Assembly (NCBI GenBank): GCA_016783505.1
Contig: JADHWK010000016.1
Coordinates: 1 to 45,564 of the forward strand
DNA from: Candidatus Zhuqueibacterota bacterium
Lineage (GTDB): Bacteria > BS750m-G25
Direction of reading: 5' to 3'
Length of the DNA: 45,564 nucleotides
The notes under the pieces were generated by a model. That model ran no database searches and was not told where the DNA came from. It worked only from the letters and a program-made list of their open reading frames with translations. This document shows, piece after piece, positions 1 through 45,564 of the stretch. Each line of letters starts with the position of its first letter. The first letter of the stretch is position 1. Both the position numbers and the translations under genes were made by a program.

Positions 1-727
1 GGTCCAGCTCCACGGCCTTCTGGTAGTTCTCAATGGCTTCCTCGAAGCGGCCTGTCTTCATATACAGATCGGCCATGGAATCGTATGGGTTGGGCTCGTC
101 GGGGATCAGTCTGATATAGTCTTTGAAGGCCTGCTCGGCTTTTTCATATTCACCGATCTCCCGGTAGGCATAGCCCAACTGGTTGTAAGGCGGCGGATAG
201 TCCTTATCCAGGGCGACGGCGGCCTCAAGTTCAGCAATTGCCTTGTCATCTTCGTCACGGCCGTAGTACGCGATACCCAGGAGATTACGTGCCCGCTTGT
301 CTTTCGGATATTTCCGCGCCAGTTGCTTGCGCAGTTTGAGCCGCTCGCCAAGATTGTTGTCCAGCCAGAAGGCCTTTCTCTGTTCAATAAGCAGCCGCTC
401 GCCCTCGGATACTTTGTCCGCCAGGGCCACGGCCTGCTTAAGGTGACTTTTCAGATCCTCATCGGAGGTAAAGTCAAAGGATCGGTACAGGTAGGCCTGG
501 GCGAAGTCGGGGTCCAGCTCGATGGCCTTATCGAAGTGTTCCCTGGCTTCATCCGTGCGGAGATGCTCAGACATTTCTCGTGCCTCTAGGAAGACCGCCC
601 GGGCCTCCTCCGATTGTGTGGTGATGGGAATCTCCAATTCTTTGCGGGCACATCCTAACTGAAGGATGAGTAACAGCGCAAAAAAGAAGACCCAAACTTT
701 GCTTAAGCCTATGAACAGCTTTTTCAT
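1..727 (-). CDS. TPR-repeat lipoprotein, 3' end outside window
   Basis: This leftward gene runs off the left edge; about 242 codons are visible. The ATG at 727-725 is preceded by a strong GGAGGAGG ribosome site. The N-terminus is a lipoprotein signal: Lys-Lys, a hydrophobic run, then a lipobox ending L-Q-L-G-C at about residue 27. After that come several tetratricopeptide repeats with typical phrases such as FDKAIELDPDFAQAYLY, YNQLGYAYREIGEYEKAEQAF and MADLYMKTGRFEEAIENYQKA. TPR lipoproteins of this kind are scaffolds on the periplasmic side of a membrane; no specific partner can be named. It is divergent from glgA, so the two do not share a transcript. The family assignment is safe, the cellular role is unknown. 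Confidence 0.85.
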   Translation of the reverse strand, partial: MKKLFIGLSKVWVFFFALLLILQLGCARKELEIPITTQSEEARAVFLEAREMSEHLRTDEAREHFDKAIELDPDFAQAYLYRSFDFTSDEDLKSHLKQAVALADKVSEGERLLIEQRKAFWLDNNLGERLKLRKQLARKYPKDKRARNLLGIAYYGRDEDDKAIAELEAAVALDKDYPPPYNQLGYAYREIGEYEKAEQAFKDYIRLIPDEPNPYDSMADLYMKTGRFEEAIENYQKAVELD

Positions 728-1173
728 GATGATTCCTCCTCCTTTATTATGGTATTGAGTGTTTTTTATAAATCTTTTTTTATCGTTTCCAAATACTTTT
801 GATCCACTTTCAAAAAATCCCCAACTTGCCCCTTTGTTAAGTAAAACTACCACCTAACCCGTAATTATACTATATACTGAAGTATAATACTCTAAAGTCG
901 TTATGGACTTCTGTTGTAAAAACCGCTACCCATATAACTGCCTCCTTCAAATTTTAATTGTAGGATCTTTGGTAACGTACTATACTGCATCATACATTAT
1001 ATCAACATAAAAATATAAGGCATTTATTATAAAATGTCAAGAAAAAAGTAAGAGGGTCGGGATAAAACCTCCCTAACCCCTCCGTAAGCTCCCGATATTT
1101 ATTATTGATTATTTCCATAATTATTATTATATTTAAATGGTTACAAATTTCACAAACAATTTTGGGGTTGCCC
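728..1173. other. AT-rich divergent intergenic region
   Basis: This 446-base gap separates the leftward lipoprotein from rightward glgA and must hold the promoters of both. TATAAT-like hexamers are present on the plus strand at 883-888 and on the minus strand at 869-864, but neither has a clear TTGACA partner at the right spacing. No coding stretch or RNA gene is convincing here. Confidence 0.4.
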
Positions 1174-2640
1174 TTGAAAATTCTATTTGTGGCCAGCGAA
1201 ATGGTGCCATTTGCCAAGACCGGCGGTCTTGCGGATGTGGCCGGGGCCCTGCCCAAGGCCCTTAAGGATCAGGGACACGACATCCGGGTGATGATGCCCA
1301 AATATGGGGTCATCAAGGACAGGCGTTTCAACCTGCGGAGTGTCATCCGGCTGATGGAGATCAGGATACCCATGGGCGGGGAGGTGAAGATTGCCTCTGT
1401 AAAATCGGGGTTTACCCCCCGCAGCCGGGTGCAGACCTATTTTCTGGAATACAAGTCCTACTTTGGCCGGGAGGGGCTTTATGGAGCCACCAAAACAGGA
1501 CGGGACTATCCCGATAATGCCGAACGGTTCATCCTCTTCTGCCGGGGGGTATTGGAGACCTTAAAGATGCTCTATTGGCAACCCGACATCATCCATTGCA
1601 ATGATTGGCAGATGGCACTGATCCCCCTATATCTGAAGACTCTGTATAAGGACGACGAATTCTTTAAAGACACCAAAACGTTGCTCACCATCCACAACCT
1701 GGCTTACCAAGGAAATTTTGATCCATCGGCGGTGAAGAAAGCAGGGCTGGACGAGGCAATTTTTTATCCGGGGAGCGGGGTCGAATTCTACGGAAAATTT
1801 AGCTTTCTCAAATCGGGAATCGTGCATGCTGATGTGTTGAGCACGGTCAGCCGGCGGTATGCCCAGGAGATTCAAAGCCTCCCCGAATACGGTTACGGCC
1901 TGGAGGTGGTGCTTAAGAGCCGAAGCGAGGATCTTTATGGGATCGTCAACGGAATTGACTACCAGGTCTGGAACCCCGAGACGGACACCTTAATCCCCCA
2001 CAACTATTCCCCAGAAGACCCTACGGGCAAGCTGGAGAACAAGAAGGCCCTAGTGGAAGGGCAGAAGATGCCCTTTCAGGCCGGGGTTCCCCTTATTGGG
2101 ATCATCTCCCGGCTGGCCGATCAGAAGGGGTTCGACATCTTGGCTGGAGCTTTGGATGATATCATGAAGCTGGATGTTCAGTTCGTCCTGCTGGGGACCG
2201 GCGACCGCAGCTACCACCGGCTGTTTAACCAGGTGGGCAGGAGGTTTCCCCAGAATATGGGGATCAATCTGAACTTTGACAATCGGCTGGCCCACTTAAT
2301 CGAGGCTGGGGCGGACGCCTTCCTGATGCCCTCCCGCTATGAACCCTGTGGTTTGAATCAACTCTACAGCCTGAAGTACGGAACCATCCCCATCGTCCGG
2401 GAGACGGGGGGGCTGGCGGATACCATCATTAATTTTAACCCCAAGACAGGGGAAGGAACGGGGTTTGTGTTCCGGGATTATTCATCCCAGGCGCTTTATA
2501 AGGCGGTGGCCCGGGCGGTGAGGACCTTTAAGAATCAAGTTCAATGGAAGAAATTGATGGGAAACGCCATGGCCCAGGATTTTTCTTGGGAGGCCTCGGC
2601 TGAAAAATATGCTGAGCTCTATCAAAAAGCGTGTGGGTAG
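1174..2640 (+). CDS. glgA: Glycogen/starch synthase (ADP-glucose type, GT5)
   Basis: Transfers glucose from ADP-glucose (possibly UDP-glucose) to the growing alpha-1,4-glucan in the cytoplasm. I choose the TTG at 1174 because the protein then begins MKILFVASEMVPFAKTGGLA, the standard GlgA N-terminus with the KTGG nucleotide-sugar loop at residues 15-18. A longer reading from ATG 1105 would add 23 unusual residues. The second Rossmann domain carries SRLADQKG and the retaining GT5 signature PSRYEPCGLNQLY with the E-x7-E pair. The length of 488 residues is normal. No other glycogen gene is adjacent and a terminator follows, so it is probably monocistronic. Confidence 0.93.
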   Translation: MKILFVASEMVPFAKTGGLADVAGALPKALKDQGHDIRVMMPKYGVIKDRRFNLRSVIRLMEIRIPMGGEVKIASVKSGFTPRSRVQTYFLEYKSYFGREGLYGATKTGRDYPDNAERFILFCRGVLETLKMLYWQPDIIHCNDWQMALIPLYLKTLYKDDEFFKDTKTLLTIHNLAYQGNFDPSAVKKAGLDEAIFYPGSGVEFYGKFSFLKSGIVHADVLSTVSRRYAQEIQSLPEYGYGLEVVLKSRSEDLYGIVNGIDYQVWNPETDTLIPHNYSPEDPTGKLENKKALVEGQKMPFQAGVPLIGIISRLADQKGFDILAGALDDIMKLDVQFVLLGTGDRSYHRLFNQVGRRFPQNMGINLNFDNRLAHLIEAGADAFLMPSRYEPCGLNQLYSLKYGTIPIVRETGGLADTIINFNPKTGEGTGFVFRDYSSQALYKAVARAVRTFKNQVQWKKLMGNAMAQDFSWEASAEKYAELYQKACG

Positions 2641-2669
2641 GTAATTCCCGGTTCGTCGTTGTGCTTATT

Positions 2670-2699
2670 AAAAGCCAGGCCTCCGCTTGGCTTTTTTTC
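2670..2699 (+). terminator. Rho-independent terminator of glgA
   Basis: An 11-bp stem (AAAAGCCAGGC / GCTTGGCTTTT, one G-U pair) with a four-base loop CTCC is followed by a run of T. It lies 30 bases after the glgA stop. It is the only classic terminator I can see in the window. Confidence 0.8.
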
Positions 2700-2773
2700 T
2701 CCAAGTTTATCCTTGACTAAAACCGTTTTTTTGGTTATATTAAAGCCGATTTTTGGGAAAGAGGGGATACATT

Positions 2774-3976
2774 TTGGTTGTGAGTCAACCACTCCGCTGG
2801 GTTTTTCTTTTGATTTTTCTGGGATTCTGGGGATGCTCCGAGGTTAAAAATCCGGCCGGGAGCGGGGCGGTGGACCTGTCGGGGCGGGGCAGATTATATT
2901 CCGATACATTATTTGCCACCCTGGACACCTTCTACACCACCCTGGTGAGCACCGGCGCCAGCAATCAACTGTTGCTGGGAGAATACCGGGGACTCAGAAC
3001 CCGGACCCTGCTCAGATTTGAGAATCTGCCTGACAGCGGCTCCGTGATCGATTCAGCAGCCCTCATCCTCTATTACTTCAACGCGGTGGGGTGGGATTCG
3101 TCCTCCAGGTTCTTAGCCCAGGCCTACCGGGTCATGGAGGATTGGGTAGAAAATGATACCGTAAACTATGCTGTTTCCTACGAAGACAATATCAGCGAGC
3201 CCGTTTGGATTGACCCTACCGCAGACAGTTTAGTTTTGTCCATTGATACCACCTTGATACAGAACTGGGTCAACGGGGATACCACCGGTAAGAGACGGGG
3301 TCTTCTGATTGATTTCCATGAAGCCACCTTCATCCAGAGCTTTTATTCCCGCACCACTTCCAAAGAACCCGTTCTTAGGTTGGGGGTCAGGCAACCGGAT
3401 ACTACCTTTGCCGACAGCCTTGTCTTTCTCCCCGACACTACCCTGCTTGACACCGCTACCGCCGATCTGTTTGTGCTGGACTATAGTGGACATTCAAATT
3501 TACTTGATCTCAACAGACTTTACCTGGGTCATGGGGCCTCCAGGCGCATTTTGCTGAAACTTGATATACCCGATACAATTCCTCCTACCTCAACCATAAA
3601 TCAGGCCTTGCTGGAGCTCTTTGTTGATCAGGGGGATTCTGCCAATGTGGGGCAGATGAGCGCCAATCCCAGACCGAACATAGAGCTATACCGGATAACC
3701 TCGCCCGACTGGCCGAGCTCCCCTTCTTCGGTTACAGTTGATTCGGCCTATTACTTGTCGGGCAGCCTCTATCAAGCTAAACTGGAAGTGAATATTCATC
3801 CTCTTTTTCAGGGTTGGGTGAGGGGGGACTGGGAGAACATGGGAGTTTTGATCAAATCCTATTTCGATCATACTGATGTGGATCAGCAGGCCTTTTACTC
3901 TTCGGAAGAACCTGATTCGTTACTACGACCCCGACTTCAGTTGATTTATTCCATCGAAGATGAAGGGTCGGATTAG
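2774..3976 (+). CDS. Secreted lipoprotein with DNRLRE-like beta-sandwich repeats
   Basis: The N-terminus is a hydrophobic signal ending in FLGFWGC, which suits a lipoprotein although Phe at -3 is not the usual lipobox residue. I prefer the TTG at 2774, seven bases after a GAGGGG ribosome site; TTG 2753 and GTG 2780 are in frame as well. The mature protein has two similar halves, each with phrases such as RTRTLLRFENLPDSGSVIDSA / RRILLKLDIPDTIPPTSTIN and W-x-G-D near the end. That is the pattern of DNRLRE/TGF-propeptide-like carbohydrate or cell-surface modules: conserved Asp-rich turns and 'AxLxLY' strands. Seven bases separate it from the outer-membrane barrel gene, suggesting co-transcription. 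Function beyond an extracellular or envelope role is unknown. Confidence 0.65.
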   Translation: MVVSQPLRWVFLLIFLGFWGCSEVKNPAGSGAVDLSGRGRLYSDTLFATLDTFYTTLVSTGASNQLLLGEYRGLRTRTLLRFENLPDSGSVIDSAALILYYFNAVGWDSSSRFLAQAYRVMEDWVENDTVNYAVSYEDNISEPVWIDPTADSLVLSIDTTLIQNWVNGDTTGKRRGLLIDFHEATFIQSFYSRTTSKEPVLRLGVRQPDTTFADSLVFLPDTTLLDTATADLFVLDYSGHSNLLDLNRLYLGHGASRRILLKLDIPDTIPPTSTINQALLELFVDQGDSANVGQMSANPRPNIELYRITSPDWPSSPSSVTVDSAYYLSGSLYQAKLEVNIHPLFQGWVRGDWENMGVLIKSYFDHTDVDQQAFYSSEEPDSLLRPRLQLIYSIEDEGSD

Positions 3977-3982
3977 ACAAAA

Positions 3983-5179
3983 ATGCAGATAAATAAGCAA
4001 GTATCACTGATTGTACTCGCCGGGTTGCTCTGGGGCTATCAGGGCCTTCAGGCATTTTCTGTCTTCTCCGCCAATGGATTAGGGGAGATGCGGGTTTTCC
4101 CCAGCGGCCGGGTGGCCGCCTTGGGGGGAGCCGGGATCGCCCTGGCCGATTCCCAATCCCTAAACCTGGCTAACCCTGCCGCCTGGGGTGCGGTGAACCG
4201 CACCCTGATGACGATAGCCATGGTCGCCGATCGCACCGTCATCGAAGATTCCGATAACCTTAACCCTTCTTTCGACGCCGGACTGGAGGGATTTTCCATA
4301 GCTTTTTACCCAGGCCGGGGTTGGGCCTTTGGGGGGGGACTTCAGAGGGTGAGCCGGGTTTCCTATGGTTTCTATTGGCAGGACACCTTCGTCGAACACA
4401 ACTATGAAGAATCACTGACGGGAAAAGGGGGGCTGAATGCCGCCTTTTTTTCCTTAGCCCACCGGCATCGAGGAAGGCTTTTCCTGGGGGTAAGTGCCCG
4501 GTTCCTCTTCGGCCAAATTTATCGCCGCTGGAAAGTGGACTATGATGACTTGGTGGACACTGATAACCGGTCAACCTCGATTTTCAAGGGCTGGCAGGCC
4601 GAGGGGGGGATTATCTACCGCTTAACCCCCCGGCTTTCCTTGGGGGCGACGGTGGGGGGACCATCACGGCTAACCCGAACCCTCCGTGATACCACCCAGG
4701 CTGATACCAGTCGGTGGGAGGAAGAGGTTGACTGGCCGCTGTCCCTTGGGGTGGGAGTGACCTATAATCTCCATCCACGCATACTGGTATGTTCCGACCT
4801 TCGATGGGTGAACTGGGCCGGGGTTTCGTCGGTGATGGGGCAAAAGTCGGGATATCAAAATAGCTATCGGCTGGCCCTGGGTGGGGAGGTGCTTCCCCGT
4901 TCTGAAAAACCCAGGCGCTATTATCAGCGGGTATCCTATCGGCTCGGGGTTTCCTTCCAAACCCTTTACTGCAAAAGTGCCAACGAGAACCCGGTCAATG
5001 AGCTCTTTCTCACTTGGGGATTCGGCATTCCCCTACCCAGGGCCGCCTCCCGGCTGGATGTGGTCTTTGGGGTGGGCCGTCGGGGCTCAGTAGAGGAGAA
5101 CAACGCCGGGGAAAAGGTCTTTCAATTATCCCTCTTCTTGTGCAGCGGTGAACGATGGTTCCAAAGGAGGGTAAAATAA
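3983..5179 (+). CDS. Outer-membrane beta-barrel protein (PorV/UPF0164-like)
   Basis: 398 residues. It begins with a Sec signal (MQINKQVSLIVLAGLLWGY, cleavage near ALQAF-type site). The mature protein opens with the characteristic RVAALGGAGIALADSQSLNLANPAAW motif of the PorV/UPF0164 family of outer-membrane barrels, here quoted only in part: LGGAGIALAD and NPAAW. Alternating aromatic/hydrophobic strands continue to the C-terminus (for example VFGVGRRG, FQLSLFL). Relatives are related to FadL-type barrels and to type IX secretion components in Bacteroidetes; which role applies here cannot be decided. It follows the DNRLRE-like lipoprotein closely and precedes a TPR lipoprotein, so the three may form an envelope unit. 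Confidence 0.7.
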   Translation: MQINKQVSLIVLAGLLWGYQGLQAFSVFSANGLGEMRVFPSGRVAALGGAGIALADSQSLNLANPAAWGAVNRTLMTIAMVADRTVIEDSDNLNPSFDAGLEGFSIAFYPGRGWAFGGGLQRVSRVSYGFYWQDTFVEHNYEESLTGKGGLNAAFFSLAHRHRGRLFLGVSARFLFGQIYRRWKVDYDDLVDTDNRSTSIFKGWQAEGGIIYRLTPRLSLGATVGGPSRLTRTLRDTTQADTSRWEEEVDWPLSLGVGVTYNLHPRILVCSDLRWVNWAGVSSVMGQKSGYQNSYRLALGGEVLPRSEKPRRYYQRVSYRLGVSFQTLYCKSANENPVNELFLTWGFGIPLPRAASRLDVVFGVGRRGSVEENNAGEKVFQLSLFLCSGERWFQRRVK

Positions 5180-5257
5180 CCTTAAAGATTTATGCTGTCA
5201 GGATCAGCTTTCTGATTGTTCGTGATAACATCCTTAACAAATTTGAGGAGGACGACA

Positions 5258-6520
5258 ATGAAAAGGGCATCATTGCTGATGGGTTTGGGGATGGTTTGGG
5301 TGGCCATTGCTTTCTGGGGCTGTGCTGTCCAGAAGCCCATAGTGAAGAAGGAGATCAGTCCCGAGAGGCAAAGGGCGATTGCCGATTCCCTGGCCAGGGT
5401 GAGGGACCTGGAAATTCGCAAAAACCGGAGCATCGGCTACGAATATTACAAAAACAAACAGTATGAAGAGGCCAAGAAATACCTGTGGAAGGTGGTGCGG
5501 CTGGATGAGGCGGGCAAATACACCGACATCTACTCCTGGTTAGCCTACTGCTACATCAGTACCAACCAGGCCGACTCGGCCCAGCTCGTCTATGAGCGGG
5601 GCGTGGAGAAGGCCCCCGATGACGGGGATATGCACCTTCGGCTCGCCGATATTCTGTACCAGAAGGATGAAGTTGACCGGGCTATCGAGGAGTTTGAGAA
5701 GGGAGTGGCCTTAATCCCTGACAATCCCGACAACTTCAGAAAACTGGCCGATCTTTATCTGCGGAACGATGAGGTTGATGAGGCCATCCAGGTCTATCAG
5801 AGGGTGGTCGAGCTGGCCCCCGAGGATAAGGAAGCCCAGGAGACCCTGTCCCATCTGATCAAAACATCGGGGGATCAGGCTGCCTACATACAGAGCCTTG
5901 AGCAGGCGCTGATAAAGTTTCCCGATGACATCAAGACGATGATGGCCCTGGGCCGGGCCTATTTTGACGCCAACGAGAACCAGAAGGCCGCCCAGGTCTT
6001 TAACAGGCTTCTATCCTCAGATCCCAAGAACACCCAGGCCCTGGAATATCTGGGTAACACCTATCAAAATCTGGGGAAGTATCAGAAGGCCATCACCACC
6101 CAGAAGAAGATCCTGGGACTGGAACCCAAGAATGCCCGCATCATGTGTGACATCGCCTCCAGCTATAAATCCCTGAAACAGTACAAGACCGCCCGGTCAT
6201 ACGCCCGCCGGGCCCAGCGGGCCGATCCCAGTCTGGGACTGGTGTACGTAACCATAGGAGAGATCCTGGAGGCCTGTGCTGAGGTCTGCGTTGAGGGGAA
6301 GGGGGGAAAGATGATCTACGACGACAAGCTGGTCTACAAAATGGCCATTGAGGAATATGAGAAGGCCTATAAAGACCTGGAGTGGAAGGATTACGCCCGC
6401 AAGCGGGCCTCCGGGCTGAAGGGTTTTGTTCCCACTTCCGAGGACATTTTCTATCGAAAAGGGAGCGGCAAACCCATGGACAAGGCCTTAGGGAAATGCT
6501 ACCAGTGGATCTATGAATGA
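5258..6520 (+). CDS. TPR-repeat lipoprotein
   Basis: Starts at ATG 5258, right after a GAGGAGG ribosome site; an upstream in-frame ATG at 5216 would bury the signal peptide. The N-terminus MKRASLLMGLGMVWVAIAFWGC is a lipoprotein signal with Cys at residue 22. The rest is about eight tetratricopeptide repeats (for example AIEEFEKGVALIPDNPDNFRKLADLY-type units, YLGNTYQNLGKYQKAI) in 420 residues. The basic, lysine-rich C-terminus (residues ~350-420) is outside the repeats. The stop overlaps the rpiB start by four bases (ATGA), implying translational coupling with a metabolic gene of unrelated function. Likely anchored in the outer or inner membrane as an assembly scaffold. Confidence 0.82.
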   Translation: MKRASLLMGLGMVWVAIAFWGCAVQKPIVKKEISPERQRAIADSLARVRDLEIRKNRSIGYEYYKNKQYEEAKKYLWKVVRLDEAGKYTDIYSWLAYCYISTNQADSAQLVYERGVEKAPDDGDMHLRLADILYQKDEVDRAIEEFEKGVALIPDNPDNFRKLADLYLRNDEVDEAIQVYQRVVELAPEDKEAQETLSHLIKTSGDQAAYIQSLEQALIKFPDDIKTMMALGRAYFDANENQKAAQVFNRLLSSDPKNTQALEYLGNTYQNLGKYQKAITTQKKILGLEPKNARIMCDIASSYKSLKQYKTARSYARRAQRADPSLGLVYVTIGEILEACAEVCVEGKGGKMIYDDKLVYKMAIEEYEKAYKDLEWKDYARKRASGLKGFVPTSEDIFYRKGSGKPMDKALGKCYQWIYE

Positions 6521-6963
6521 TGAAAGTCCTGCTGGCTGCTGATCATGGGGGGTATTCCCTGAAGGAGGGGATAAAGCCCGTGCTGGATGCCCTGAACATT
6601 CTTTACGATGATCAGGGCACTTTTTCAATAGACCCGGTGGATGATTATCCCGATCTTGGCTACCGGGCGGCATTGCGGGTCTCCAAGGGGGAATTCGACC
6701 GGGGGGTGTTGATCTGTGGGTCGGGGATCGGGATGTCCATGGTGGCCAACAAGGTCCCCGGGGTGCGAGCGGCTCTGTGCATGAACCCGGAACAAGCACG
6801 CTTGAGCCGCAGCCACAACGACGCTAACATCCTGGTGCTGGCGGGATGGTTTACGTCAGCTTCCGCCGCCGAGGAGATTGTCAGGGCCTGGTTTGGGGCT
6901 GAATTTGAGGGGGGGAGACACCGACGGCGGGTGGACAAGATTCGTCGCCTTACTGGATTGTAA
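6517..6963 (+). CDS. rpiB: Ribose-5-phosphate isomerase B
   Basis: Interconverts ribose 5-phosphate and ribulose 5-phosphate in the pentose phosphate pathway. The 148-residue protein has the LacA/B-RpiB signature: an N-terminal AADHGG, the catalytic-cysteine loop VLICGSGIGMSM, then KVPGVRAALC and the HNDANILVLAGW segment. The start ATG at 6517 overlaps the previous TGA; the next ATG (6520) would remove only one residue. In many bacteria rpiB sits next to glyA, and the same order rpiB-glyA is seen here with a repeat-bearing gap of 252 bases between them. Confidence 0.92.
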   Translation: MMKVLLAADHGGYSLKEGIKPVLDALNILYDDQGTFSIDPVDDYPDLGYRAALRVSKGEFDRGVLICGSGIGMSMVANKVPGVRAALCMNPEQARLSRSHNDANILVLAGWFTSASAAEEIVRAWFGAEFEGGRHRRRVDKIRRLTGL

Positions 6964-7085
6964 GGTAGGAGCTACGCACAACCTATCTAAAGATAAAGTT
7001 CTGGTTAATGCTCTGTTTAACAAATAGTTAACCAGAACCGTTCTTTAGAGCGGTTCCAAAGACAACCCTCTGAATTTAAAATTCT
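6962..7085. repeat. Partial copy of the ~240-bp MITE-like repeat (family A)
   Basis: The stretch AGTTCTGGTTAA ... TTAACCAGAACCG(T/C)TCT TTAGAGCGGTTC matches the core of the copies at 13384-13626 and 35110-35353. The left part ACCTATC-GATAaaGTTC also matches, but this copy has TCTAAAGA where the others carry the TCCCGAA palindrome. Both outer inverted termini are missing, so it is an eroded or truncated copy. The internal GAACCG..CGGTTC segment is itself a hairpin. Confidence 0.7.
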
Positions 7086-7215
7086 TTTATTTCTAGACAG
7101 CTTGGAGCAAATTTTTACCCAGTAAGATCTAACAATGTCTACCTGCCAGTCATGGCGACCTTGTCTTGAGAAAGCTAAGTCATTGATATTTAGGGAATGA
7201 CGAAAAGAGGATCCC

Positions 7216-8505
7216 ATGGATAAATTAAAGGAATATGACGGCGAGGTCTATCAGGCCATTCGGGGGGAGATCTCCCGGGAGAACGATACCCTGGAGATGA
7301 TCGCCTCGGAGAACTTCGTCTCCCCGGCGGTGCTTCAGGCTATGGGCTCGGTGATGACCAACAAGTATGCCGAGGGCTATCCCGGGAAGAGGTATTACGG
7401 GGGATGTGAATTTGTGGACGTGGCCGAGGACCTGGCCCGGGAGCGGGCCAAGCAATTGTTCAAGTGCGATTACGCCAACGCCCAGCCCCACTCGGGGTCG
7501 CAGGCGAACATGGCCGTCTATTTTGCCTTCCTCAAGCCGGGGGATATGTTTATGGGCATGGATCTCTCCTGCGGGGGGCACCTGACCCACGGTAGCCCGG
7601 TAAACTTCTCCGGTCAGCTCTACCGAGTCACCACCTACGGAATAAGCCAGGAAACGGGGCGCATTGATTACGACTCCGTGGCCCTACGGGTCAAAGTCGA
7701 ACGGCCCAAGCTCATCATGACCGGGGCCTCGGCTTATCCCCGGGTGATTGATTTTGCCCGTTTTCGGGAGATTGCCGATTCGGTGGGGGCCTACCTGATC
7801 GCCGACATCGCCCACATCGCCGGGCTGGTGGCGGTGGGTCTTCATCCCGATCCCCTGCCGTACTCTCATGCGGTAACCACCACCACTCACAAGACCCTGC
7901 GGGGCCCCCGGGGGGGGATGATCCTGATGGGAAAAGACATGGAAAACCCGATGGGCATCGTCGCCCCTAAAAGCGGCCGGGTGAAGATGCTCTCGGAGGT
8001 GCTGGACTCGGTGGTCATGCCCGGTATCCAGGGGGGACCGCTGATGCACGTGATTGCTGCCAAGGCGGTGGCCCTGAAAGAGGCCCTGGAACCGTCGTTT
8101 ACCGATTACCAAAAGCAGATTGTGGACAATGCCAAAGCGCTGGCGGAGACCCTGCTGGGATATGGTTTTGACCTGGTCTCCGGGGGAACCGACAATCACC
8201 TGATGCTGGTTGATTTGCGGAACAATGATTTGACGGGCAAGGCGGCTGAGAACGCCCTGGAAAAGGCTGGTATTACGGTGAACAAAAACATGGTACCCTT
8301 CGACACCAGAAGCCCCCTTGTCACCAGCGGTATTCGGATCGGCACCCCGGCCCTGACCACTAGGGGGATGAAGGAGCCCGAGATGAAGCTCATCGGGGGG
8401 ATGATCAACCAGGTGCTCTCCGATGTTGAGAATGCAAGCCTTCAACAGCAGGTTAAGGGTGAGGTCTTCGAGTTATGCCAGGGCTTTCCTTTGTATAAAG
8501 CCTAA
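7216..8505 (+). CDS. glyA: Serine hydroxymethyltransferase
   Basis: PLP enzyme that converts serine and tetrahydrofolate to glycine and methylene-tetrahydrofolate; main source of one-carbon units. 429 residues, close to the family norm. Visible signatures are the N-terminal [13 protein letters not shown], the [15 protein letters not shown] substrate loop, [11 protein letters not shown], and the Schiff-base lysine in [14 protein letters not shown]. An AGAGGA ribosome site lies just before ATG 7216. The downstream neighbour is an AT-rich accessory gene, so the operon is probably interrupted here. Confidence 0.96.
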
Positions 8506-8535
8506 CGTTCCAATACATAGGGTGGCAAAATCAAG

Positions 8536-9438
8536 ATGGAAAGTATGGGTGACAAAAAAAAATTAGAATTTAGAAATAATATTTTTTGCAAAGAATGTCA
8601 TTCTGTTCTTAAAATAGAAGATTTAACTTTTCAAGCATATTTTCATTCTGATGAAATTACTTGTGCATATTGCAAACAAAAACTTGACCTTTGGGATTGC
8701 TTAAAAACTCAAATTGATCATATATTAGTTTCTTTTGGTTGGCATTATGGTTTATTAGGCTGTAAAGGTAGAAACATAAAAATCCTTCTGAAACCTAATG
8801 AATTACACAAATTAGACTTATCAAAAGAAATCGGAGATGGAGAATTACTTCATATTAATTACACACCTACTTCGGGCGACCTTTTTCCAATACAAATGCA
8901 TTCTAACAAACCAATTACACATCTTATGCCGAAAGTAATAAATCTCATTCCATATGCTGTCAAAGAAAATCCATCTAATACTGAGGTTAATATTTTTTAT
9001 TGGTTCGCAGCAAAAGAAGTAAAAGAAGATTTATCAACCATGTTGCTATTAGATGCATTTCGAAGATTTTATGAAGAAAATTATAGACATATGCTTGTTT
9101 CTGCTCAGACATCTATAGAAATTTTACAGTACAAATTCCTTAATGAGTTACTAAAATCAACCAAGATTTGTGAAGAAAGAATAAAATCTTTCCTTGAATA
9201 TAAAGCAACCTTTTCTGTTCAGTTATTTACATTAATGCCCTTTTTATCTAAAATAATGAAATTTCCAATACCAGCTCCACAGGTTATAAAAGGATTTAAA
9301 AATCTTGTGGATGATAGGAACGATGTCATTCACAGAGGAATTCCAGAAAAAGTATGGAATAAAAATCGGCTGCAAAATGAATTATTAAGTGCATTTATTT
9401 TATTTAAGTATTTTAGGATTATTCATAAAGTTTTTTAA
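8536..9438 (+). CDS. Zinc-ribbon protein with C-terminal HEPN-like Rx4H motif
   Basis: A 300-residue protein of unassigned family. The N-terminus has two CxxC knuckles (C18/C21 and C43/C46), a probable zinc ribbon. The C-terminal half is helical and contains R-N-D-V-I-H at residues 261-266, the Rx4H signature of HEPN-fold RNases, with a preceding acidic DD. Base composition is far more AT-rich than glyA before it, pointing to horizontal acquisition. It is the first of three AT-rich genes ending at an attC-like site. HEPN proteins are often effectors in toxin-antitoxin or anti-phage systems; here that role is inference from a short motif. Confidence 0.5.
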   Translation: MESMGDKKKLEFRNNIFCKECHSVLKIEDLTFQAYFHSDEITCAYCKQKLDLWDCLKTQIDHILVSFGWHYGLLGCKGRNIKILLKPNELHKLDLSKEIGDGELLHINYTPTSGDLFPIQMHSNKPITHLMPKVINLIPYAVKENPSNTEVNIFYWFAAKEVKEDLSTMLLLDAFRRFYEENYRHMLVSAQTSIEILQYKFLNELLKSTKICEERIKSFLEYKATFSVQLFTLMPFLSKIMKFPIPAPQVIKGFKNLVDDRNDVIHRGIPEKVWNKNRLQNELLSAFILFKYFRIIHKVF

Positions 9439-9608
9439 AACTTATATTTTTTTGCCTTATCCCGGCTATAGCTCATTCCACTGTGTTTTGTAGCTTCTAC
9501 TTGCTCCAGATGGATGTTTTCATCCGCCGGATGATTGATTATGAATGACCCCATCCATAGCGATTTTCTATGGAAAAAAATGAAGATCAATAAACATACA
9601 TATAAACA
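9439..9608. other. Gap with small hairpins inside the AT-rich island
   Basis: Contains CATCC-GCC-GGATG and other short inverted repeats near 9515-9535 but no T-tract, no reading frame and no attC-like organisation. The purpose is not visible. Confidence 0.3.
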
Positions 9609-10544
9609 ATGATTAGAATATTAAAAAAAATTTTCTCTAAAAAAGAATCTTCAGGTTTATTTTCTATATCTAAAAAGTCACTAAGAACTATAGCCAAGAA
9701 ATCAAATATTGATCCTAAATTAATGGACCAAGCTTTTGATTCTTTAGTTGAAGAAATTGAAGCCTCTGGTGGCTCCATTGATTTAAGATCCCCTACTTCA
9801 AAAAAGATGGACGAGATACCATGCATCACGGAATATATAAAAAGAATGAGAGATAAATATAAAGATGATGAAATAACTAATAACTATATCGATGTTTTGT
9901 TGAAATTAACAGATTTAGAATTTTCATATTTTTGGGATTGTGTTTCAACTTATAAGGAAGATAAAAAACCAATAATTAGAAATTATGAAAGAGAATATTA
10001 TTTTGAATATAAAGCATACAACTCAAAAAATATAATTGAGAGCTTGTATAAAAGTGGAATTTTCATTGAGAGTACAGAAAGTGATTCAATAGAAGATATA
10101 TTACAAAATTATAAAGTGTCTGAATTAAAATCACTTGCATCAAGAAATTTAATTGAGGTAAAGGGCAAAAGAAATGAAATAGTAGATACATTAATTTTGA
10201 ATAAAGAGAAAATATTAAAGGACATACACTTTAGCGATTATCTGAAGATTCCTTTTGAAATAGTAAATTTGATTGTAGAAGCTGCCGATATGCAAAGCAA
10301 AGATATAGGTTTAGTAAATGCTCAATTTAATAAAGAACAATTAGATGGCCTGGGGGAAAGTGATTTTGTTGAATATAAAGGATGGCTTACTTCCAGAGAT
10401 AATTGGGTATGCGATGAATGTAAAAAAATGGATGATGAAATAGTTCCTCTAAATGAAACTTTTTCCAACGGTGAAATGTATCCTAATTCCCAACATTGTA
10501 AAAGAGGTTGTAGATGCACAATTATTCCAAGTAATAAAAATTAG
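9609..10544 (+). CDS. SAP-like domain plus phage Mu-F/SPP1-gp7 type C-terminus
   Basis: 311 residues, very AT-rich. Residues ~165-200 read VSELKSLASRN..EVKGKRNEIVDTLI, a SAP-like helix-loop-helix motif often involved in nucleic-acid binding. Residues ~255-307 carry GWLTSRDNWVCDECKKMDDE, then HCKRGCRCTIIP, the cysteine/histidine pattern at the end of phage head-morphogenesis proteins (Mu gpF, SPP1 gp7) that frames 'CxxC ... H-x-x-C-R-C'. The large catalytic or structural N-terminal part of gp7 is not obvious, and no other phage structural gene is near, so this is not an intact prophage. Function unknown; a nucleic-acid-binding, metal-binding accessory protein is the safest description. Confidence 0.45.
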   Translation: MIRILKKIFSKKESSGLFSISKKSLRTIAKKSNIDPKLMDQAFDSLVEEIEASGGSIDLRSPTSKKMDEIPCITEYIKRMRDKYKDDEITNNYIDVLLKLTDLEFSYFWDCVSTYKEDKKPIIRNYEREYYFEYKAYNSKNIIESLYKSGIFIESTESDSIEDILQNYKVSELKSLASRNLIEVKGKRNEIVDTLILNKEKILKDIHFSDYLKIPFEIVNLIVEAADMQSKDIGLVNAQFNKEQLDGLGESDFVEYKGWLTSRDNWVCDECKKMDDEIVPLNETFSNGEMYPNSQHCKRGCRCTIIPSNKN

Positions 10545-10624
10545 TTTCTAAGAAATTAAAAGCATATTCCAAAGTCATATCATATATTTTGAAGTAAAAT
10601 TACCAAAATTTTAAAAATTATTGA

Positions 10625-11068
10625 ATGGCAAAAATCTATAACAAAATTCACATATGGGCACCAACAATTTTATCCTTGGTAACGATAATAGGATTGATAT
10701 TAGGAGTATTCCGTAGAATTCATCAATTTCTGACAAATTTCTTGTATCTAAGTTCAACAAAAACATTAATAATTGAAATAATTTTTTACTCGATATTAAT
10801 AGCGGTAGTACTATACCTGGCATGTTTCCATTCATTTTTTAGAAAGGTTAGATTTATTAAAAATATTACTAATGATGAGAAACAATTGTTACAAAAATAT
10901 ATTGATAAGTCAATTAGCACTATGAGTGTTGGTCCTTTACATAAAGATTTTGCAATAAGATTAGAGAAAAATGGAATTTTATATTATTCAAAAGAAACCA
11001 ACACTTTTAATATCGACAAGCGTATTTTTAAATATTTGCGTAAAGGGAAATACTTACTGAAAATATAA
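10625..11068 (+). CDS. SieB-like two-helix membrane protein
   Basis: 147 residues. Two membrane spans are clear: residues ~12-35 (APTILSLVTIIGLILGVF) and ~48-68 (LIIEIIFYSILIAVVLYLACF). The cytoplasmic tail starts with NDEKQLLQKYIDKSISTM and later has AIRLEKNGILY and FNIDKRIFKYL. This is the layout of phage superinfection-exclusion protein B-like families: two helices, then a DEK-x-x-L helix, an invariant STM/STV turn and a winged tail. AT content is high and an attC-like hairpin starts 12 bases after the stop, as in an integron gene cassette. Assignment to SieB is by remembered pattern and needs a profile search. Confidence 0.5.
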   Translation: MAKIYNKIHIWAPTILSLVTIIGLILGVFRRIHQFLTNFLYLSSTKTLIIEIIFYSILIAVVLYLACFHSFFRKVRFIKNITNDEKQLLQKYIDKSISTMSVGPLHKDFAIRLEKNGILYYSKETNTFNIDKRIFKYLRKGKYLLKI

Positions 11069-11080
11069 AATTATTCCTTT

Positions 11081-11215
11081 GCTTAACAACCGCCTGAAGT
11101 CCAACGGCGAGTAGCATCGGCGAAATTTTTAGACTGAGGATTTTCAAAAGAAAACGAGAAGTCAAATTTATTGCTTCTCTTACCCTCCCCGCGGCTTAGG
11201 CGGGAGTCGTTAGGA
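11081..11215. repeat. attC-like integron recombination site
   Basis: Begins GCTTAAC (fits R-Y-Y-Y-A-A-C) followed by AACCGCCTGAAG, and ends CTTAGGCGGGAGTCGTTAGGA. The ends pair as an imperfect inverted repeat with unpaired extra bases (TTAACAAC-CGCCTgAAG against CTAACGACTCCCGCCTAAG). The interior folds further (AGACT..TTTTC aaaa GAAAA..AGTC). The 135-bp length, position immediately after an AT-rich ORF and end motifs match attC sites of chromosomal integrons. No integrase gene or attI is visible. Confidence 0.5.
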
Positions 11216-11263
11216 GGATTCCTTATTGCAATGCAACTTTGAATAAAACAAGGATAGAAACCA

Positions 11264-11740
11264 ATGACCCGTCCTTCCTGGGATGAATATTTCATGGACA
11301 TCGCCCGGCAGGCGGCGGCCCGCTCCACCTGCGACCGCAATTGGGTGGGAGCCATCATCGTCAAGGACCGGATGATTCTGTCCACCGGCTACAACGGCAG
11401 CATCCGGGGGCTTCCCCACTGCGATGAGGTCGGTCATATTATGGAAGGGGATCACTGCGTGGCCACCGTGCATGCCGAGGCCAACGCTATCATCCAGGCA
11501 GCCCGGCACGGGGTGAGCATTGACGGAGCCTCTATCTACACCACCGCCAGCCCCTGCTGGAACTGCTTTAAGCTCATCGCAAATTCAGGGATAAAAAAGA
11601 TCTACTTCGGGGAATTTTACCGGGACGAACGTATTCTCACCTTTGCCCAGAAGGCGGGGATTGAGCTGATTGATATGAGTTCCCAGAAAGCGGGTGATAA
11701 GGGCAGAGGGGCTAGGGAGCAGAGGAGCAAGGGGGAGTAG
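11264..11740 (+). CDS. dCMP deaminase family protein
   Basis: Zinc-dependent deamination of dCMP to dUMP for dTTP synthesis. The zinc ligands and catalytic Glu are visible: H70-A-E72 in VHAEANAI and C98/C101 in SPCWNC. The substrate-site TGYNGSIRGLPHC is typical of ComEB-like dCMP deaminases. An AAGGATAG ribosome site precedes ATG 11264. The last ~20 residues (after DMSSQKAG, Lys/Arg/Gly rich) come from low-complexity DNA (gggcagaggggctagggagc) common in this genome's spacers, suggesting the natural stop was lost or moved. Length to the end of the fold is normal. Confidence 0.92.
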   Translation: MTRPSWDEYFMDIARQAAARSTCDRNWVGAIIVKDRMILSTGYNGSIRGLPHCDEVGHIMEGDHCVATVHAEANAIIQAARHGVSIDGASIYTTASPCWNCFKLIANSGIKKIYFGEFYRDERILTFAQKAGIELIDMSSQKAGDKGRGAREQRSKGE

Positions 11741-11844
11741 GGGATGATTGTGGAACAGAACACGTTGAAAAACCCAAAGCACGAAATTCGAAATGCAGAA
11801 TGCGGACTGCGGAATGCGGAATAAAAAACCTGAAATCCGAAATA

Positions 11845-13317
11845 ATGATTACCACTAAAACCCAGGAAGAAAAGGTCTTTCGTTATATCCGACAGGGATG
11901 GGATAACCCTGTCATTTTCTCTAAATTTATTTTGTTGGCCTTTTTAATTGTTCTTTTCCGTGGATATTTAGCCAACGCCCAGCAGCTCGTTCAGACCTTC
12001 CGGGGGCATGAAAGTTATATCACCAGCCTGGCCTTCTCCCCAGACGGCAAGTTCTTAGCATCGGGAAGCCGGGATGGGACGGTCAAAATCTGGGATCTCA
12101 AGGCCGGGCATATAGGACAAGAATTTAACGCTAGGGAATGGGTTTATCAGATAGCCTTCTCTCCCGAAGGCCGGTTGCTGGCGGCTTCGGGACAGACGGA
12201 AAGGGTCCGTTTGTGGGACCTTAAACGGAAGAAGTTAGTTCAACTATTCCGGGGATACGGACCCATCGCCTTTTCCCCCGACGGAAAGCTGCTGGCAGCC
12301 GGGGGGGAAAACCGAATCAAGATCTTTGACCTGGACCGAGGTAAGAGGGTCAAAACCCTGTCCGGCACCTACCGTCCCATCTACACCCTGGCCTTTTCCC
12401 CTGATGGGAATCTGTTGGCCTCGGGTGGTGGGGATAAATTCCTGCGGATCTGGGACGCCAGGCGGGGCAGGCTGTTAAGGACATTGTCCGGCCATAAGGG
12501 GGACATCCGGGATCTCGTCTTTTCCCCCGATGGGAAGGTGATATATACCGCCGACGACCAGAAGTCCATCCGGTTTTGGGATATAAAGGAGGGGGAACAG
12601 ATCGGTGAGATCCGGACCTCTCCACCCTTGGCTATCTCCCCCGGGGGGAAGCTTTTAGTCACCGGGTCCGACCGGAGTGAAATTCTCTTCTGGGACCTGG
12701 TGAGCATGACTCGGGTGAGAACCATTCCCGACCAGTGGGGGGTTTTCGACCTGGCCATCTCCCCAAATGGAAGGTATCTTGCCTCGGGGAACATGGACAA
12801 TGAGGTGCTACTATGGGATGTGGATGGGGTATTGGCCCTGTTGGAGGTGGTCATTACCAGCCAGTATTTTAAGTGCGAATATTCCTATTCGGAGAATAGG
12901 TCCCAGGAGGTGGACTATCGGCTTGTCTTAGGGATGATGAAGACCACGGTTAAGGAATATTTTACTGAAAGCTATTTCAATCATTTCTTTGAAGGTTTTG
13001 TCAAGAACGGGGGACTTTCCCCCCACAGCGTGCGGGTGGTAGTGAAAAAGAAGGGGGAGAGGAGGTGGGTAAACGCCCAGGACGATATTGAAAAATGCAG
13101 CCAGATCATCCGGGATATTCCCCCGGGGGAATCCGTCTTCTTCCGCATTCTTTTTGAAGGGGCGACCGATAGGGTGTATGACCTGACCAAGATAAAATTG
13201 GTCAACCGGCAGGCCATCGGTATCGAGAAATTTCTAAAGGACTCCTACCACCGGGAAACCCACGGTCAATACGAAGACCGGGAGCAGTGGAGGGTGGTGG
13301 TGGATACCGTAGAATAA
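11845..13317 (+). CDS. Secreted seven-bladed WD40 beta-propeller protein
   Basis: I start at ATG 11845; the upstream ATG 11800 lies in low-complexity spacer repeats. After ~25 polar residues there is a hydrophobic signal (KFILLAFLIVLF) with a possible cleavage at ANA-Q, so the propeller is likely exported. Seven repeats follow, each with AFSPDGK-type turns and a closing WD or FD (for example FSPDGKFLASGS ... IWD, ISPNGRYLASGN ... LWD), enough for one closed propeller. The C-terminal ~150 residues form a separate alpha/beta domain (EVVITSQYFKCEY to WRVVVDTVE) that I do not recognise. Probable protein-interaction role at the cell envelope. Confidence 0.8.
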   Translation: MITTKTQEEKVFRYIRQGWDNPVIFSKFILLAFLIVLFRGYLANAQQLVQTFRGHESYITSLAFSPDGKFLASGSRDGTVKIWDLKAGHIGQEFNAREWVYQIAFSPEGRLLAASGQTERVRLWDLKRKKLVQLFRGYGPIAFSPDGKLLAAGGENRIKIFDLDRGKRVKTLSGTYRPIYTLAFSPDGNLLASGGGDKFLRIWDARRGRLLRTLSGHKGDIRDLVFSPDGKVIYTADDQKSIRFWDIKEGEQIGEIRTSPPLAISPGGKLLVTGSDRSEILFWDLVSMTRVRTIPDQWGVFDLAISPNGRYLASGNMDNEVLLWDVDGVLALLEVVITSQYFKCEYSYSENRSQEVDYRLVLGMMKTTVKEYFTESYFNHFFEGFVKNGGLSPHSVRVVVKKKGERRWVNAQDDIEKCSQIIRDIPPGESVFFRILFEGATDRVYDLTKIKLVNRQAIGIEKFLKDSYHRETHGQYEDREQWRVVVDTVE

Positions 13318-13336
13318 GAAGAAATACGAAGTACGA

Positions 13337-13352
13337 TCCCGAATACTCGGGA
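13337..13352. repeat. TCCCGAA palindrome (copy 1 of 11)
   Basis: TCCCGAATACTCGGGA. Other copies: 13468-13483, 18273-18288, 18435-18450, 19152-19167, 30390-30405 (last base G), 35205-35220, 35362-35377, 35554-35569, 40752-40767, 40781-40796. All are in non-coding DNA. The arms TCCCGAA/TTCGGGA are constant apart from single changes, and the central bases vary. Confidence 0.85.
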
Positions 13353-13383
13353 CGAAATAAACTCGAATGTCCAAAATACAAAT

Positions 13384-13626
13384 CAGTCGGGCGGGCCTGT
13401 TGCACAACCCAAAAATTGTTGATTTTCCGTCTGAAGATCTCGCCTACCCAGCAAGGGGCAGGACCTATCCCGAAGTATCGGGATAAGGTTGAGCGTAGCC
13501 TCCTACGGACTGGCTAAATCTTTCTTTAATAAATAATTAACCAGAACCGCTCTTTAGAGCGGTTCTAAGCATAACTCCTAAATTATCAATTGCGATAGTT
13601 TTGCCACAGGCCCGGGCGCCTGACTG
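13384..13626. repeat. MITE-like repeat, full copy (family A)
   Basis: About 243 bp bounded by imperfect inverted termini: CAGTCGGGCGGGCCTGTTGC on the left and the complement of GCCACAGGCCCGGGCGCC-TGACTG on the right. Inside are a TCCCGAA palindrome, a degenerate GGTTCTGGTTAA segment, TTAACCAGAACC and the perfect hairpin GAACCGCTCT-TT-AGAGCGGTTC. The copy at 35110-35353 aligns along its whole length. There is no transposase ORF, as expected of a non-autonomous element. Confidence 0.8.
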
Positions 13627-13649
13627 ATGACCAAAATAGATGTCTTCGT

Positions 13650-13730
13650 GAATCCGTATCCTCATGAGTTTAGTTATGAAATACGATTGTTAATACTAAG
13701 ACCCATGCTGATGAATAATATGTTAGGTTG
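13650..13730. repeat. Dispersed repeat (family E)
   Basis: Contains ATACGATTGTTAATACTAAG then CCATGCTGATGAATAATATG. Related copies follow atpC (42903-42987) and lie near the right end (45338-45420). It sits just upstream of a decayed toxin gene. Confidence 0.65.
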
Positions 13731-13774
13731 AGCAAATATGTCCAAAACCGTTTAATAATCAGAGGAAATGATAC

Positions 13775-14086
13775 ATGAGCGATGTTTTGGTACGAATAAA
13801 GCGAGCTGTTCTCACGGGACGATACGCATTCAGTTAAAAGGCGCGGATAGAAATGGAGATTGATGGTATTACGGAACTGGACGTGGCTGAATCCATTCTG
13901 AATGCTGTGGCAATTTACAAGACACTTCGTTCGCAGAGTCCATATAGGAGAATTGGGAGAGAGTACTTGTATGTGATTCAAAGCACAAACATGGACGGTC
14001 TACCGATTTACTAAAAGGGCAAACTAGTCAAGGAAGCGGGACAAGAAACTTATTATTTCTTAATTTCCTCAAAGAAAGTATTATAA
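13775..14086 (+). pseudogene. Decayed toxin of the DUF4258/MqsR-like type
   Basis: A single 103-codon frame reads through as a toxin-like protein but has TAA at codons 21 (13835-13837) and 80 (14012-14014). The reading is VLVRIKRAVLTGRYAFS-stop-KARIEMEIDGITELDVAESI, then SPYRRIGREYLYVIQ, DGLPIY-stop-KGKLVKEA and YYFLISSKKVL. Homologues normally have 'FTxHAxxEMxxD' and 'IYTKGK' at the two stop positions, so both stops replace ordinary residues. The AGAGGAAATG ribosome site is still good. The partner zinc-finger gene starts 11 bases later and is intact. TAA ends many clearly functional genes here (rnfC, rnfD, atpE), so recoding is not likely. Confidence 0.75.
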
Positions 14087-14097
14087 AGGGTAGGATT

Positions 14098-14334
14098 ATG
14101 GAGAGAACATTAGTGATCAAGGTTTGTTCAACTTGTGGATGTGAAAAAATTAAGAAGGTGCGAAGGAACCGGTTGGGCAAATTCCAAGGACAATCATATT
14201 CTGTCCCGTCGCTAGAATACCATGAATGCCCCGAGTGCGGCGAAAAAGTTTATGGCAGGGAAGCTATGCGTAGGATAGAGGAAGAATCCCCAGCATTTAG
14301 CAGAAGTCGAAAGCAGAAACATGCCGTTGCTTAA
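14098..14334 (+). CDS. YgiT-type zinc-finger antitoxin-like protein
   Basis: 78 residues. Cysteines C10, C13, C15 and C44, C47 form the two knuckles of a YgiT/MqsA N-terminal zinc finger; the stretch SYSVPSLEYHECPECGEKV is the family hallmark. MqsA's C-terminal helix-turn-helix is absent, as in the short YgiT-type partners of DUF4258 toxins. It sits 11 bases downstream of the broken toxin reading frame in the usual toxin-first order, and is preceded by AAAGGGTAGG. With the toxin inactivated, it is an orphan antitoxin. Confidence 0.8.
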   Translation: MERTLVIKVCSTCGCEKIKKVRRNRLGKFQGQSYSVPSLEYHECPECGEKVYGREAMRRIEEESPAFSRSRKQKHAVA

Positions 14335-14525
14335 CCGATGTACCAAGTTATGATGACTAAGGGAAGTGCCCTTAATTGTCACCGGAGCTGGCGGGTTAAC
14401 TGGTCACGAAAGCTGGCCGCAGTTCATTGTTAATGCATTCATTTTAAGAATTCTCTGGAGCGTAGCCCCCTACGGGAAGGAAAGTGATATGTTTTCATTT
14501 CAAAATCACCGCTCAAAAATAAATT

Positions 14526-15848
14526 ATGGCCAGAAGAACTTTTAAAGGGGGGGTGCATCCCCCTACCCATAAAGAGCTTACTGAAGAAAAACCGATTGAA
14601 TCTTTGCCCATGCCCGAGCGGGTAATTGTGCCCTTAAAACAGCACCTGGGTGCCCCGGCTGAGCCCATCGTAGAGCGGGGGGCAAAGGTTAATGAAGGGG
14701 ATAAGATCGCCGAGGCCAAGGGATTCGTTTCCGTTCCCGCCCACTCCCCTATTTCGGGAAAGGTCGTCTCCGTAGAGCCTGTGCCCCATCCCTTCGGGGG
14801 GGAGGAGTTGGCGGTGATCATCCAGGCGGATGGGGAAGGTGCCCTAAATGAAGAAATCCAGTTTGACGATGATTATTTAGATCTTAGCCCTGATGAGATG
14901 AAGGATCGGGTGCGGGAGGCCGGATTGGCGGGAATGGGGGGAGCGGCCTTTCCCACCCACGTGAAGCTCTCCCCACCCGAGGATAAGCCCATTGACACCC
15001 TGATCATCAACGGGGCCGAGTGCGAGCCCTATCTTACCGCCGATCACCGTTTGATGGTGGAACAAGGTGAGGACATTATAAAGGGGTTGCGGATTTTCCA
15101 GAAGATCTTGGGTGGCCCCAGGGCGATAGTGGCCATCGAGGGGAACAAGCCGGATGCCATAGAGGCTATGAAAGGGTGGGTTCTTGAAGATGGGGACATT
15201 GCTGTAGTTTCCTTGAAGGTCAAATATCCCCAGGGGTCGGAGAAGCAGTTGATCAAGGCGCTGACCGGCCGCGAGGTGCCCAGCGGGGGACTGCCCATGG
15301 ATGTGGGGTGTCTGGTGCAGAATGTGGGCACTGCCAAGGCGGTGTACGATGCCGTCGCCTTCCGCAAGCCCCTCACCGAAAGGGTGGTGACGGTAACCGG
15401 CCGCGGGGTGGCCGAGTCCAAGAATGTGCGGGCTAAAATTGGGACCCCCTTTAAGGAGCTCATTGACTATTGTGGGGGCTATCGGGAAAACGGCCCCCTG
15501 AAGGTGATTATGGGGGGCCCCCTTATGGGGCTGGCCCAGGCCGACGACGGGGTTCCAGTGATCAAGGGTACTTCGGGCATCCTGGTGCTCCCGGAAAAGG
15601 ACTCCAGGCTGGGAACACCCAGGCCCTGCATCTCCTGCTCCCGGTGTGTGGATGTGTGCCCTGCGGGCTTGGTCCCCAGTTTCCTGGGTTCCTACGTTGA
15701 ATACGAGCAATGGGAAACGGCGGAGGGGATCGGGATAATGGACTGCATCGAATGCGGGTGCTGCACCTACGTCTGTCCCACCAAAAGAAATCTGGTTCAC
15801 CTCATAAAGTATGGGAAACAGATTGTCTTATCAAGTAGGGCCAATTAA
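14526..15848 (+). CDS. rnfC: RNF complex subunit C (NADH/FMN-binding, 4Fe-4S)
   Basis: Peripheral subunit of the ferredoxin:NAD+ oxidoreductase; in known RNF complexes it binds NADH and FMN and passes electrons through two [4Fe-4S] clusters. The 440-residue protein shows TFKGGVHPP at the start, a biotinyl-lipoyl-like segment (VSVPAHSPISGKV), the nucleotide loop GLAGMGGAAFPTHVK, NGAECEPYLT, and two cluster motifs: CISCSRCVDVCP (~367) and CIECGCCTYVCP (~406). First gene of a complete C-D-G-E-A-B set, the order known from clostridia and Thermotoga. A repeat-filled gap of 327 bases separates it from rnfD, which is unusual for this operon. Confidence 0.95.
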   Translation: MARRTFKGGVHPPTHKELTEEKPIESLPMPERVIVPLKQHLGAPAEPIVERGAKVNEGDKIAEAKGFVSVPAHSPISGKVVSVEPVPHPFGGEELAVIIQADGEGALNEEIQFDDDYLDLSPDEMKDRVREAGLAGMGGAAFPTHVKLSPPEDKPIDTLIINGAECEPYLTADHRLMVEQGEDIIKGLRIFQKILGGPRAIVAIEGNKPDAIEAMKGWVLEDGDIAVVSLKVKYPQGSEKQLIKALTGREVPSGGLPMDVGCLVQNVGTAKAVYDAVAFRKPLTERVVTVTGRGVAESKNVRAKIGTPFKELIDYCGGYRENGPLKVIMGGPLMGLAQADDGVPVIKGTSGILVLPEKDSRLGTPRPCISCSRCVDVCPAGLVPSFLGSYVEYEQWETAEGIGIMDCIECGCCTYVCPTKRNLVHLIKYGKQIVLSSRAN

Positions 15849-16175
15849 AGAACTTAGCCCCTTCGGGGCAACCGAAATAATGGAATGATGGAATTATGGG
15901 GAAATAAATATATCAGGTAATCAGGATACCAGTGGGAAGGAAATCAGTAGATCAGAACATTCGGAACGATCTTGGGACAGGATAAAACCTGATATTCTGA
16001 TTTACTTTAACTTAGACCTTTCTTAGAAATTCCGATACTTTTAATTAGTGGCTTTGATAAACCCGCTTCTATGGTTTCATCTGGAAAAATGGCCTGCAAA
16101 AGGGGGGGAATCTTCTTTTTAGAAATATTCTTTCCACCGATTTTTTTTACTTAGTAACGGTATTAGAGTCTGGTG
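15849..16175. other. rnfC-rnfD spacer with repeat and gene fragment
   Basis: Contains a copy of repeat family B (15909-16010). On the minus strand from about 16130 to 16007 a coding-like stretch reads AIFPDETIEAGLSKPLIKS and ends at a TAA, with a frame break near the G7 tract at about 16098; this could be a remnant of a small gene I cannot name. A GCCCC-TT-CGGGGC mini-hairpin lies just after rnfC. Confidence 0.4.
15909..16010. repeat. Dispersed repeat family B, copy 1
   Basis: Opens ATATCAGGTAATCAGGATAC-CAGTGGGAAG and closes GATAAAACCTGATATTCTGATTTACTTTAA. The left AATCAGGATACCAG and the complement of CTGATATTCTGATT are inverted. Copies 2 and 3 lie at 18245-18384 and 30131-30268, both also inside rnf/nqr gene gaps. 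Confidence 0.75.
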
Positions 16176-17210
16176 ATGGAAAAAACGGGATTTCTGTCTG
16201 TTTCTCCCCACATTCGGGATGATGTATCAATCCCGAAGATCATGTATTCGGTGGTACTGTCCCTGCTGCCCGCCCTGGCAGGGGCGGTCTATTTTTTCGG
16301 CTTGCGCTCTTTATGGTTGACGCTGGTCAGTGTGGCGACAGCAGTGGTGGTAGAAACCCTGCTCCAGAAATTGATGGGGCGGGAGATCACCGCCCTGGAC
16401 GGCAGTGCCATCGTCACCGGAATTCTGTTGGCTTTTAACCTTCCCCCCGGGGTGCCCTTCTGGATGCCTGCCGTGGGGTCCTTTTTCGCCATCGCCATTG
16501 CCAAAATTCCTTTCGGGGGATTGGGGTATAATCCTTTAAATCCGGCTCTGGCGGGCCGGGCCTTTTTATTGGCATCTTGGCCGGTGGAGATGACCACCCG
16601 ATGGATCGCTCCAAGGGGTGGCATAACCGCCGTCACCGGCATTGACGCCTTCACCGGAGCCACCCCCCTGGGCGTTCTTAAAGAATCCCATAAAATCCTG
16701 GCCGACCAGGCGGCCTATTCCATCGAAAAGGTGATTCAGGCCCGGGATGCGTTGGATCAACTCTCTTTTTCCTATGGGGACCTGTTCTGGGGTCGGGTGG
16801 GGGGATGTCTGGGGGAGACCTCCGTCCTCCTGCTTTTGATTGGGGCGGTTTTTCTGATGTATAAACGGTATGTCGGCTGGAAGATCCCGTTCAGCTTTCT
16901 GGGGATGGTGATGGTTCTCTCCTGGATATTTGGGGGGGACAAGGGGGGGTTCAGCGGCGATCCCATCTTTCATCTTCTTTCCGGCGGGTTGATCTTAGGG
17001 GCGTTCTTCATGGCTACTGATATGGTGACCACGCCGGTGACCTTTAAAGGTCGGCTGATCTTCGGCACCGGCTGCGGGGTGCTGACGGTGGCCATTCGTC
17101 TCTTAGGGGGTTACCCCGAAGGGGTCTCCTACTCAATTTTGTTGATGAACTTGACAACACCCCTGATTGACCGCTATACGATGCCGAGAATATTTGGGAC
17201 TAAAAAATAA
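16176..17210 (+). CDS. rnfD: RNF complex subunit D (flavinylated membrane subunit)
   Basis: Integral membrane subunit carrying covalent FMN and part of the ion path. ATG 16176 is preferred; GTG 16173 would add one residue. About 10 hydrophobic segments can be seen. The ApbE flavinylation motif D-A-F-T-G-A-T (fits Dxx[ST]GAT) is near residue 160, and the conserved FGGLGYNPLNPALAGR and FFMATDMVTTPVT segments are present. At ~345 residues it has the short RNF-type N-terminus, in contrast to the longer NqrB-like paralogue at 28990. No ApbE gene is in the window. Confidence 0.95.
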   Translation: MEKTGFLSVSPHIRDDVSIPKIMYSVVLSLLPALAGAVYFFGLRSLWLTLVSVATAVVVETLLQKLMGREITALDGSAIVTGILLAFNLPPGVPFWMPAVGSFFAIAIAKIPFGGLGYNPLNPALAGRAFLLASWPVEMTTRWIAPRGGITAVTGIDAFTGATPLGVLKESHKILADQAAYSIEKVIQARDALDQLSFSYGDLFWGRVGGCLGETSVLLLLIGAVFLMYKRYVGWKIPFSFLGMVMVLSWIFGGDKGGFSGDPIFHLLSGGLILGAFFMATDMVTTPVTFKGRLIFGTGCGVLTVAIRLLGGYPEGVSYSILLMNLTTPLIDRYTMPRIFGTKK

Positions 17211-17335
17211 CCTAACATTTCAGCCACGAAGGCACCAAGACACAGGGGTAAATAAGAGACTTGAATAAGGTTGAACACTAAAAGGTTGTGGCTGATCGCT
17301 GATAGCTGAACGCTTCTTCCCAATGAGGAGGGAAT

Positions 17336-17497
17336 ATGAAGGTTACAATCGAAATCCGGGATGATCTATACAGGAAGTTAAAAACAATTACAGAGATGGA
17401 TGATTGCTCAATTGACGAAGAAATTGAGATGGCAGTGCTGGTTATGGCTAAGAAGCGCACCTTGATCCAACGACTGATGGAGGAGACAGGGGGCTGA
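17336..17497 (+). CDS. Small ribbon-helix-helix-like protein, possible antitoxin
   Basis: A 53-residue ORF: MKVTIEIRDDLYRKLKTI, then EEIEMAVLVMAKKRTLIQRLMEETGG. An excellent GAGGAGGG ribosome site lies five bases upstream. A short beta-like basic/hydrophobic start followed by two helices is how many CopG/RHH antitoxins look. The next 70 bases contain broken coding-like phrases (EFDEAMQRLAD-stop, MKEILFLDVD-stop) that might be the residue of a longer antitoxin tail and a partner toxin start. It sits between rnfD and rnfG, so it is an intruder in the RNF operon. Confidence 0.5.
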   Translation: MKVTIEIRDDLYRKLKTITEMDDCSIDEEIEMAVLVMAKKRTLIQRLMEETGG

Positions 17498-17578
17498 ATT
17501 TGACGAGGCGATGCAAAGGTTAGCTGATTAGGTCCCGATGAAGGAAATTCTGTTTTTAGATGTTGATTAGGCTAAAGA

Positions 17579-18151
17579 ATGAAAAATATTTTAAAACTTG
17601 CCCTTATCCTGATGTTCATCGCCCTCATCGCCGCTGTGGGGTTGGCCCTGGTGAACTTGAAGACGAAACCGATCATCGAAGCCTATAAACGGTGGCAGCA
17701 GGAACAGGCCCGCAGGGAGGTCATACCGGTCGCTGAAGAGGGTGTATTTATATTAAAGGATAACGAGACGGAGTTTCCCTATTATATCGCCTATGTTGAC
17801 CCCGATACCACCAGGCTGGTGGGTTATACCTTTCTGGCTAAAGGAAAGGGCTACAGCAGCACCATTGAGACGGTGGTGGGGGTGGATACCGCTGGGATGG
17901 TGACCGGAATTAAGATCACCTTTCAGCAGGAGACTCCGGGGCTGGGGGCCAGGGCTACCGAGGTCAAATACGGTGATGAAAAACCCTGGTTTCCCCTCCA
18001 GTTCGCCGGGAAGTTGGCCCGCAACTTGGCCGTGGATAAGGACGGGGGCGAAATCCAGTCCATAACCGGAGCTACCATTACCTCCCGGGTAGTCACCAAC
18101 TCCATTAACGAGGGGATGAAGAAGCTTCAAGAAAAACTGAGCTTTAGGTAA
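17579..18151 (+). CDS. rnfG: RNF complex subunit G (covalent-FMN periplasmic subunit)
   Basis: 190 residues: a single N-terminal membrane span (LKLALILMFIALIAAVGLALV), then a soluble FMN-binding domain outside the membrane. The ETPGLGARATEVKY segment and the flavinylation site S-I-T-G-A-T-I-T-S near residue 165 are clear. The usual Asp three residues before the T/S-GAT motif is Gln here, as also in the NqrC-like paralogue at 30592. The stop is followed by a repeat-rich gap before rnfE. Confidence 0.94.
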   Translation: MKNILKLALILMFIALIAAVGLALVNLKTKPIIEAYKRWQQEQARREVIPVAEEGVFILKDNETEFPYYIAYVDPDTTRLVGYTFLAKGKGYSSTIETVVGVDTAGMVTGIKITFQQETPGLGARATEVKYGDEKPWFPLQFAGKLARNLAVDKDGGEIQSITGATITSRVVTNSINEGMKKLQEKLSFR

Positions 18152-18486
18152 TAGTTCACCACGGATAACCACAGAATAACACAGAAAAAGATGAGAAATG
18201 GGCAAATGAAGAACTAGCGAAGTAAATTTCCAAATGGGAATAAGAATATCAGATGATCAGGATACATGCCCGTCCCGAAGGTTCGGGACAGGCGGGTCAG
18301 CGGGAAGAATATCAGTCGTAGACCCGTTTCACCAGGGTGGATCAGAACATCAGGATAAAATCTGATATTCTGATATACCTTTAATTTTGGCTCCGTAAAA
18401 TTTGAGATGTTACCACTAAATTTCAGGGTTGATATCCCGAAACTTCGGGACCGTGGTGAACTGTTACAACTTTAGAAATAGGGATT
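18152..18486. other. rnfG-rnfE spacer made of repeats
   Basis: No gene. It holds CACCACGGATAACCACAGAATA-type low-complexity sequence (18157-18190; a similar phrase, CCACGAAGGCACCAAGACAC, follows rnfD), family B copy 2, and two TCCCGAA palindromes (18273 and 18435). Confidence 0.7.
18245..18384. repeat. Dispersed repeat family B, copy 2, with nested insertions
   Basis: Compared with copy 1, this copy has an extra block of about 30 bases carrying a TCCCGAAGG-TTCGGGA palindrome between GATAC and CAGCGGGAAG, and a second extra block (CGTAGACCCG..CCAGGGTGG) between CAGT and GATCAGAACAT. The rest aligns, ending CTGATATTCTGAT. This shows that the palindrome-bearing block behaves as an insertion unit. 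Confidence 0.75.
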
Positions 18487-19116
18487 ATGGAACTGAGCAA
18501 GGAATTTTTTAAAGGGCTGTATAAGGAAAACCCCGTCTTTCGATTAGCCCTGGGCCTGTGTCCGGCGTTGGCAGTGTCTAACTCGGTGGAGAATGGGATT
18601 GGTATGGGGGTTGCCGTTACCTTTGTGCTTGTCTGTTCAAATTTTCTTATTTCGTTGATCCGGAAAGGGGTACCCCCCAAGATCCGGATTCCCGTCTTTA
18701 TCGTCATCATCGCCACCTTTGTCACCATCGCTGATCTGGTGATGAACGCCTACCGGCCTGAGCTTCACAAAAATTTGGGCATTTTCGTTCCCCTGATCGT
18801 GGTAAACTGCATCATCCTGGGCCGGGCCGAGGCCTTTGCCTCCAAGCAGGGGGTGGCGGCCTCTTTCGTGGACGGGCTGGGGATGGGTATAGGGTTTACG
18901 CTGGCGCTGGTATTGATCGCCACCGTGCGGGAGATCCTGGGTGCGGGGACTTTTTTAGGCTATCCCCTGCTGGGCCCCGGGTATAAACCGGTGCTGTTGC
19001 TGGTCCTGGCCCCGGGGGCCTTCATCACCATGGGGCTTTTTATGGGGCTGTTCGCCTGGCTGGATCGCCGCCGTAAATTCCGTTATCTTGAGATAGAGAG
19101 GGCCAAATATAAATAA
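18487..19116 (+). CDS. rnfE: RNF complex subunit E
   Basis: Six-span membrane subunit, 209 residues. With RnfA it forms the intramembrane iron-sulfur site: the cysteines in LGLCPALAVSN and VVNCIILGRAEAFAS are in place. A basic loop RKGVPPKIRIP and the C-terminal APGAFITMGLFMG are family features. Preceded by a repeat-filled spacer; the start ATG 18487 follows AATAGGG. Confidence 0.95.
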   Translation: MELSKEFFKGLYKENPVFRLALGLCPALAVSNSVENGIGMGVAVTFVLVCSNFLISLIRKGVPPKIRIPVFIVIIATFVTIADLVMNAYRPELHKNLGIFVPLIVVNCIILGRAEAFASKQGVAASFVDGLGMGIGFTLALVLIATVREILGAGTFLGYPLLGPGYKPVLLLVLAPGAFITMGLFMGLFAWLDRRRKFRYLEIERAKYK

Positions 19117-19280
19117 TTAAACTTTGGCAAATTTAAAATGCTGATTTCTAATCCCGAACCTTCGGGATGGGATTTGGAGCTTGTGATTTATAAAAATTGA
19201 TCATTGCGCTTAGTAAATAATAAAAGGCAGAAAATGATAAAGATGTTGGGCCAGCAGAAGCATAAGAGAAAGAAGGGATT

Positions 19281-19910
19281 ATGGACTTCGGCTACCTGCT
19301 GACGATTGCCATAGGGACGATTTTCATCAATAACTTTGTTCTGGCTCGGTTCTTAGGGCTCTGTCCCTATCTTGGGGTGTCCAGGAAGATGGATTCGGCC
19401 GTCGGGATGGGCCTGGCCGTCATCTTTGTGATGACTATGGCCTCGACGTTTACCTGGCTGGTCTATACCTATCTTCTGTCTCCTGTGACCAACATCTGGG
19501 GAATAGATCTGATCTTCCTGCGCACCATCGCCTTTATTTTGGTCATCGCTTCACTGGTGCAGTTCTGCGAGATCGTCATCCAGAAGGTAAGCCCGCACCT
19601 GTATAAGGCCCTGGGCATCTATCTACCCCTGATTACCACCAACTGCGCTATTTTGGGGGTGGCAGTGCTGAATATTGACGAGTTTTTCCAAAACGGGGGA
19701 CCTATTACGGGAAGTTTCATCTATGCGGTCGTCCAGGGGTTTACGGCCGGGTTGGGGTTTACCTTAGCCCTGGTGCTGATGGCGGGTTTGAGGGAAAAGC
19801 TGGAGATGGCCGGGGTCCCCGAATCCCTGAAAGGGCAGCCTATTGCCTTCATCATGGCCGGGCTGATGGCTATCGCTTTCCTGGGATTTTCCGGGTTCTC
19901 AGTAGGGTAG
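19281..19910 (+). CDS. rnfA: RNF complex subunit A
   Basis: Six-span membrane subunit of 209 residues, partner of RnfE around the intramembrane cluster. Cysteines in LGLCPYLGVSRK and TTNCAILGVAV are conserved, as is NNFVLARFLG at the N-terminus. AAGAAGGG lies before ATG 19281. Separated from rnfB by 293 bases with an inverted repeat. Confidence 0.95.
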   Translation: MDFGYLLTIAIGTIFINNFVLARFLGLCPYLGVSRKMDSAVGMGLAVIFVMTMASTFTWLVYTYLLSPVTNIWGIDLIFLRTIAFILVIASLVQFCEIVIQKVSPHLYKALGIYLPLITTNCAILGVAVLNIDEFFQNGGPITGSFIYAVVQGFTAGLGFTLALVLMAGLREKLEMAGVPESLKGQPIAFIMAGLMAIAFLGFSGFSVG

Positions 19911-20067
19911 GTGGGGACAATGGAAAATTGGATGGATAAATGGAATATTAAAATATGGGTCAGGCTTTGGTGAAATCAACTTCTATTCGGGGGGATATTC
20001 AGGCGTGAAAAAATGCGCTGTTTTGAAATAGTATCATTTGGTTCTATGAAAATTTTTGAGTGTGTCA

Positions 20068-20131
20068 ACCCCGTTAGATAATCATTTTGCAAGGTTAGGT
20101 ATGTTAGACAGTTGTCAGTATCTAACGGGGT
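20068..20131. repeat. 13-bp inverted repeat between rnfA and rnfB
   Basis: ACCCCGTTAGATA at 20068-20080 and its exact complement TATCTAACGGGGT at 20119-20131, with 38 bases between. No T-tract follows. It could be a small non-autonomous element or an RNA structure ahead of rnfB. Confidence 0.6.
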
Positions 20132-20203
20132 CAACCGTGTTGATACATAAAGCGAGATGGTCGCTTTACTCCAAATTATTCCCAAAAGTTTTTATTGACC
20201 GTT

Positions 20204-21232
20204 ATGGATCCATCAATCTATGCCGCATTGATCAGCGTCGGCGTGCTGGGGTTTATCTTCGGCGGCGGGCTGGCCTATGCATCCAAAAAATTTCATGTGG
20301 AGATTGACCCCCGAGCTGAAAGGGTGCTGGATGCCCTTCCCGGCATTAACTGCGGGGCCTGCGGCTACCCGGGGTGTAGCGCCTTCGCTGAAGGGGTGGT
20401 AAACGGGGAGGCGGAACCATCGGGGTGCACCCCCGGTGGAGAGGGGGTTTCCGAGATAGTCTCGGCGATCATGGGGGTGGAGGTGGTGACCGCCACCGCC
20501 CCAGTGGCCGTTGTTCAATGTAAGGGGGGGCGAGGGGAGGCCAAGCAGCATTTCCAATATTACGGTGTGCCGGATTGTAACGCCGCCGATCTGGTAGCCG
20601 GGGGGCATATGGCCTGCCGCTACGGCTGTCTGGGACTGGGGTCCTGCGTTCGGGCCTGTCCCTTCGACGCCATGGAGATGAACGATAACGACCTGCCGGT
20701 AGTTTACGATGACCTGTGCACGGGATGCGGGTTATGCGTGGCCGCCTGTCCACGCAATATCATCGCCCTTATCCCCCGGGAGGCTAAAGTTTACTTAGGA
20801 TGCGTCTCCCGGGATCGGGGTAAGAAGGTCAAGGACGTCTGCTCGGTAGGCTGCACCGGCTGCACCCTGTGTGCCAACCCCAAGGTAACCCCCTCGGGGG
20901 CCATTCAAATGGACGGTTATCTGCCGGTAATTGATTTTAATGTTGAGGATAACCTTCTGGTGGCCGCCTATAAGTGTCCCACCAATTCCTTCGTGGATAA
21001 GCTCAAACATCGGCCCAAATTTACCATCACCAATGACTGTACGGGAACGGGTGAGTGCGTTTCTGCGTGTCCGGTCAAGGACTGCATTACCGGAGTGAAA
21101 GGGGAGAAGTTCGAGATTAACCCCGAGCTCTGTATCAGTTGCGGGCGGTGTCAGCCCGTATGTCCCGAAAAGGCCATTACCGTTATCGGGGCGCTGGCCT
21201 ATCAAGAGCAGTCGTTGGAAGGGGTAGGATAA
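20204..21232 (+). CDS. rnfB: RNF complex subunit B (multi-cluster ferredoxin subunit)
   Basis: Entry point for electrons from reduced ferredoxin. ATG 20204 (MDPSIYAALISVG) is preferred over TTG 20195; there is no clear Shine-Dalgarno. One membrane anchor, then the special cluster domain NCGACGYPGC..SGC (~50-75). After that come several ferredoxin-type motifs: CRYGCLGLGSCVRACP, CTGCGLCVAACP, CSVGCTGCTLC, CTGTGECVSACP and CISCGRCQPVCP. At 342 residues it is much longer than E. coli RsxB, matching the long cluster-rich RnfB of anaerobes. It closes the RNF set; nuoJ begins 53 bases on. Confidence 0.94.
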   Translation: MDPSIYAALISVGVLGFIFGGGLAYASKKFHVEIDPRAERVLDALPGINCGACGYPGCSAFAEGVVNGEAEPSGCTPGGEGVSEIVSAIMGVEVVTATAPVAVVQCKGGRGEAKQHFQYYGVPDCNAADLVAGGHMACRYGCLGLGSCVRACPFDAMEMNDNDLPVVYDDLCTGCGLCVAACPRNIIALIPREAKVYLGCVSRDRGKKVKDVCSVGCTGCTLCANPKVTPSGAIQMDGYLPVIDFNVEDNLLVAAYKCPTNSFVDKLKHRPKFTITNDCTGTGECVSACPVKDCITGVKGEKFEINPELCISCGRCQPVCPEKAITVIGALAYQEQSLEGVG

Positions 21233-21285
21233 TTCTATCGGCCAGTGATTTTAATTGACTCTTTGGGTTCCTTTTCATATATTTT

Positions 21286-21777
21286 ATGGCATTATTGTTC
21301 TATTTATTCGCTCTGGTGGTCGCCTTTTCAGCGGTGATGGTGATTATCCGGAGGAATCCGGTCTCCAGCATCCTTTACCTGATGCTGGTCATGTTTTCCC
21401 TGGCTGGGCTTTATGTTCTGCTGGGAGCCCGCTTTATCGCCGCCCTGCAGGTGACGGTCTACGCCGGGGCCATCATGGTGCTCTTTTTGTTCGTGGTGAT
21501 GCTGCTGAACCTGGATAAGCCGGATGGTGTTGAGAGAAAACGGGCCGTAACCCGACTGATTGGGTTTTTAGTGGCCGGGCTGTTGTTGTTTTTGAGCGCT
21601 TTGTTGGTCAGGTCCAATTCCATTCAAAGCTCGGGAATGGACTTTAGACCGATGGGAACGGCCCAGGCGGTGGGGAAGACCCTGTTTACGGATTATTTAC
21701 TGCCCTTGGGAATAGTTCCCGTTTTGCTGCTTGCGGCTGTGCTGGGGGCGGTAGTACTGACGAATAAGAAATTATGA
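21286..21777 (+). CDS. nuoJ: NADH-quinone oxidoreductase subunit J
   Basis: Membrane subunit of respiratory complex I, 163 residues with five spans. The conserved third helix with its pi-bulge region reads QVTVYAGAIMVLFLFVVML, intact. N-terminal RRNPVSSILYLMLVMFSLAGLY is typical. First of a J-K-L-(M)-N block that follows rnfB. The rest of complex I (A-D, E-G, H, I) is not in the window. No ribosome site is visible before ATG 21286. Confidence 0.92.
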   Translation: MALLFYLFALVVAFSAVMVIIRRNPVSSILYLMLVMFSLAGLYVLLGARFIAALQVTVYAGAIMVLFLFVVMLLNLDKPDGVERKRAVTRLIGFLVAGLLLFLSALLVRSNSIQSSGMDFRPMGTAQAVGKTLFTDYLLPLGIVPVLLLAAVLGAVVLTNKKL

Positions 21778-21862
21778 GAATTATGAACCTTATTTCTAAA
21801 GCTGGGTTGTCGGATAGTAACGAATTTTCGGGATGCATCCGACCTACAGCAGAATTTGGGAA

Positions 21863-22168
21863 ATGCAGATTACGTTAGAACATTATCTGTTCTTGTCCGC
21901 TTTTCTTTTTGCCGTCGGGGTAGCCGGGGTGCTCACCCGGCGGAACGCCCTGATAATCTTTATGTCCATTGTGCTTATGCTGAATGGGGTGAATCTGACC
22001 TTCATCGCCCTGGCTCATTATCTTTCCGATATGGTCGGCCGGGTGTTCGTGGGCTTGGGGGTAACGGTGGCCGCCGCTGAGGTAGCGGTGGGGCTGGCTG
22101 TTGTGATCGCCATCTTCCGGAATAAGGGGACGGTTCATATTGATGTATTGAGCCTGACGAAATGGTAG
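21863..22168 (+). CDS. nuoK: NADH-quinone oxidoreductase subunit K with altered Glu36
   Basis: Start [16 protein letters not shown] at ATG 21863 matches NuoK; the upstream ATG 21833 adds ten spacer-derived residues. 101 residues, three spans. The second essential glutamate (E. coli Glu72) is present in [12 protein letters not shown] (residue 73). The first, Glu36 of E. coli, normally in MSIELMLN, is Val37 here (MSIVLMLN, codon GTG instead of GAG/GAA). Its stop overlaps the nuoL start by seven bases, so coupling is retained. Either proton transfer through NuoK is lost or the subunit works differently. Confidence 0.93.
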
Positions 22169-24000
22169 ACTATATTTGCTTAATCCTCCTCTTCCCCCTG
22201 ATCGGGGCCGGGGTTAACGGGCTTTTCGGGCATAAGCTTTCGGAAAAGACGGTGGGGATCATCGGTTGTTCGGCCATCGGGCTCTCCTTTCTGGTGGCTG
22301 GGGGAGTAATGATCCAGTTGGTGGGTCTGCCTCTAGCTGAGCGAAGGGCCGAAGTTACCCTATTCACCTGGCTTTTGGCCGGTGATTTTCGCATTCCGTT
22401 GGCTCTGTTGGTGGATCAGCTCTCCGGGGTGATGATCCTGGTGATAAGCGGGGTGGGTTTTCTGATCCATATCTATTCGCTGGGCTACATGCACGGGGAT
22501 CGGGGTTTTTCCCGCTACTTTGCCTGGATGAACCTGTCTGTCTTCTTCATGTTGCTGTTGGTGCTGGGAAATTCCTTTCCCATTTCGTTGGTGGGCTGGG
22601 AGGGGGTTGGTCTCTGCTCTTATCTTCTGATCGGCCTCTGGTATGAGGACCCGGCGAAGGCGGCGGCCGGGAAGAAGGCCTTCATCGTAGGCCGGATCGG
22701 TGACTGCGGGTTAATTATCGGTGTGCTGTTGATCTTCGCCACCTTCAAAACCCTGAATTATGTCGCGGTTTTTGAACTGGCAGGGTCATATCCAGGCAAC
22801 AGTGGGGTTATGATTGCCATTGCCTTGCTACTCTTCGTTGGGGCGGTTGGCAAATCGGCCCAGCTTCCCCTATACGTATGGCTGCCCGACGCCACTGCCG
22901 GCCCCCCACCGGTATTAGCCCTACTTACCACCACCACCATGGTCCCCGCTGGGGTATACATGGTGGCCCGGACCCATCCCCTTTATGAACTGGCCCCAGT
23001 TTCATTGACAGTCCTCTTGGTGGTAGGGGGCCTCACAGCAATTTATGCCGCCTCCATCGCCCTGGTCCAGAACGACATCAGGCGGGTGCTGGCCTATGCT
23101 ACCATCAGTCAACTGGGGTATATGTTTATGGCCTGCGGTGCCGGGGCCTATGCCGCCGGCATTTTCCATCTGACAACCTATGCTTTCTTCAATGCACTGC
23201 TATTTTTAGGGGTCGGGAGCATCATCCACGCCCTGGGAGGGGATGGGGACATCCGCCAGATGGGGGAGCTCAAGAAACATCTTCCTATTACCTTTTGGAC
23301 GTTTCTAGTAGCTGCGCTGGCCATCTCGGGTATCCCTGGGTTTTCGGGCTTCTTCAGCAAAGTTGAAATTCTATGGAAGTCCTTGAGCGGGGGCCATCCC
23401 TATGGCTGGGCGGTGGGGACAGTAGTTGCCGGCATGACCTCATTCTACATGTTCCGATTGCTCTATTTGACATTCTATGGCGATTTTCGGGGGAAAAAGA
23501 AAGCCCCAGAGCACATCCAAGAATCACCCCCCTCCATGGGAGTTCCCCTCATCCTATTGGGTGTCCTGTCCCTCTTCGGGGGATTGGGGGGGCTGCGCAA
23601 GCTGTTGGGCGGTGGGGATTGGTTGGGCCGTTTTTTAGCCCCGGTTTTCGAAAGCCCCGGGGTTCGTCACCGGGTCTATCATACCAGCGGCTTTGAATTC
23701 CTGATCATGGGGATTTTCGTGTTCGTAGTGCTGGTGGGTATTGCTCTGGCCTATTTGATGTATCGTAAAGCCCCCGAACTTCCCCAAAAGGCGGCCTCGA
23801 AATTCAGATTGGCCTATCATATTCTGTACAATAAATATTTTGTGGACGAAATCTACAATGTTGTCGTCGCTCAACCGGTGGTAAAGGGCTCCAATTGGCT
23901 ATTGCGCTGGGTTGACGATGGGGCCATTAACAAATCGGTAATGCTCATGGCCTCGGGGGTCGTCTTGATCCTCGGCTATTTTATTTTGCAAGTTCTTTAG
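22162..24000 (+). CDS. nuoL: NADH-quinone oxidoreductase subunit L with altered channel residues
   Basis: Antiporter-like membrane subunit of complex I, 612 residues, with the long C-terminal lateral helix. Conserved: E147 in [15 protein letters not shown]231 in [10 protein letters not shown]336 in FHLTTY, K400 in [11 protein letters not shown]. Changed relative to E. coli NuoL: His254 is Thr256 ([11 protein letters not shown] instead of LIHAATMVTAG), His338 is Tyr340 and the central Lys342 is Asn344 ([11 protein letters not shown] instead of THAFFKALLF). These belong to the central proton pathway. The frame is intact, so the gene is expressed-looking but probably not a canonical pump. Overlaps nuoK; nuoM after it is a remnant. 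Confidence 0.95.
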
Positions 24001-24009
24001 GAATAAATA

Positions 24010-24173
24010 GTGAACCTCACTATTCTCTCCTTTATCACCTTTTCATTGGGATAGTCCTCTGGATCGGGGTCTATCCGAAGCCCTTCTTAAGCCGGATGGA
24101 GGCCTCAGTGGGCTATCTGATCCAGCGGGTGGAGTTGGCTAGGGATGGGACACCTAATTCAGACAACCTGTGA
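24010..24173 (+). pseudogene. nuoM: nuoM remnant: N- and C-terminal stubs joined
   Basis: Where nuoM is expected there are only ~160 bases. GTG 24010 reads V-NLTILSFITFSLG and stops at TAG 24052, resembling a NuoM start. In another frame from 24051 the sequence reads IVLWIGVYPKPFLSRMEAS and VGYLIQRVELA to a TGA at 24171, which is the NuoM C-terminus (the 'WIGxYPxPFLxRMExSV' tail). About 460 codons between these are missing. This looks like a large internal deletion. Confidence 0.7.
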
Positions 24174-24260
24174 GTTATCTATCATTAACTATCCAAAAGA
24201 ATTTTAAAACCAAGGTTTTTAATCACATATTGATCAGGTTGTTGAAAGAGAGAGTATTGA

Positions 24261-24593
24261 ATGAAACTGCCGAAGCGGGAGAACGCCTACGTACCACCGG
24301 GAAAATTAGCTAGATATCTTCTTTCAGAAATGCATCCTGTTGGTAAGTCGAAGGCCAAATTCTTCCAATCGGTCGGTTTCTATGGGTCCAACGTGGATAT
24401 ACTTGAGAGAAGTTTGGTTATGATTGCACACTCTAACGAGGTCAGCGAGACAAAGAAGACCTCGCATGGCACGAAATATTTAGTTGATGGAGAGATTCAA
24501 ACACCAGACGGGATGCTCGTTCAGTTGAGAACTGTCTGGATTATAGATGCTGGAAAGGACACTCCCCGTTTCGTGACAGCATATCCAGCTTAG
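24261..24593 (+). CDS. DUF6883-like protein
   Basis: 110 residues with the pattern of DUF6883: PKRENAYVPPGKLARYLLSEMHP cut short here to KLARYLLSEMHP, then GKSKAKFFQSVGF, HGTKYLVDGEIQTPDGM and RTVWIIDAGKDTPRFVTAYP. The invariant SKA-x-FF, G-x-KY and VWI..TAYP are present. Followed 22 bases later by a DUF4926 gene; this pair recurs widely in bacteria and behaves like a toxin-antitoxin-type couple, though no biochemistry is implied here. It lies exactly between two nuoM C-terminal remnants, so it was inserted into, or replaced, a nuoM region. Confidence 0.8.
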   Translation: MKLPKRENAYVPPGKLARYLLSEMHPVGKSKAKFFQSVGFYGSNVDILERSLVMIAHSNEVSETKKTSHGTKYLVDGEIQTPDGMLVQLRTVWIIDAGKDTPRFVTAYPA

Positions 24594-24615
24594 ATAATAA
24601 GGGAGGAGCTTTTAG

Positions 24616-24852
24616 ATGATTCGAGAATTGGACTCTGTTGCTTTGGCCTGTGACATTGCAGAGCATGGCCTGAAACAGGGCGATATAGGAGCAGTGGTTC
24701 ACTGCTACGGTGATGGATTGGCTTTTGAAGTTGAATTTGTGACCGCAGCGGGCAAGACAATTACTGTATTGACACTTAGCAGGGATGAAATCCGCCCTTT
24801 GGGGGGGAGAGAAATTCTTCATGCTCGGGAACTGGAACAGACTTTGGCATAA
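24616..24852 (+). CDS. DUF4926-like protein
   Basis: 78 residues: IRELDSVALACDIAEHGLKQGDIGAVVHCYGDGLAFEVEF in part, that is HGLKQGDIGAVVH then AFEVEFV and VLTLSRDEIRPL. This is the small beta-barrel DUF4926 family, with the GD-x-GxVV turn and VEF strand intact. A GGGAGGAG ribosome site precedes ATG 24616. It pairs with the DUF6883 gene. Confidence 0.82.
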   Translation: MIRELDSVALACDIAEHGLKQGDIGAVVHCYGDGLAFEVEFVTAAGKTITVLTLSRDEIRPLGGREILHARELEQTLA

Positions 24853-24929
24853 ACAGCTGAAGAGTCAGTGAAAAACGGTTGAGCTTAAACAAATGTCTAA
24901 ATTTAACTGCGGTAAAAATTTGTTCTCTT

Positions 24930-25059
24930 AGTGAACATCTAGATCAGTGTCTAGCCGAAGCCCTTCTTAAGCCGAATGGAGGTTTCTGTGGACCACATGA
25001 TCAAGAGGCTGGAATTGGCCAGGGATGAGGGATTAAATTTCTGTATCGGAAATTGCTGA
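24930..25059 (+). pseudogene. nuoM: Second nuoM C-terminal remnant
   Basis: Reads SV-stop-PKPFLSRMEVSV then DHMIKRLELARDE to a TGA at 25057-25059. It is clearly homologous to the C-terminal part of the remnant at 24051-24173 (the stretch CCGAAGCCCTTCTTAAGCCG is identical), but with many differences further on, including TAT to TAG in the 'GVYPKP' motif. It therefore comes from a diverged second nuoM copy, or an old duplication, rather than a recent target-site duplication. Confidence 0.7.
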
Positions 25060-25104
25060 TTATTGTTAGAAGGGCGCAAAACAAAAATCTTCCAAAGGGA
25101 ATCC

Positions 25105-26550
25105 TTGATATCCAGTCCTGAAATAAATATAAGTTCCATCGGGCCGGAGCTGACTGTTTTGCTGACGGCCATCGTCATCCTGGTGGTTGATCGGTGGGTG
25201 GCGAAAAGGAAACCATGGTTGCCATTGGGGCTGGGACTGGCCGGGTTGGCCCTGGCCCTGGGGGTCACGTTGTCGTTATGGAATCAATCCCGGGCTGGGT
25301 TCGGGGGGCTGATCGCCGCCGATAACTATGCTCTGTTTTTTAACCTTATTTTTCTCATTGCTGCCGCCATGACCTTTCTGGTCTCAAGATTTTATCTGGA
25401 CCAGAACGGGATGCAGCGGGGTAAATATTATGTTTTGTTGCTCTTTGCCCTGCTGGGGATGATGGTAACAGCGTCAGGCACGGACCTGTTGACCATTTTC
25501 CTGGGCCTGGAAACCTCGGCCGTTTCCCTCTATGCCCTGGCTGGCTTTCTGCGGGGACGGGTAAAATCCAATGAATCGGCCCTGAAATATATTCTGCTGG
25601 GGGCCTTTTCTACCGGATTTTTTCTGTATGGGGTGGCGCTGGTTTACGGGGGCACGGGGACTACCAATCTGGGGAGAATTGCTGACCACTTAGCCAAGAC
25701 CGACCTTTTATCATCCTCAATAATGCTGGCGGGGATGGGGCTGTTGATAGTGGGGTTCGGCTTTAAGGTGGCGGCGGTGCCCTTTCATTTCTGGGCCCCC
25801 GATGTCTACGAAGGGGCCCCAACCCCGATAGCCGCCTTCATCTCGGTGGGTCCAAAGGCAGCGGCTTTCGCCGCATTCCTGCGGGTATTCAGCACGGCTC
25901 TGCCGGCCCTGAAGCCCCAATGGACCCCGGTGCTCTACGTATTAGCCATCCTGACTATGACCCTGGGGAACCTGGCGGCCCTATCCCAGTGGAACATCAA
26001 ACGGATGCTGGCCTATTCCTGTATCGCCCATGCAGGGTATGTGCTGGTGGCGTTGGTGGCCGGTGAGGAGTTAGGAAATGCCAGTGTCCTCTTCTATCTG
26101 TTCGTCTACAGCCTGATGAACCTGGGGGTCTTCACCATCGCCATCTTGATCAATCGAAGGGGGAAAGGGAATTACCATCTGAACGACTACGCCGGGCTGG
26201 GCACCAGCCATCCCCTCCTGGGGGCGGTCATGGCGCTGTTTATGCTATCGTTAGCGGGAATTCCCCCCACGGCCGGGTTCTTCGGTAAATTCTATATCTT
26301 CGCTGCCGCGGTTAAATCGGACTATATCTGGTTGGCGGCGATCGGAATTCTGAACTGGTTGGTTTCCGTCTATTATTATCTGCGAATCGTCGTCACTATG
26401 TATATGATAAAGCCGGAGATCGCCTTGAAAAGGGTCAGGGTAGTACCGGAATTTGTGGTGGTCCTTCTGGTTTCGGCCCTGGGGATCCTGGGGCTGGGCC
26501 TCTTTCCGTCCGGACTGATGTTCTTGGTGAAAAGCGCGGTGATTTTTTGA
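25105..26550 (+). CDS. nuoN: NADH-quinone oxidoreductase subunit N
   Basis: Antiporter-like complex I subunit, ~481 residues, 14 spans. TTG 25105 is preferred because AAAGGGA lies just upstream; TTG 25063 is also in frame. Key residues are retained: Glu in GLETSAVSLYAL, Lys in GFKVAAVPFHFW, the PDVYEGAPTPIAAF loop, Lys in VGPKAAAFAAF and Lys in TAGFFGKFYIF. NIKRMLAYSCIAHAGY is standard. NuoN thus looks fully functional, in contrast to NuoK and NuoL upstream. Confidence 0.94.
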   Translation: MISSPEINISSIGPELTVLLTAIVILVVDRWVAKRKPWLPLGLGLAGLALALGVTLSLWNQSRAGFGGLIAADNYALFFNLIFLIAAAMTFLVSRFYLDQNGMQRGKYYVLLLFALLGMMVTASGTDLLTIFLGLETSAVSLYALAGFLRGRVKSNESALKYILLGAFSTGFFLYGVALVYGGTGTTNLGRIADHLAKTDLLSSSIMLAGMGLLIVGFGFKVAAVPFHFWAPDVYEGAPTPIAAFISVGPKAAAFAAFLRVFSTALPALKPQWTPVLYVLAILTMTLGNLAALSQWNIKRMLAYSCIAHAGYVLVALVAGEELGNASVLFYLFVYSLMNLGVFTIAILINRRGKGNYHLNDYAGLGTSHPLLGAVMALFMLSLAGIPPTAGFFGKFYIFAAAVKSDYIWLAAIGILNWLVSVYYYLRIVVTMYMIKPEIALKRVRVVPEFVVVLLVSALGILGLGLFPSGLMFLVKSAVIF

Positions 26551-26621
26551 AGCCAAGCGGACAATGATGGTCCTACCGGATAAAACCCCCAGCTTCATCT
26601 TTCGGGGATGGTGAACAGGAC

Positions 26622-27785
26622 ATGCTTCTTTTGCATTTAGCCCTTATCGTCATTCTGAGCAAACTGGTCTCGGCCCTGGCGGCAAAATATAAGCAGCCCC
26701 CTGTTCTGGGGATGCTGTTGCTGGGGCTATTGCTGGGGCCCTCGGGATTTCACTTTATTGACTCGGAGATTGTATTAAAAAGCCTCGCCAAACTCGGAGT
26801 CCTGATCCTCATCTTCATGGTGGGTCTGGAGACAGATTTTGGGGGGATGAGGAGGCAGGGAAGGGCCTCCTTTTTGGCCGCCTTGGGGGGCGTTATCTTC
26901 CCCTTTGGGCTGGGAATTGGAACTGCTTTGTTCTTCAACTATGGATTGCTCGAGGGTTTCGTCATCGGAACTATCCTGACGGCAACCAGCGTGAGCGTCA
27001 CCGCTATGACCCTTATAGATTTGGGAAAGCTCAAGACGGCGGAGGGAACCACAATCCTCGGGGCGGCGATTCTCGATGATATCTTTGGGATCTTATTAAT
27101 TTCCATTATACTTTCCCTTGGGGGCGGTCAGACGAACATATGGGCCGTATTGGGGAAAATCATTCTGTTCTTTTTCATCACTACGGGGATCGGGATTTTT
27201 GCTTTTCCAAAATTGATGCGCTTCTCAGAGAGGCTCCATGTGCCCCACGGGGCGGTCGCCATTGCCCTGGGTCTGGCTTTCTTATATGCCTGGATCGCAG
27301 AACTCGGGAGGATTGCCTATATCACCGGGGCCTATCTTGCCGGGCTCTTTTTGGGAAGAACCACTACCCAGCGTCGTATTATCGCCGGGATGGAAACCCT
27401 GGGACAATCCCTTTTCACAGCTATCTTCTTTGTAAATATCGGGCTGGAAACCGAGCTAAAGGGCTTGAGTGAAAGCTATCTTTTTGTCCTTATCTTTGTC
27501 TTAGCCGCCATATTGGGGAAGGTGATCGGAAGCGGAATCGGAAGCTGGACCTCCGGGTTCAACCGGGCCCAATCCCTCCGGGTGGGCATCGGGATGATGC
27601 CCAGGGGCGAGGTGGCCCTGGTGGTTGCCTCCGTCGGTCTGTCAAATCAACTGATCGGACAGGTCGAGTATTCCGGAACCGTGGTGATGGCCATCCTGAC
27701 GGCTCTGCTGACCCCATTCCTCCTGAAGCTGGCTTTTGGTAAAAAGGAAATTCAGGATAATCCACCGGGGGAACTGCACGCCTAA
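26622..27785 (+). CDS. CPA2-family Na+/H+ antiporter
   Basis: 387 residues with 12-13 membrane segments. It starts KLVSALAAKYKQPPVLGMLL with GLLLGPSG, the cation:proton antiporter 2 N-terminus. The ion-binding pair is D152-D153 in AAILDDIFGI, the double-Asp motif of electrogenic NapA-like exchangers; KefB/C-type K+ channels have Gln-Asp. The unwound helices TATSVSVTAMTL and MMPRGEVALVVAS are conserved. The regulatory RCK/TrkA-N tail is absent. It precedes EIIA and PII-like genes. Likely exchanges Na+ for H+, linking the sodium and proton gradients. Confidence 0.85.
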   Translation: MLLLHLALIVILSKLVSALAAKYKQPPVLGMLLLGLLLGPSGFHFIDSEIVLKSLAKLGVLILIFMVGLETDFGGMRRQGRASFLAALGGVIFPFGLGIGTALFFNYGLLEGFVIGTILTATSVSVTAMTLIDLGKLKTAEGTTILGAAILDDIFGILLISIILSLGGGQTNIWAVLGKIILFFFITTGIGIFAFPKLMRFSERLHVPHGAVAIALGLAFLYAWIAELGRIAYITGAYLAGLFLGRTTTQRRIIAGMETLGQSLFTAIFFVNIGLETELKGLSESYLFVLIFVLAAILGKVIGSGIGSWTSGFNRAQSLRVGIGMMPRGEVALVVASVGLSNQLIGQVEYSGTVVMAILTALLTPFLLKLAFGKKEIQDNPPGELHA

Positions 27786-27859
27786 TGGGGGTGACTAACG
27801 CCAAGTGGGATTTTAAAATGCGTCGCTGAAAGCATATGTATCATTTGTAAAAATCCTCC

Positions 27860-27915
27860 TAACCCCCCCTAGCCCCCCTTTATTAAAGGGGGAACAAAAG
27901 GGGGGTTCAAAGGGG
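27860..27915. repeat. C/G-tract repeat with hairpin
   Basis: AACCCCCCCTAGCCCCCCTTTATTAAAGGGGG-type low-complexity sequence; CCCCCTTTA/TTAAAGGGGG at 27874-27892 is a palindrome and more G-tracts follow (AAAGGGGGGTTCAAAGGGGGA). This is a known style of spacer repeat in candidate-phylum genomes; here it lies between the antiporter and EIIA genes. Confidence 0.6.
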
Positions 27916-28042
27916 GACTTTGAGAAAGGCCAAAGGATTAAGAAATAGGATTTAGTGGCGAACTGTTACTTTAATTTTGAATATTTGTGCCGAACTTGAG
28001 AAATAATGTGTGAATAATAAAAGATTAGACGAGGGGAGTGAG

Positions 28043-28564
28043 ATGTTATCCAGAATGATTAAAGAGGAATTGATCCTTCTCGATCTGAAATCCAGGACAA
28101 AGGAAGAAATAATCGAAGAGATGGGCCACTTGTTTGTCCATTCCGGATCCATCTCGGACCTGGATGAATTCATCAGAACCATACAGGAGAGGGAGGCTAT
28201 TGAAAGCACGGCCATCGGCGGGGGCGTCGCCATTCCCCACGGGAGGTCGGGAGCGGTGGAGGAGTTGTGCATAGCCTTTGGTGGGTCCAAAACAGGGGTT
28301 GATTTTGGGTCCCTGGATGGAGAGCCCGTTCACCTGATCTTTATGATTGCCTCACCCCTGAGTGCCCCCGGGGAATACCTCCAGGCGGTGGCAAAGATCG
28401 CCCGATTCCTGAAGATGGAAGATTTGAAACATAAGTTGCTGGGCGCCAAAACGAAAGGGGATGTTCTGGAAGTCCTAAGGGAGTTCGATGCCAGGGTGCC
28501 AAGGAAGATCGAGGTAAAACCGAAGGAAGGAAGGACCATATATAAGTCGAAACAGGGAGATTAG
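28043..28564 (+). CDS. PTS EIIA type-2 domain protein
   Basis: 173 residues from ATG 28043 (GAGGGGAG ribosome site). Has the PtsN/fructose-type EIIA fold: KEEIIEEMGHLF, TAIGGGVAIPHGRS with the phosphorylatable H66, and GEPVHLIFMIASP..APGEYLQAVAKIARFL. No EIIB/EIIC gene is nearby, so it is a regulatory, not transport, EIIA. It sits between a Na+/H+ antiporter and a PII-like gene, with one base between its stop and the next ATG. It may control the antiporter according to phosphorylation state, an inference from context. Confidence 0.88.
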   Translation: MLSRMIKEELILLDLKSRTKEEIIEEMGHLFVHSGSISDLDEFIRTIQEREAIESTAIGGGVAIPHGRSGAVEELCIAFGGSKTGVDFGSLDGEPVHLIFMIASPLSAPGEYLQAVAKIARFLKMEDLKHKLLGAKTKGDVLEVLREFDARVPRKIEVKPKEGRTIYKSKQGD

Positions 28565-28565
28565 T

Positions 28566-28907
28566 ATGTATCTTCTAATTATAATACTCAATAAAGAGGA
28601 GTATCTCGGGGATCTCCTCTCGGTGCTCATCGAGCTGGGGGTGATGGATGCTACCATTGTGGACTCCGAGGCCATTGGTAAGGCCTTAGCGGTGAAGGTC
28701 CCCATCTTCGCGGGATTGCGTCTGCGGGGGGATCGGATATTTTCCAAGACCATCTTCGCCCTGGTGGAGGATAAGAACACCGGGGATGAAATCGTTCATC
28801 TATTAAAGGACATCGGTATAGATCTTCTGACACCGGGGGTGGGGAGGATCGTCACCATCAAGGTGGAGTCAGCCCTGGGAACCCCCTCGCCGCCGGATAT
28901 TGTGTGA
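28566..28907 (+). CDS. PII-like ferredoxin-fold regulatory protein
   Basis: 113 residues: MYLLIIILNKEEYLGDLLSVL, then GVMDATIVDSEAIGK and ALVEDKNTGDEIVHLLKDIG with GVGRIVTIKV. The strand-helix-strand pattern and the 'L-N-x-E-x-L-x-x-L-L' start resemble PII-like (nitrogen regulatory protein-like) families, though the classic T-loop and the PII nucleotide signature are not obvious. Begins one base after the EIIA stop, so translation is coupled. Together with EIIA it probably forms a regulatory unit for the antiporter. Confidence 0.6.
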   Translation: MYLLIIILNKEEYLGDLLSVLIELGVMDATIVDSEAIGKALAVKVPIFAGLRLRGDRIFSKTIFALVEDKNTGDEIVHLLKDIGIDLLTPGVGRIVTIKVESALGTPSPPDIV

Positions 28908-28989
28908 TCCCGAGGAAAATCCTATGGATTTCTTAGTTCTATTAGGTTGGATAAAAATTTATTGAATCGGGTTAAACGGCCGGAGGACC

Positions 28990-30117
28990 ATGAAAAGACT
29001 ACGCACCTTTTTTAATGGAATTTATAAGCAGGCCAAAGAGAAGCCGGTCCTGCGTACCCTGATGCCCCTGATCCGGATGATGGACAACTTCATCTTCGAG
29101 TCCGGGGGGGTGGTGACTGATGCTCCCCTGATCCGTGATGGGATCGGCACGCAGCGGTTTATGTCCATGGTGATTGTGGCGATTGCCCCGGCCACCATCG
29201 CTTCGGTCTATTTCTTCGGCTGGCGTTCGCTGTCCGTGATTGCGGTCTCCTATATTTTTGGCGGGATAACCGAGATTATCTTCGCCATCGTCAGAAAGGA
29301 ATCTATCAACGAGGGGCTGCTGGTAACCGGGATACTCTTTCCCTTAACCCTGCCCCCAACTATCCCCCTTTGGATGGTGGCCGTGGGGGTTGTGGTTGGT
29401 GTGGCCCTGGGGAAGGAGGTGTTCGGGGGCACTGGGAAGAATATCTTCAACCCGGCGCTGGTGGGGAGGGTTTTCCTGGCCATCGCCTTTCCGGTGGAGA
29501 TGACTACCAAATGGACAGCACCTGTGGGCGGTTTCTGGGGTGGTTTTACAACTTATCTTCCCGATGCGGTCACCTCAGCTACACCCCTGACCATTTTCAA
29601 ATCAACCGGCCAGCTCACCACCAATCTGGATTTGCTGTGGGGCAATGTGGCCGGGAGCCTGGGGGAAACCTCCGCCCTCCTGCTCATATTGGGGGGCCTG
29701 TTCCTGATGCTGACTAAGGTGAGCAACTGGCGCATACCGGTGGGCTATCTGGGCTCGGCCTTTGCCTTCGGATGGGTTATGTGGCTGCTGGTTCCCCAAA
29801 AGTTTGCCCCCCCAGTATTTCAACTGCTATCCGGAGGGCTGCTTTTCGGAACCTTCTTCATGGCCACCGACCCGGTCTCGGCCCCCATAACGAACCTGGG
29901 AAGGTGGATATATGCCCTTTTGCTCGGTATCATTACCATCATTATTCGGGGGTTGAGCGGATATGTGGAGGGGGTGATGTTTGCCATTTTATTCATGAAC
30001 ATCTTTTCATCCTTAATCAATGACATGACCGTTCCCCTCATTGCCAGGCGCAGGGAGCGGAGGGTTAAAGCCTCACTGAGTGCACGTCTTGGGAGTCCCA
30101 AAAATCTAACGAAATAA
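28990..30117 (+). CDS. nqrB: NQR-type subunit B (flavinylated membrane subunit)
   Basis: 375 residues, a paralogue of the RnfD at 16176. It is longer at the N-terminus: ~50 residues including KPVLRTLMPLIRMMDNFIFES and RDGIGTQRFMSMV, which corresponds to the NqrB extension ahead of 'RDxxDxKRxM'. The ApbE-type site is D-A-V-T-S-A-T (fits Dxx[ST][SG]AT) near residue 197. FGGTGKNIFNPALVGR and FFMATDPVSAPITN are conserved. First gene of an NQR-like set B-C-D-E-A-F. The basic C-terminal tail (RRRERRVK) is cytoplasmic. Confidence 0.88.
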   Translation: MKRLRTFFNGIYKQAKEKPVLRTLMPLIRMMDNFIFESGGVVTDAPLIRDGIGTQRFMSMVIVAIAPATIASVYFFGWRSLSVIAVSYIFGGITEIIFAIVRKESINEGLLVTGILFPLTLPPTIPLWMVAVGVVVGVALGKEVFGGTGKNIFNPALVGRVFLAIAFPVEMTTKWTAPVGGFWGGFTTYLPDAVTSATPLTIFKSTGQLTTNLDLLWGNVAGSLGETSALLLILGGLFLMLTKVSNWRIPVGYLGSAFAFGWVMWLLVPQKFAPPVFQLLSGGLLFGTFFMATDPVSAPITNLGRWIYALLLGIITIIIRGLSGYVEGVMFAILFMNIFSSLINDMTVPLIARRRERRVKASLSARLGSPKNLTK

Positions 30118-30130
30118 TGTTCTAAACAAG

Positions 30131-30268
30131 TATATCAGGTGATCAGGACATCAGTGGGAAGAATATTAGAAAATCAGGAGAACAGTATAGGATAGATGAG
30201 TTAAATGTTGCACGGAGAAAATAATCTGGTGTTCTGGTAACCTAATCCTCTTCCAACTGATTTACTGA
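30131..30268. repeat. Dispersed repeat family B, copy 3
   Basis: TATATCAGGTGATCAGGACATCAGTGGGAAG at the start matches copies 1 and 2; the right part (AATCTGGTGTTCTGGTAACC) is more diverged. Confidence 0.6.
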
Positions 30269-30280
30269 TCAGTCCGGCGT

Positions 30281-30520
30281 CAGTCGGGCGGGCCTATTGC
30301 AGAACTACCGCATCGGTCAGGCGCCCGACTGATAGGAATAAATTCCTATGCTAATCCAAATAAAGTATGTTGAAACATACTGTAATCAGTCCCGAAGTTT
30401 CGGGGCTTTCTTTGAAATAGCGTGATAATTTATTATCACGCAAATAGGAAACCAGTCCCAAGATCTTTACGACGATTTCAGAGTTGTGCCACAGGCCCGG
30501 GCGCCTGACCGACCTGACGG
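30281..30520. repeat. MITE-like repeat with divergent interior (family A)
   Basis: The ends match the other copies: CAGTCGGGCGGGCCTATTGC on the left and GTTGTGCCACAGGCCCGGGC..CCTGACGG on the right. The inside is different and includes a second inverted terminus (CGCCCGACTG at 30322-30331, exact complement of CAGTCGGGCG), suggesting a nested or rearranged element. Confidence 0.65.
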
Positions 30521-30591
30521 ATATTCTTATTTACTTTAATATCAGTAAAGGCCTAATGAAGAAAATGCGGCACTAAGTTCAGGAGGAACCC

Positions 30592-31203
30592 ATGACCAAA
30601 AAACTTAAGCAGAGATTGTGGATGATCGGTCTAATGGCCATAATGGGTGTTATTTCAGCTTCGCTTTTAGCCAGCATCTACCAGTATGCTCAACCCATCG
30701 TGGAACGGAACCGAAGGATTAAGCTCTATTCGGCGGTGCTGACCGTGTTGAGGGTTGATTATTCAATGCCGGATATGGAAGTAGTTTTTCAGGATAGGAT
30801 AAAAATTATCGAACAGGAGGGGCTGACCCTTTATGAAGGATATTCTGATAAGGGACGACTTTTAGGCTATGCCCTGCCCCTCAAGGGTGGGGGGTTCTGG
30901 GGGCCCATTGCCACGGTCCTCGGCCTTGAGCCCGACTGGGAGACCCTCAAAGGGATCGAGATTATTGAAAATGTGGAGACGCCGGGACTGGGTGCCCGGA
31001 TCACCGAACCGGCTTTTAAAGCCTCTTTTAGGGGGCTGAAGGCCACCCCCAACATCACTTATGTGCTGCATAAGGAGCCGGAAAGACCCAATGAATTTCA
31101 GGCCATAACCGGGGCCACAGAGACAAGTAAATCTATTGCCAGGATCTTTAACAAGGGGATCAGACAATATCGTGGAGTTTTTGAAATATCCCTTGCGCAA
31201 TGA
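30592..31203 (+). CDS. nqrC: NQR-type subunit C (covalent-FMN subunit)
   Basis: 203 residues. One N-terminal span (MIGLMAIMGVISASLLASIY) and a soluble FMN-binding domain. NQR-type features: GGGFWGPIATVLGLEPD..TLKGIEIIE and VETPGLGARI; flavinylation site A-I-T-G-A-T-E-T-S near residue 178. The residue three before the motif is Gln rather than Asp. AGGAGG precedes ATG 30592. More like NqrC than the RnfG at 17579 because of the 'GxGFWGPI' segment. Confidence 0.88.
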   Translation: MTKKLKQRLWMIGLMAIMGVISASLLASIYQYAQPIVERNRRIKLYSAVLTVLRVDYSMPDMEVVFQDRIKIIEQEGLTLYEGYSDKGRLLGYALPLKGGGFWGPIATVLGLEPDWETLKGIEIIENVETPGLGARITEPAFKASFRGLKATPNITYVLHKEPERPNEFQAITGATETSKSIARIFNKGIRQYRGVFEISLAQ

Positions 31204-31334
31204 AAATTGAAAAGTGTCTCGAACATTCGGGGGAAAATGCAAAATAGTGAAGAACAAATAACTTTGCATTTTGATATTTTCATTTTTCAATCAAGCTTAT
31301 GCGTGCCGGTGCATATCATTTGGATAAAATAATT

Positions 31335-31504
31335 ATGGCAGAAAAATTAATCGTTGAAGGATTCAAACAATTTGGAGGAAAGCATTGCCAGACGACGTCA
31401 CTGAAGAATGTATCTCTTTACTAGACAATTTGAAACAGAAGATTATTGAATGTTATGAGATAGAAGAACGAGCATTTCAGATATTAAGTAATACTGTAAA
31501 ATGA
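31335..31504 (+). pseudogene. BtrH-like gene reduced to terminal stubs
   Basis: ATG 31335 reads MAEKLIVEGFKQFGGKHCQT then TSLKNVSLY and a TAG at 31422: the start of BtrH N-terminal-type proteins (VEGFxxFGGKHCxTxxLxN, with the catalytic-type Cys). Immediately after, in another frame, NLKQKIIECYEIEERAFQIL runs to a TGA at 31502, matching a family C-terminal helix. About 90% of the gene between them is gone. It lies in the nqrC-nqrD gap. Confidence 0.6.
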
Positions 31505-31608
31505 AGTGGCAAAACAAGCCCAATAACAGATCAACTACGCCATTCCGATTATTAAAAATCCAATAGGAAAATGTATTATTTGGGCAAGGTGAATAGAAAG
31601 GAGATGCT

Positions 31609-32280
31609 ATGGCTGAAACTGGTATCCAAGTTCAAGCAATACCGATGGTGAAGCCCGGGTTGTCGCTCTGGCATAAGGTCAAAAAGAGCCGAAGTTACAC
31701 CGACTTAGTCAGGGGGCTGTGGGCGGATAACCCCACCTACCGCATGGTGCTGGGCATGTGTCCCACCCTGGCGGTGACCAATACCGCGGTGAACAGCGTG
31801 GCCATGGGTCTGGCCACCATGTCGGTTACCATCTTTAGCTCGGTCGCCATATCCATCATTCGCCGCATCATTCCCCGGCGGGTGCGTTTGGCGGTCTTTA
31901 TGATCATTATCGCCACCCTGGTCACCTTCGTGGATCTGTTTTTCAAAGCCGTCCTGCCGGACATCAGCGAAGCCCTGGGTGCCTATGTGGGGCTGATTAT
32001 CACCAATTGCATCATTCTGGGGCGGGCTGAGGCCTTTGCCTCGATCAACAAACCCTGGTACTCTTTCTTAGACGCCCTGGGAGTGGGACTGGGATTCACC
32101 GCTTCGCTTACCATTCTGGGCATGGTGCGGGAATTCTTAGGATTTGGCACCATCTTCTACCAGGAGGTCGCTGGCGCCGGTTGGACCGATTGGGCGATTA
32201 TGATCATGCCCCCGGGCGCCTTCTTAACCCTTGGGGTATTATATGGAATATTTAACAGCATCTCAAAACCTAAAGAATAG
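31609..32280 (+). CDS. nqrD: NQR/RNF-type subunit D
   Basis: 223 residues, six spans, homologous to RnfE/NqrD. The intramembrane cluster cysteines are present in LGMCPTLAVTN and ITNCIILGRAEAFAS. A ~35-residue N-terminal extension (to SYTDLVRGLW) is longer than in the RnfE at 18487. GAAAGGAG precedes ATG 31609. Nine bases separate it from nqrE, the closest spacing among the membrane genes of both sets. Confidence 0.92.
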   Translation: MAETGIQVQAIPMVKPGLSLWHKVKKSRSYTDLVRGLWADNPTYRMVLGMCPTLAVTNTAVNSVAMGLATMSVTIFSSVAISIIRRIIPRRVRLAVFMIIIATLVTFVDLFFKAVLPDISEALGAYVGLIITNCIILGRAEAFASINKPWYSFLDALGVGLGFTASLTILGMVREFLGFGTIFYQEVAGAGWTDWAIMIMPPGAFLTLGVLYGIFNSISKPKE

Positions 32281-32289
32281 GAGTAGATA

Positions 32290-32871
32290 ATGGAAGCTTT
32301 TCTTATCATCATTGCCTCGATCTTTACCGCCAATATTGCCCTGTCCAATTTTCTAGGGATGTGCCCCTTCATCGCCATCTCCAAGGACTATCACTCAGCC
32401 ATCGGGATGGGTATGGCGGTCACCTTTGTCCTCACCATTACGGCAACCGCAAACTGGATTATTGACTATTATGTCTTGGTGCCACTGGGGGTGGGATATT
32501 TGCGCTTTGTCATCTTCATTATCGTGATCGCTGCCATGGTGCAGATCGTGGAGATGTTTATGGAACGGTTCTCCCCCACCCTGTACAATGCCCTGGGTAT
32601 TTTCCTGCCGCTAATCACCGTCAACTGTGCCATTTTGGGGGTTTCGCTATTTATGATTTTGCGTGAATATACCTTTATCAAGGCGGTGGCCTTCGGTTTC
32701 GGGGGAGGGGTGGGCTGGAGCTTGGCCATTATCGCTATGGCCAGTATTCGCAATCGGCTGCAATTTTCCAATGTCCCCCGTCAACTTCAGGGAGCCGGCA
32801 TTACTATGATCATCGCCGGAATGATGGCCCTGGGGTTTATGGGCTTTGCCGGTATGGTGCCTATTCAATAA
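32290..32871 (+). CDS. nqrE: NQR/RNF-type subunit E
   Basis: 193 residues, six spans, homologous to RnfA/NqrE. Cysteines in LGMCPFIAISK and TVNCAILGVSL match the intramembrane iron-sulfur ligands. IALSNFLG at the start and MALGFMGFAGM at the end are family features. AGGAGTAG ribosome site. Followed by an intruding AT-rich gene rather than by nqrF. Confidence 0.92.
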   Translation: MEAFLIIIASIFTANIALSNFLGMCPFIAISKDYHSAIGMGMAVTFVLTITATANWIIDYYVLVPLGVGYLRFVIFIIVIAAMVQIVEMFMERFSPTLYNALGIFLPLITVNCAILGVSLFMILREYTFIKAVAFGFGGGVGWSLAIIAMASIRNRLQFSNVPRQLQGAGITMIIAGMMALGFMGFAGMVPIQ

Positions 32872-32905
32872 TTGCAGAGGAAACAGGGATGATTATAAAC
32901 AGTTG

Positions 32906-32926
32906 CTTCAAGGTTGCACCTTGAAG
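32906..32926. repeat. Palindrome left of the inserted HEPN-like gene
   Basis: CTTCAAGGT-TGC-ACCTTGAAG, nine-base perfect arms. A sister palindrome with the same core (TTCAAGGT/ACCTTGAA) lies on the other side of the gene at 33526-33548. Confidence 0.75.
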
Positions 32927-32972
32927 TATTACAAAAAAGTTCAGGTTACACTATGGGTAGGTTTTAATAAAA

Positions 32973-33494
32973 ATGGCTGAATTTAAAGACAGACTTTATA
33001 TGGCCCTTGGTCGACTTACCGTCAATTACTCTTTACTTGAGGAGAATTTTATACTTTTGATTACCGCCCTGCTTGGTGTAGACTTTAAGATTGGAGACAT
33101 CATTACATGCAAACAGTCGTTTTCTGGCCTACTTAAACTATCAGACGCCCTCTTTAGGCAAAAGATAGATGACCAAGAGTTACTTGAACAGTTAAGGCTT
33201 GTGATAAACCAGGCAAGTAAATGCGCCGAACGACGGAATTCATTAATTCACTCAATGTGGTACTTTGCTGATCCTGAAATTGGAACGGTGCAGATTAAGA
33301 AGAAGGTAAAGATCGGCAAAGGATTTCAGGACACCTTCGACCCTGCTGATGTTGATGATATCAATGATCTAGTAAAATCAATAGAAGAGACAGTACTCGC
33401 TGTAACTGGGCTGCTTATTGAAACCGAACGAAAAGGGTTCATTCGCTTCTTTGATATACCATTTCAGGAAGACAAGACGCAAAATAAAACCTAA
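32973..33494 (+). CDS. HEPN-like small protein inserted in the nqr operon
   Basis: 173 residues, all-helical appearance. RLTVNYSLLEENFILLIT and ERRNSLIHSMW are visible; R88-N-S-L-I-H93 fits the Rx4H motif of HEPN RNases. No partner gene (nucleotidyltransferase or antitoxin) is adjacent. GC content is lower than nqrE and nqrA on either side, and near-identical palindromes flank it, both pointing to insertion. It could be a lone HEPN toxin or a structural homologue without RNase activity; the family is not otherwise recognised. Confidence 0.5.
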   Translation: MAEFKDRLYMALGRLTVNYSLLEENFILLITALLGVDFKIGDIITCKQSFSGLLKLSDALFRQKIDDQELLEQLRLVINQASKCAERRNSLIHSMWYFADPEIGTVQIKKKVKIGKGFQDTFDPADVDDINDLVKSIEETVLAVTGLLIETERKGFIRFFDIPFQEDKTQNKT

Positions 33495-33525
33495 CCTATC
33501 ACTTTTAACTTTAAGGTAAATAATT

Positions 33526-33548
33526 CTTTCAAGGTTCAACCTTGAAAG
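33526..33548. repeat. Palindrome right of the inserted HEPN-like gene
   Basis: CTTTCAAGGTT-C-AACCTTGAAAG, eleven-base perfect arms, sharing its core with the palindrome at 32906-32926. There is no T-tract, so it is not a classic terminator. Confidence 0.75.
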
Positions 33549-33631
33549 AACAAATGTTATGGAATTTTCACAAGATTCTCGTAAGATAAATTTATATTGC
33601 TATTTAACTAGTTTAAAAAACAGGAAGGATT

Positions 33632-35080
33632 ATGGAGCAACTGAAGATCAAGAAATCATTTCGGGGGGGGATGAAGCTCCCGAAGTTTAAGGGAATTCCT
33701 GATGCAAACATCACCGACTATTTCAGCTTGCCAGCGCTGGTGGTTATCCCTTTGAGGCGGGGGACCGGAGCGGTCAATGAGCCATTAGTTCAGGTGGGCG
33801 ATGAGGTCAGGACGGGGCAGGTCATCGCCTGCAATAACGGGGAGGTGGCCACTCCGGTTCATGCCAGCATCAGCGGCAAGGTAGTGGCTATTGAGAAGAG
33901 ACTCCATCCGACCCAAAAGCCCACCCTGTCGGTGGTGATTGAGGGGGACGGCAGGGATGAGTGGATGAAAACGGCCGAAGAAAAAAGGGCGTGGGAGGAC
34001 CGCACTTCTGAGGAAATCGGTAAAGTGCTCTATGAAGCCGGGGTTACCGGGGGGGGCAAGGGGGGGTTCCCCACCGCTTACCGTTCATCTGAAGTTCCGC
34101 CCGAACAGATTCATACCCTGGTCATCAACGCTATCGAGACCGACCCCTATCTGGTGGCCAACCAACAAATCGTTCTTGATAAGCAGGATGAGTTTTTGCA
34201 GGGCATACGGATTCTTCGCAGGGCCCTGGGGGATGTGGTGGTGCTTTTGGGCGTTGATGTGAAAGACCAGGGATTGGGTAAGCCGCTTTCCGAAAATGCT
34301 AAGGATTGGCCCTGGCTGACCCTCTGTCCACTTCGGGCAAAGTATCCCCAGGGTGAGGAGGAGATTCTTCTCGGCACTTTGTTGAATATTAATCTGCCCG
34401 GCGGTAAAACCCCCGTTGATGCCGGGGTGGTGGTTCAGGATGCGGCCCAAGTGCTGGCGGCCTATGAAGCAGTAGCGCTGGGCAAGCCATTTATTGAAAG
34501 GACGATATCCGTCGGCGGAGATGGGGTAAATTCCCCAAGGAATTTGAAGGTTAGGGTGGGAACGCCCATCCGAGCTATCGCCGATGAATTGGCCCCCAAC
34601 ATCCCCCTGCGGGTAGCCATGAACGGTCTCCTCAAGGGAGTGTATGTGAAGAATTTAGAATCACCCGTCCTGCGGGAGACCGCCGGGCTGACCCTTCTGA
34701 CCGCGTATGATGATCGAACACCTTTCTATTTTGTGAGGATGGGGTTAAATACGTTTTCCTATACCCGTTCGTTTATTTCCCTCCTCCCGGAAAAACCTGT
34801 CGAGCCCAGGCTGCGCGGGGAGGAGCGCGCCTGCCTTAGTTGCGGTTACTGTATTGACGTCTGTCCGGTGGGGCTGGTGCCCACCTACCTGGCCCGATAT
34901 GCTGAAAAAAAGATGTGGGATGAGGCTCAGGAACTGGACATCCTGGCGTGTATTGACTGCAATCTGTGCAGCTATGTGTGCCCGTGTAAGATTTCCCTGG
35001 CGGAACAGATAAAAAAGGGGAAGAGAAGAGTCGCCAAGAAGTTGGCAAAAGAGGAGGCTGCTCAAGCGGCTGTTAGCTAA
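33632..35080 (+). CDS. RnfC-like subunit in the NqrA position, with two 4Fe-4S motifs
   Basis: 482 residues. Overall fold as RnfC/NqrA: KSFRGGMKLPKFKG start, a lipoyl-like VATPVHASISGKV, and a central Rossmann-like domain. The C-terminal part has CLSCGYCIDVCP (~400) and CIDCNLCSYVCP (~440), the ferredoxin-type motifs of RnfC; known NqrA proteins lack them. The middle is NqrA-leaning: the RnfC loop GMGGAAFPTHVK is GGGKGGFPTAYR and RnfC's NGAECEPYL is NAIETDPYL. It therefore combines RnfC clusters with NqrA-like substitutions, inside a set that ends with NqrF. A basic, Ala-rich tail closes the protein. GGAAGG lies before ATG 33632. Confidence 0.88.
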   Translation: MEQLKIKKSFRGGMKLPKFKGIPDANITDYFSLPALVVIPLRRGTGAVNEPLVQVGDEVRTGQVIACNNGEVATPVHASISGKVVAIEKRLHPTQKPTLSVVIEGDGRDEWMKTAEEKRAWEDRTSEEIGKVLYEAGVTGGGKGGFPTAYRSSEVPPEQIHTLVINAIETDPYLVANQQIVLDKQDEFLQGIRILRRALGDVVVLLGVDVKDQGLGKPLSENAKDWPWLTLCPLRAKYPQGEEEILLGTLLNINLPGGKTPVDAGVVVQDAAQVLAAYEAVALGKPFIERTISVGGDGVNSPRNLKVRVGTPIRAIADELAPNIPLRVAMNGLLKGVYVKNLESPVLRETAGLTLLTAYDDRTPFYFVRMGLNTFSYTRSFISLLPEKPVEPRLRGEERACLSCGYCIDVCPVGLVPTYLARYAEKKMWDEAQELDILACIDCNLCSYVCPCKISLAEQIKKGKRRVAKKLAKEEAAQAAVS

Positions 35081-35109
35081 ACAGTAAAGAGCACATTGGG
35101 AAATCCGAT

Positions 35110-35353
35110 CAGTCCGGCGTCAGTTAGGCGGGTCTGTGGCACAACTTAAAGATCCTTTATTTTCCGTTTGAAGATCTTGCCTGCTCAACAAGGGCCAAAA
35201 CCTATCCCGAAGCATCGGGATAAGGTTCTGGTTAAGGCCATCTTTAACAACTATTTAACCAGAACCGCTCTTTAGAGCGGTTCTAAACATAACCCCTAAA
35301 TTATCAATTGCGATAGTTGTGCCACAGGCCCAGGCGCCTGACTGACCTGACGG
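35110..35353. repeat. MITE-like repeat, full copy (family A)
   Basis: Left end CCGGCGTCAGTTAGGCGGGT..GTGGCACAAC and right end GTTGTGCCACAGGCCCAGGC..CCTGACGG are inverted over ~27-35 bases. The interior keeps GGTTCTGGTTAA, TTTAACCAGAACC and GAACCGCTCT-TT-AGAGCGGTTC, as in the copy at 13384-13626. Confidence 0.8.
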
Positions 35354-35409
35354 AAGCACGATCCCGAAACTTCGGGACAAAATACAAAGCAACAATAAAA
35401 ACAGCGACA

Positions 35410-35462
35410 GGAGTTACCCCGGAGCTTCGCGGTTTATGATAAACCGCTGAAGCGGTAACTCC
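35410..35462. repeat. Multi-stem hairpin repeat (family C, copy 1)
   Basis: GGAGTTACC pairs with GGTAACTCC, GCTTC with GAAGC and GCGGTTTAT with ATAAACCGC around a single-base loop. A weaker relative lies at 41719-41770 before atpC. Confidence 0.7.
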
Positions 35463-35761
35463 AAATTTCACTGAAAAGATTTGGAACAGGAATCAACGGA
35501 ACTTACGAATATTTGTGGCTCTCTCGCTCCCGGTGGATGTCGCCTGCCCGCCATCCCGAAGCTTCGGGATAGTGGTGAGTCATCCGCCGGAAATCCTGTG
35601 GTATCAATATAATAGTCGAGGATGACAATATCCTCGACGAGCATGGATGGTGTCATTATAATGATTACTTTTTAAAATGGTTTAGGGTTTAGTATTTTCA
35701 ACGTTAGCAATTTTTACCAAAATTTAGTTAGGATAATATGGTAATTTAAGGAGATATTACC

Positions 35762-36844
35762 ATGGGACCGATAGTTACGCCAATAGTCGTTTTGAGCTCC
35801 GTTGGGGCTGGTCTGGCCATTATCTTGGTTCTGGCGGAGAAGTATTTAGCCAGTTATGGGGAATGTCGCATCAAGGTGAAGGGAGAGAAGGAGATCGTGG
35901 TGGAGGGCGGGGGCACCCTGCAGGCGAGCTTGACGGATAACGGGGTTTTTGTCCCTTCCGCCTGCGGGGGAAAGGGAACCTGTGGAACCTGCAAGGTTCA
36001 GATATTCAATAAAGGCGCCGGTGAGCCCCTGGCCACTGAGATTCCCTATCTCTCCAAGGAAGACCTGGAAAACGGTTTTCGCCTCTCCTGTCTGGTGAAG
36101 GTGAAAAATGATCTGGAAGTTTCTGTCCCCAAGATCCATGAGTTCAGGACTATCGTTACAAAGATCGAGGACCTCACCCACGACATAAAGTCCATTATCT
36201 TTGAGTTGCAGGATGGCGAGACCATTGATTTCAAGCCGGGGCAGTATGTGATGATGCGCATGCCGGGCACCGAGGAGGAGCCGGTGATGCGGGCATATTC
36301 CATTGCTTCAAAGCCCTCGGACAACCATGTCGTCGAGCTCCTCATCCGATTGGTACCCGGGGGATTGATGACCACTTATGTCTTTACCGAGTTAAAAGTG
36401 GGGGACGAAGTCTACCTCTCCGGACCATACGGAGAATTTTACCTGCGGGATTCCGACAAAGATATCATCTGCGTTGGCGGGGGCTCCGGGGTGGCACCCA
36501 TCAAGTCCATCATTACCCATCTCTTCGAAAAGGACACCGACAGGAAAGTAACCTATTATTTTGGGGCCCGGGCGGTGAAGGATCTTTATTTCTACAAAGA
36601 ATGTCTTGAGTTGAAGGAGAAATATCCGAACTTCAGATTTATTACCGCCCTCTCTGATTTGGATGAAGGCGACCAATGGGACGGGGACACCGGGTTTATC
36701 CATCTGGTGATAGACAAATATTTAGAGGATGGGGAAGACATGGAGAGCTACATGTGCGGCCCGCCGCCGATGATTGATGCCGCCATTGATATGCTGGTGG
36801 AAAAGGACATGGATGAAGATGATATTTATTTTGACAAGTTCTGA
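35762..36844 (+). CDS. nqrF: NQR subunit F: NADH dehydrogenase with 2Fe-2S and FAD
   Basis: 360 residues. One N-terminal span (IVVLSSVGAGLAIILVLAEKY), then a plant-type [2Fe-2S] domain with C68, C74, C77 (ACGGKGTCGTC) and C110 (RLSC). The FAD site R177-A-Y-S-I-A-S and NAD loop GGGSGVAP (239-246) follow, with MCGPPPMIDAA near the C-terminus. All NqrF landmarks are present, about 45 residues shorter than Vibrio NqrF. It oxidises NADH and feeds the NQR membrane subunits. AAGGAG ribosome site before ATG 35762. It closes the B-C-D-E-A-F set; there is no nqrM (DUF539) in the window. Confidence 0.95.
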   Translation: MGPIVTPIVVLSSVGAGLAIILVLAEKYLASYGECRIKVKGEKEIVVEGGGTLQASLTDNGVFVPSACGGKGTCGTCKVQIFNKGAGEPLATEIPYLSKEDLENGFRLSCLVKVKNDLEVSVPKIHEFRTIVTKIEDLTHDIKSIIFELQDGETIDFKPGQYVMMRMPGTEEEPVMRAYSIASKPSDNHVVELLIRLVPGGLMTTYVFTELKVGDEVYLSGPYGEFYLRDSDKDIICVGGGSGVAPIKSIITHLFEKDTDRKVTYYFGARAVKDLYFYKECLELKEKYPNFRFITALSDLDEGDQWDGDTGFIHLVIDKYLEDGEDMESYMCGPPPMIDAAIDMLVEKDMDEDDIYFDKF

Positions 36845-36896
36845 GCGAAAAAGGCCTTGAAAAATCGGCCAGCAAATTGTATATTGAGGTGACCGA

Positions 36897-37226
36897 ATGG
36901 AGAAGACGAAAATGCCCATAGACCTGATTCGCCAGGTCAAGGAGGCCGAAGTTCAAGGCCAGAAATCGGTTGAGGGGGCCAGGAGGGAAGCGGGGGGGAT
37001 AGTGGAGAAGGCAAGGCAAGTCACGGTGGACCTTCTGGAGGGTGCAAAGCGAGAGGCCAAGGAAATGGAGAAAAGATTGATAAAGGAGAGAACCCTTAAA
37101 GCACAAGAAGAGGTCGAATCGCTTAAGAAGGCTAATAAAAAGAAGATTGAAGAGCTTCGGGACCAGGCGGCTAAGAACATGGAAAGGGCGGTTTCCTTTA
37201 TCGTGGATAAGATTTCCGGTGGTTAG
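36897..37226 (+). CDS. atpH: V-type ATPase peripheral-stalk subunit (H/G-like)
   Basis: 109 residues, almost wholly coiled coil: EAEVQGQKSVEGARREAGGI-type heptads with many Lys/Glu/Ala, ending AVSFIVDKISGG. This is the layout of the archaeal AhaH/bacterial V-type H subunit that pairs with subunit E as the peripheral stalk. It is the first gene of the V-ATPase set and starts 52 bases after nqrF, in the usual position ahead of subunit I. Sequence similarity in coiled coils is weak, so context carries much of the call. Confidence 0.75.
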   Translation: MEKTKMPIDLIRQVKEAEVQGQKSVEGARREAGGIVEKARQVTVDLLEGAKREAKEMEKRLIKERTLKAQEEVESLKKANKKKIEELRDQAAKNMERAVSFIVDKISGG

Positions 37227-37249
37227 CAAAATAAGTTTTTATTATAATC

Positions 37250-37346
37250 AGCCTAACTCAACCCTTTGAAATATATCCATTCAAGACCTTCAAGCCCTGA
37301 ACATTTTTTGGTCCCTCTTTACGAGTTTTATTGGTAGTCGTTAGGG
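37250..37346. repeat. Possible attC-like site
   Basis: GCCTAAC (fits R-Y-Y-Y-A-A-C) opens a 97-bp stretch that ends GGTAGTCGTTAGGG. The ends pair as CCTAAC-TCAACC against CCTAACGACTACC, and the AGTCGTTAGG end is shared with the better candidate at 11081-11215. The inside does not fold well. It lies before, not after, the AT-rich ORF. Confidence 0.3.
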
Positions 37347-37355
37347 TAAGAATAA

Positions 37356-37631
37356 ATGTTTAATCCTGAGATTTTCATTAGAAATGCAAGAGAGCTAATA
37401 AATAAATCTATCTCACGTAATATAAAGAAATTTATCTCAAAAAATGATAGATGGATTGCTGTATGGGATAAATCATTAAATCTTGTTGGATTTTATCAAT
37501 TCAATATTTCAAAGGATGGAGAAAAACTATTTTGTCATTTTAGAACACTCTATCCTTTTGTCAGGGCATTTGAAGTAACGCCAAAAATTTTGGGTAAAAA
37601 CTGGGAATTTATGGAGAAAAATATTTGGTAA
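37356..37631 (+). CDS. Small AT-rich hypothetical protein
   Basis: 91 residues: ARELINKSISRNIKKFISK, RWIAVWDKSLNLVGFYQFN and VRAFEVTPKILGKNWEFMEK. I do not recognise the family. Coding is suggested by its length in an AT-rich context and by a plausible start (MFNPEIFIRN), but there is no strong ribosome site. It separates the stalk gene from atpI, an order normally uninterrupted, so it is probably an insertion. Confidence 0.45.
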   Translation: MFNPEIFIRNARELINKSISRNIKKFISKNDRWIAVWDKSLNLVGFYQFNISKDGEKLFCHFRTLYPFVRAFEVTPKILGKNWEFMEKNIW

Positions 37632-37682
37632 ATTGTATGTAACTATTAAATTCGTGAATAATAAAATTATATAAGGAGAAAG

Positions 37683-39656
37683 ATGGCTGTCAGCCGGATA
37701 AAAAAAATTCACCTCCTAGGCCACATCACAGCACGAGAGAGGATAGTGGATGCCTTAAGGAAGATGGGGGTTCTTCAGATAACGGATCTAAAAAAGCGAC
37801 TGATTGAGGAAGATGTAAAAATAATAGATGAGAAGGGGATAGAAGATCCCGATTTAGAGGCACGATTATCCAGGCTTCAATATATGGTAGAATTTATTTC
37901 GGGTTTTCAAGAGAAACCGAAGATGCTGGAGACCATGCTTAACCCAAAGCTGATCATCGGTGAAGATGAGCTTAAAAATGTTGCTGAGAACTTTAATGTA
38001 GACGAAATGTATCGGCGGTATTCCGAGCTTGAAAACAAAATCAAGGAGGCCGAAAGTGAAAAGAGTAGAAAAGAATCATTGTTGAAGGATCTGATACCCT
38101 GGGCGGCATTGGACATTCCCCTACAGGAGATAGCTGACACTGAAAAAACCTGTATCTCTTTGGGCATTATTAAAACCCAGTCCTTCCCAATTTTGCAAGA
38201 AGGATTGGCTCAAATTACAGGGGAGCTTCATCTCGATATAGTGGAAACCATCAAAACCTTGACCTATTTCGTTCTGATATTTTCCAGGGATTATGAAGGC
38301 CAGATACTGGAGGTTTTGAAGAAAGAGAACGGGCGATTGGTAAAATTCGAGGGGCTCATCGGTATCCCCAGGAAAGTTATCGAGGAAATAGAATATGAAC
38401 TGGAGGATATTGAAAAACAGCTCCTAGCTTATAAAAAAGAAGGGGAGGAATTAGCCTCAGAGAAAGATAAGGTTTTAATTGCATATGATTATCTCTCAGA
38501 GCTCCTGGCGAAGAAGAAGGTTCAGAACAATTTTGCCCATACCGCTGAAACCTTCGTGATTGAAGGATGGATCCGCGAGAAGGACGAAGAAGTAATCCGT
38601 CAGCGGTTGTCCCGAATCTCCCCGGAGATCGAGATAATCGCTCTTCCACCCGGGGAAGATGACAAACCCCCCATCGCATTGGAAAATAAATCTTATGTTA
38701 CCCCGTTTGAATTCGTCACCACCCTATACGGGCGGCCGCTCTATCGGGAGTACGATCCCACCCCCCTGTTGGCCCCGTTTTTTATTCTCTTCTTTGCCCT
38801 GTGCCTCACCGATGGCGGCTATGGCTTGACCCTGGCGGCCCTGGCCCTCCTGGGTATGAAGAAATTAAAAGGCGGCCCAGGGGTAACCAAGCTCTTCAGG
38901 CTGATGTTCTTCGGCGGTCTGATTACCGCAGTGGTGGGACTTTTTACGGGGGGTTGGTTTGGAATTGAAACCGGGGTTCTCCCATCGGCATTGCGGAAAG
39001 TGATCCTCCTGAATCCCCTTGAAGACCCCATGAAGATGCTAAATCTGGCCTTTGCATTGGGAATATTGCAGATTTTCTTCGGGATCGGGATAAAGATGTA
39101 CAGTAACATCCGGGCGGGAAAGGTAGTTGCCGCCCTGCTCGATCAGGGGTTGTGGCTGGTCTTTCTGACCTTTTTGGTGCCCTTAGGTTATAGCCTTATC
39201 CTGGGGGGAGAGGTCAGCCAGGGAATTTTGTCGGTGGCCCAAAAAGGGGCTCTATATGGTGTGATTCTTTTGGTTTTAACCCAGGGCCGGCGTCAGAAAA
39301 ATCCGGTAATGAAGCTGCTGGCGGGGGTGGCCAAATTGTACGACGTGGTGGGTTATTTCGGCGATGTGTTGTCCTACGCCAGGCTTTTGGCCTTGGGTCT
39401 GGCAACCAGTGCCATTGGCTTAGCTATCAATGGTATTGCCAAGATGGCCCTGGGTATGCCCTATTACATCGGTTATGTGGTGGCCCTGTTCGTTTTAGTC
39501 GGCGGTCACCTCTTCAATTTGGCAGTGAATACCCTGGGGGGATTCGTCCACTCCGGGAGGTTGCAGTATCTGGAGTTCTTTTCCAAATTCTTTGAAGGCG
39601 GGGGTGCTGAGTTTAAGCCTTTTAAGGAGGAGACGAAATATACTGTAGTGAAGTAA
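37683..39656 (+). CDS. atpI: V-type ATPase subunit I (membrane stator, a-type)
   Basis: 657 residues. The N-terminal half (to ~350) is a long helical cytoplasmic arm (MAVSRIKKIHLLGH start; coiled segments around EDIEKQLLAYKKEG). The C-terminal half has about eight spans, with FFALCLTDGGYGL, VLSYARLLALGLATSAIGLA containing the essential membrane Arg, and a final GGFVHSGRLQYLEFFSKF. These are the signatures of V-type subunit I. It makes the ion half-channels against the K ring. AAGGAGAAAG precedes ATG 37683. Confidence 0.94.
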   Translation: MAVSRIKKIHLLGHITARERIVDALRKMGVLQITDLKKRLIEEDVKIIDEKGIEDPDLEARLSRLQYMVEFISGFQEKPKMLETMLNPKLIIGEDELKNVAENFNVDEMYRRYSELENKIKEAESEKSRKESLLKDLIPWAALDIPLQEIADTEKTCISLGIIKTQSFPILQEGLAQITGELHLDIVETIKTLTYFVLIFSRDYEGQILEVLKKENGRLVKFEGLIGIPRKVIEEIEYELEDIEKQLLAYKKEGEELASEKDKVLIAYDYLSELLAKKKVQNNFAHTAETFVIEGWIREKDEEVIRQRLSRISPEIEIIALPPGEDDKPPIALENKSYVTPFEFVTTLYGRPLYREYDPTPLLAPFFILFFALCLTDGGYGLTLAALALLGMKKLKGGPGVTKLFRLMFFGGLITAVVGLFTGGWFGIETGVLPSALRKVILLNPLEDPMKMLNLAFALGILQIFFGIGIKMYSNIRAGKVVAALLDQGLWLVFLTFLVPLGYSLILGGEVSQGILSVAQKGALYGVILLVLTQGRRQKNPVMKLLAGVAKLYDVVGYFGDVLSYARLLALGLATSAIGLAINGIAKMALGMPYYIGYVVALFVLVGGHLFNLAVNTLGGFVHSGRLQYLEFFSKFFEGGGAEFKPFKEETKYTVVK

Positions 39657-39670
39657 AGTGAAAACAATCT

Positions 39671-39997
39671 TTGATGCTTATTAGTAAAGTGAGACGTTCA
39701 AAGTCAGAGAAAATTGCTTCTAAGCTATCAAAATATTTTAACATCCCTCCACCGCGTATTGATTTATGGGATAGTATCCCGGATTATTTTTATCCTGATG
39801 TTTCAAGCAGTTATTTAGACAAGAGAGGTAATGGGTTTTACATACCTAGTGAAAGAACAATTGTATTGGAATCATTCAATCAAAAGATGCAAAAGAGATA
39901 TTCAGATGAAGCTTTATTGCATTGTTTCGCTCATGAATTTGTGCATCATTTAGAAACAGTGCTTATCGGCGAGTTCCCTTCGCACAGAGGAAGCTGA
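39671..39997 (+). CDS. Putative small metallopeptidase-like protein (HExxH)
   Basis: 108 residues. Contains AHEFVHHLE, an HExxH zinc-peptidase motif (H-E-F-V-H), after NGFYIPSERTIVLESF, in which a short beta strand precedes the active helix as in minimal gluzincins. The third ligand, usually 20 or more residues later, is missing because the frame ends at SHRGS just after the motif; the C-terminus is probably truncated. It lies between atpI and atpK, where no gene is expected, and is AT-rich. The following 250 bases contain a coding-like phrase (YWISASEVSESKGLKTAEGIL) near 40135-40218, perhaps another remnant. Confidence 0.45.
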   Translation: MMLISKVRRSKSEKIASKLSKYFNIPPPRIDLWDSIPDYFYPDVSSSYLDKRGNGFYIPSERTIVLESFNQKMQKRYSDEALLHCFAHEFVHHLETVLIGEFPSHRGS

Positions 39998-40249
39998 CAA
40001 AATACTCCTAAATTCTTCAGACATGAGTTCATCTTGGATACGTCCTAATTAAAAGAAAGATCTTTCAGTTGAGATAACGGTGATTGATAACCAAAAGTTT
40101 AACATTTGGTGAAACAATATAAATAGGATACAGAACCCTTTACTGGATTAGTGCATCTGAAGTTTCTGAGTCAAAAGGCCTTAAGACTGCAGAGGGAATT
40201 CTTGGTAAAAGAGAGTGATTTATCTTAATTAAGCGTAGGAGATACTCAA

Positions 40250-40720
40250 ATGGAAGGTTTCATGTTGGTGCTGTTGGGTGCCGCCTTGGCGGCTGGTCTG
40301 GCGGGTACGGGCTCGGCCTTAGGTTGTGGTATTGCCGGGCAGGCCGGGGCCGGTGTGGTCAGTGAGGATCCGGAAAAGTTCGGTCGCCTGCTTCTGCTGC
40401 AGGCCCTGCCGGGAACCCAGGGGATTTACGGGATCGTGGGACTGTTTCTGATACTTACCAAGTTGGCCGGCGTGGAGGTCGCAAATATAACCGTGGGACA
40501 GGGCTGGCAGATTGTATTTGCCAGCTTGCCCCTGGCCATTACCGGGCTGTCCTCGGGAATTTATCAGGGAAAGGTCTCCGCCGCCGGATGTAGTTTGGTG
40601 GCTAAACGCCCCGAGGAGATGGGCAAGGGGATGATCTTCGCCGTCGTCGTGGAGACCTATGCCGTCCTGGGACTGCTGGGGACAATCCTCCTATTACAGA
40701 AAATCACCCTGGGGGGCTGA
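40250..40720 (+). CDS. atpK: V-type ATPase proteolipid K with Na+-site residues
   Basis: 156 residues, four spans from two fused hairpins, as in Enterococcus hirae NtpK. The ion site residues are conserved by position and context: L53, T56 and Q57 in LPGTQGIYG, Q106 in GIYQGKVSAAG and the carboxylate E135 in VVETYAVLG. These correspond to NtpK L61, T64, Q65, Q110 and E139, which coordinate Na+. The first hairpin has no carboxylate, as usual. Suggests a Na+-translocating rotor. TAGGAGA lies before ATG 40250. Confidence 0.95.
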   Translation: MEGFMLVLLGAALAAGLAGTGSALGCGIAGQAGAGVVSEDPEKFGRLLLLQALPGTQGIYGIVGLFLILTKLAGVEVANITVGQGWQIVFASLPLAITGLSSGIYQGKVSAAGCSLVAKRPEEMGKGMIFAVVVETYAVLGLLGTILLLQKITLGG

Positions 40721-40751
40721 GCATCCCGAAGATCTCAAGCTCCAAATCCCA

Positions 40752-40796
40752 TCCCGAAGGATCGGGACAAACAAATCCTATCCCGAATATTCGGGA
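40752..40796. repeat. Two TCCCGAA palindromes after atpK
   Basis: TCCCGAAGGATCGGGA (40752-40767) and TCCCGAATATTCGGGA (40781-40796) in a low-complexity spacer with a CAAGCTCCAAATCCC..TTTGGTTATTGG style that is common to spacers of candidate-phylum genomes. Confidence 0.75.
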
Positions 40797-40981
40797 ACCA
40801 AATGTTCAAAACCAACCCTGTTTATATTATTAGGATTTGGTTATTGGACATTGTTTGCCTGCCCGGCCAGGGGAATTTGTTGCTTGATCATTGGAATTTG
40901 CTAGCTTTAGTGCTTAAGTTTTTTACAATATTCTATTGTGTTATCTCTAAGGTTTGGATATCGTCCGAATAGGAGATTAAT

Positions 40982-41578
40982 ATGGCTCTCGATGATATTA
41001 TTAACAAAATCAAAGGGGATGCCCAGGTAGAAGCCCAGAAGATAATGGAGAGGGCTTCCCTTGAGGCGGAGGAGATCCGCGAAAAAGCCCGAAGGCAGGC
41101 TGAGGAATTGAAAGCGGAAATGCTGGCCAAGGCCAAGCGCCTGGCAGAAGAGGAGGGAGAAAGGGTCCTCACCCTGGCCAGCCTGGAATTTCGTAAGGCC
41201 CTACTTCGGGAGAAACAATCTAAGATTGATGAAGCCTTTCGCCAGGCCCAGGATCGGTTAGTAAAACTGGAGCGGAAGGAATATCAGGATTTGATGAAAA
41301 ACCTTCTCATGGAAGCCGTTGAGTCCGGCGAGGAAGGGATCGTTGTCTCCACAACCCACAGAGGAATGTGGACTGACCAGTTCCTGAAGGGTGTTAACCG
41401 GATGCTGGGCCAGGGATCGGGAAGGTTAAAGCTCAGCGGGGAAACGGGGGATTTCTCGGGGGGATTCATCCTTCGCCGGGGACGGACGGAGATCAACTAT
41501 AGCTTCGAGGCTATTTTCAAAACCATCAGAGAAGATCTGGAGCCCGAGGTAGCTAAGATTTTGTTTGTGGAATCTTAA
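40982..41578 (+). CDS. atpE: V-type ATPase subunit E (peripheral stalk)
   Basis: 198 residues. N-terminal coiled coil (KIKGDAQVEAQKIMERASL-like heptads) and a C-terminal alpha/beta head ending with FSGGFILRRGRTEINYSFE, the hallmark of subunit E (normally 'GGxxxxxxDGxxxxNxTFE'). Links the stator I to the catalytic head. AGGAGA lies before ATG 40982. The gene follows K in the usual order. Confidence 0.93.
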   Translation: MALDDIINKIKGDAQVEAQKIMERASLEAEEIREKARRQAEELKAEMLAKAKRLAEEEGERVLTLASLEFRKALLREKQSKIDEAFRQAQDRLVKLERKEYQDLMKNLLMEAVESGEEGIVVSTTHRGMWTDQFLKGVNRMLGQGSGRLKLSGETGDFSGGFILRRGRTEINYSFEAIFKTIREDLEPEVAKILFVES

Positions 41579-41718
41579 CCTTAACCATTTCAACAGTTCC
41601 TTCTTCTAGGGTTTCAGAGATAGTCATTAGCGGTAAAAAGTTGGTTATATTTTGTTCTTTATTCTGATGTATTAAATCCCAGCTCAATAAATGCTTGACC
41701 TCACAATTAAGGTGTTTC

Positions 41719-41770
41719 GAGTTACCCGTTCACGGGTTTAGGATAAACCACAAAGTTTGGTGGTAACTTC
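41719..41770. repeat. Hairpin repeat (family C, copy 2)
   Basis: GAGTTACC..GGTTTAGGATAAACC..GGTAACTTC resembles 35410-35462 (GAGTTACC, GGTTTATGATAAACC, GGTAACTCC). Arms are less perfect. Confidence 0.55.
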
Positions 41771-41831
41771 ACTTAGAATGATAGCAAAATAAAGTCATAT
41801 GATTCACAAAATTGAGGAATTAAAGTGCAGA

Positions 41832-41852
41832 TGCAAAAGCAGAGCTTTTGCA
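41832..41852. repeat. Hairpin just upstream of atpC
   Basis: TGCAAAAGC-AGA-GCTTTTGCA, nine-base perfect arms, 14 bases before the first possible start. It may influence initiation of atpC, which lacks a clear ribosome site. Confidence 0.6.
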
Positions 41853-41865
41853 CTCCAAAGTTTAG

Positions 41866-42876
41866 TTGGATGAAGACATAGTGGACGACGGACGCTATAC
41901 TTACGCAGTAGCCCGCATCAGAGCCCTGGAGACCAAGCTCTTCGATCGGCCGCAGATTGAGAGGCTGTTGGCAGAGGACTCCCAGGGAATGCTCCGACTT
42001 TTGAAGGAATCGGACTACGCCGAATCCTTCAGTGAGGTGGGGGACCCCCACGATTTTGAACCGGCTTTAACCAGGGAGCTGGATAAGGTTCTTTCTCTGC
42101 TGACGAAGCTCTCCCCAGACAGAGAGCTGATAGATCTCTTCCGTTTGAGATATGATTACCATAATTTGAAGATTTTGCTGAAGGCTAAATATCTTGATGA
42201 GAGCGGCGATGGTGCCCTGATGGACCTGGGTATGTCGGGGCTTGCGTCTTTAAAATCCATGGTTCAGGAGGGCAAATATCTGGGTTTGATTGAACCATTA
42301 AAGGAGTGCTTCCCCGGGGCTGTGGCCGCTTACGAGAGGGAAAGCGATCCCCGGGAGATCAATCTGGCCGTTGATCGGGCGATGTGGGAGCATTTTTTAA
42401 GAATAGCGGATAAATATCACTGTGCTTTTTTGAAAGGCTTATTCCAATGTACCATCGACCTGATCAACATTAAGATTCTCCTGAGAATCAAAGGGTTTGA
42501 GTCTGAAAAGAAAGTGCTAGAAAGGAACCTGATCCCTGGTGGGATATTAGAAAAGGGTTTTTTCCTCCAAAGCTATGATGAGCCCTGGGATGCCTTCCTC
42601 ACCCAGATGGCCGTAACGCCCTATGAATATATCCTAACTGAGGGGTTGAAATCCTGGCCGGAGGATAAGTCCTTTACGCAATTTGAAATCGCCTGTGATC
42701 GTTATATCTTCCGTTATCTTGAGAAGGCAAAATACGTCGTCTTCGGGATAGAACCGCTGATCGCCTATCTCGTTTACAAAGAAAACGAGATCAAATTGAT
42801 TCGAACCATGATGGTGGGTAAGCTCAACGGCATAGACCGGGAGACCCTGGAAGCAAGGTTGAGGGTGCCATATTAG
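41866..42876 (+). CDS. atpC: V-type ATPase subunit C (central-stalk cap, d-type)
   Basis: About 336 residues. Two starts are possible: TTG 41866 or GTG 41881, the latter giving M-DDGRYTYAVARIRALETKLF, closer to family starts. RYxYAxARxRxxExxLL, a helical bundle of three repeats, and EIKLIRTMMVGKLNG near the end ('ExxnIRxIxxGK') are family features. It couples the K ring to the central rotor. The last ~16 codons are duplicated at 45269 along with downstream DNA. Confidence 0.92.
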   Translation: MDEDIVDDGRYTYAVARIRALETKLFDRPQIERLLAEDSQGMLRLLKESDYAESFSEVGDPHDFEPALTRELDKVLSLLTKLSPDRELIDLFRLRYDYHNLKILLKAKYLDESGDGALMDLGMSGLASLKSMVQEGKYLGLIEPLKECFPGAVAAYERESDPREINLAVDRAMWEHFLRIADKYHCAFLKGLFQCTIDLINIKILLRIKGFESEKKVLERNLIPGGILEKGFFLQSYDEPWDAFLTQMAVTPYEYILTEGLKSWPEDKSFTQFEIACDRYIFRYLEKAKYVVFGIEPLIAYLVYKENEIKLIRTMMVGKLNGIDRETLEARLRVPY

Positions 42877-42982
42877 CTGTTGTTAGGTATATACTTAAGA
42901 TATGAATCCATGTACTTAAAATTTATAAGGTTAACCATAAGATTCGATTGTCAATACTTATACACATGCTGGTGAATAATAT
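42830..42982. repeat. Direct repeat 1: atpC 3' end and downstream DNA
   Basis: The segment from GCATAGACCGGGAGACCCTG through the atpC stop to GGTGAATAATAT recurs at 45269-45417 in the same orientation, with about 10% differences. The two copies bracket a 2.3-kb block holding the 597-residue gene, an attC-like site and the truncated atpF. Confidence 0.85.
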
Positions 42983-43119
42983 ATTAGAATTCAAGTTTCG
43001 TATGTCTATGGGTTGTCGGCAAAAGCAGGCATTTATTTAAATATTGGTGTTTGAGTTACTATTTTTTCAAATAAATTTATATATTTATTTAACTAAACAT
43101 TAAAAGGTTAATATCAAAA

Positions 43120-44913
43120 ATGACTGTTCATAACTTTCACATTCCAGTAATGGGAATTGGCTTTACTATTGATACGCCAATCAAAGTTGCTCAATACGGA
43201 ATTTCTTCTGTAATTTCACTTGTAGACGATTTTCTTATTGAAAAAATGCGGGAATTTCATTGTAAGATATTGAATATACCTTTTGTTGCTATTGGCAAAA
43301 ATGAAGATGATTTTAGGGCTAGAAGAATCACTTCATATTTAAATCTAATTGATAAAATTGTAAAAAAGAAATTTATAGAATTAAGGGCCTCTTCATTTGA
43401 AAAAGGAAGCGAAATCATCAAATATTTAGAAATGTTGCCTGATGATTCAAAGTTAAGGCAAGTTTATAATAAAATGCTTCAGACTAAAGACAATGAAACC
43501 GTAAATAAGATGCAAAACTGGCTAAAGGAAAATTTGTTGGTAGGTTCAATAGATGTAAATATCATGACCAAACTTGATAAGACAAATTTTAAAGGGGGAA
43601 AAGAACTTTCAGTTGAGTATAACGACGGGCATGCTGCCTTACGCGGGTTTGCCTTAAGTGATTTGAATTCATCCATCGTTTTATCGGCGGGTATAAATAC
43701 ACGATTATATAGCTACTTGGCAAATTTTGAGGATTTTTATCCTGACGAGAATGGTTTTATAAAAAAGAGAATCATATTAAAAGTTAGTGACTATCGGTCA
43801 GCTTTAACACAAGGCAAATTTTTAGCAAAAAAGGGCTTGTGGGTATCAGAGTATCGTATTGAATCAGGATTAAATTGCGGGGGTCACCTCTTTGCCACTC
43901 AGGGTTACCTGTTAGGGCCAATCTTAGAGGAATTCAAGAAGCACAAAGAAGAACTTATCCACTTAACTCATGAATTGTTAGTCTCAGCCCTAAAAAACAG
44001 AAACAAACCTTTTTGCGACACTCCTTTAAACTTTAAAATCACCGTTCAAGGTGGTATTGGTAATTCAAAAGAACAAAATTTCCTTTTAAATTATTATAAA
44101 GTGGATTCAATAGGATGGGCATCTCCATTTCTTTTGGTACCGGAGGTTACAAATGTTGATCAAAACACACTTAGATTATTGAGTAATGTAAAAGAGGAAG
44201 ATCTTTATTTAAGTGATATTTCTCCTATGGGAGTTCCTTTTAATAGTTTAAAGGGCAATACCAAAGATGAAGAAAAACAGGCGTTAATAGAAAGAGGAAG
44301 ACCCGGAAGTGCTTGTCCAAAAAAAATTCTTGTTTCAAATAAAGAATTTACCAAACGAGCTATTTGTACGGCTTCACGTCAATATCAAAATCTAAAAATT
44401 AAGGAGCTCGAAAAAAAATCCCTTAATCAAAAGGAATATAAAAACTTTTTCAGGAAAATTGTCGAAAAATCATGCATTTGTGTTGGGTTGGGTACCTCGA
44501 CTTTGCTCGTAAAAAACCTGGACACAACGGTAGAAGGAAAGGGTGTTTCGGTTTGTCCGGGACCGAATATAGCCTATTTTTCAAGGGTTGTTTCGCTGCA
44601 AGAAATGGTAGATCATATATATGGCAGGATAAATATTTTAAACGAAAAATGTCGTCCAGATATGTTCGCCAAAGATTTAGATATGTATGTGGATTATTTA
44701 AGAAAAATGGTTGAGGAAAGTCTTAAGCCACTTAAGGAAAAACAAATTAAATATTTTAAGTCCTTTCAAAGTAACTTACAAGAGGGAATTAATTACTATA
44801 AAAGTCTATTTTCTAGTGTGATAGAAGAATCAAAAAGCGTGAAAGATAAATTAATTGCAGAACTAAAATATCTTGAAAACAAACTATCCTGTATATCCAT
44901 ATGCGAAACTTAA
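43120..44913 (+). CDS. Large hypothetical protein, possible TIM-barrel oxidoreductase
   Basis: 597 residues, AT-rich, not confidently recognised. The start HNFHIPVMGIGFTIDTPIKV and the segment ESGLNCGGHLFATQGYLLGP suggest a barrel enzyme of the FMN-dependent/glutamate-synthase-like kind: 'IPVMGTGFTxDTPxxV' then an 'NCGGHAF..G' loop. Cysteines at SACPKK, ICTASRQY, SCICVGLG and VSVCPGPN could bind a metal or Fe-S cluster. The last ~90 residues are a coiled coil. Similar long proteins occur in Bacteroidetes-type genomes. It is inserted between atpC and atpF and is followed by an attC-like site. No enzymatic activity can be assigned from sequence alone. Confidence 0.55.
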   Translation: MTVHNFHIPVMGIGFTIDTPIKVAQYGISSVISLVDDFLIEKMREFHCKILNIPFVAIGKNEDDFRARRITSYLNLIDKIVKKKFIELRASSFEKGSEIIKYLEMLPDDSKLRQVYNKMLQTKDNETVNKMQNWLKENLLVGSIDVNIMTKLDKTNFKGGKELSVEYNDGHAALRGFALSDLNSSIVLSAGINTRLYSYLANFEDFYPDENGFIKKRIILKVSDYRSALTQGKFLAKKGLWVSEYRIESGLNCGGHLFATQGYLLGPILEEFKKHKEELIHLTHELLVSALKNRNKPFCDTPLNFKITVQGGIGNSKEQNFLLNYYKVDSIGWASPFLLVPEVTNVDQNTLRLLSNVKEEDLYLSDISPMGVPFNSLKGNTKDEEKQALIERGRPGSACPKKILVSNKEFTKRAICTASRQYQNLKIKELEKKSLNQKEYKNFFRKIVEKSCICVGLGTSTLLVKNLDTTVEGKGVSVCPGPNIAYFSRVVSLQEMVDHIYGRINILNEKCRPDMFAKDLDMYVDYLRKMVEESLKPLKEKQIKYFKSFQSNLQEGINYYKSLFSSVIEESKSVKDKLIAELKYLENKLSCISICET

Positions 44914-44918
44914 ATTCT

Positions 44919-45047
44919 AACAACCGCTGCACCAGACGCCAAAAGAAGGGGCGCGAATTTAAAAGTTTGGAAGTCCGCATAAAGTTTTGTTTGTTACCAA
45001 AAGTCAATAGCTCAGCAAGTTTCGGTGCCGGTGAGCTTCTTCATTAA
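44919..45047. repeat. attC-like site after the 597-residue gene
   Basis: Opens TTCTAACAACCGCTGCACCAGACGCC (given in parts: TAACAACCGCTGCACC then AGACGCC) and closes CGGTGCCGGTGAGC..TTCATTAAAC. GCTgCACCaG pairs with the complement of CcGGTGAGC with one extra unpaired G, the usual extrahelical base of attC. GACGCC/GGGGCGCG forms an inner stem. The R' end (CATTAAA) departs from GTTRRRY, so the site may be decayed. Confidence 0.5.
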
Positions 45048-45069
45048 ACAATAATAAGGTCGGTTGTCT

Positions 45070-45237
45070 ATGTCTAAAATCGCCATGGTGGGGGACAGGG
45101 ATTCTATCTGGGCCTTCAAAGCTTTTGGATTTTCCCTCTGTTTCGTAAAGGATGGGGAGGAGAAGGAGGACTTAGCAAAAAGTGATCAAACACCCTACGG
45201 GTGTTTTAGGCAACCTTTTTTAATTACAAGGGATTGA
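45070..45237 (+). pseudogene. atpF: V-type ATPase subunit F, truncated
   Basis: ATG 45070 reads MSKIAMVGDRDSIWAFKAFG and continues FSLCFVKDGEEKEDLAKS, the N-terminal third of subunit F (G-D-x-D-S-x-x-G/A-F-k-a-l-G). After ~38 residues the frame enters a hairpin repeat (CACCCTACGGGTG) and stops at TGA 45235, giving 55 residues against a normal ~100. The missing part is not found before the end of the window; instead a copy of the atpC 3' end follows. Subunit F is needed in the central stalk, so an intact copy must exist elsewhere if the enzyme works. Confidence 0.8.
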
Positions 45238-45254
45238 AAGACACCCGTAGGGTG
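45189..45254. repeat. Hairpin pair that interrupts atpF
   Basis: ACACCC-TAC-GGGTGT (45190-45204 region) and GACACCC-GTA-GGGTGTC (about 45239-45255) with ~35 bases between. The two hairpins are mutually related in sequence, as in a small mobile palindromic element. Confidence 0.65.
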
Positions 45255-45268
45255 TCGGATCGCTCTTA

Positions 45269-45417
45269 GCATAGATCGGGGAACCCTGGAAGCAAGGTTG
45301 ATGGTGCCATATTAGCTGTTGTTAGATACTTAATATATGAATCCATGTACTTAAAATTTATAAGCTTAACCATAAGATTCAATTGTTAATACTTATATAC
45401 GTGCTGGTGAATAATAT
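45269..45417. repeat. Direct repeat 2: copy of atpC 3' end
   Basis: GCATAGATCGGGGAACCCTG..GAAGCAAGGTTGATGGTGCC-ATATTAG reproduces the last codons of atpC and ~100 bases of its downstream spacer (see 42830-42982). It is out of context here, with no atpC body before it. Confidence 0.85.
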
Positions 45418-45442
45418 GTCGGCCACCCCAAGGAGAAATCAA

Positions 45443-45564
45443 ATGAAGGTTATTCATTTTAACCAAGCCGAGAATTATGAACCTGAAAAGGACTGGAAAC
45501 GGGTTAGCATTTGCAATCAAGATGACATCTCAGTTGAGCATTTCGTCAAGCCACAGAAGCACGC
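45443..45564 (+). CDS. Cupin-like protein, 5' part only
   Basis: ATG 45443 after AAGGAG opens MKVIHFNQAENYEPEKDWKR, then VSICNQDDISVEHFVKPQKH, cut by the window end after 40 codons. The pattern 'VIHFxxAExYEPExxWxRV..CxxxDxSVExFxKPxxH' is that of small cupin-domain proteins. Metal ligands would lie outside the window. Not part of the V-ATPase operon, which is therefore broken at this point. Confidence 0.6.
   Translation, partial: MKVIHFNQAENYEPEKDWKRVSICNQDDISVEHFVKPQKH

Follow-up and report, generated by a model that had tools for sequence, protein, structure and literature searches.

A NuoJ-K-L-N gene block with a deleted nuoM and altered proton-pathway residues behind an RNF operon in a Candidatus Zhuqueibacterota genome

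The systems closest to the locus described here are complex I (NDH-1), the Mrp (CPA3) antiporter and the laboratory-made Nqo12-deltaTH and Nqo13. In NuoL, His254 is strictly conserved and sits at the junction of the routes leading to Lys229, Lys305 and Lys342 (PMC13358369). In isolated Thermus Nqo12, the residues corresponding to Lys305, Lys342, Lys399 and Asp400 make up a proton wire, and K385I, at the counterpart of Lys399, blocks conduction (PMC11496545); the correspondence between Thermus Nqo12 and E. coli NuoL numbers comes from the alignment of the present analysis. Nqo12-deltaTH and Nqo13 represent antiporter-like subunits that conduct protons outside complex I, and they indicate that clamping a chosen pair would require the transverse helix to be re-engineered (PMC11496545). 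For NuoM/Nqo13, it was reported that water could replace lost His residues (PMC9802314). NuoL can substitute for MrpA in B. subtilis, and NuoL carrying H254A still supported growth of an mrpA strain (PMC4938563).

The window, which is the whole stretch of DNA analysed here (45,564 nucleotides), corresponds to contig C66 of a single-source MAG, which has 2.5 Mb in 89 contigs and is 60% complete. In the genome collection used for comparison, this species stands alone for its order and phylum. The contig search of that collection, a sample that is broad rather than exhaustive, may omit very close relatives, and no relative was closer than about 56-58% identity. The main features are listed below.

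14526 to 21232, plus strand: rnfC-rnfD-rnfG-rnfE-rnfA-rnfB, a complete RNF set directly 5' of nuoJ (Pfam/NCBIfam)
21286 to 21777, plus strand: nuoJ (PF00499, E=8.5e-40, 136 bits), with F141, E142 and S145 lost
21833 to 22168, plus strand: nuoK (NF004320, 101 bits), likely family start at ATG 21863, with Glu36 changed to Val and Glu72 kept
22162 to 24000, plus strand: nuoL (TIGR01974, 642 bits, cut-off 407.5)
25063 to 26550, plus strand: nuoN (TIGR01770, 456 bits, cut-off 333)
26622 to 27785, plus strand: a CPA2 antiporter gene, followed by a PTS-EIIA gene
28990 to 36844, plus strand: an RNF/NQR-type cluster, 2.5 kb downstream of nuoN
beyond the RNF/NQR-type cluster, plus strand: V-type ATPase genes

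All six RNF subunit genes (C, D, G, E, A and B) are present, RnfC, D, G and E being recognised by family models only. The nuo genes retain the order J-K-L-(M)-N of complex I, and the block adjoins rnfB in place of nuoI. GC3 is alike across the tested rnf, nuo and nqr genes (0.66-0.68), so the nuo block is not recently foreign. At the 29 other RnfB loci examined, neither nuoJ nor nuoK lies inside a distance of about 1.5 kb. A literature search for an RNF-NuoJKL cluster found nothing relevant; nuo appears once in an RNF/NQR review, as NuoF.

Several further observations concern the surroundings of the block. The spacers between the rnf genes at 15848-20195 measure about 165-370 bp and those of the NQR-like cluster reach about 475 bp, which is unusually loose for such operons. 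A repeat of about 118 nt is dispersed over three intergenic sites, 7001-7118, 13510-13627 and 35228-35345, at 64-90% identity; a further repeat adjoins it at 13383 and 35120. The cluster at 28990-36844 holds an RnfC-type protein (33632-35080; TIGR01945, 322 bits, above cut-off) and an NqrF-type protein (35762-36844; TIGR01941, 287 bits, just below the cut-off of 295), and NqrA models fall far under cut-off there. The cluster looks like the intermediate expected from the RNF to NQR model (PMC4014512). Between its nqrE/rnfA-like and rnfC-like genes, a 173-residue protein without a family match is encoded at 32973-33494. In the V-type ATPase c subunit (40250-40720), each double hairpin carries a single Glu, and the motif LPGTQ is present.

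NuoJ, NuoK, NuoL and NuoN are clear members of complex I by sequence (Pfam, NCBIfam), and NuoL is so by predicted fold as well (AlphaFold; TM about 0.85 against complex I NuoL chains). The genome contigs were searched family by family for the remaining parts. Of the quinone/electron module, NuoB, NuoD (PF00346) and NuoH (PF00146) were all missing from the 60%-complete genome, in which absence is no proof. The sole PF01058 gene was considered as NuoB and rejected, as it lies in an operon for a group-3-type NiFe hydrogenase (L149; FAD/NAD, small and large subunits), of which it encodes the small subunit. That operon suggests anaerobic H2 metabolism. No second nuo operon or second NuoL was found in the 60%-complete genome, and only two PF00361 genes are present, so the third antiporter-like subunit, NuoM, is lacking. 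A blastx search of the spacers against ORFs of relatives recovered no remnants of nuoA-I.

A preliminary description of this DNA had reported that key proton-pathway residues are lost from NuoK and NuoL in intact frames. This was re-examined by MAFFT alignment with 80 NuoL and 69 NuoK sequences, with registration fixed on solved-structure chains from E. coli, Thermus, Paracoccus and Mycobacterium; NuoJ was compared with 64 relatives. A column was called near-invariant when at least 95% conserved. The frames of nuoK and nuoL are open and overlap by 7 nt, as had been stated. All four reported substitutions were upheld: NuoK Glu36 is Val (window residue 47; Glu in 69/69), and NuoL H254, H338 and K342 are T256, Y340 and N344 (His, His and Lys, each in 80/80). 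The residues described as kept are indeed retained, namely NuoK Glu72 (E83) and NuoL E144 (E147), K229 (K231), H334 (H336) and K399 (K400). Misregistered sites were ruled out by the alignment with solved complex I structures and the 80 relatives.

The alignment also revealed more breaks than had been claimed. In NuoL, 22 of 157 near-invariant columns are broken (leave-one-out among the 80 relatives: maximum 8, median 1). These include the P-side Asp, D400 (V401; Asp in 80/80), and K305 (R307; Lys in 80/80), together with a cluster of substitutions, M245T, T249P, S252L, I255L, A257T, A258T and T262P. In NuoK, Glu36 is the only one of 20 conserved columns that is broken. In NuoJ, 3 of 12 are broken (F141, E142 and S145), and E142, numbered identically in E. 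coli, is Gly (Glu in 64/64). D400, K305, the 245-262 cluster and NuoJ E142 had been overlooked in the preliminary description, as had the helix deletion and the nuoM scar described below. Only one charged residue is gained in an otherwise uncharged NuoL column. The altered NuoL motif, written as the degenerate pattern T-[HY]-[AG]-F-F-N-A, turned up in no other NuoL among 386 genomes; the other NuoL proteins examined have the usual motif wherever the scan could read. Four further matches of the pattern all lie in unrelated frames and were discarded.

The losses strike one connected network; gone are the central Lys, the His switch, one further His and the exit Asp. Judged from these residues, the window NuoL is very probably unable to carry protons by the canonical route, with the reports on water in NuoM/Nqo13 and on H254A NuoL cited above as reservations. 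The breaks are also clustered: 13 of 47 conserved columns are affected at residues 241-330 and 9 of 110 elsewhere (Fisher P=0.002), with 0/15 in residues 1-120 and 1/26 past 411. Private residues are spread over the whole length of NuoL, which is the most divergent of 81 sequences (8.5% against a median of 1.1%).

NuoN, RnfA and RnfB served as controls. NuoN has 3 of 52 conserved columns broken and keeps all 11 conserved ionizable residues, RnfA has 0 of 61 broken and RnfB 1 of 41. Since these three proteins are normal, the NuoL losses do not reflect general drift of the genome, although the contrast between NuoL and NuoN is not significant by itself (P=0.14 for all columns and P=0.17 for ionizable residues). 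The same controls bear on whether the changes are an artefact of assembly or sequencing. A single-source MAG of 89 contigs and 60% completeness invites that concern, but the changes are many, scattered and all frame-preserving, GC3 does not differ from that of neighbouring genes and nothing is amiss in the controls. An artefact can therefore hardly be the explanation, and sequencing error behind the NuoL and NuoK changes is very unlikely.

The space between nuoL and nuoN holds the following features.

24010 to 24054, plus strand: 5' remnant of nuoM, 9 bp past the nuoL stop, assigned by position and comparison with NuoM N-termini
24045 to 24173, plus strand: 3' remnant of nuoM, IGIVLWIGVYPKPFLSRMEASVGYLIQRVELARDGTPNSDNL up to the stop, out of frame with the 5' piece and covering about the last 40 codons
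24261 to 24593, plus strand: a DUF6883 gene (PF21814, E=3e-31), between the nuoM remnants
24616 to 24852, plus strand: a DUF4926 gene (PF16277, E=1.2e-21), adjoining the DUF6883 gene
24938 to 25027, plus strand: a second copy of the nuoM 3' remnant (repeat D6; blastx), sharing 81% identity with the first and interrupted by in-frame stops

The loss of nuoM, to which the preliminary description had alluded, thus has a direct trace: the gene was removed by deletion, leaving a scar between nuoL and nuoN. The 5' remnant reads GTG AAC CTC ACT ATT CTC TCC TTT ATC ACC TTT (MNLTILSFITF) and resembles a NuoM start in both position and appearance. The 3' remnant matches NuoM C-termini (blastx best E=2e-7, 54% over 37 aa). 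Judged from the NuoM lengths of relatives, more than 1 kb of nuoM would have been deleted between the remnants. The two 3' copies differ at codon positions 1/2/3 in the ratio 6/3/8, so their divergence looks mostly neutral. Their distance of 0.22 substitutions per site is a soft clock only, as their divergence may predate the loss of nuoM. In the DUF6883/DUF4926 pair, GC3 is below that of the nuo genes (0.48 for the DUF6883 gene against 0.66-0.68).

The scar is fresh, with both ends still recognisable and a foreign-looking gene pair between the remnants, and fits a decay in progress. Under this explanation, complex I became dispensable when its role passed to NQR/RNF; nuoA-I have disappeared, nuoM has been deleted, and constraint is fading on J, K and L (then N), which have yet to gain a stop. 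The NQR-like cluster 2.5 kb past nuoN, the failure to find NuoB, NuoD and NuoH in the 60%-complete genome, the position of NuoL as the fastest-changing of 81 and the lost invariant residues of NuoJ and NuoK all agree with it. Against decay stand the normal NuoN, the clustering of the NuoL changes and the open frames. J, K and L run for about 886 codons without a stop or frameshift, although 14% of the constrained NuoL positions have changed. When neutral drift was simulated to 22 conserved-codon changes, 0.07 substitutions per site were reached with a mean of 3.5 stops in NuoL, and zero stops occurred in only 2-3% of runs (P 0.02-0.03; substitutions in NuoL alone, indels left aside). If the 0.22 substitutions per site between the nuoM copies postdate the loss of nuoM, fully neutral J, K and L together would hold about 7-8 stops. 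Pure neutral drift is therefore disfavoured, and weak selection is still compatible with these numbers. Decay in progress is a serious contender, if a doubtful one, and ranks only a little behind the reading preferred below.

The lateral helix of NuoL carries a second structural change, which lies at the following position.

about 23904 to 23955, plus strand: site at which the proximal half of the NuoL lateral helix lacks about 24 residues in frame, flanked by a 13-residue stretch (sequence omitted here) on one side and by VMLMASGV of TM16 on the other

Counted from NKYFVDE as far as the stop, the NuoL tail measures 56 aa; in 107 relatives the median is 81, and nearly all have 74-86 or more. 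Twenty-four helical residues at 1.5 A each correspond to about 36 A. If the lateral helix spans three antiporter-like subunits, this length would be close to one of them. In E. coli NuoL, the residues past Pro564 lie closest to NuoM (PMC3274701), so the missing half of the helix runs on from the NuoM contact. AlphaFold confidence over the shortened helix is low (53-64), too low for its placement. Two other loci in the collection have altered lateral helices: in L056:8714-10648, NuoL has a 16-residue in-frame shortening with nuoM intact on the 3' side, and in L022:1061-2926, NuoL has a frameshift in the helix and is followed by nuoM. Shortened lateral helices are therefore rare but not unique. 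Nqo12-deltaTH and Nqo13 were made in the laboratory with the wire intact, whereas in the window NuoL the wire is broken and the helix was shortened in nature.

Our preferred reading, held at a little short of even confidence, is that the block is a relic of a complex I arm without NuoM, in which NuoL is proton-dead and its frame is maintained for a structural role, capping NuoN next to RNF. The block would be the distal membrane arm (NuoJ-K-L-N) of a former complex I, orphaned behind an intact RNF operon. The shortening by about 24 residues would let the last NuoL helix reach NuoN with one subunit missing. In the resulting compact J-K-N-L arm, NuoL may act as a structural cap or gate, the full ion-translocation set would be left in NuoN alone among the antiporter-like subunits, and selection would still hold the reading frames open. 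The specificity of the losses to NuoL relative to NuoN, RnfA and RnfB counts for retention, as do the open frames, the clustered changes within one network, the single gain of charge, the preserved NuoL fold and the in-frame helix deletion near the NuoM contact. The private residues along the whole of NuoL are also expected under relaxed selection and count against retention. The non-significant contrast between NuoL and NuoN, the short helix with an intact nuoM in L056, the low AlphaFold confidence for the helix and the fact that no driving partner of the arm was identified count against it as well. A stronger form, in which a working four-subunit J-K-N-L arm lost NuoM, had its helix cut by about one subunit and NuoL switched off, and now forms a hybrid ion pump with RNF, is unlikely.

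The preliminary description had left open whether the block is at an early stage of decay or repurposed. The nuoM scar and the failure to find a second nuo operon in the 60%-complete genome partly bear out its proposal. A uniform decay of the block is not supported, as NuoN and the RNF proteins are normal and the NuoL changes clustered. Neutral drift alone would have been expected to leave stops. On the evidence of this one MAG, retention is only slightly more probable than decay.

The preliminary description had also named a sodium-linked module beside RNF, and the surroundings (RNF, NQR-like cluster, V-type ATPase) are compatible with this. A change of ion would mean that J-K-L-N functions like an Mrp antiporter next to RNF and the V-type ATPase, with Thr, Tyr and Asn of NuoL passing Na+ in place of the Lys/His wire. 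NuoL, NuoK and NuoN do correspond to the subunit types MrpA, MrpC and MrpD, the neighbours include a CPA2 antiporter, and the V-type ATPase c subunit reads LPGTQ...Q...E, which we take to be the Na+-binding pattern of E. hirae NtpK. The replacement of MrpA by NuoL in B. subtilis, even with H254A, also speaks for it. However, MrpA keeps the His254 equivalent (PMC4938563, PMC13358369), and the loss of this shared His takes the window NuoL away from Mrp too. NuoL scores 642 bits as NDH_I_L against at most 244 bits for subunit A models. The main ORFs of the window contain no MrpE, MrpF or MrpG, and the best matches of the block are Nuo models. A changed ion is thus distinctly improbable.

Compared with complex I, the block has lost NuoM and a stretch of the lateral helix, and its NuoL and NuoK have not kept the conserved proton-transfer residues. 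The cited papers describe two questions as difficult to address by point mutation: whether protons leave complex I through NuoL alone, and whether the arm can work after a subunit has been taken out. An arm that in nature lacks both NuoM and the His254-Lys342 network and has a short lateral helix would lend itself directly to such tests. If the block reflects decay only, it documents the sequence in which constraint fades from one part of complex I after another in the presence of NQR and RNF. The locus shows a complex I pump that is either dying or stripped down for another job.

Follow-up and report, generated by a model that had tools for sequence, protein, structure and literature searches.

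In the window (the whole stretch of 45,564 nucleotides that was analysed, from a Candidatus Zhuqueibacterota bacterium), nuoM is absent between nuoL (22162-24000) and nuoN (25063-26550), and a putative N-terminal stub, a NuoM C-terminal tail, a pair of small genes and a second NuoM tail are found there instead. The tails are better read as coming from one nuoM gene, whose 3' end was duplicated by the insertion of a gene cassette, than from two dead nuoM genes. The whole account that we favour, and consider likely, combines cassette insertion, a target duplication of about 90 bp, deletion of the nuoM body and decay of the complex I membrane arm. The interval is organized as follows:

24010..24042, + strand: putative nuoM N-terminal stub (starts with GTG; reading frame closed by a stop at the deletion junction; assigned by position and motif only)
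24058..24173, + strand: nuoM C-terminal tail 1 (TGA at 24171-24173; its first 90 nt form the left copy of the proposed target duplication)
24148..24937, + strand: proposed inserted segment between the repeat copies (790 bp, 43% GC; nuoL, 54%)
24261..24593, + strand: DUF6883 gene, putative BECR-fold RNase-like toxin (PF21814, 3.3e-31; model pLDDT 96.4; PDB 6cp9, Z 12.3)
24616..24852, + strand: DUF4926 gene, putative antitoxin with an SH3-like barrel model (PF16277, 1.2e-21; model pLDDT 91.8)
24938..25027, + strand: nuoM C-terminal tail 2 (right copy of the proposed target duplication; two in-frame stops)

The NuoM tails and the missing nuoM body

A repeat finder and a NuoM profile agree in placing two NuoM tails on either side of the two small genes, as the initial annotation had it, and the Pfam matches listed above confirm the identities that it gave to these genes. 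The repeat finder aligned 24058-24147 with 24938-25027 (90 nt, 81% identical, start-to-start distance 880), the longest exact run common to both tails being 20 nt. The profile was built from the NuoM proteins of at most 32 loci and run on pieces from all six reading frames of the window over its entire length, stops being rendered as X. It matched tail 1 at positions 464-498 (iE 3.3e-6) and tail 2 at positions 463-496 (iE 0.002), both tails beginning at a common profile position, 463-464 of 522. The translation of tail 1, GIVLWIGVYPKPFLSRMEASVGYLIQRVELARDG...NSDNL, runs without a stop to its own end, while that of tail 2 reads stop, ISV, stop, PKPFLSRMEVSVDHMIKRLELARDE.

Apart from the NuoL and NuoN genes, nothing else in the window rose above noise in this search, and neither tail showed any NuoM likeness upstream of the common start point. 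The body of nuoM is thus missing from the window and only its tails are recovered, which bears out the claim that the gene was wrecked by an internal deletion. Elsewhere in the assembled genome, a metagenome-assembled genome (MAG) of 2.5 Mb in 89 contigs that is 59.9% complete, TIGR01972 matched only NuoN and NuoL. The NuoM-like N-terminal stub ascribed to the first tail stands in part: a putative 11-14 codons, VNLTILSFITFSLG, start with the GTG at 24010, 9 bases after the nuoL stop, and this position and an ILSxITF resemblance noticed by eye speak for a nuoM origin, but the stub gave no significant match to the NuoM profile. The stub is out of frame with tail 1, since a stop codon at the junction terminates it.

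A misassembly of the metagenome, hiding a nuoM that lies complete at this position in the true genome, would fit a fragmented and incomplete MAG. We nevertheless hold this to be very unlikely, because an exact run of 20 nt is short for assembler confusion, the tails are 81% identical rather than the same, the genome contains one copy only of the DUF6883 gene, and the erosion of NuoL, NuoK and NuoJ described below agrees with a genuine loss.

One nuoM gene or two

The initial annotation had drawn from the two tails two former nuoM genes, both deleted internally. A tandem of this kind, whose members lost their bodies before the pair took the gap, has precedents: complexes of the 2M type with a duplicated NuoM exist, according to the accessible text of PMC6606698, and one of the 59 relative loci with nuoM and nuoN (L058; median gap over the 59 loci, 10 bp) has two nuoM genes. 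The relatives compared share only the domain with the window genome, the close relatives with rnfB-nuoJKLMN lying outside this set. The evidence in the window nevertheless makes the tandem quite unlikely. Only the last ~35 residues of NuoM are duplicated, a single N-terminal stub is present, and neither tail reaches upstream of the shared NuoM position. Moreover, an identity of 81% at the DNA level is high for old paralogues, and the arrangement of tail, pair and tail is also found at unrelated, non-Nuo genes. Finally, the 2M type predicts two nuoM genes between nuoL and nuoN and, in the same accessible text, goes with a lengthened NuoL, whereas the window duplicates the 3' end only and its NuoL, at 612 aa, is not lengthened. 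As for the gene pair, it was absent from 59/59 relative loci with nuoM and nuoN, and neither DUF6883 nor DUF4926 was found in any of the relative nuo loci fetched.

Flanking repeats at other DUF6883 loci

The DUF6883 loci used for comparison were drawn from two genome samples, one of mixed genomes (DUF6883 match in 25/386) and one of genomes of a single phylum, which we take to be cyanobacteria-like (match in 93/386). Of 121 distinct loci, 120 including the window were tested, a locus being dropped if it had less than 100 bp of flank, and DUF4926 was recognised at 110 of the 120. A flanking repeat was defined as a direct repeat across the pair with an SW score of at least 25 within 500-bp flanks. 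Such repeats were found at 27/120 loci, compared to 28 of the 1136-1138 control intervals of 600 bp slid along the same 80 fetched regions (Fisher 7e-15). All 27 loci hold complete pairs; their repeats are 29-354 bp long and 73-97% identical, and at 17 of them neither copy is more than 130 bp away from the pair. The other 93 loci showed no flanking repeat, and the rate was 4/30 outside the one-phylum sample, the collection being dominated by one phylum. An earlier test with 700-bp flanks and a threshold of 22 gave 8/59, against 2/1160 mismatched flank pairs.

At several loci, as in the window, the upstream gene has had its 3' end copied: an HsdM gene at L201 and L233 (the latter with HsdS downstream of the pair), a PurL-type gene at L186 and an unidentified gene at L136. 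At L209 the copied stretch comprises the 3' end of an HlyD-type gene plus DNA reaching the next gene, and at L234 an NtrC-type gene has its 5' end copied. Many other flanking repeats are intergenic or unplaced, and some are of low complexity; that of L165/L248 holds GCGATCGC-type motifs. The genes next to repeat-flanked pairs (HsdM, HlyD-type, NtrC-type, PurL-type, NuoM) are mutually unrelated. The same picture at non-Nuo loci goes against the view that the pair had come to fill a space left by nuoM; rather, insertion of the pair most likely produced the second NuoM tail.

A site-specific integrase element with gene 3' ends as att sites would likewise account for the left copy restoring the end of the upstream gene at several loci. 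This is, however, highly improbable: no integrase or transposase gene was recognised in the 790-bp unit, in which the two DUF genes were the only recognised ones, the repeats vary from 29 to 354 bp and derive their sequences from unrelated genes, and one of them (L234) is the 5' end of a gene.

Empty sites in sister genomes

Two other lineages, those of L209 and L186 rather than that of the window itself, provided observations of sites lacking the pair. At the L209 locus (genome G538), a 633-bp insert contains the pair and the two repeat copies are 95% identical; in 8/9 sister genomes the site is uninterrupted, with a single copy of 83-84 bp, the ninth genome giving no flanks. For L186, one of five sister genomes has an empty site with an overlap of 33 bp, one carries the pair and three gave partial matches; this case is less clean because the repeated motif is found a third time nearby. 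L222 was set aside as an empty-site case, the locus being too rearranged. In one sister genome (G644, L306:2955-3218), a fragment 98% identical to the pair region of L209 is found ~200 bp past the aligned empty site, which hints at recent movement.

These sites also bear on a homologous import, in which a donor nuoM-pair-nuoN segment would have recombined into nuoN, the left tail being the recipient's and the diverged right tail the donor's. A coding-bias test used the codon positions of the mismatches between the copies. At positions 1, 2 and 3, these number 6, 3 and 8 in the window (p 0.17), 3, 1 and 5 at L201, 5, 3 and 10 at L233 (p 0.04), 3, 2 and 2 at L234, 1, 3 and 3 at L136, 0, 1 and 0 at L209, and 0, 0 and 1 at L186. 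The partly coding pattern at L233 is in favour of import, but the window pattern is not significant and does not distinguish neutral decay after duplication from import of a donor tail. Furthermore, the L209 copies are 95% identical and their single-copy site is present in sister genomes, and a prior insertion in the donor would be needed anyway. Import is accordingly unlikely, and we retain direct insertion with target duplication.

Predicted nature of the DUF6883 and DUF4926 proteins

DUF4926 lies directly downstream of DUF6883 for 125/139 DUF6883 ORFs, both genes being small and co-directional. The DUF6883 model (pLDDT 96.4) has the order H-H-H-E-E-E-E, in which the helices precede an antiparallel sheet of four strands. 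Among solved structures it is closest to PDB 6cp9, the CdiA-CT toxin of Klebsiella pneumoniae 342 (Foldseek E 9.2e-5, TM 0.73; VIA Z 12.3, rmsd 2.1 over 100 residues; 14% identity), and lower-Z matches include 6cp8, a Salmonella toxin-antitoxin complex, BrnT and RelE. According to the accessible text of a review (PMC9086364), the K. pneumoniae 342 toxin has tRNA-Ile as substrate and K157, Y160, H170, R252 and T255 as active residues. In 65 DUF6883 proteins, K15 and Y19 are conserved in 65/65, H25 in 56/65, R103 in 52/65 (K in 8) and T106 in 46/65 (S in 14), and all five occur together in 30/65; as judged from the sequence offsets, they may be the counterparts of the five toxin residues. The model thus makes DUF6883 a putative BECR-fold RNase-like toxin with a candidate active site. 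It differs from the CdiA-CT toxin in being a stand-alone protein of 110 aa, encoded in an operon with DUF4926 and without CDI delivery parts.

The DUF4926 model (pLDDT 91.8) is an SH3-like barrel, with Z scores of 9.0 to 3fc3 and 8.3 to 3c4s; these matches were rejected as a guide to function, being common SH3-like barrels that show none. DUF4926 would be the putative antitoxin. The conserved pairing and the BECR toxin fold of the model are in line with the earlier description of the pair as toxin-antitoxin-like. Type II toxin-antitoxin systems of the RelE/BrnT class likewise have two small co-directional genes in fixed order and a BECR-type fold; unlike them, the pair has a partner modelled as an SH3-like barrel, with no recognised DNA-binding antitoxin fold, and both families carry DUF names. 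Neither family had a match in PADLOC-DB or NCBIfam, and a sequence search against PDB chains gave no convincing relative. DUF6883, although widespread, was not found named in print in our literature search.

Proposed history of the interval

We propose that the DUF6883-DUF4926 cassette inserted at the nuoM-nuoN junction, duplicating ~90 bp that correspond to the 3' end of nuoM; of the two tail copies, one would have closed nuoM and the other would have preceded nuoN. The insertion could have arisen when a short DNA molecule, linear or circular, was captured in the course of break repair or by template switching. The cassette would then have been kept because both neighbours were unharmed and because the loss of a toxin-antitoxin pair is penalised by the pair itself. 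In that event or at a later time, ~1.3-1.4 kb of nuoM (as estimated from NuoM length) would have been deleted out of frame, the lost part reaching from about codon 11-14 up to the duplicated tail at its left edge, after which the NuoJKL(-)N arm would have lost channel residues and probably become non-functional or repurposed. At tail 1, the deletion and the repeat share a boundary, the left edge of the repeat; a two-step history leaves this coincidence unexplained, and it may be a sign of one complex event.

State of the complex I membrane arm

The remaining nuo genes of the window are as follows:

21286..21777, + strand: nuoJ (intact frame; PF00499, 8.5e-40; 3/10 near-invariant columns changed)
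21833..22168, + strand: nuoK (intact frame; PF00420, 4.2e-24; conserved Glu replaced by Val, E47V)
22162..24000, + strand: nuoL (intact frame, 612 aa; TIGR01974, 1.7e-192; 21/140 near-invariant residues changed)
25063..26550, + strand: nuoN (intact; TIGR01770, 2e-136; 3/49 near-invariant columns changed)

Erosion was assessed at columns 95% conserved among relatives. With 21/140 departures, the window NuoL has the largest number of the 108 sequences, the 107 orthologues having a median of 1 and a maximum of 12; the changes include H256T, K344N, D401V and HAA to TTT, and residues H256, K344 and D401 presumably lie in the proton path. NuoJ also exceeds the others (3/10 against a maximum of 2), whereas the departures of NuoK (1/17, E47V) and NuoN (3/49) stay within the range of the others (up to 2 and up to 6, respectively). 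No match to NuoH (PF00146) was found in the assembled genome. From its sequence, the membrane arm looks decayed or altered. With nuoM gone and these residues lost, decay is the simplest reading; the alternative is a repurposed NuoJKLN module beside the Rnf genes.

The rnfG/E/A/B genes adjoin nuoJKL(M)N directly (17579-26550), and no ORF matching rnfB was found up to 6 kb upstream in 80 nuoL loci. In the nearest nuo locus by NuoL (L003, 53% identical), a pair and an ORF that, judged by eye, look HicB/HicA-like and transposase-like, respectively, lie between nuoL and an intact nuoM (L003:8038-9002), which indicates that this region has been invaded elsewhere too.

Relation to known insertions

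It has long been asked how small toxin-antitoxin pairs, without the help of a transposase, come to occupy so many sites on chromosomes. If our account is true, a duplication that spares both neighbours would explain the presence of such pairs inside essential operons. The accessible text of PMC3874152 and PMC3031569 describes restriction-modification systems that insert with long, variable target duplications of ~100 bp, and credits the observation to Nobusato 2000 and Furuta 2010. As far as that text goes, these are, like the unit in the window, addiction-type units that seem to move without linkage to a known mobile element and are bordered by long, variable direct target copies. They differ from it in their cargo: the unit seen here is a toxin-antitoxin-like pair of 0.6-0.8 kb, and the signature is also found around HicAB, VapBC, RelB/ParE, Gp49/HTH and BrnT pairs (see below). 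In the part of it that is accessible, a 2009 review (PMC2654758) draws a parallel between restriction-modification and toxin-antitoxin systems in their apparent mobility, without giving the duplication signature. A literature search that covered mostly non-subscription papers found no report of toxin-antitoxin pairs inserted with a long target duplication. We therefore regard the window case as a further, new example of the insertion known for restriction-modification systems, one in which the class of cargo is new as well.

Scars with two tails, together with empty sites in sister genomes, offer a measurable footprint (unit ends, duplication length, genes struck), which makes the insertion mechanism testable in laboratory strains. 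For DUF6883, the model provides a likely RNase fold and a candidate active site. For annotation, the case calls for caution, in that duplicated gene tails need not imply duplicated genes.

The same signature around other genes

The signature is not special to the DUF6883-DUF4926 pair, since pairs of the HicAB, VapBC and BrnT types show it. Indeed, small co-directional ORF pairs of the same regions had flanking repeats in 21/103 cases, no different from the 27/120 of the DUF6883 loci. We looked at 11 of these control pairs. The five that were scanned with Pfam were all of the toxin-antitoxin type (VapB/PIN, RelB-like/ParE, HicA, Gp49/HTH and BrnT); those of L222 and L187 are VapBC-like by eye, those of L174, L175 and L176 have no toxin-antitoxin look, and the eleventh pair is that of L204:978. 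HicAB pairs bounded by their ORFs had repeats at 6/24 loci, six loci without a recognised pair having been dropped, compared to 2/30 and 0/30 when the interval was centred on the HicA match, so that the definition of the interval matters.

In the window and 20 stretches of its own genome (334,560 bases), 25 repeat rows were obtained. Those of L323, L332, L319 and part of L326 and L336 are within-gene or tandem-like repeats and were not counted as insertions. The others include an array of 80-180 bp repeats around two HicB/HicA-like pairs (L318:1-4600) and repeats around a DUF5615 PIN-like gene (L322) and single genes (L320, L326, L335, L336). A second case is found in the window:

42830..42982, + strand: left copy of the second repeat (3' end of the V-ATPase subunit C gene, 41866-42876, and downstream DNA)
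42983..45268, + strand: second inserted segment, as proposed (2286 bp, 34% GC; 597-aa orphan gene at 43120-44913)
45269..45417, + strand: right copy of the second repeat (91% identical over 153 aligned positions)

The 597-aa orphan protein had no match in Pfam, NCBIfam or PADLOC. As solitary genes show the signature too, the process may capture any small DNA, and toxin-antitoxin pairs may be over-represented among the captures that survive.

Two further observations were made in the window. Three genes of unclear family, with weak PtuB, Mu F-like and SieB-like signals, lie amid housekeeping genes at 8536-11068. A 36-nt direct repeat (86% identical, copies 2.37 kb apart, 15978-18386) is located upstream of the ORFs at 16173 and 18487.

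Follow-up and report, generated by a model that had tools for sequence, protein, structure and literature searches.

A probable Na+-pumping NADH:quinone oxidoreductase from the RNF–NQR stem whose A subunit keeps two [4Fe-4S] motifs

The window analysed here, a stretch of 45,564 nucleotides of Candidatus Zhuqueibacterota DNA, contains a gene set that probably encodes a Na+-pumping NADH:quinone oxidoreductase from the stem lineage leading from RNF to NQR, with an A subunit predicted to carry two [4Fe-4S] clusters. NQR is thought to be derived from RNF in changes that comprised a duplication, the loss of both RnfB and the RnfC cofactors, and the gain of NqrF, and NqrA is described as cofactor-free in both a review (PMC12174285) and a structural paper (PMC11889175). 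That the window set represents a surviving stem lineage between the two complexes is well supported by the trees described below. The literature searched contained no description of such a set, nor of an RNF–NQR intermediate. The window set and its complete-set relatives come from metagenome-assembled genomes and are known from sequence.

Gene set, cofactor sites and genomic context

The genes are located at 28990–36844 in the order B-C-D-E-(173-aa ORF)-A-F, which includes an NqrF-type NADH subunit; rnfB is absent from the set (Table 1). The coordinates agree with the order B-C-D-E-A-F given in the first-pass annotation, in which the ORF between E and A was not mentioned. This ORF has a GC content of 0.40, compared with 0.49–0.55 in the subunit genes, and lacks a counterpart between E and F in the Omnitrophota locus L044 and within the L073 set; it is probably an insertion rather than a subunit. 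The operon spacers are long. Two of them contain parts of a dispersed repeat, which is about 245 nt in length with 80% identity (13383–13627 and 35120–35345, with ends at 30267–30306 and 30482–30521).

Table 1. Coordinates of the subunit genes and sequence features of the NQR-like set (positions in the window)
Feature	Position	Strand	Evidence
Subunit B, 375 aa, NqrB/RnfD type	28990..30117	+	PF03116; NqrB side of B tree, 100/97
B N-terminal extension, NqrB-type, 41 residues	28990..29112	+	Extension lengths in NqrB, window type and RnfD
B quinone-loop residues G91-G92, N107-E108	29260..29325	+	Alignment with 7xk3_B; family alignment
Subunit C, 203 aa, NqrC/RnfG type, ITGAT flavinylation motif	30592..31203	+	PF04205
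Subunit D, 223 aa, NqrD/RnfE type, both 2Fe-2S cysteines	31609..32280	+	PF02508, trees
Subunit E, 193 aa, NqrE/RnfA type, both 2Fe-2S cysteines	32290..32871	+	PF02508, trees
173-aa ORF between E and A	32973..33494	+	No Pfam match; low GC
Subunit A, 482 aa, RnfC/NqrA intermediate, cluster-bearing	33632..35080	+	Domains, models, trees
A insert, approximate, ~33 residues	34721..34819	+	In all NqrA, in no RnfC sampled
A first [4Fe-4S] motif CLSCGYCIDVCP	34832..34867	+	Motif search, alignment
A second [4Fe-4S] motif CIDCNLCSYVCP	34949..34984	+	Motif search, alignment
Subunit F, 360 aa, short NqrF: 2Fe-2S, FAD, NADH	35762..36844	+	Domains; nqrF model; F tree

Subunit A matches the RnfC_N, Complex1_51K and 4Fe-4S dicluster models of Pfam. 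Its NCBIfam scores are 322 for the rnfC subfamily (cut-off 246) and 95.8 for nqrA (cut-off 321), and B, D and E likewise reach the rnf subfamily cut-offs. The two [4Fe-4S] motifs noticed earlier at about 400 and 440 were recovered, CxxCxxCxxxCP beginning at residues 401 and 440. None of the eight cluster cysteines varies among ten divergent cluster-bearing A proteins of low overall identity, and all are also intact in the A proteins of G297, G299 and G347. Since the distances between these cysteines are the same throughout the related A proteins, the motifs do not occur by chance, and invariance despite low identity speaks for a functional pair of clusters. The statement that known NqrA proteins lack both motifs held for 22 of the 24 sampled; the remaining two keep the second motif alone, so that the pair is not a common feature of NqrA. 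These two, L074 (8804–10297) and L075, are true NqrA proteins of one family, and their single motif suggests a later step in cluster loss.

The stretch that precedes the Fe-S domain measures 17–20 residues in 28/28 RnfC proteins, 52–55 in the ten cluster-bearing A proteins and 54–58 in 24 NqrA proteins. At the FMN/NAD site of the window A, the second Gly of GxGGA is replaced by Lys and the Cys of ECEP by Thr, and IExNK is lost. These two residues, the Glu and Lys of IExNK and the Lys after FPTHV are invariant in 28/28 RnfC proteins; across the cluster-bearing A proteins, including that of the window, the RnfC invariants are mostly lost, and the site is degraded further in L035, L044 and L073. 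We considered A as a second NADH site and rejected this possibility because residues invariant in RnfC are broken, and two NADH entry points, as proposed in the first-pass annotation, are hence not borne out. An AlphaFold model of A, built from a shallow alignment (9 rows), is good for about residues 20–355 and of low quality in the Fe-S domain; it is closer to RnfC (Z 36–39) than to NqrA (Z 26–29). By these measures, A is neither an ordinary RnfC nor an NqrA.

An NqrB-type N-terminal extension had been claimed for B, and indeed 41 residues precede its conserved start, compared with 42–64 in NqrB and mostly 7 in RnfD. The quinone-loop residues of B align with G140-G141 and N156-E157 of Vibrio cholerae NqrB (7xk3_B), for which quinone and inhibitor site contacts have been reported (PMC10643135, PMC9325719). 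Equivalents of G141 and N156-E157 are kept in B and absent from RnfD in the family alignment. The NqrB quinone contacts F159 and F160 are both Leu in B, which counts against our main reading. The FAD, 2Fe-2S, FMN and riboflavin residues that were checked are all present in F, D/E, C and B. Subunit F contains the Fer2, FAD_binding_6 and NAD_binding_1 domains, as expected from its earlier description as an NqrF with 2Fe-2S and FAD, and scores 286.7 bits with the nqrF model, just below the cut-off of 295. In the F tree, whose very long outgroup branches make it informative solely on this point, the short F falls outside the canonical NqrF clade (100/100).

The source genome (2.5 Mb, 60% complete) encodes a MenA-like prenyltransferase scoring over the cut-off and complete sdhCDAB genes. 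In L044, menA follows directly after nqrF, and a polyprenyl synthase gene is likewise located behind nqrF. Together, these genes favour a quinone as acceptor. Neither MenD nor MqnA turned up in the 60%-complete genome, and we gave no weight to these negatives; the NqrM model matched no control genome and hence says nothing on this one.

A complete canonical RNF set, CDGEAB with its own RnfB, is located upstream at 14526–21232, as annotated before, and its RnfB is the single one found in the 60%-complete genome. The RNF genes are followed by those for NuoJ, NuoK, NuoL and NuoN (complex I type) and a CPA2 antiporter; NuoM was not seen among the complex I-type genes of this stretch (14526–27785), which lies upstream of the NQR-like set and of V-type ATPase genes. 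Between NuoL and NuoN, a DUF6883 gene is flanked by a 90-nt direct repeat (81%; 24058–24147 and 24938–25027). Another direct repeat of about 150 nt (92–93% identical) occurs at 42830–42982 and 45269–45417, 2.4 kb apart.

Phylogenetic position and relatives

NqrA could not be aligned with RnfC for trees in the earlier study (PMC4014512). In our A tree, RnfC (100/100) and NqrA (100/100) form separate clades with the ten cluster-bearing A proteins on the stem between them, and the window A is the one nearest to RnfC. A quick A tree calculated after removal of both the insert and the Fe-S domain again united RnfC in one group (SH-aLRT 100) and left the window A outside. In the B tree, the window type is positioned on the stem between RnfD (100/100) and NqrB (100/100), on the NqrB side and outside the crown NqrB. 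For D and E, trees of the paralogues rooted on each other showed NQR and the window type nested within RNF in both halves, the window type being outside the canonical NqrD (100/99) and NqrE (100/98) clades. As ancient paralogues that root each other, D and E provide a direction besides a position, from RNF via the window type to NQR. The concatenated A+B+D+E tree gave the series RNF, L042, window, L035+L044, L073, NQR, in which the NQR branches are long and the placement of L073 is unsure. The first-pass annotation had proposed either a living intermediate or a hybrid enzyme. The common stem position of the RnfC/NqrA, RnfD/NqrB and RnfA/NqrE relatives, the D/E rooting and the NqrA insert in A give good support to the intermediate.

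The window-type proteins might instead form one clade, a separate sister family of NQR with no graded series, in which case the retained clusters would be less telling as to which step came first. The AU test did not reject a single clade for all ten cluster-bearing A proteins (p = 0.066), and the exact order of the ladder is therefore unsure. On the other hand, the branches starred in the D and E trees force at least two groups and the concatenated tree is a ladder. We regard the sister family as possible, though clearly the less probable reading, and retain the stem lineage.

Our survey covered 290 genomes spread over the bacteria, among which the source genome is the sole member of its phylum. 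Besides the source genome, a cluster-bearing A was seen only in G085 and G144, and NqrA scored over the cut-off in 25 genomes. In the phylum of G144, such an A occurs in 4/64 genomes, three of them from one family. A scan of named genomes revealed relatives in Omnitrophota, Bipolaricaulota/Acetothermia and Fraserbacteria. Complete sets of A-B-C-D-E-F with both motifs are present in L044 and in G144, and G299 has most of the set and both motifs. As the set is also present in several further lineages, we reject a one-off hybrid.

Several loci contain parts of the set in other surroundings. In the Bipolaricaulota/Fraserbacteria loci L038 (8497–14460) and L039–L043, genes for a cluster-bearing A and a B are flanked by those for Rieske and cytochrome b6 proteins on one side and by that for a petD-like, 2Fe-2S domain-containing protein on the other, and C, D and E are mostly missing. 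By gene content, these loci combine a b6f-like complex with an A-B pair of RNF/NQR type. At the F position of L035 in G085 (11215–14771), a 2Fe-2S/NuoE-like fusion precedes two further proteins, one NuoF-like and one of 2Fe-2S/4Fe-4S type, in place of the FAD domain of NqrF. Plasmid pILYOP01 of Ilyobacter polytropus, a cultured Fusobacteriota species, carries a stem-type B-C-D-E-F with no adjoining A gene (L131, 6105–9960), the B of which has no N-terminal extension. In G347 (L144, 6020–8687), a cluster-bearing A and a B are present, with no match to C, D, E or F within the flanking 6 kb.

Proposed electron route and alternative readings

In the enzyme that we propose, NADH would reduce FAD and then the 2Fe-2S cluster in F, from which electrons would pass to the 2Fe-2S cluster between D and E, the FMN of C and finally the FMN and riboflavin of B. 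The final acceptor would be a quinone, probably menaquinone, bound in the NqrB-type pocket of B, and Na+ would be exported. Catalysis, Na+ coupling and the quinone acceptor are inferred for the window set, as are the binding and function of the clusters. Subunit A would be a descendant of RnfC that gained the NqrA-type insert and mostly lost its FMN/NAD site, the two [4Fe-4S] clusters having been retained by selection. They may be structural, may hold electrons near the riboflavin or may form a second outlet. In RNF, riboflavin reduces an RnfC cluster at a distance of 11.7 Å (PMC9588780). The clusters of A would be placed where RnfC receives the riboflavin electrons and may hold them or pass them on.

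This distance is also among the points in favour of the clusters as the real outlet. In that case, NADH electrons from F, D/E, C and B would reach the [4Fe-4S] pair, which would hand them to a non-NAD acceptor, either soluble or docked, and reduction of quinone would be secondary or absent. The invariant eight cysteines in ten divergent A proteins, intact in three more, are in line with such an outlet, and the A-B pairs without C-D-E beside b6f-like genes imply that A-B can serve as an electron wire. Against it stand the NqrB extension and quinone-loop residues of B, menA behind nqrF in L044, the degraded FMN/NAD site of A and the lack of a candidate acceptor gene adjoining A in the window. 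We consider this outlet unlikely. Less likely still is a pump with two outlets, in which NADH electrons reach both the quinone in B and, via the [4Fe-4S] pair of A, a second acceptor. Such a pump would couple Na+ transport to the splitting or merging of electron flows, which is known for neither RNF nor NQR.

A mosaic, that is, an NQR operon in which nqrA was swapped for rnfC by recombination, would fit the rnf names given to A, B, D and E by curated models and the score of F near the nqrF cut-off; with A, B, D and E sharing one stem position, these congruent trees largely refute it, and as the NqrA insert is present in A and further lineages have this set as well, we judge it very improbable. 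Although the genome is 60% complete and a canonical RNF lies upstream, a second ordinary RNF with its rnfB elsewhere is hardly credible, given that A falls outside the 100/100 RnfC clade, that nqrF is present here and in the complete sets elsewhere, and that one RnfB was found in the genome.

According to the 2014 proposal, the clusters of RnfC disappeared as a consequence of RnfB loss, and NqrF was recruited afterwards (PMC4014512). The stem-type sets suggest a different order, in which the clusters were still present in A when NqrF, the NqrB-type quinone loop and the insert of NqrA were acquired. Stem-type sets therefore show a possible order of the steps that turned RNF into NQR, and the function of the cofactor-free NqrA becomes testable now that a relative with cofactor motifs is available.

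Comparison with known systems

The window set resembles the Na+-NQR (NqrABCDEF) of the Vibrio cholerae type in its six subunits, NqrF input, NqrB N-terminal extension and quinone loop, A insert and identical 2Fe-2S, FMN and riboflavin sites. It differs in that A keeps two [4Fe-4S] motifs whereas NqrA has no redox cofactors, F is 360 aa long instead of about 405, and the sequences branch outside crown NQR and score below the NCBIfam nqr cut-offs. With RNF (RnfCDGEAB) it shares the RnfC fold and both RnfC cluster motifs of A, and A, B, D and E reach rnf cut-offs; unlike RNF, it has NqrF and the NqrA insert and no RnfB, the FMN/NAD residues of A are degraded, and A and B do not fall within crown RnfC or crown RnfD. 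NqrB/RnfD relatives also occur in Nqr/Rnf-like complexes with two subunits; these consist of an NqrB/RnfD-like protein and an FMN protein with a fused NAD domain, and have no A, D, E or F (PMC11334425).
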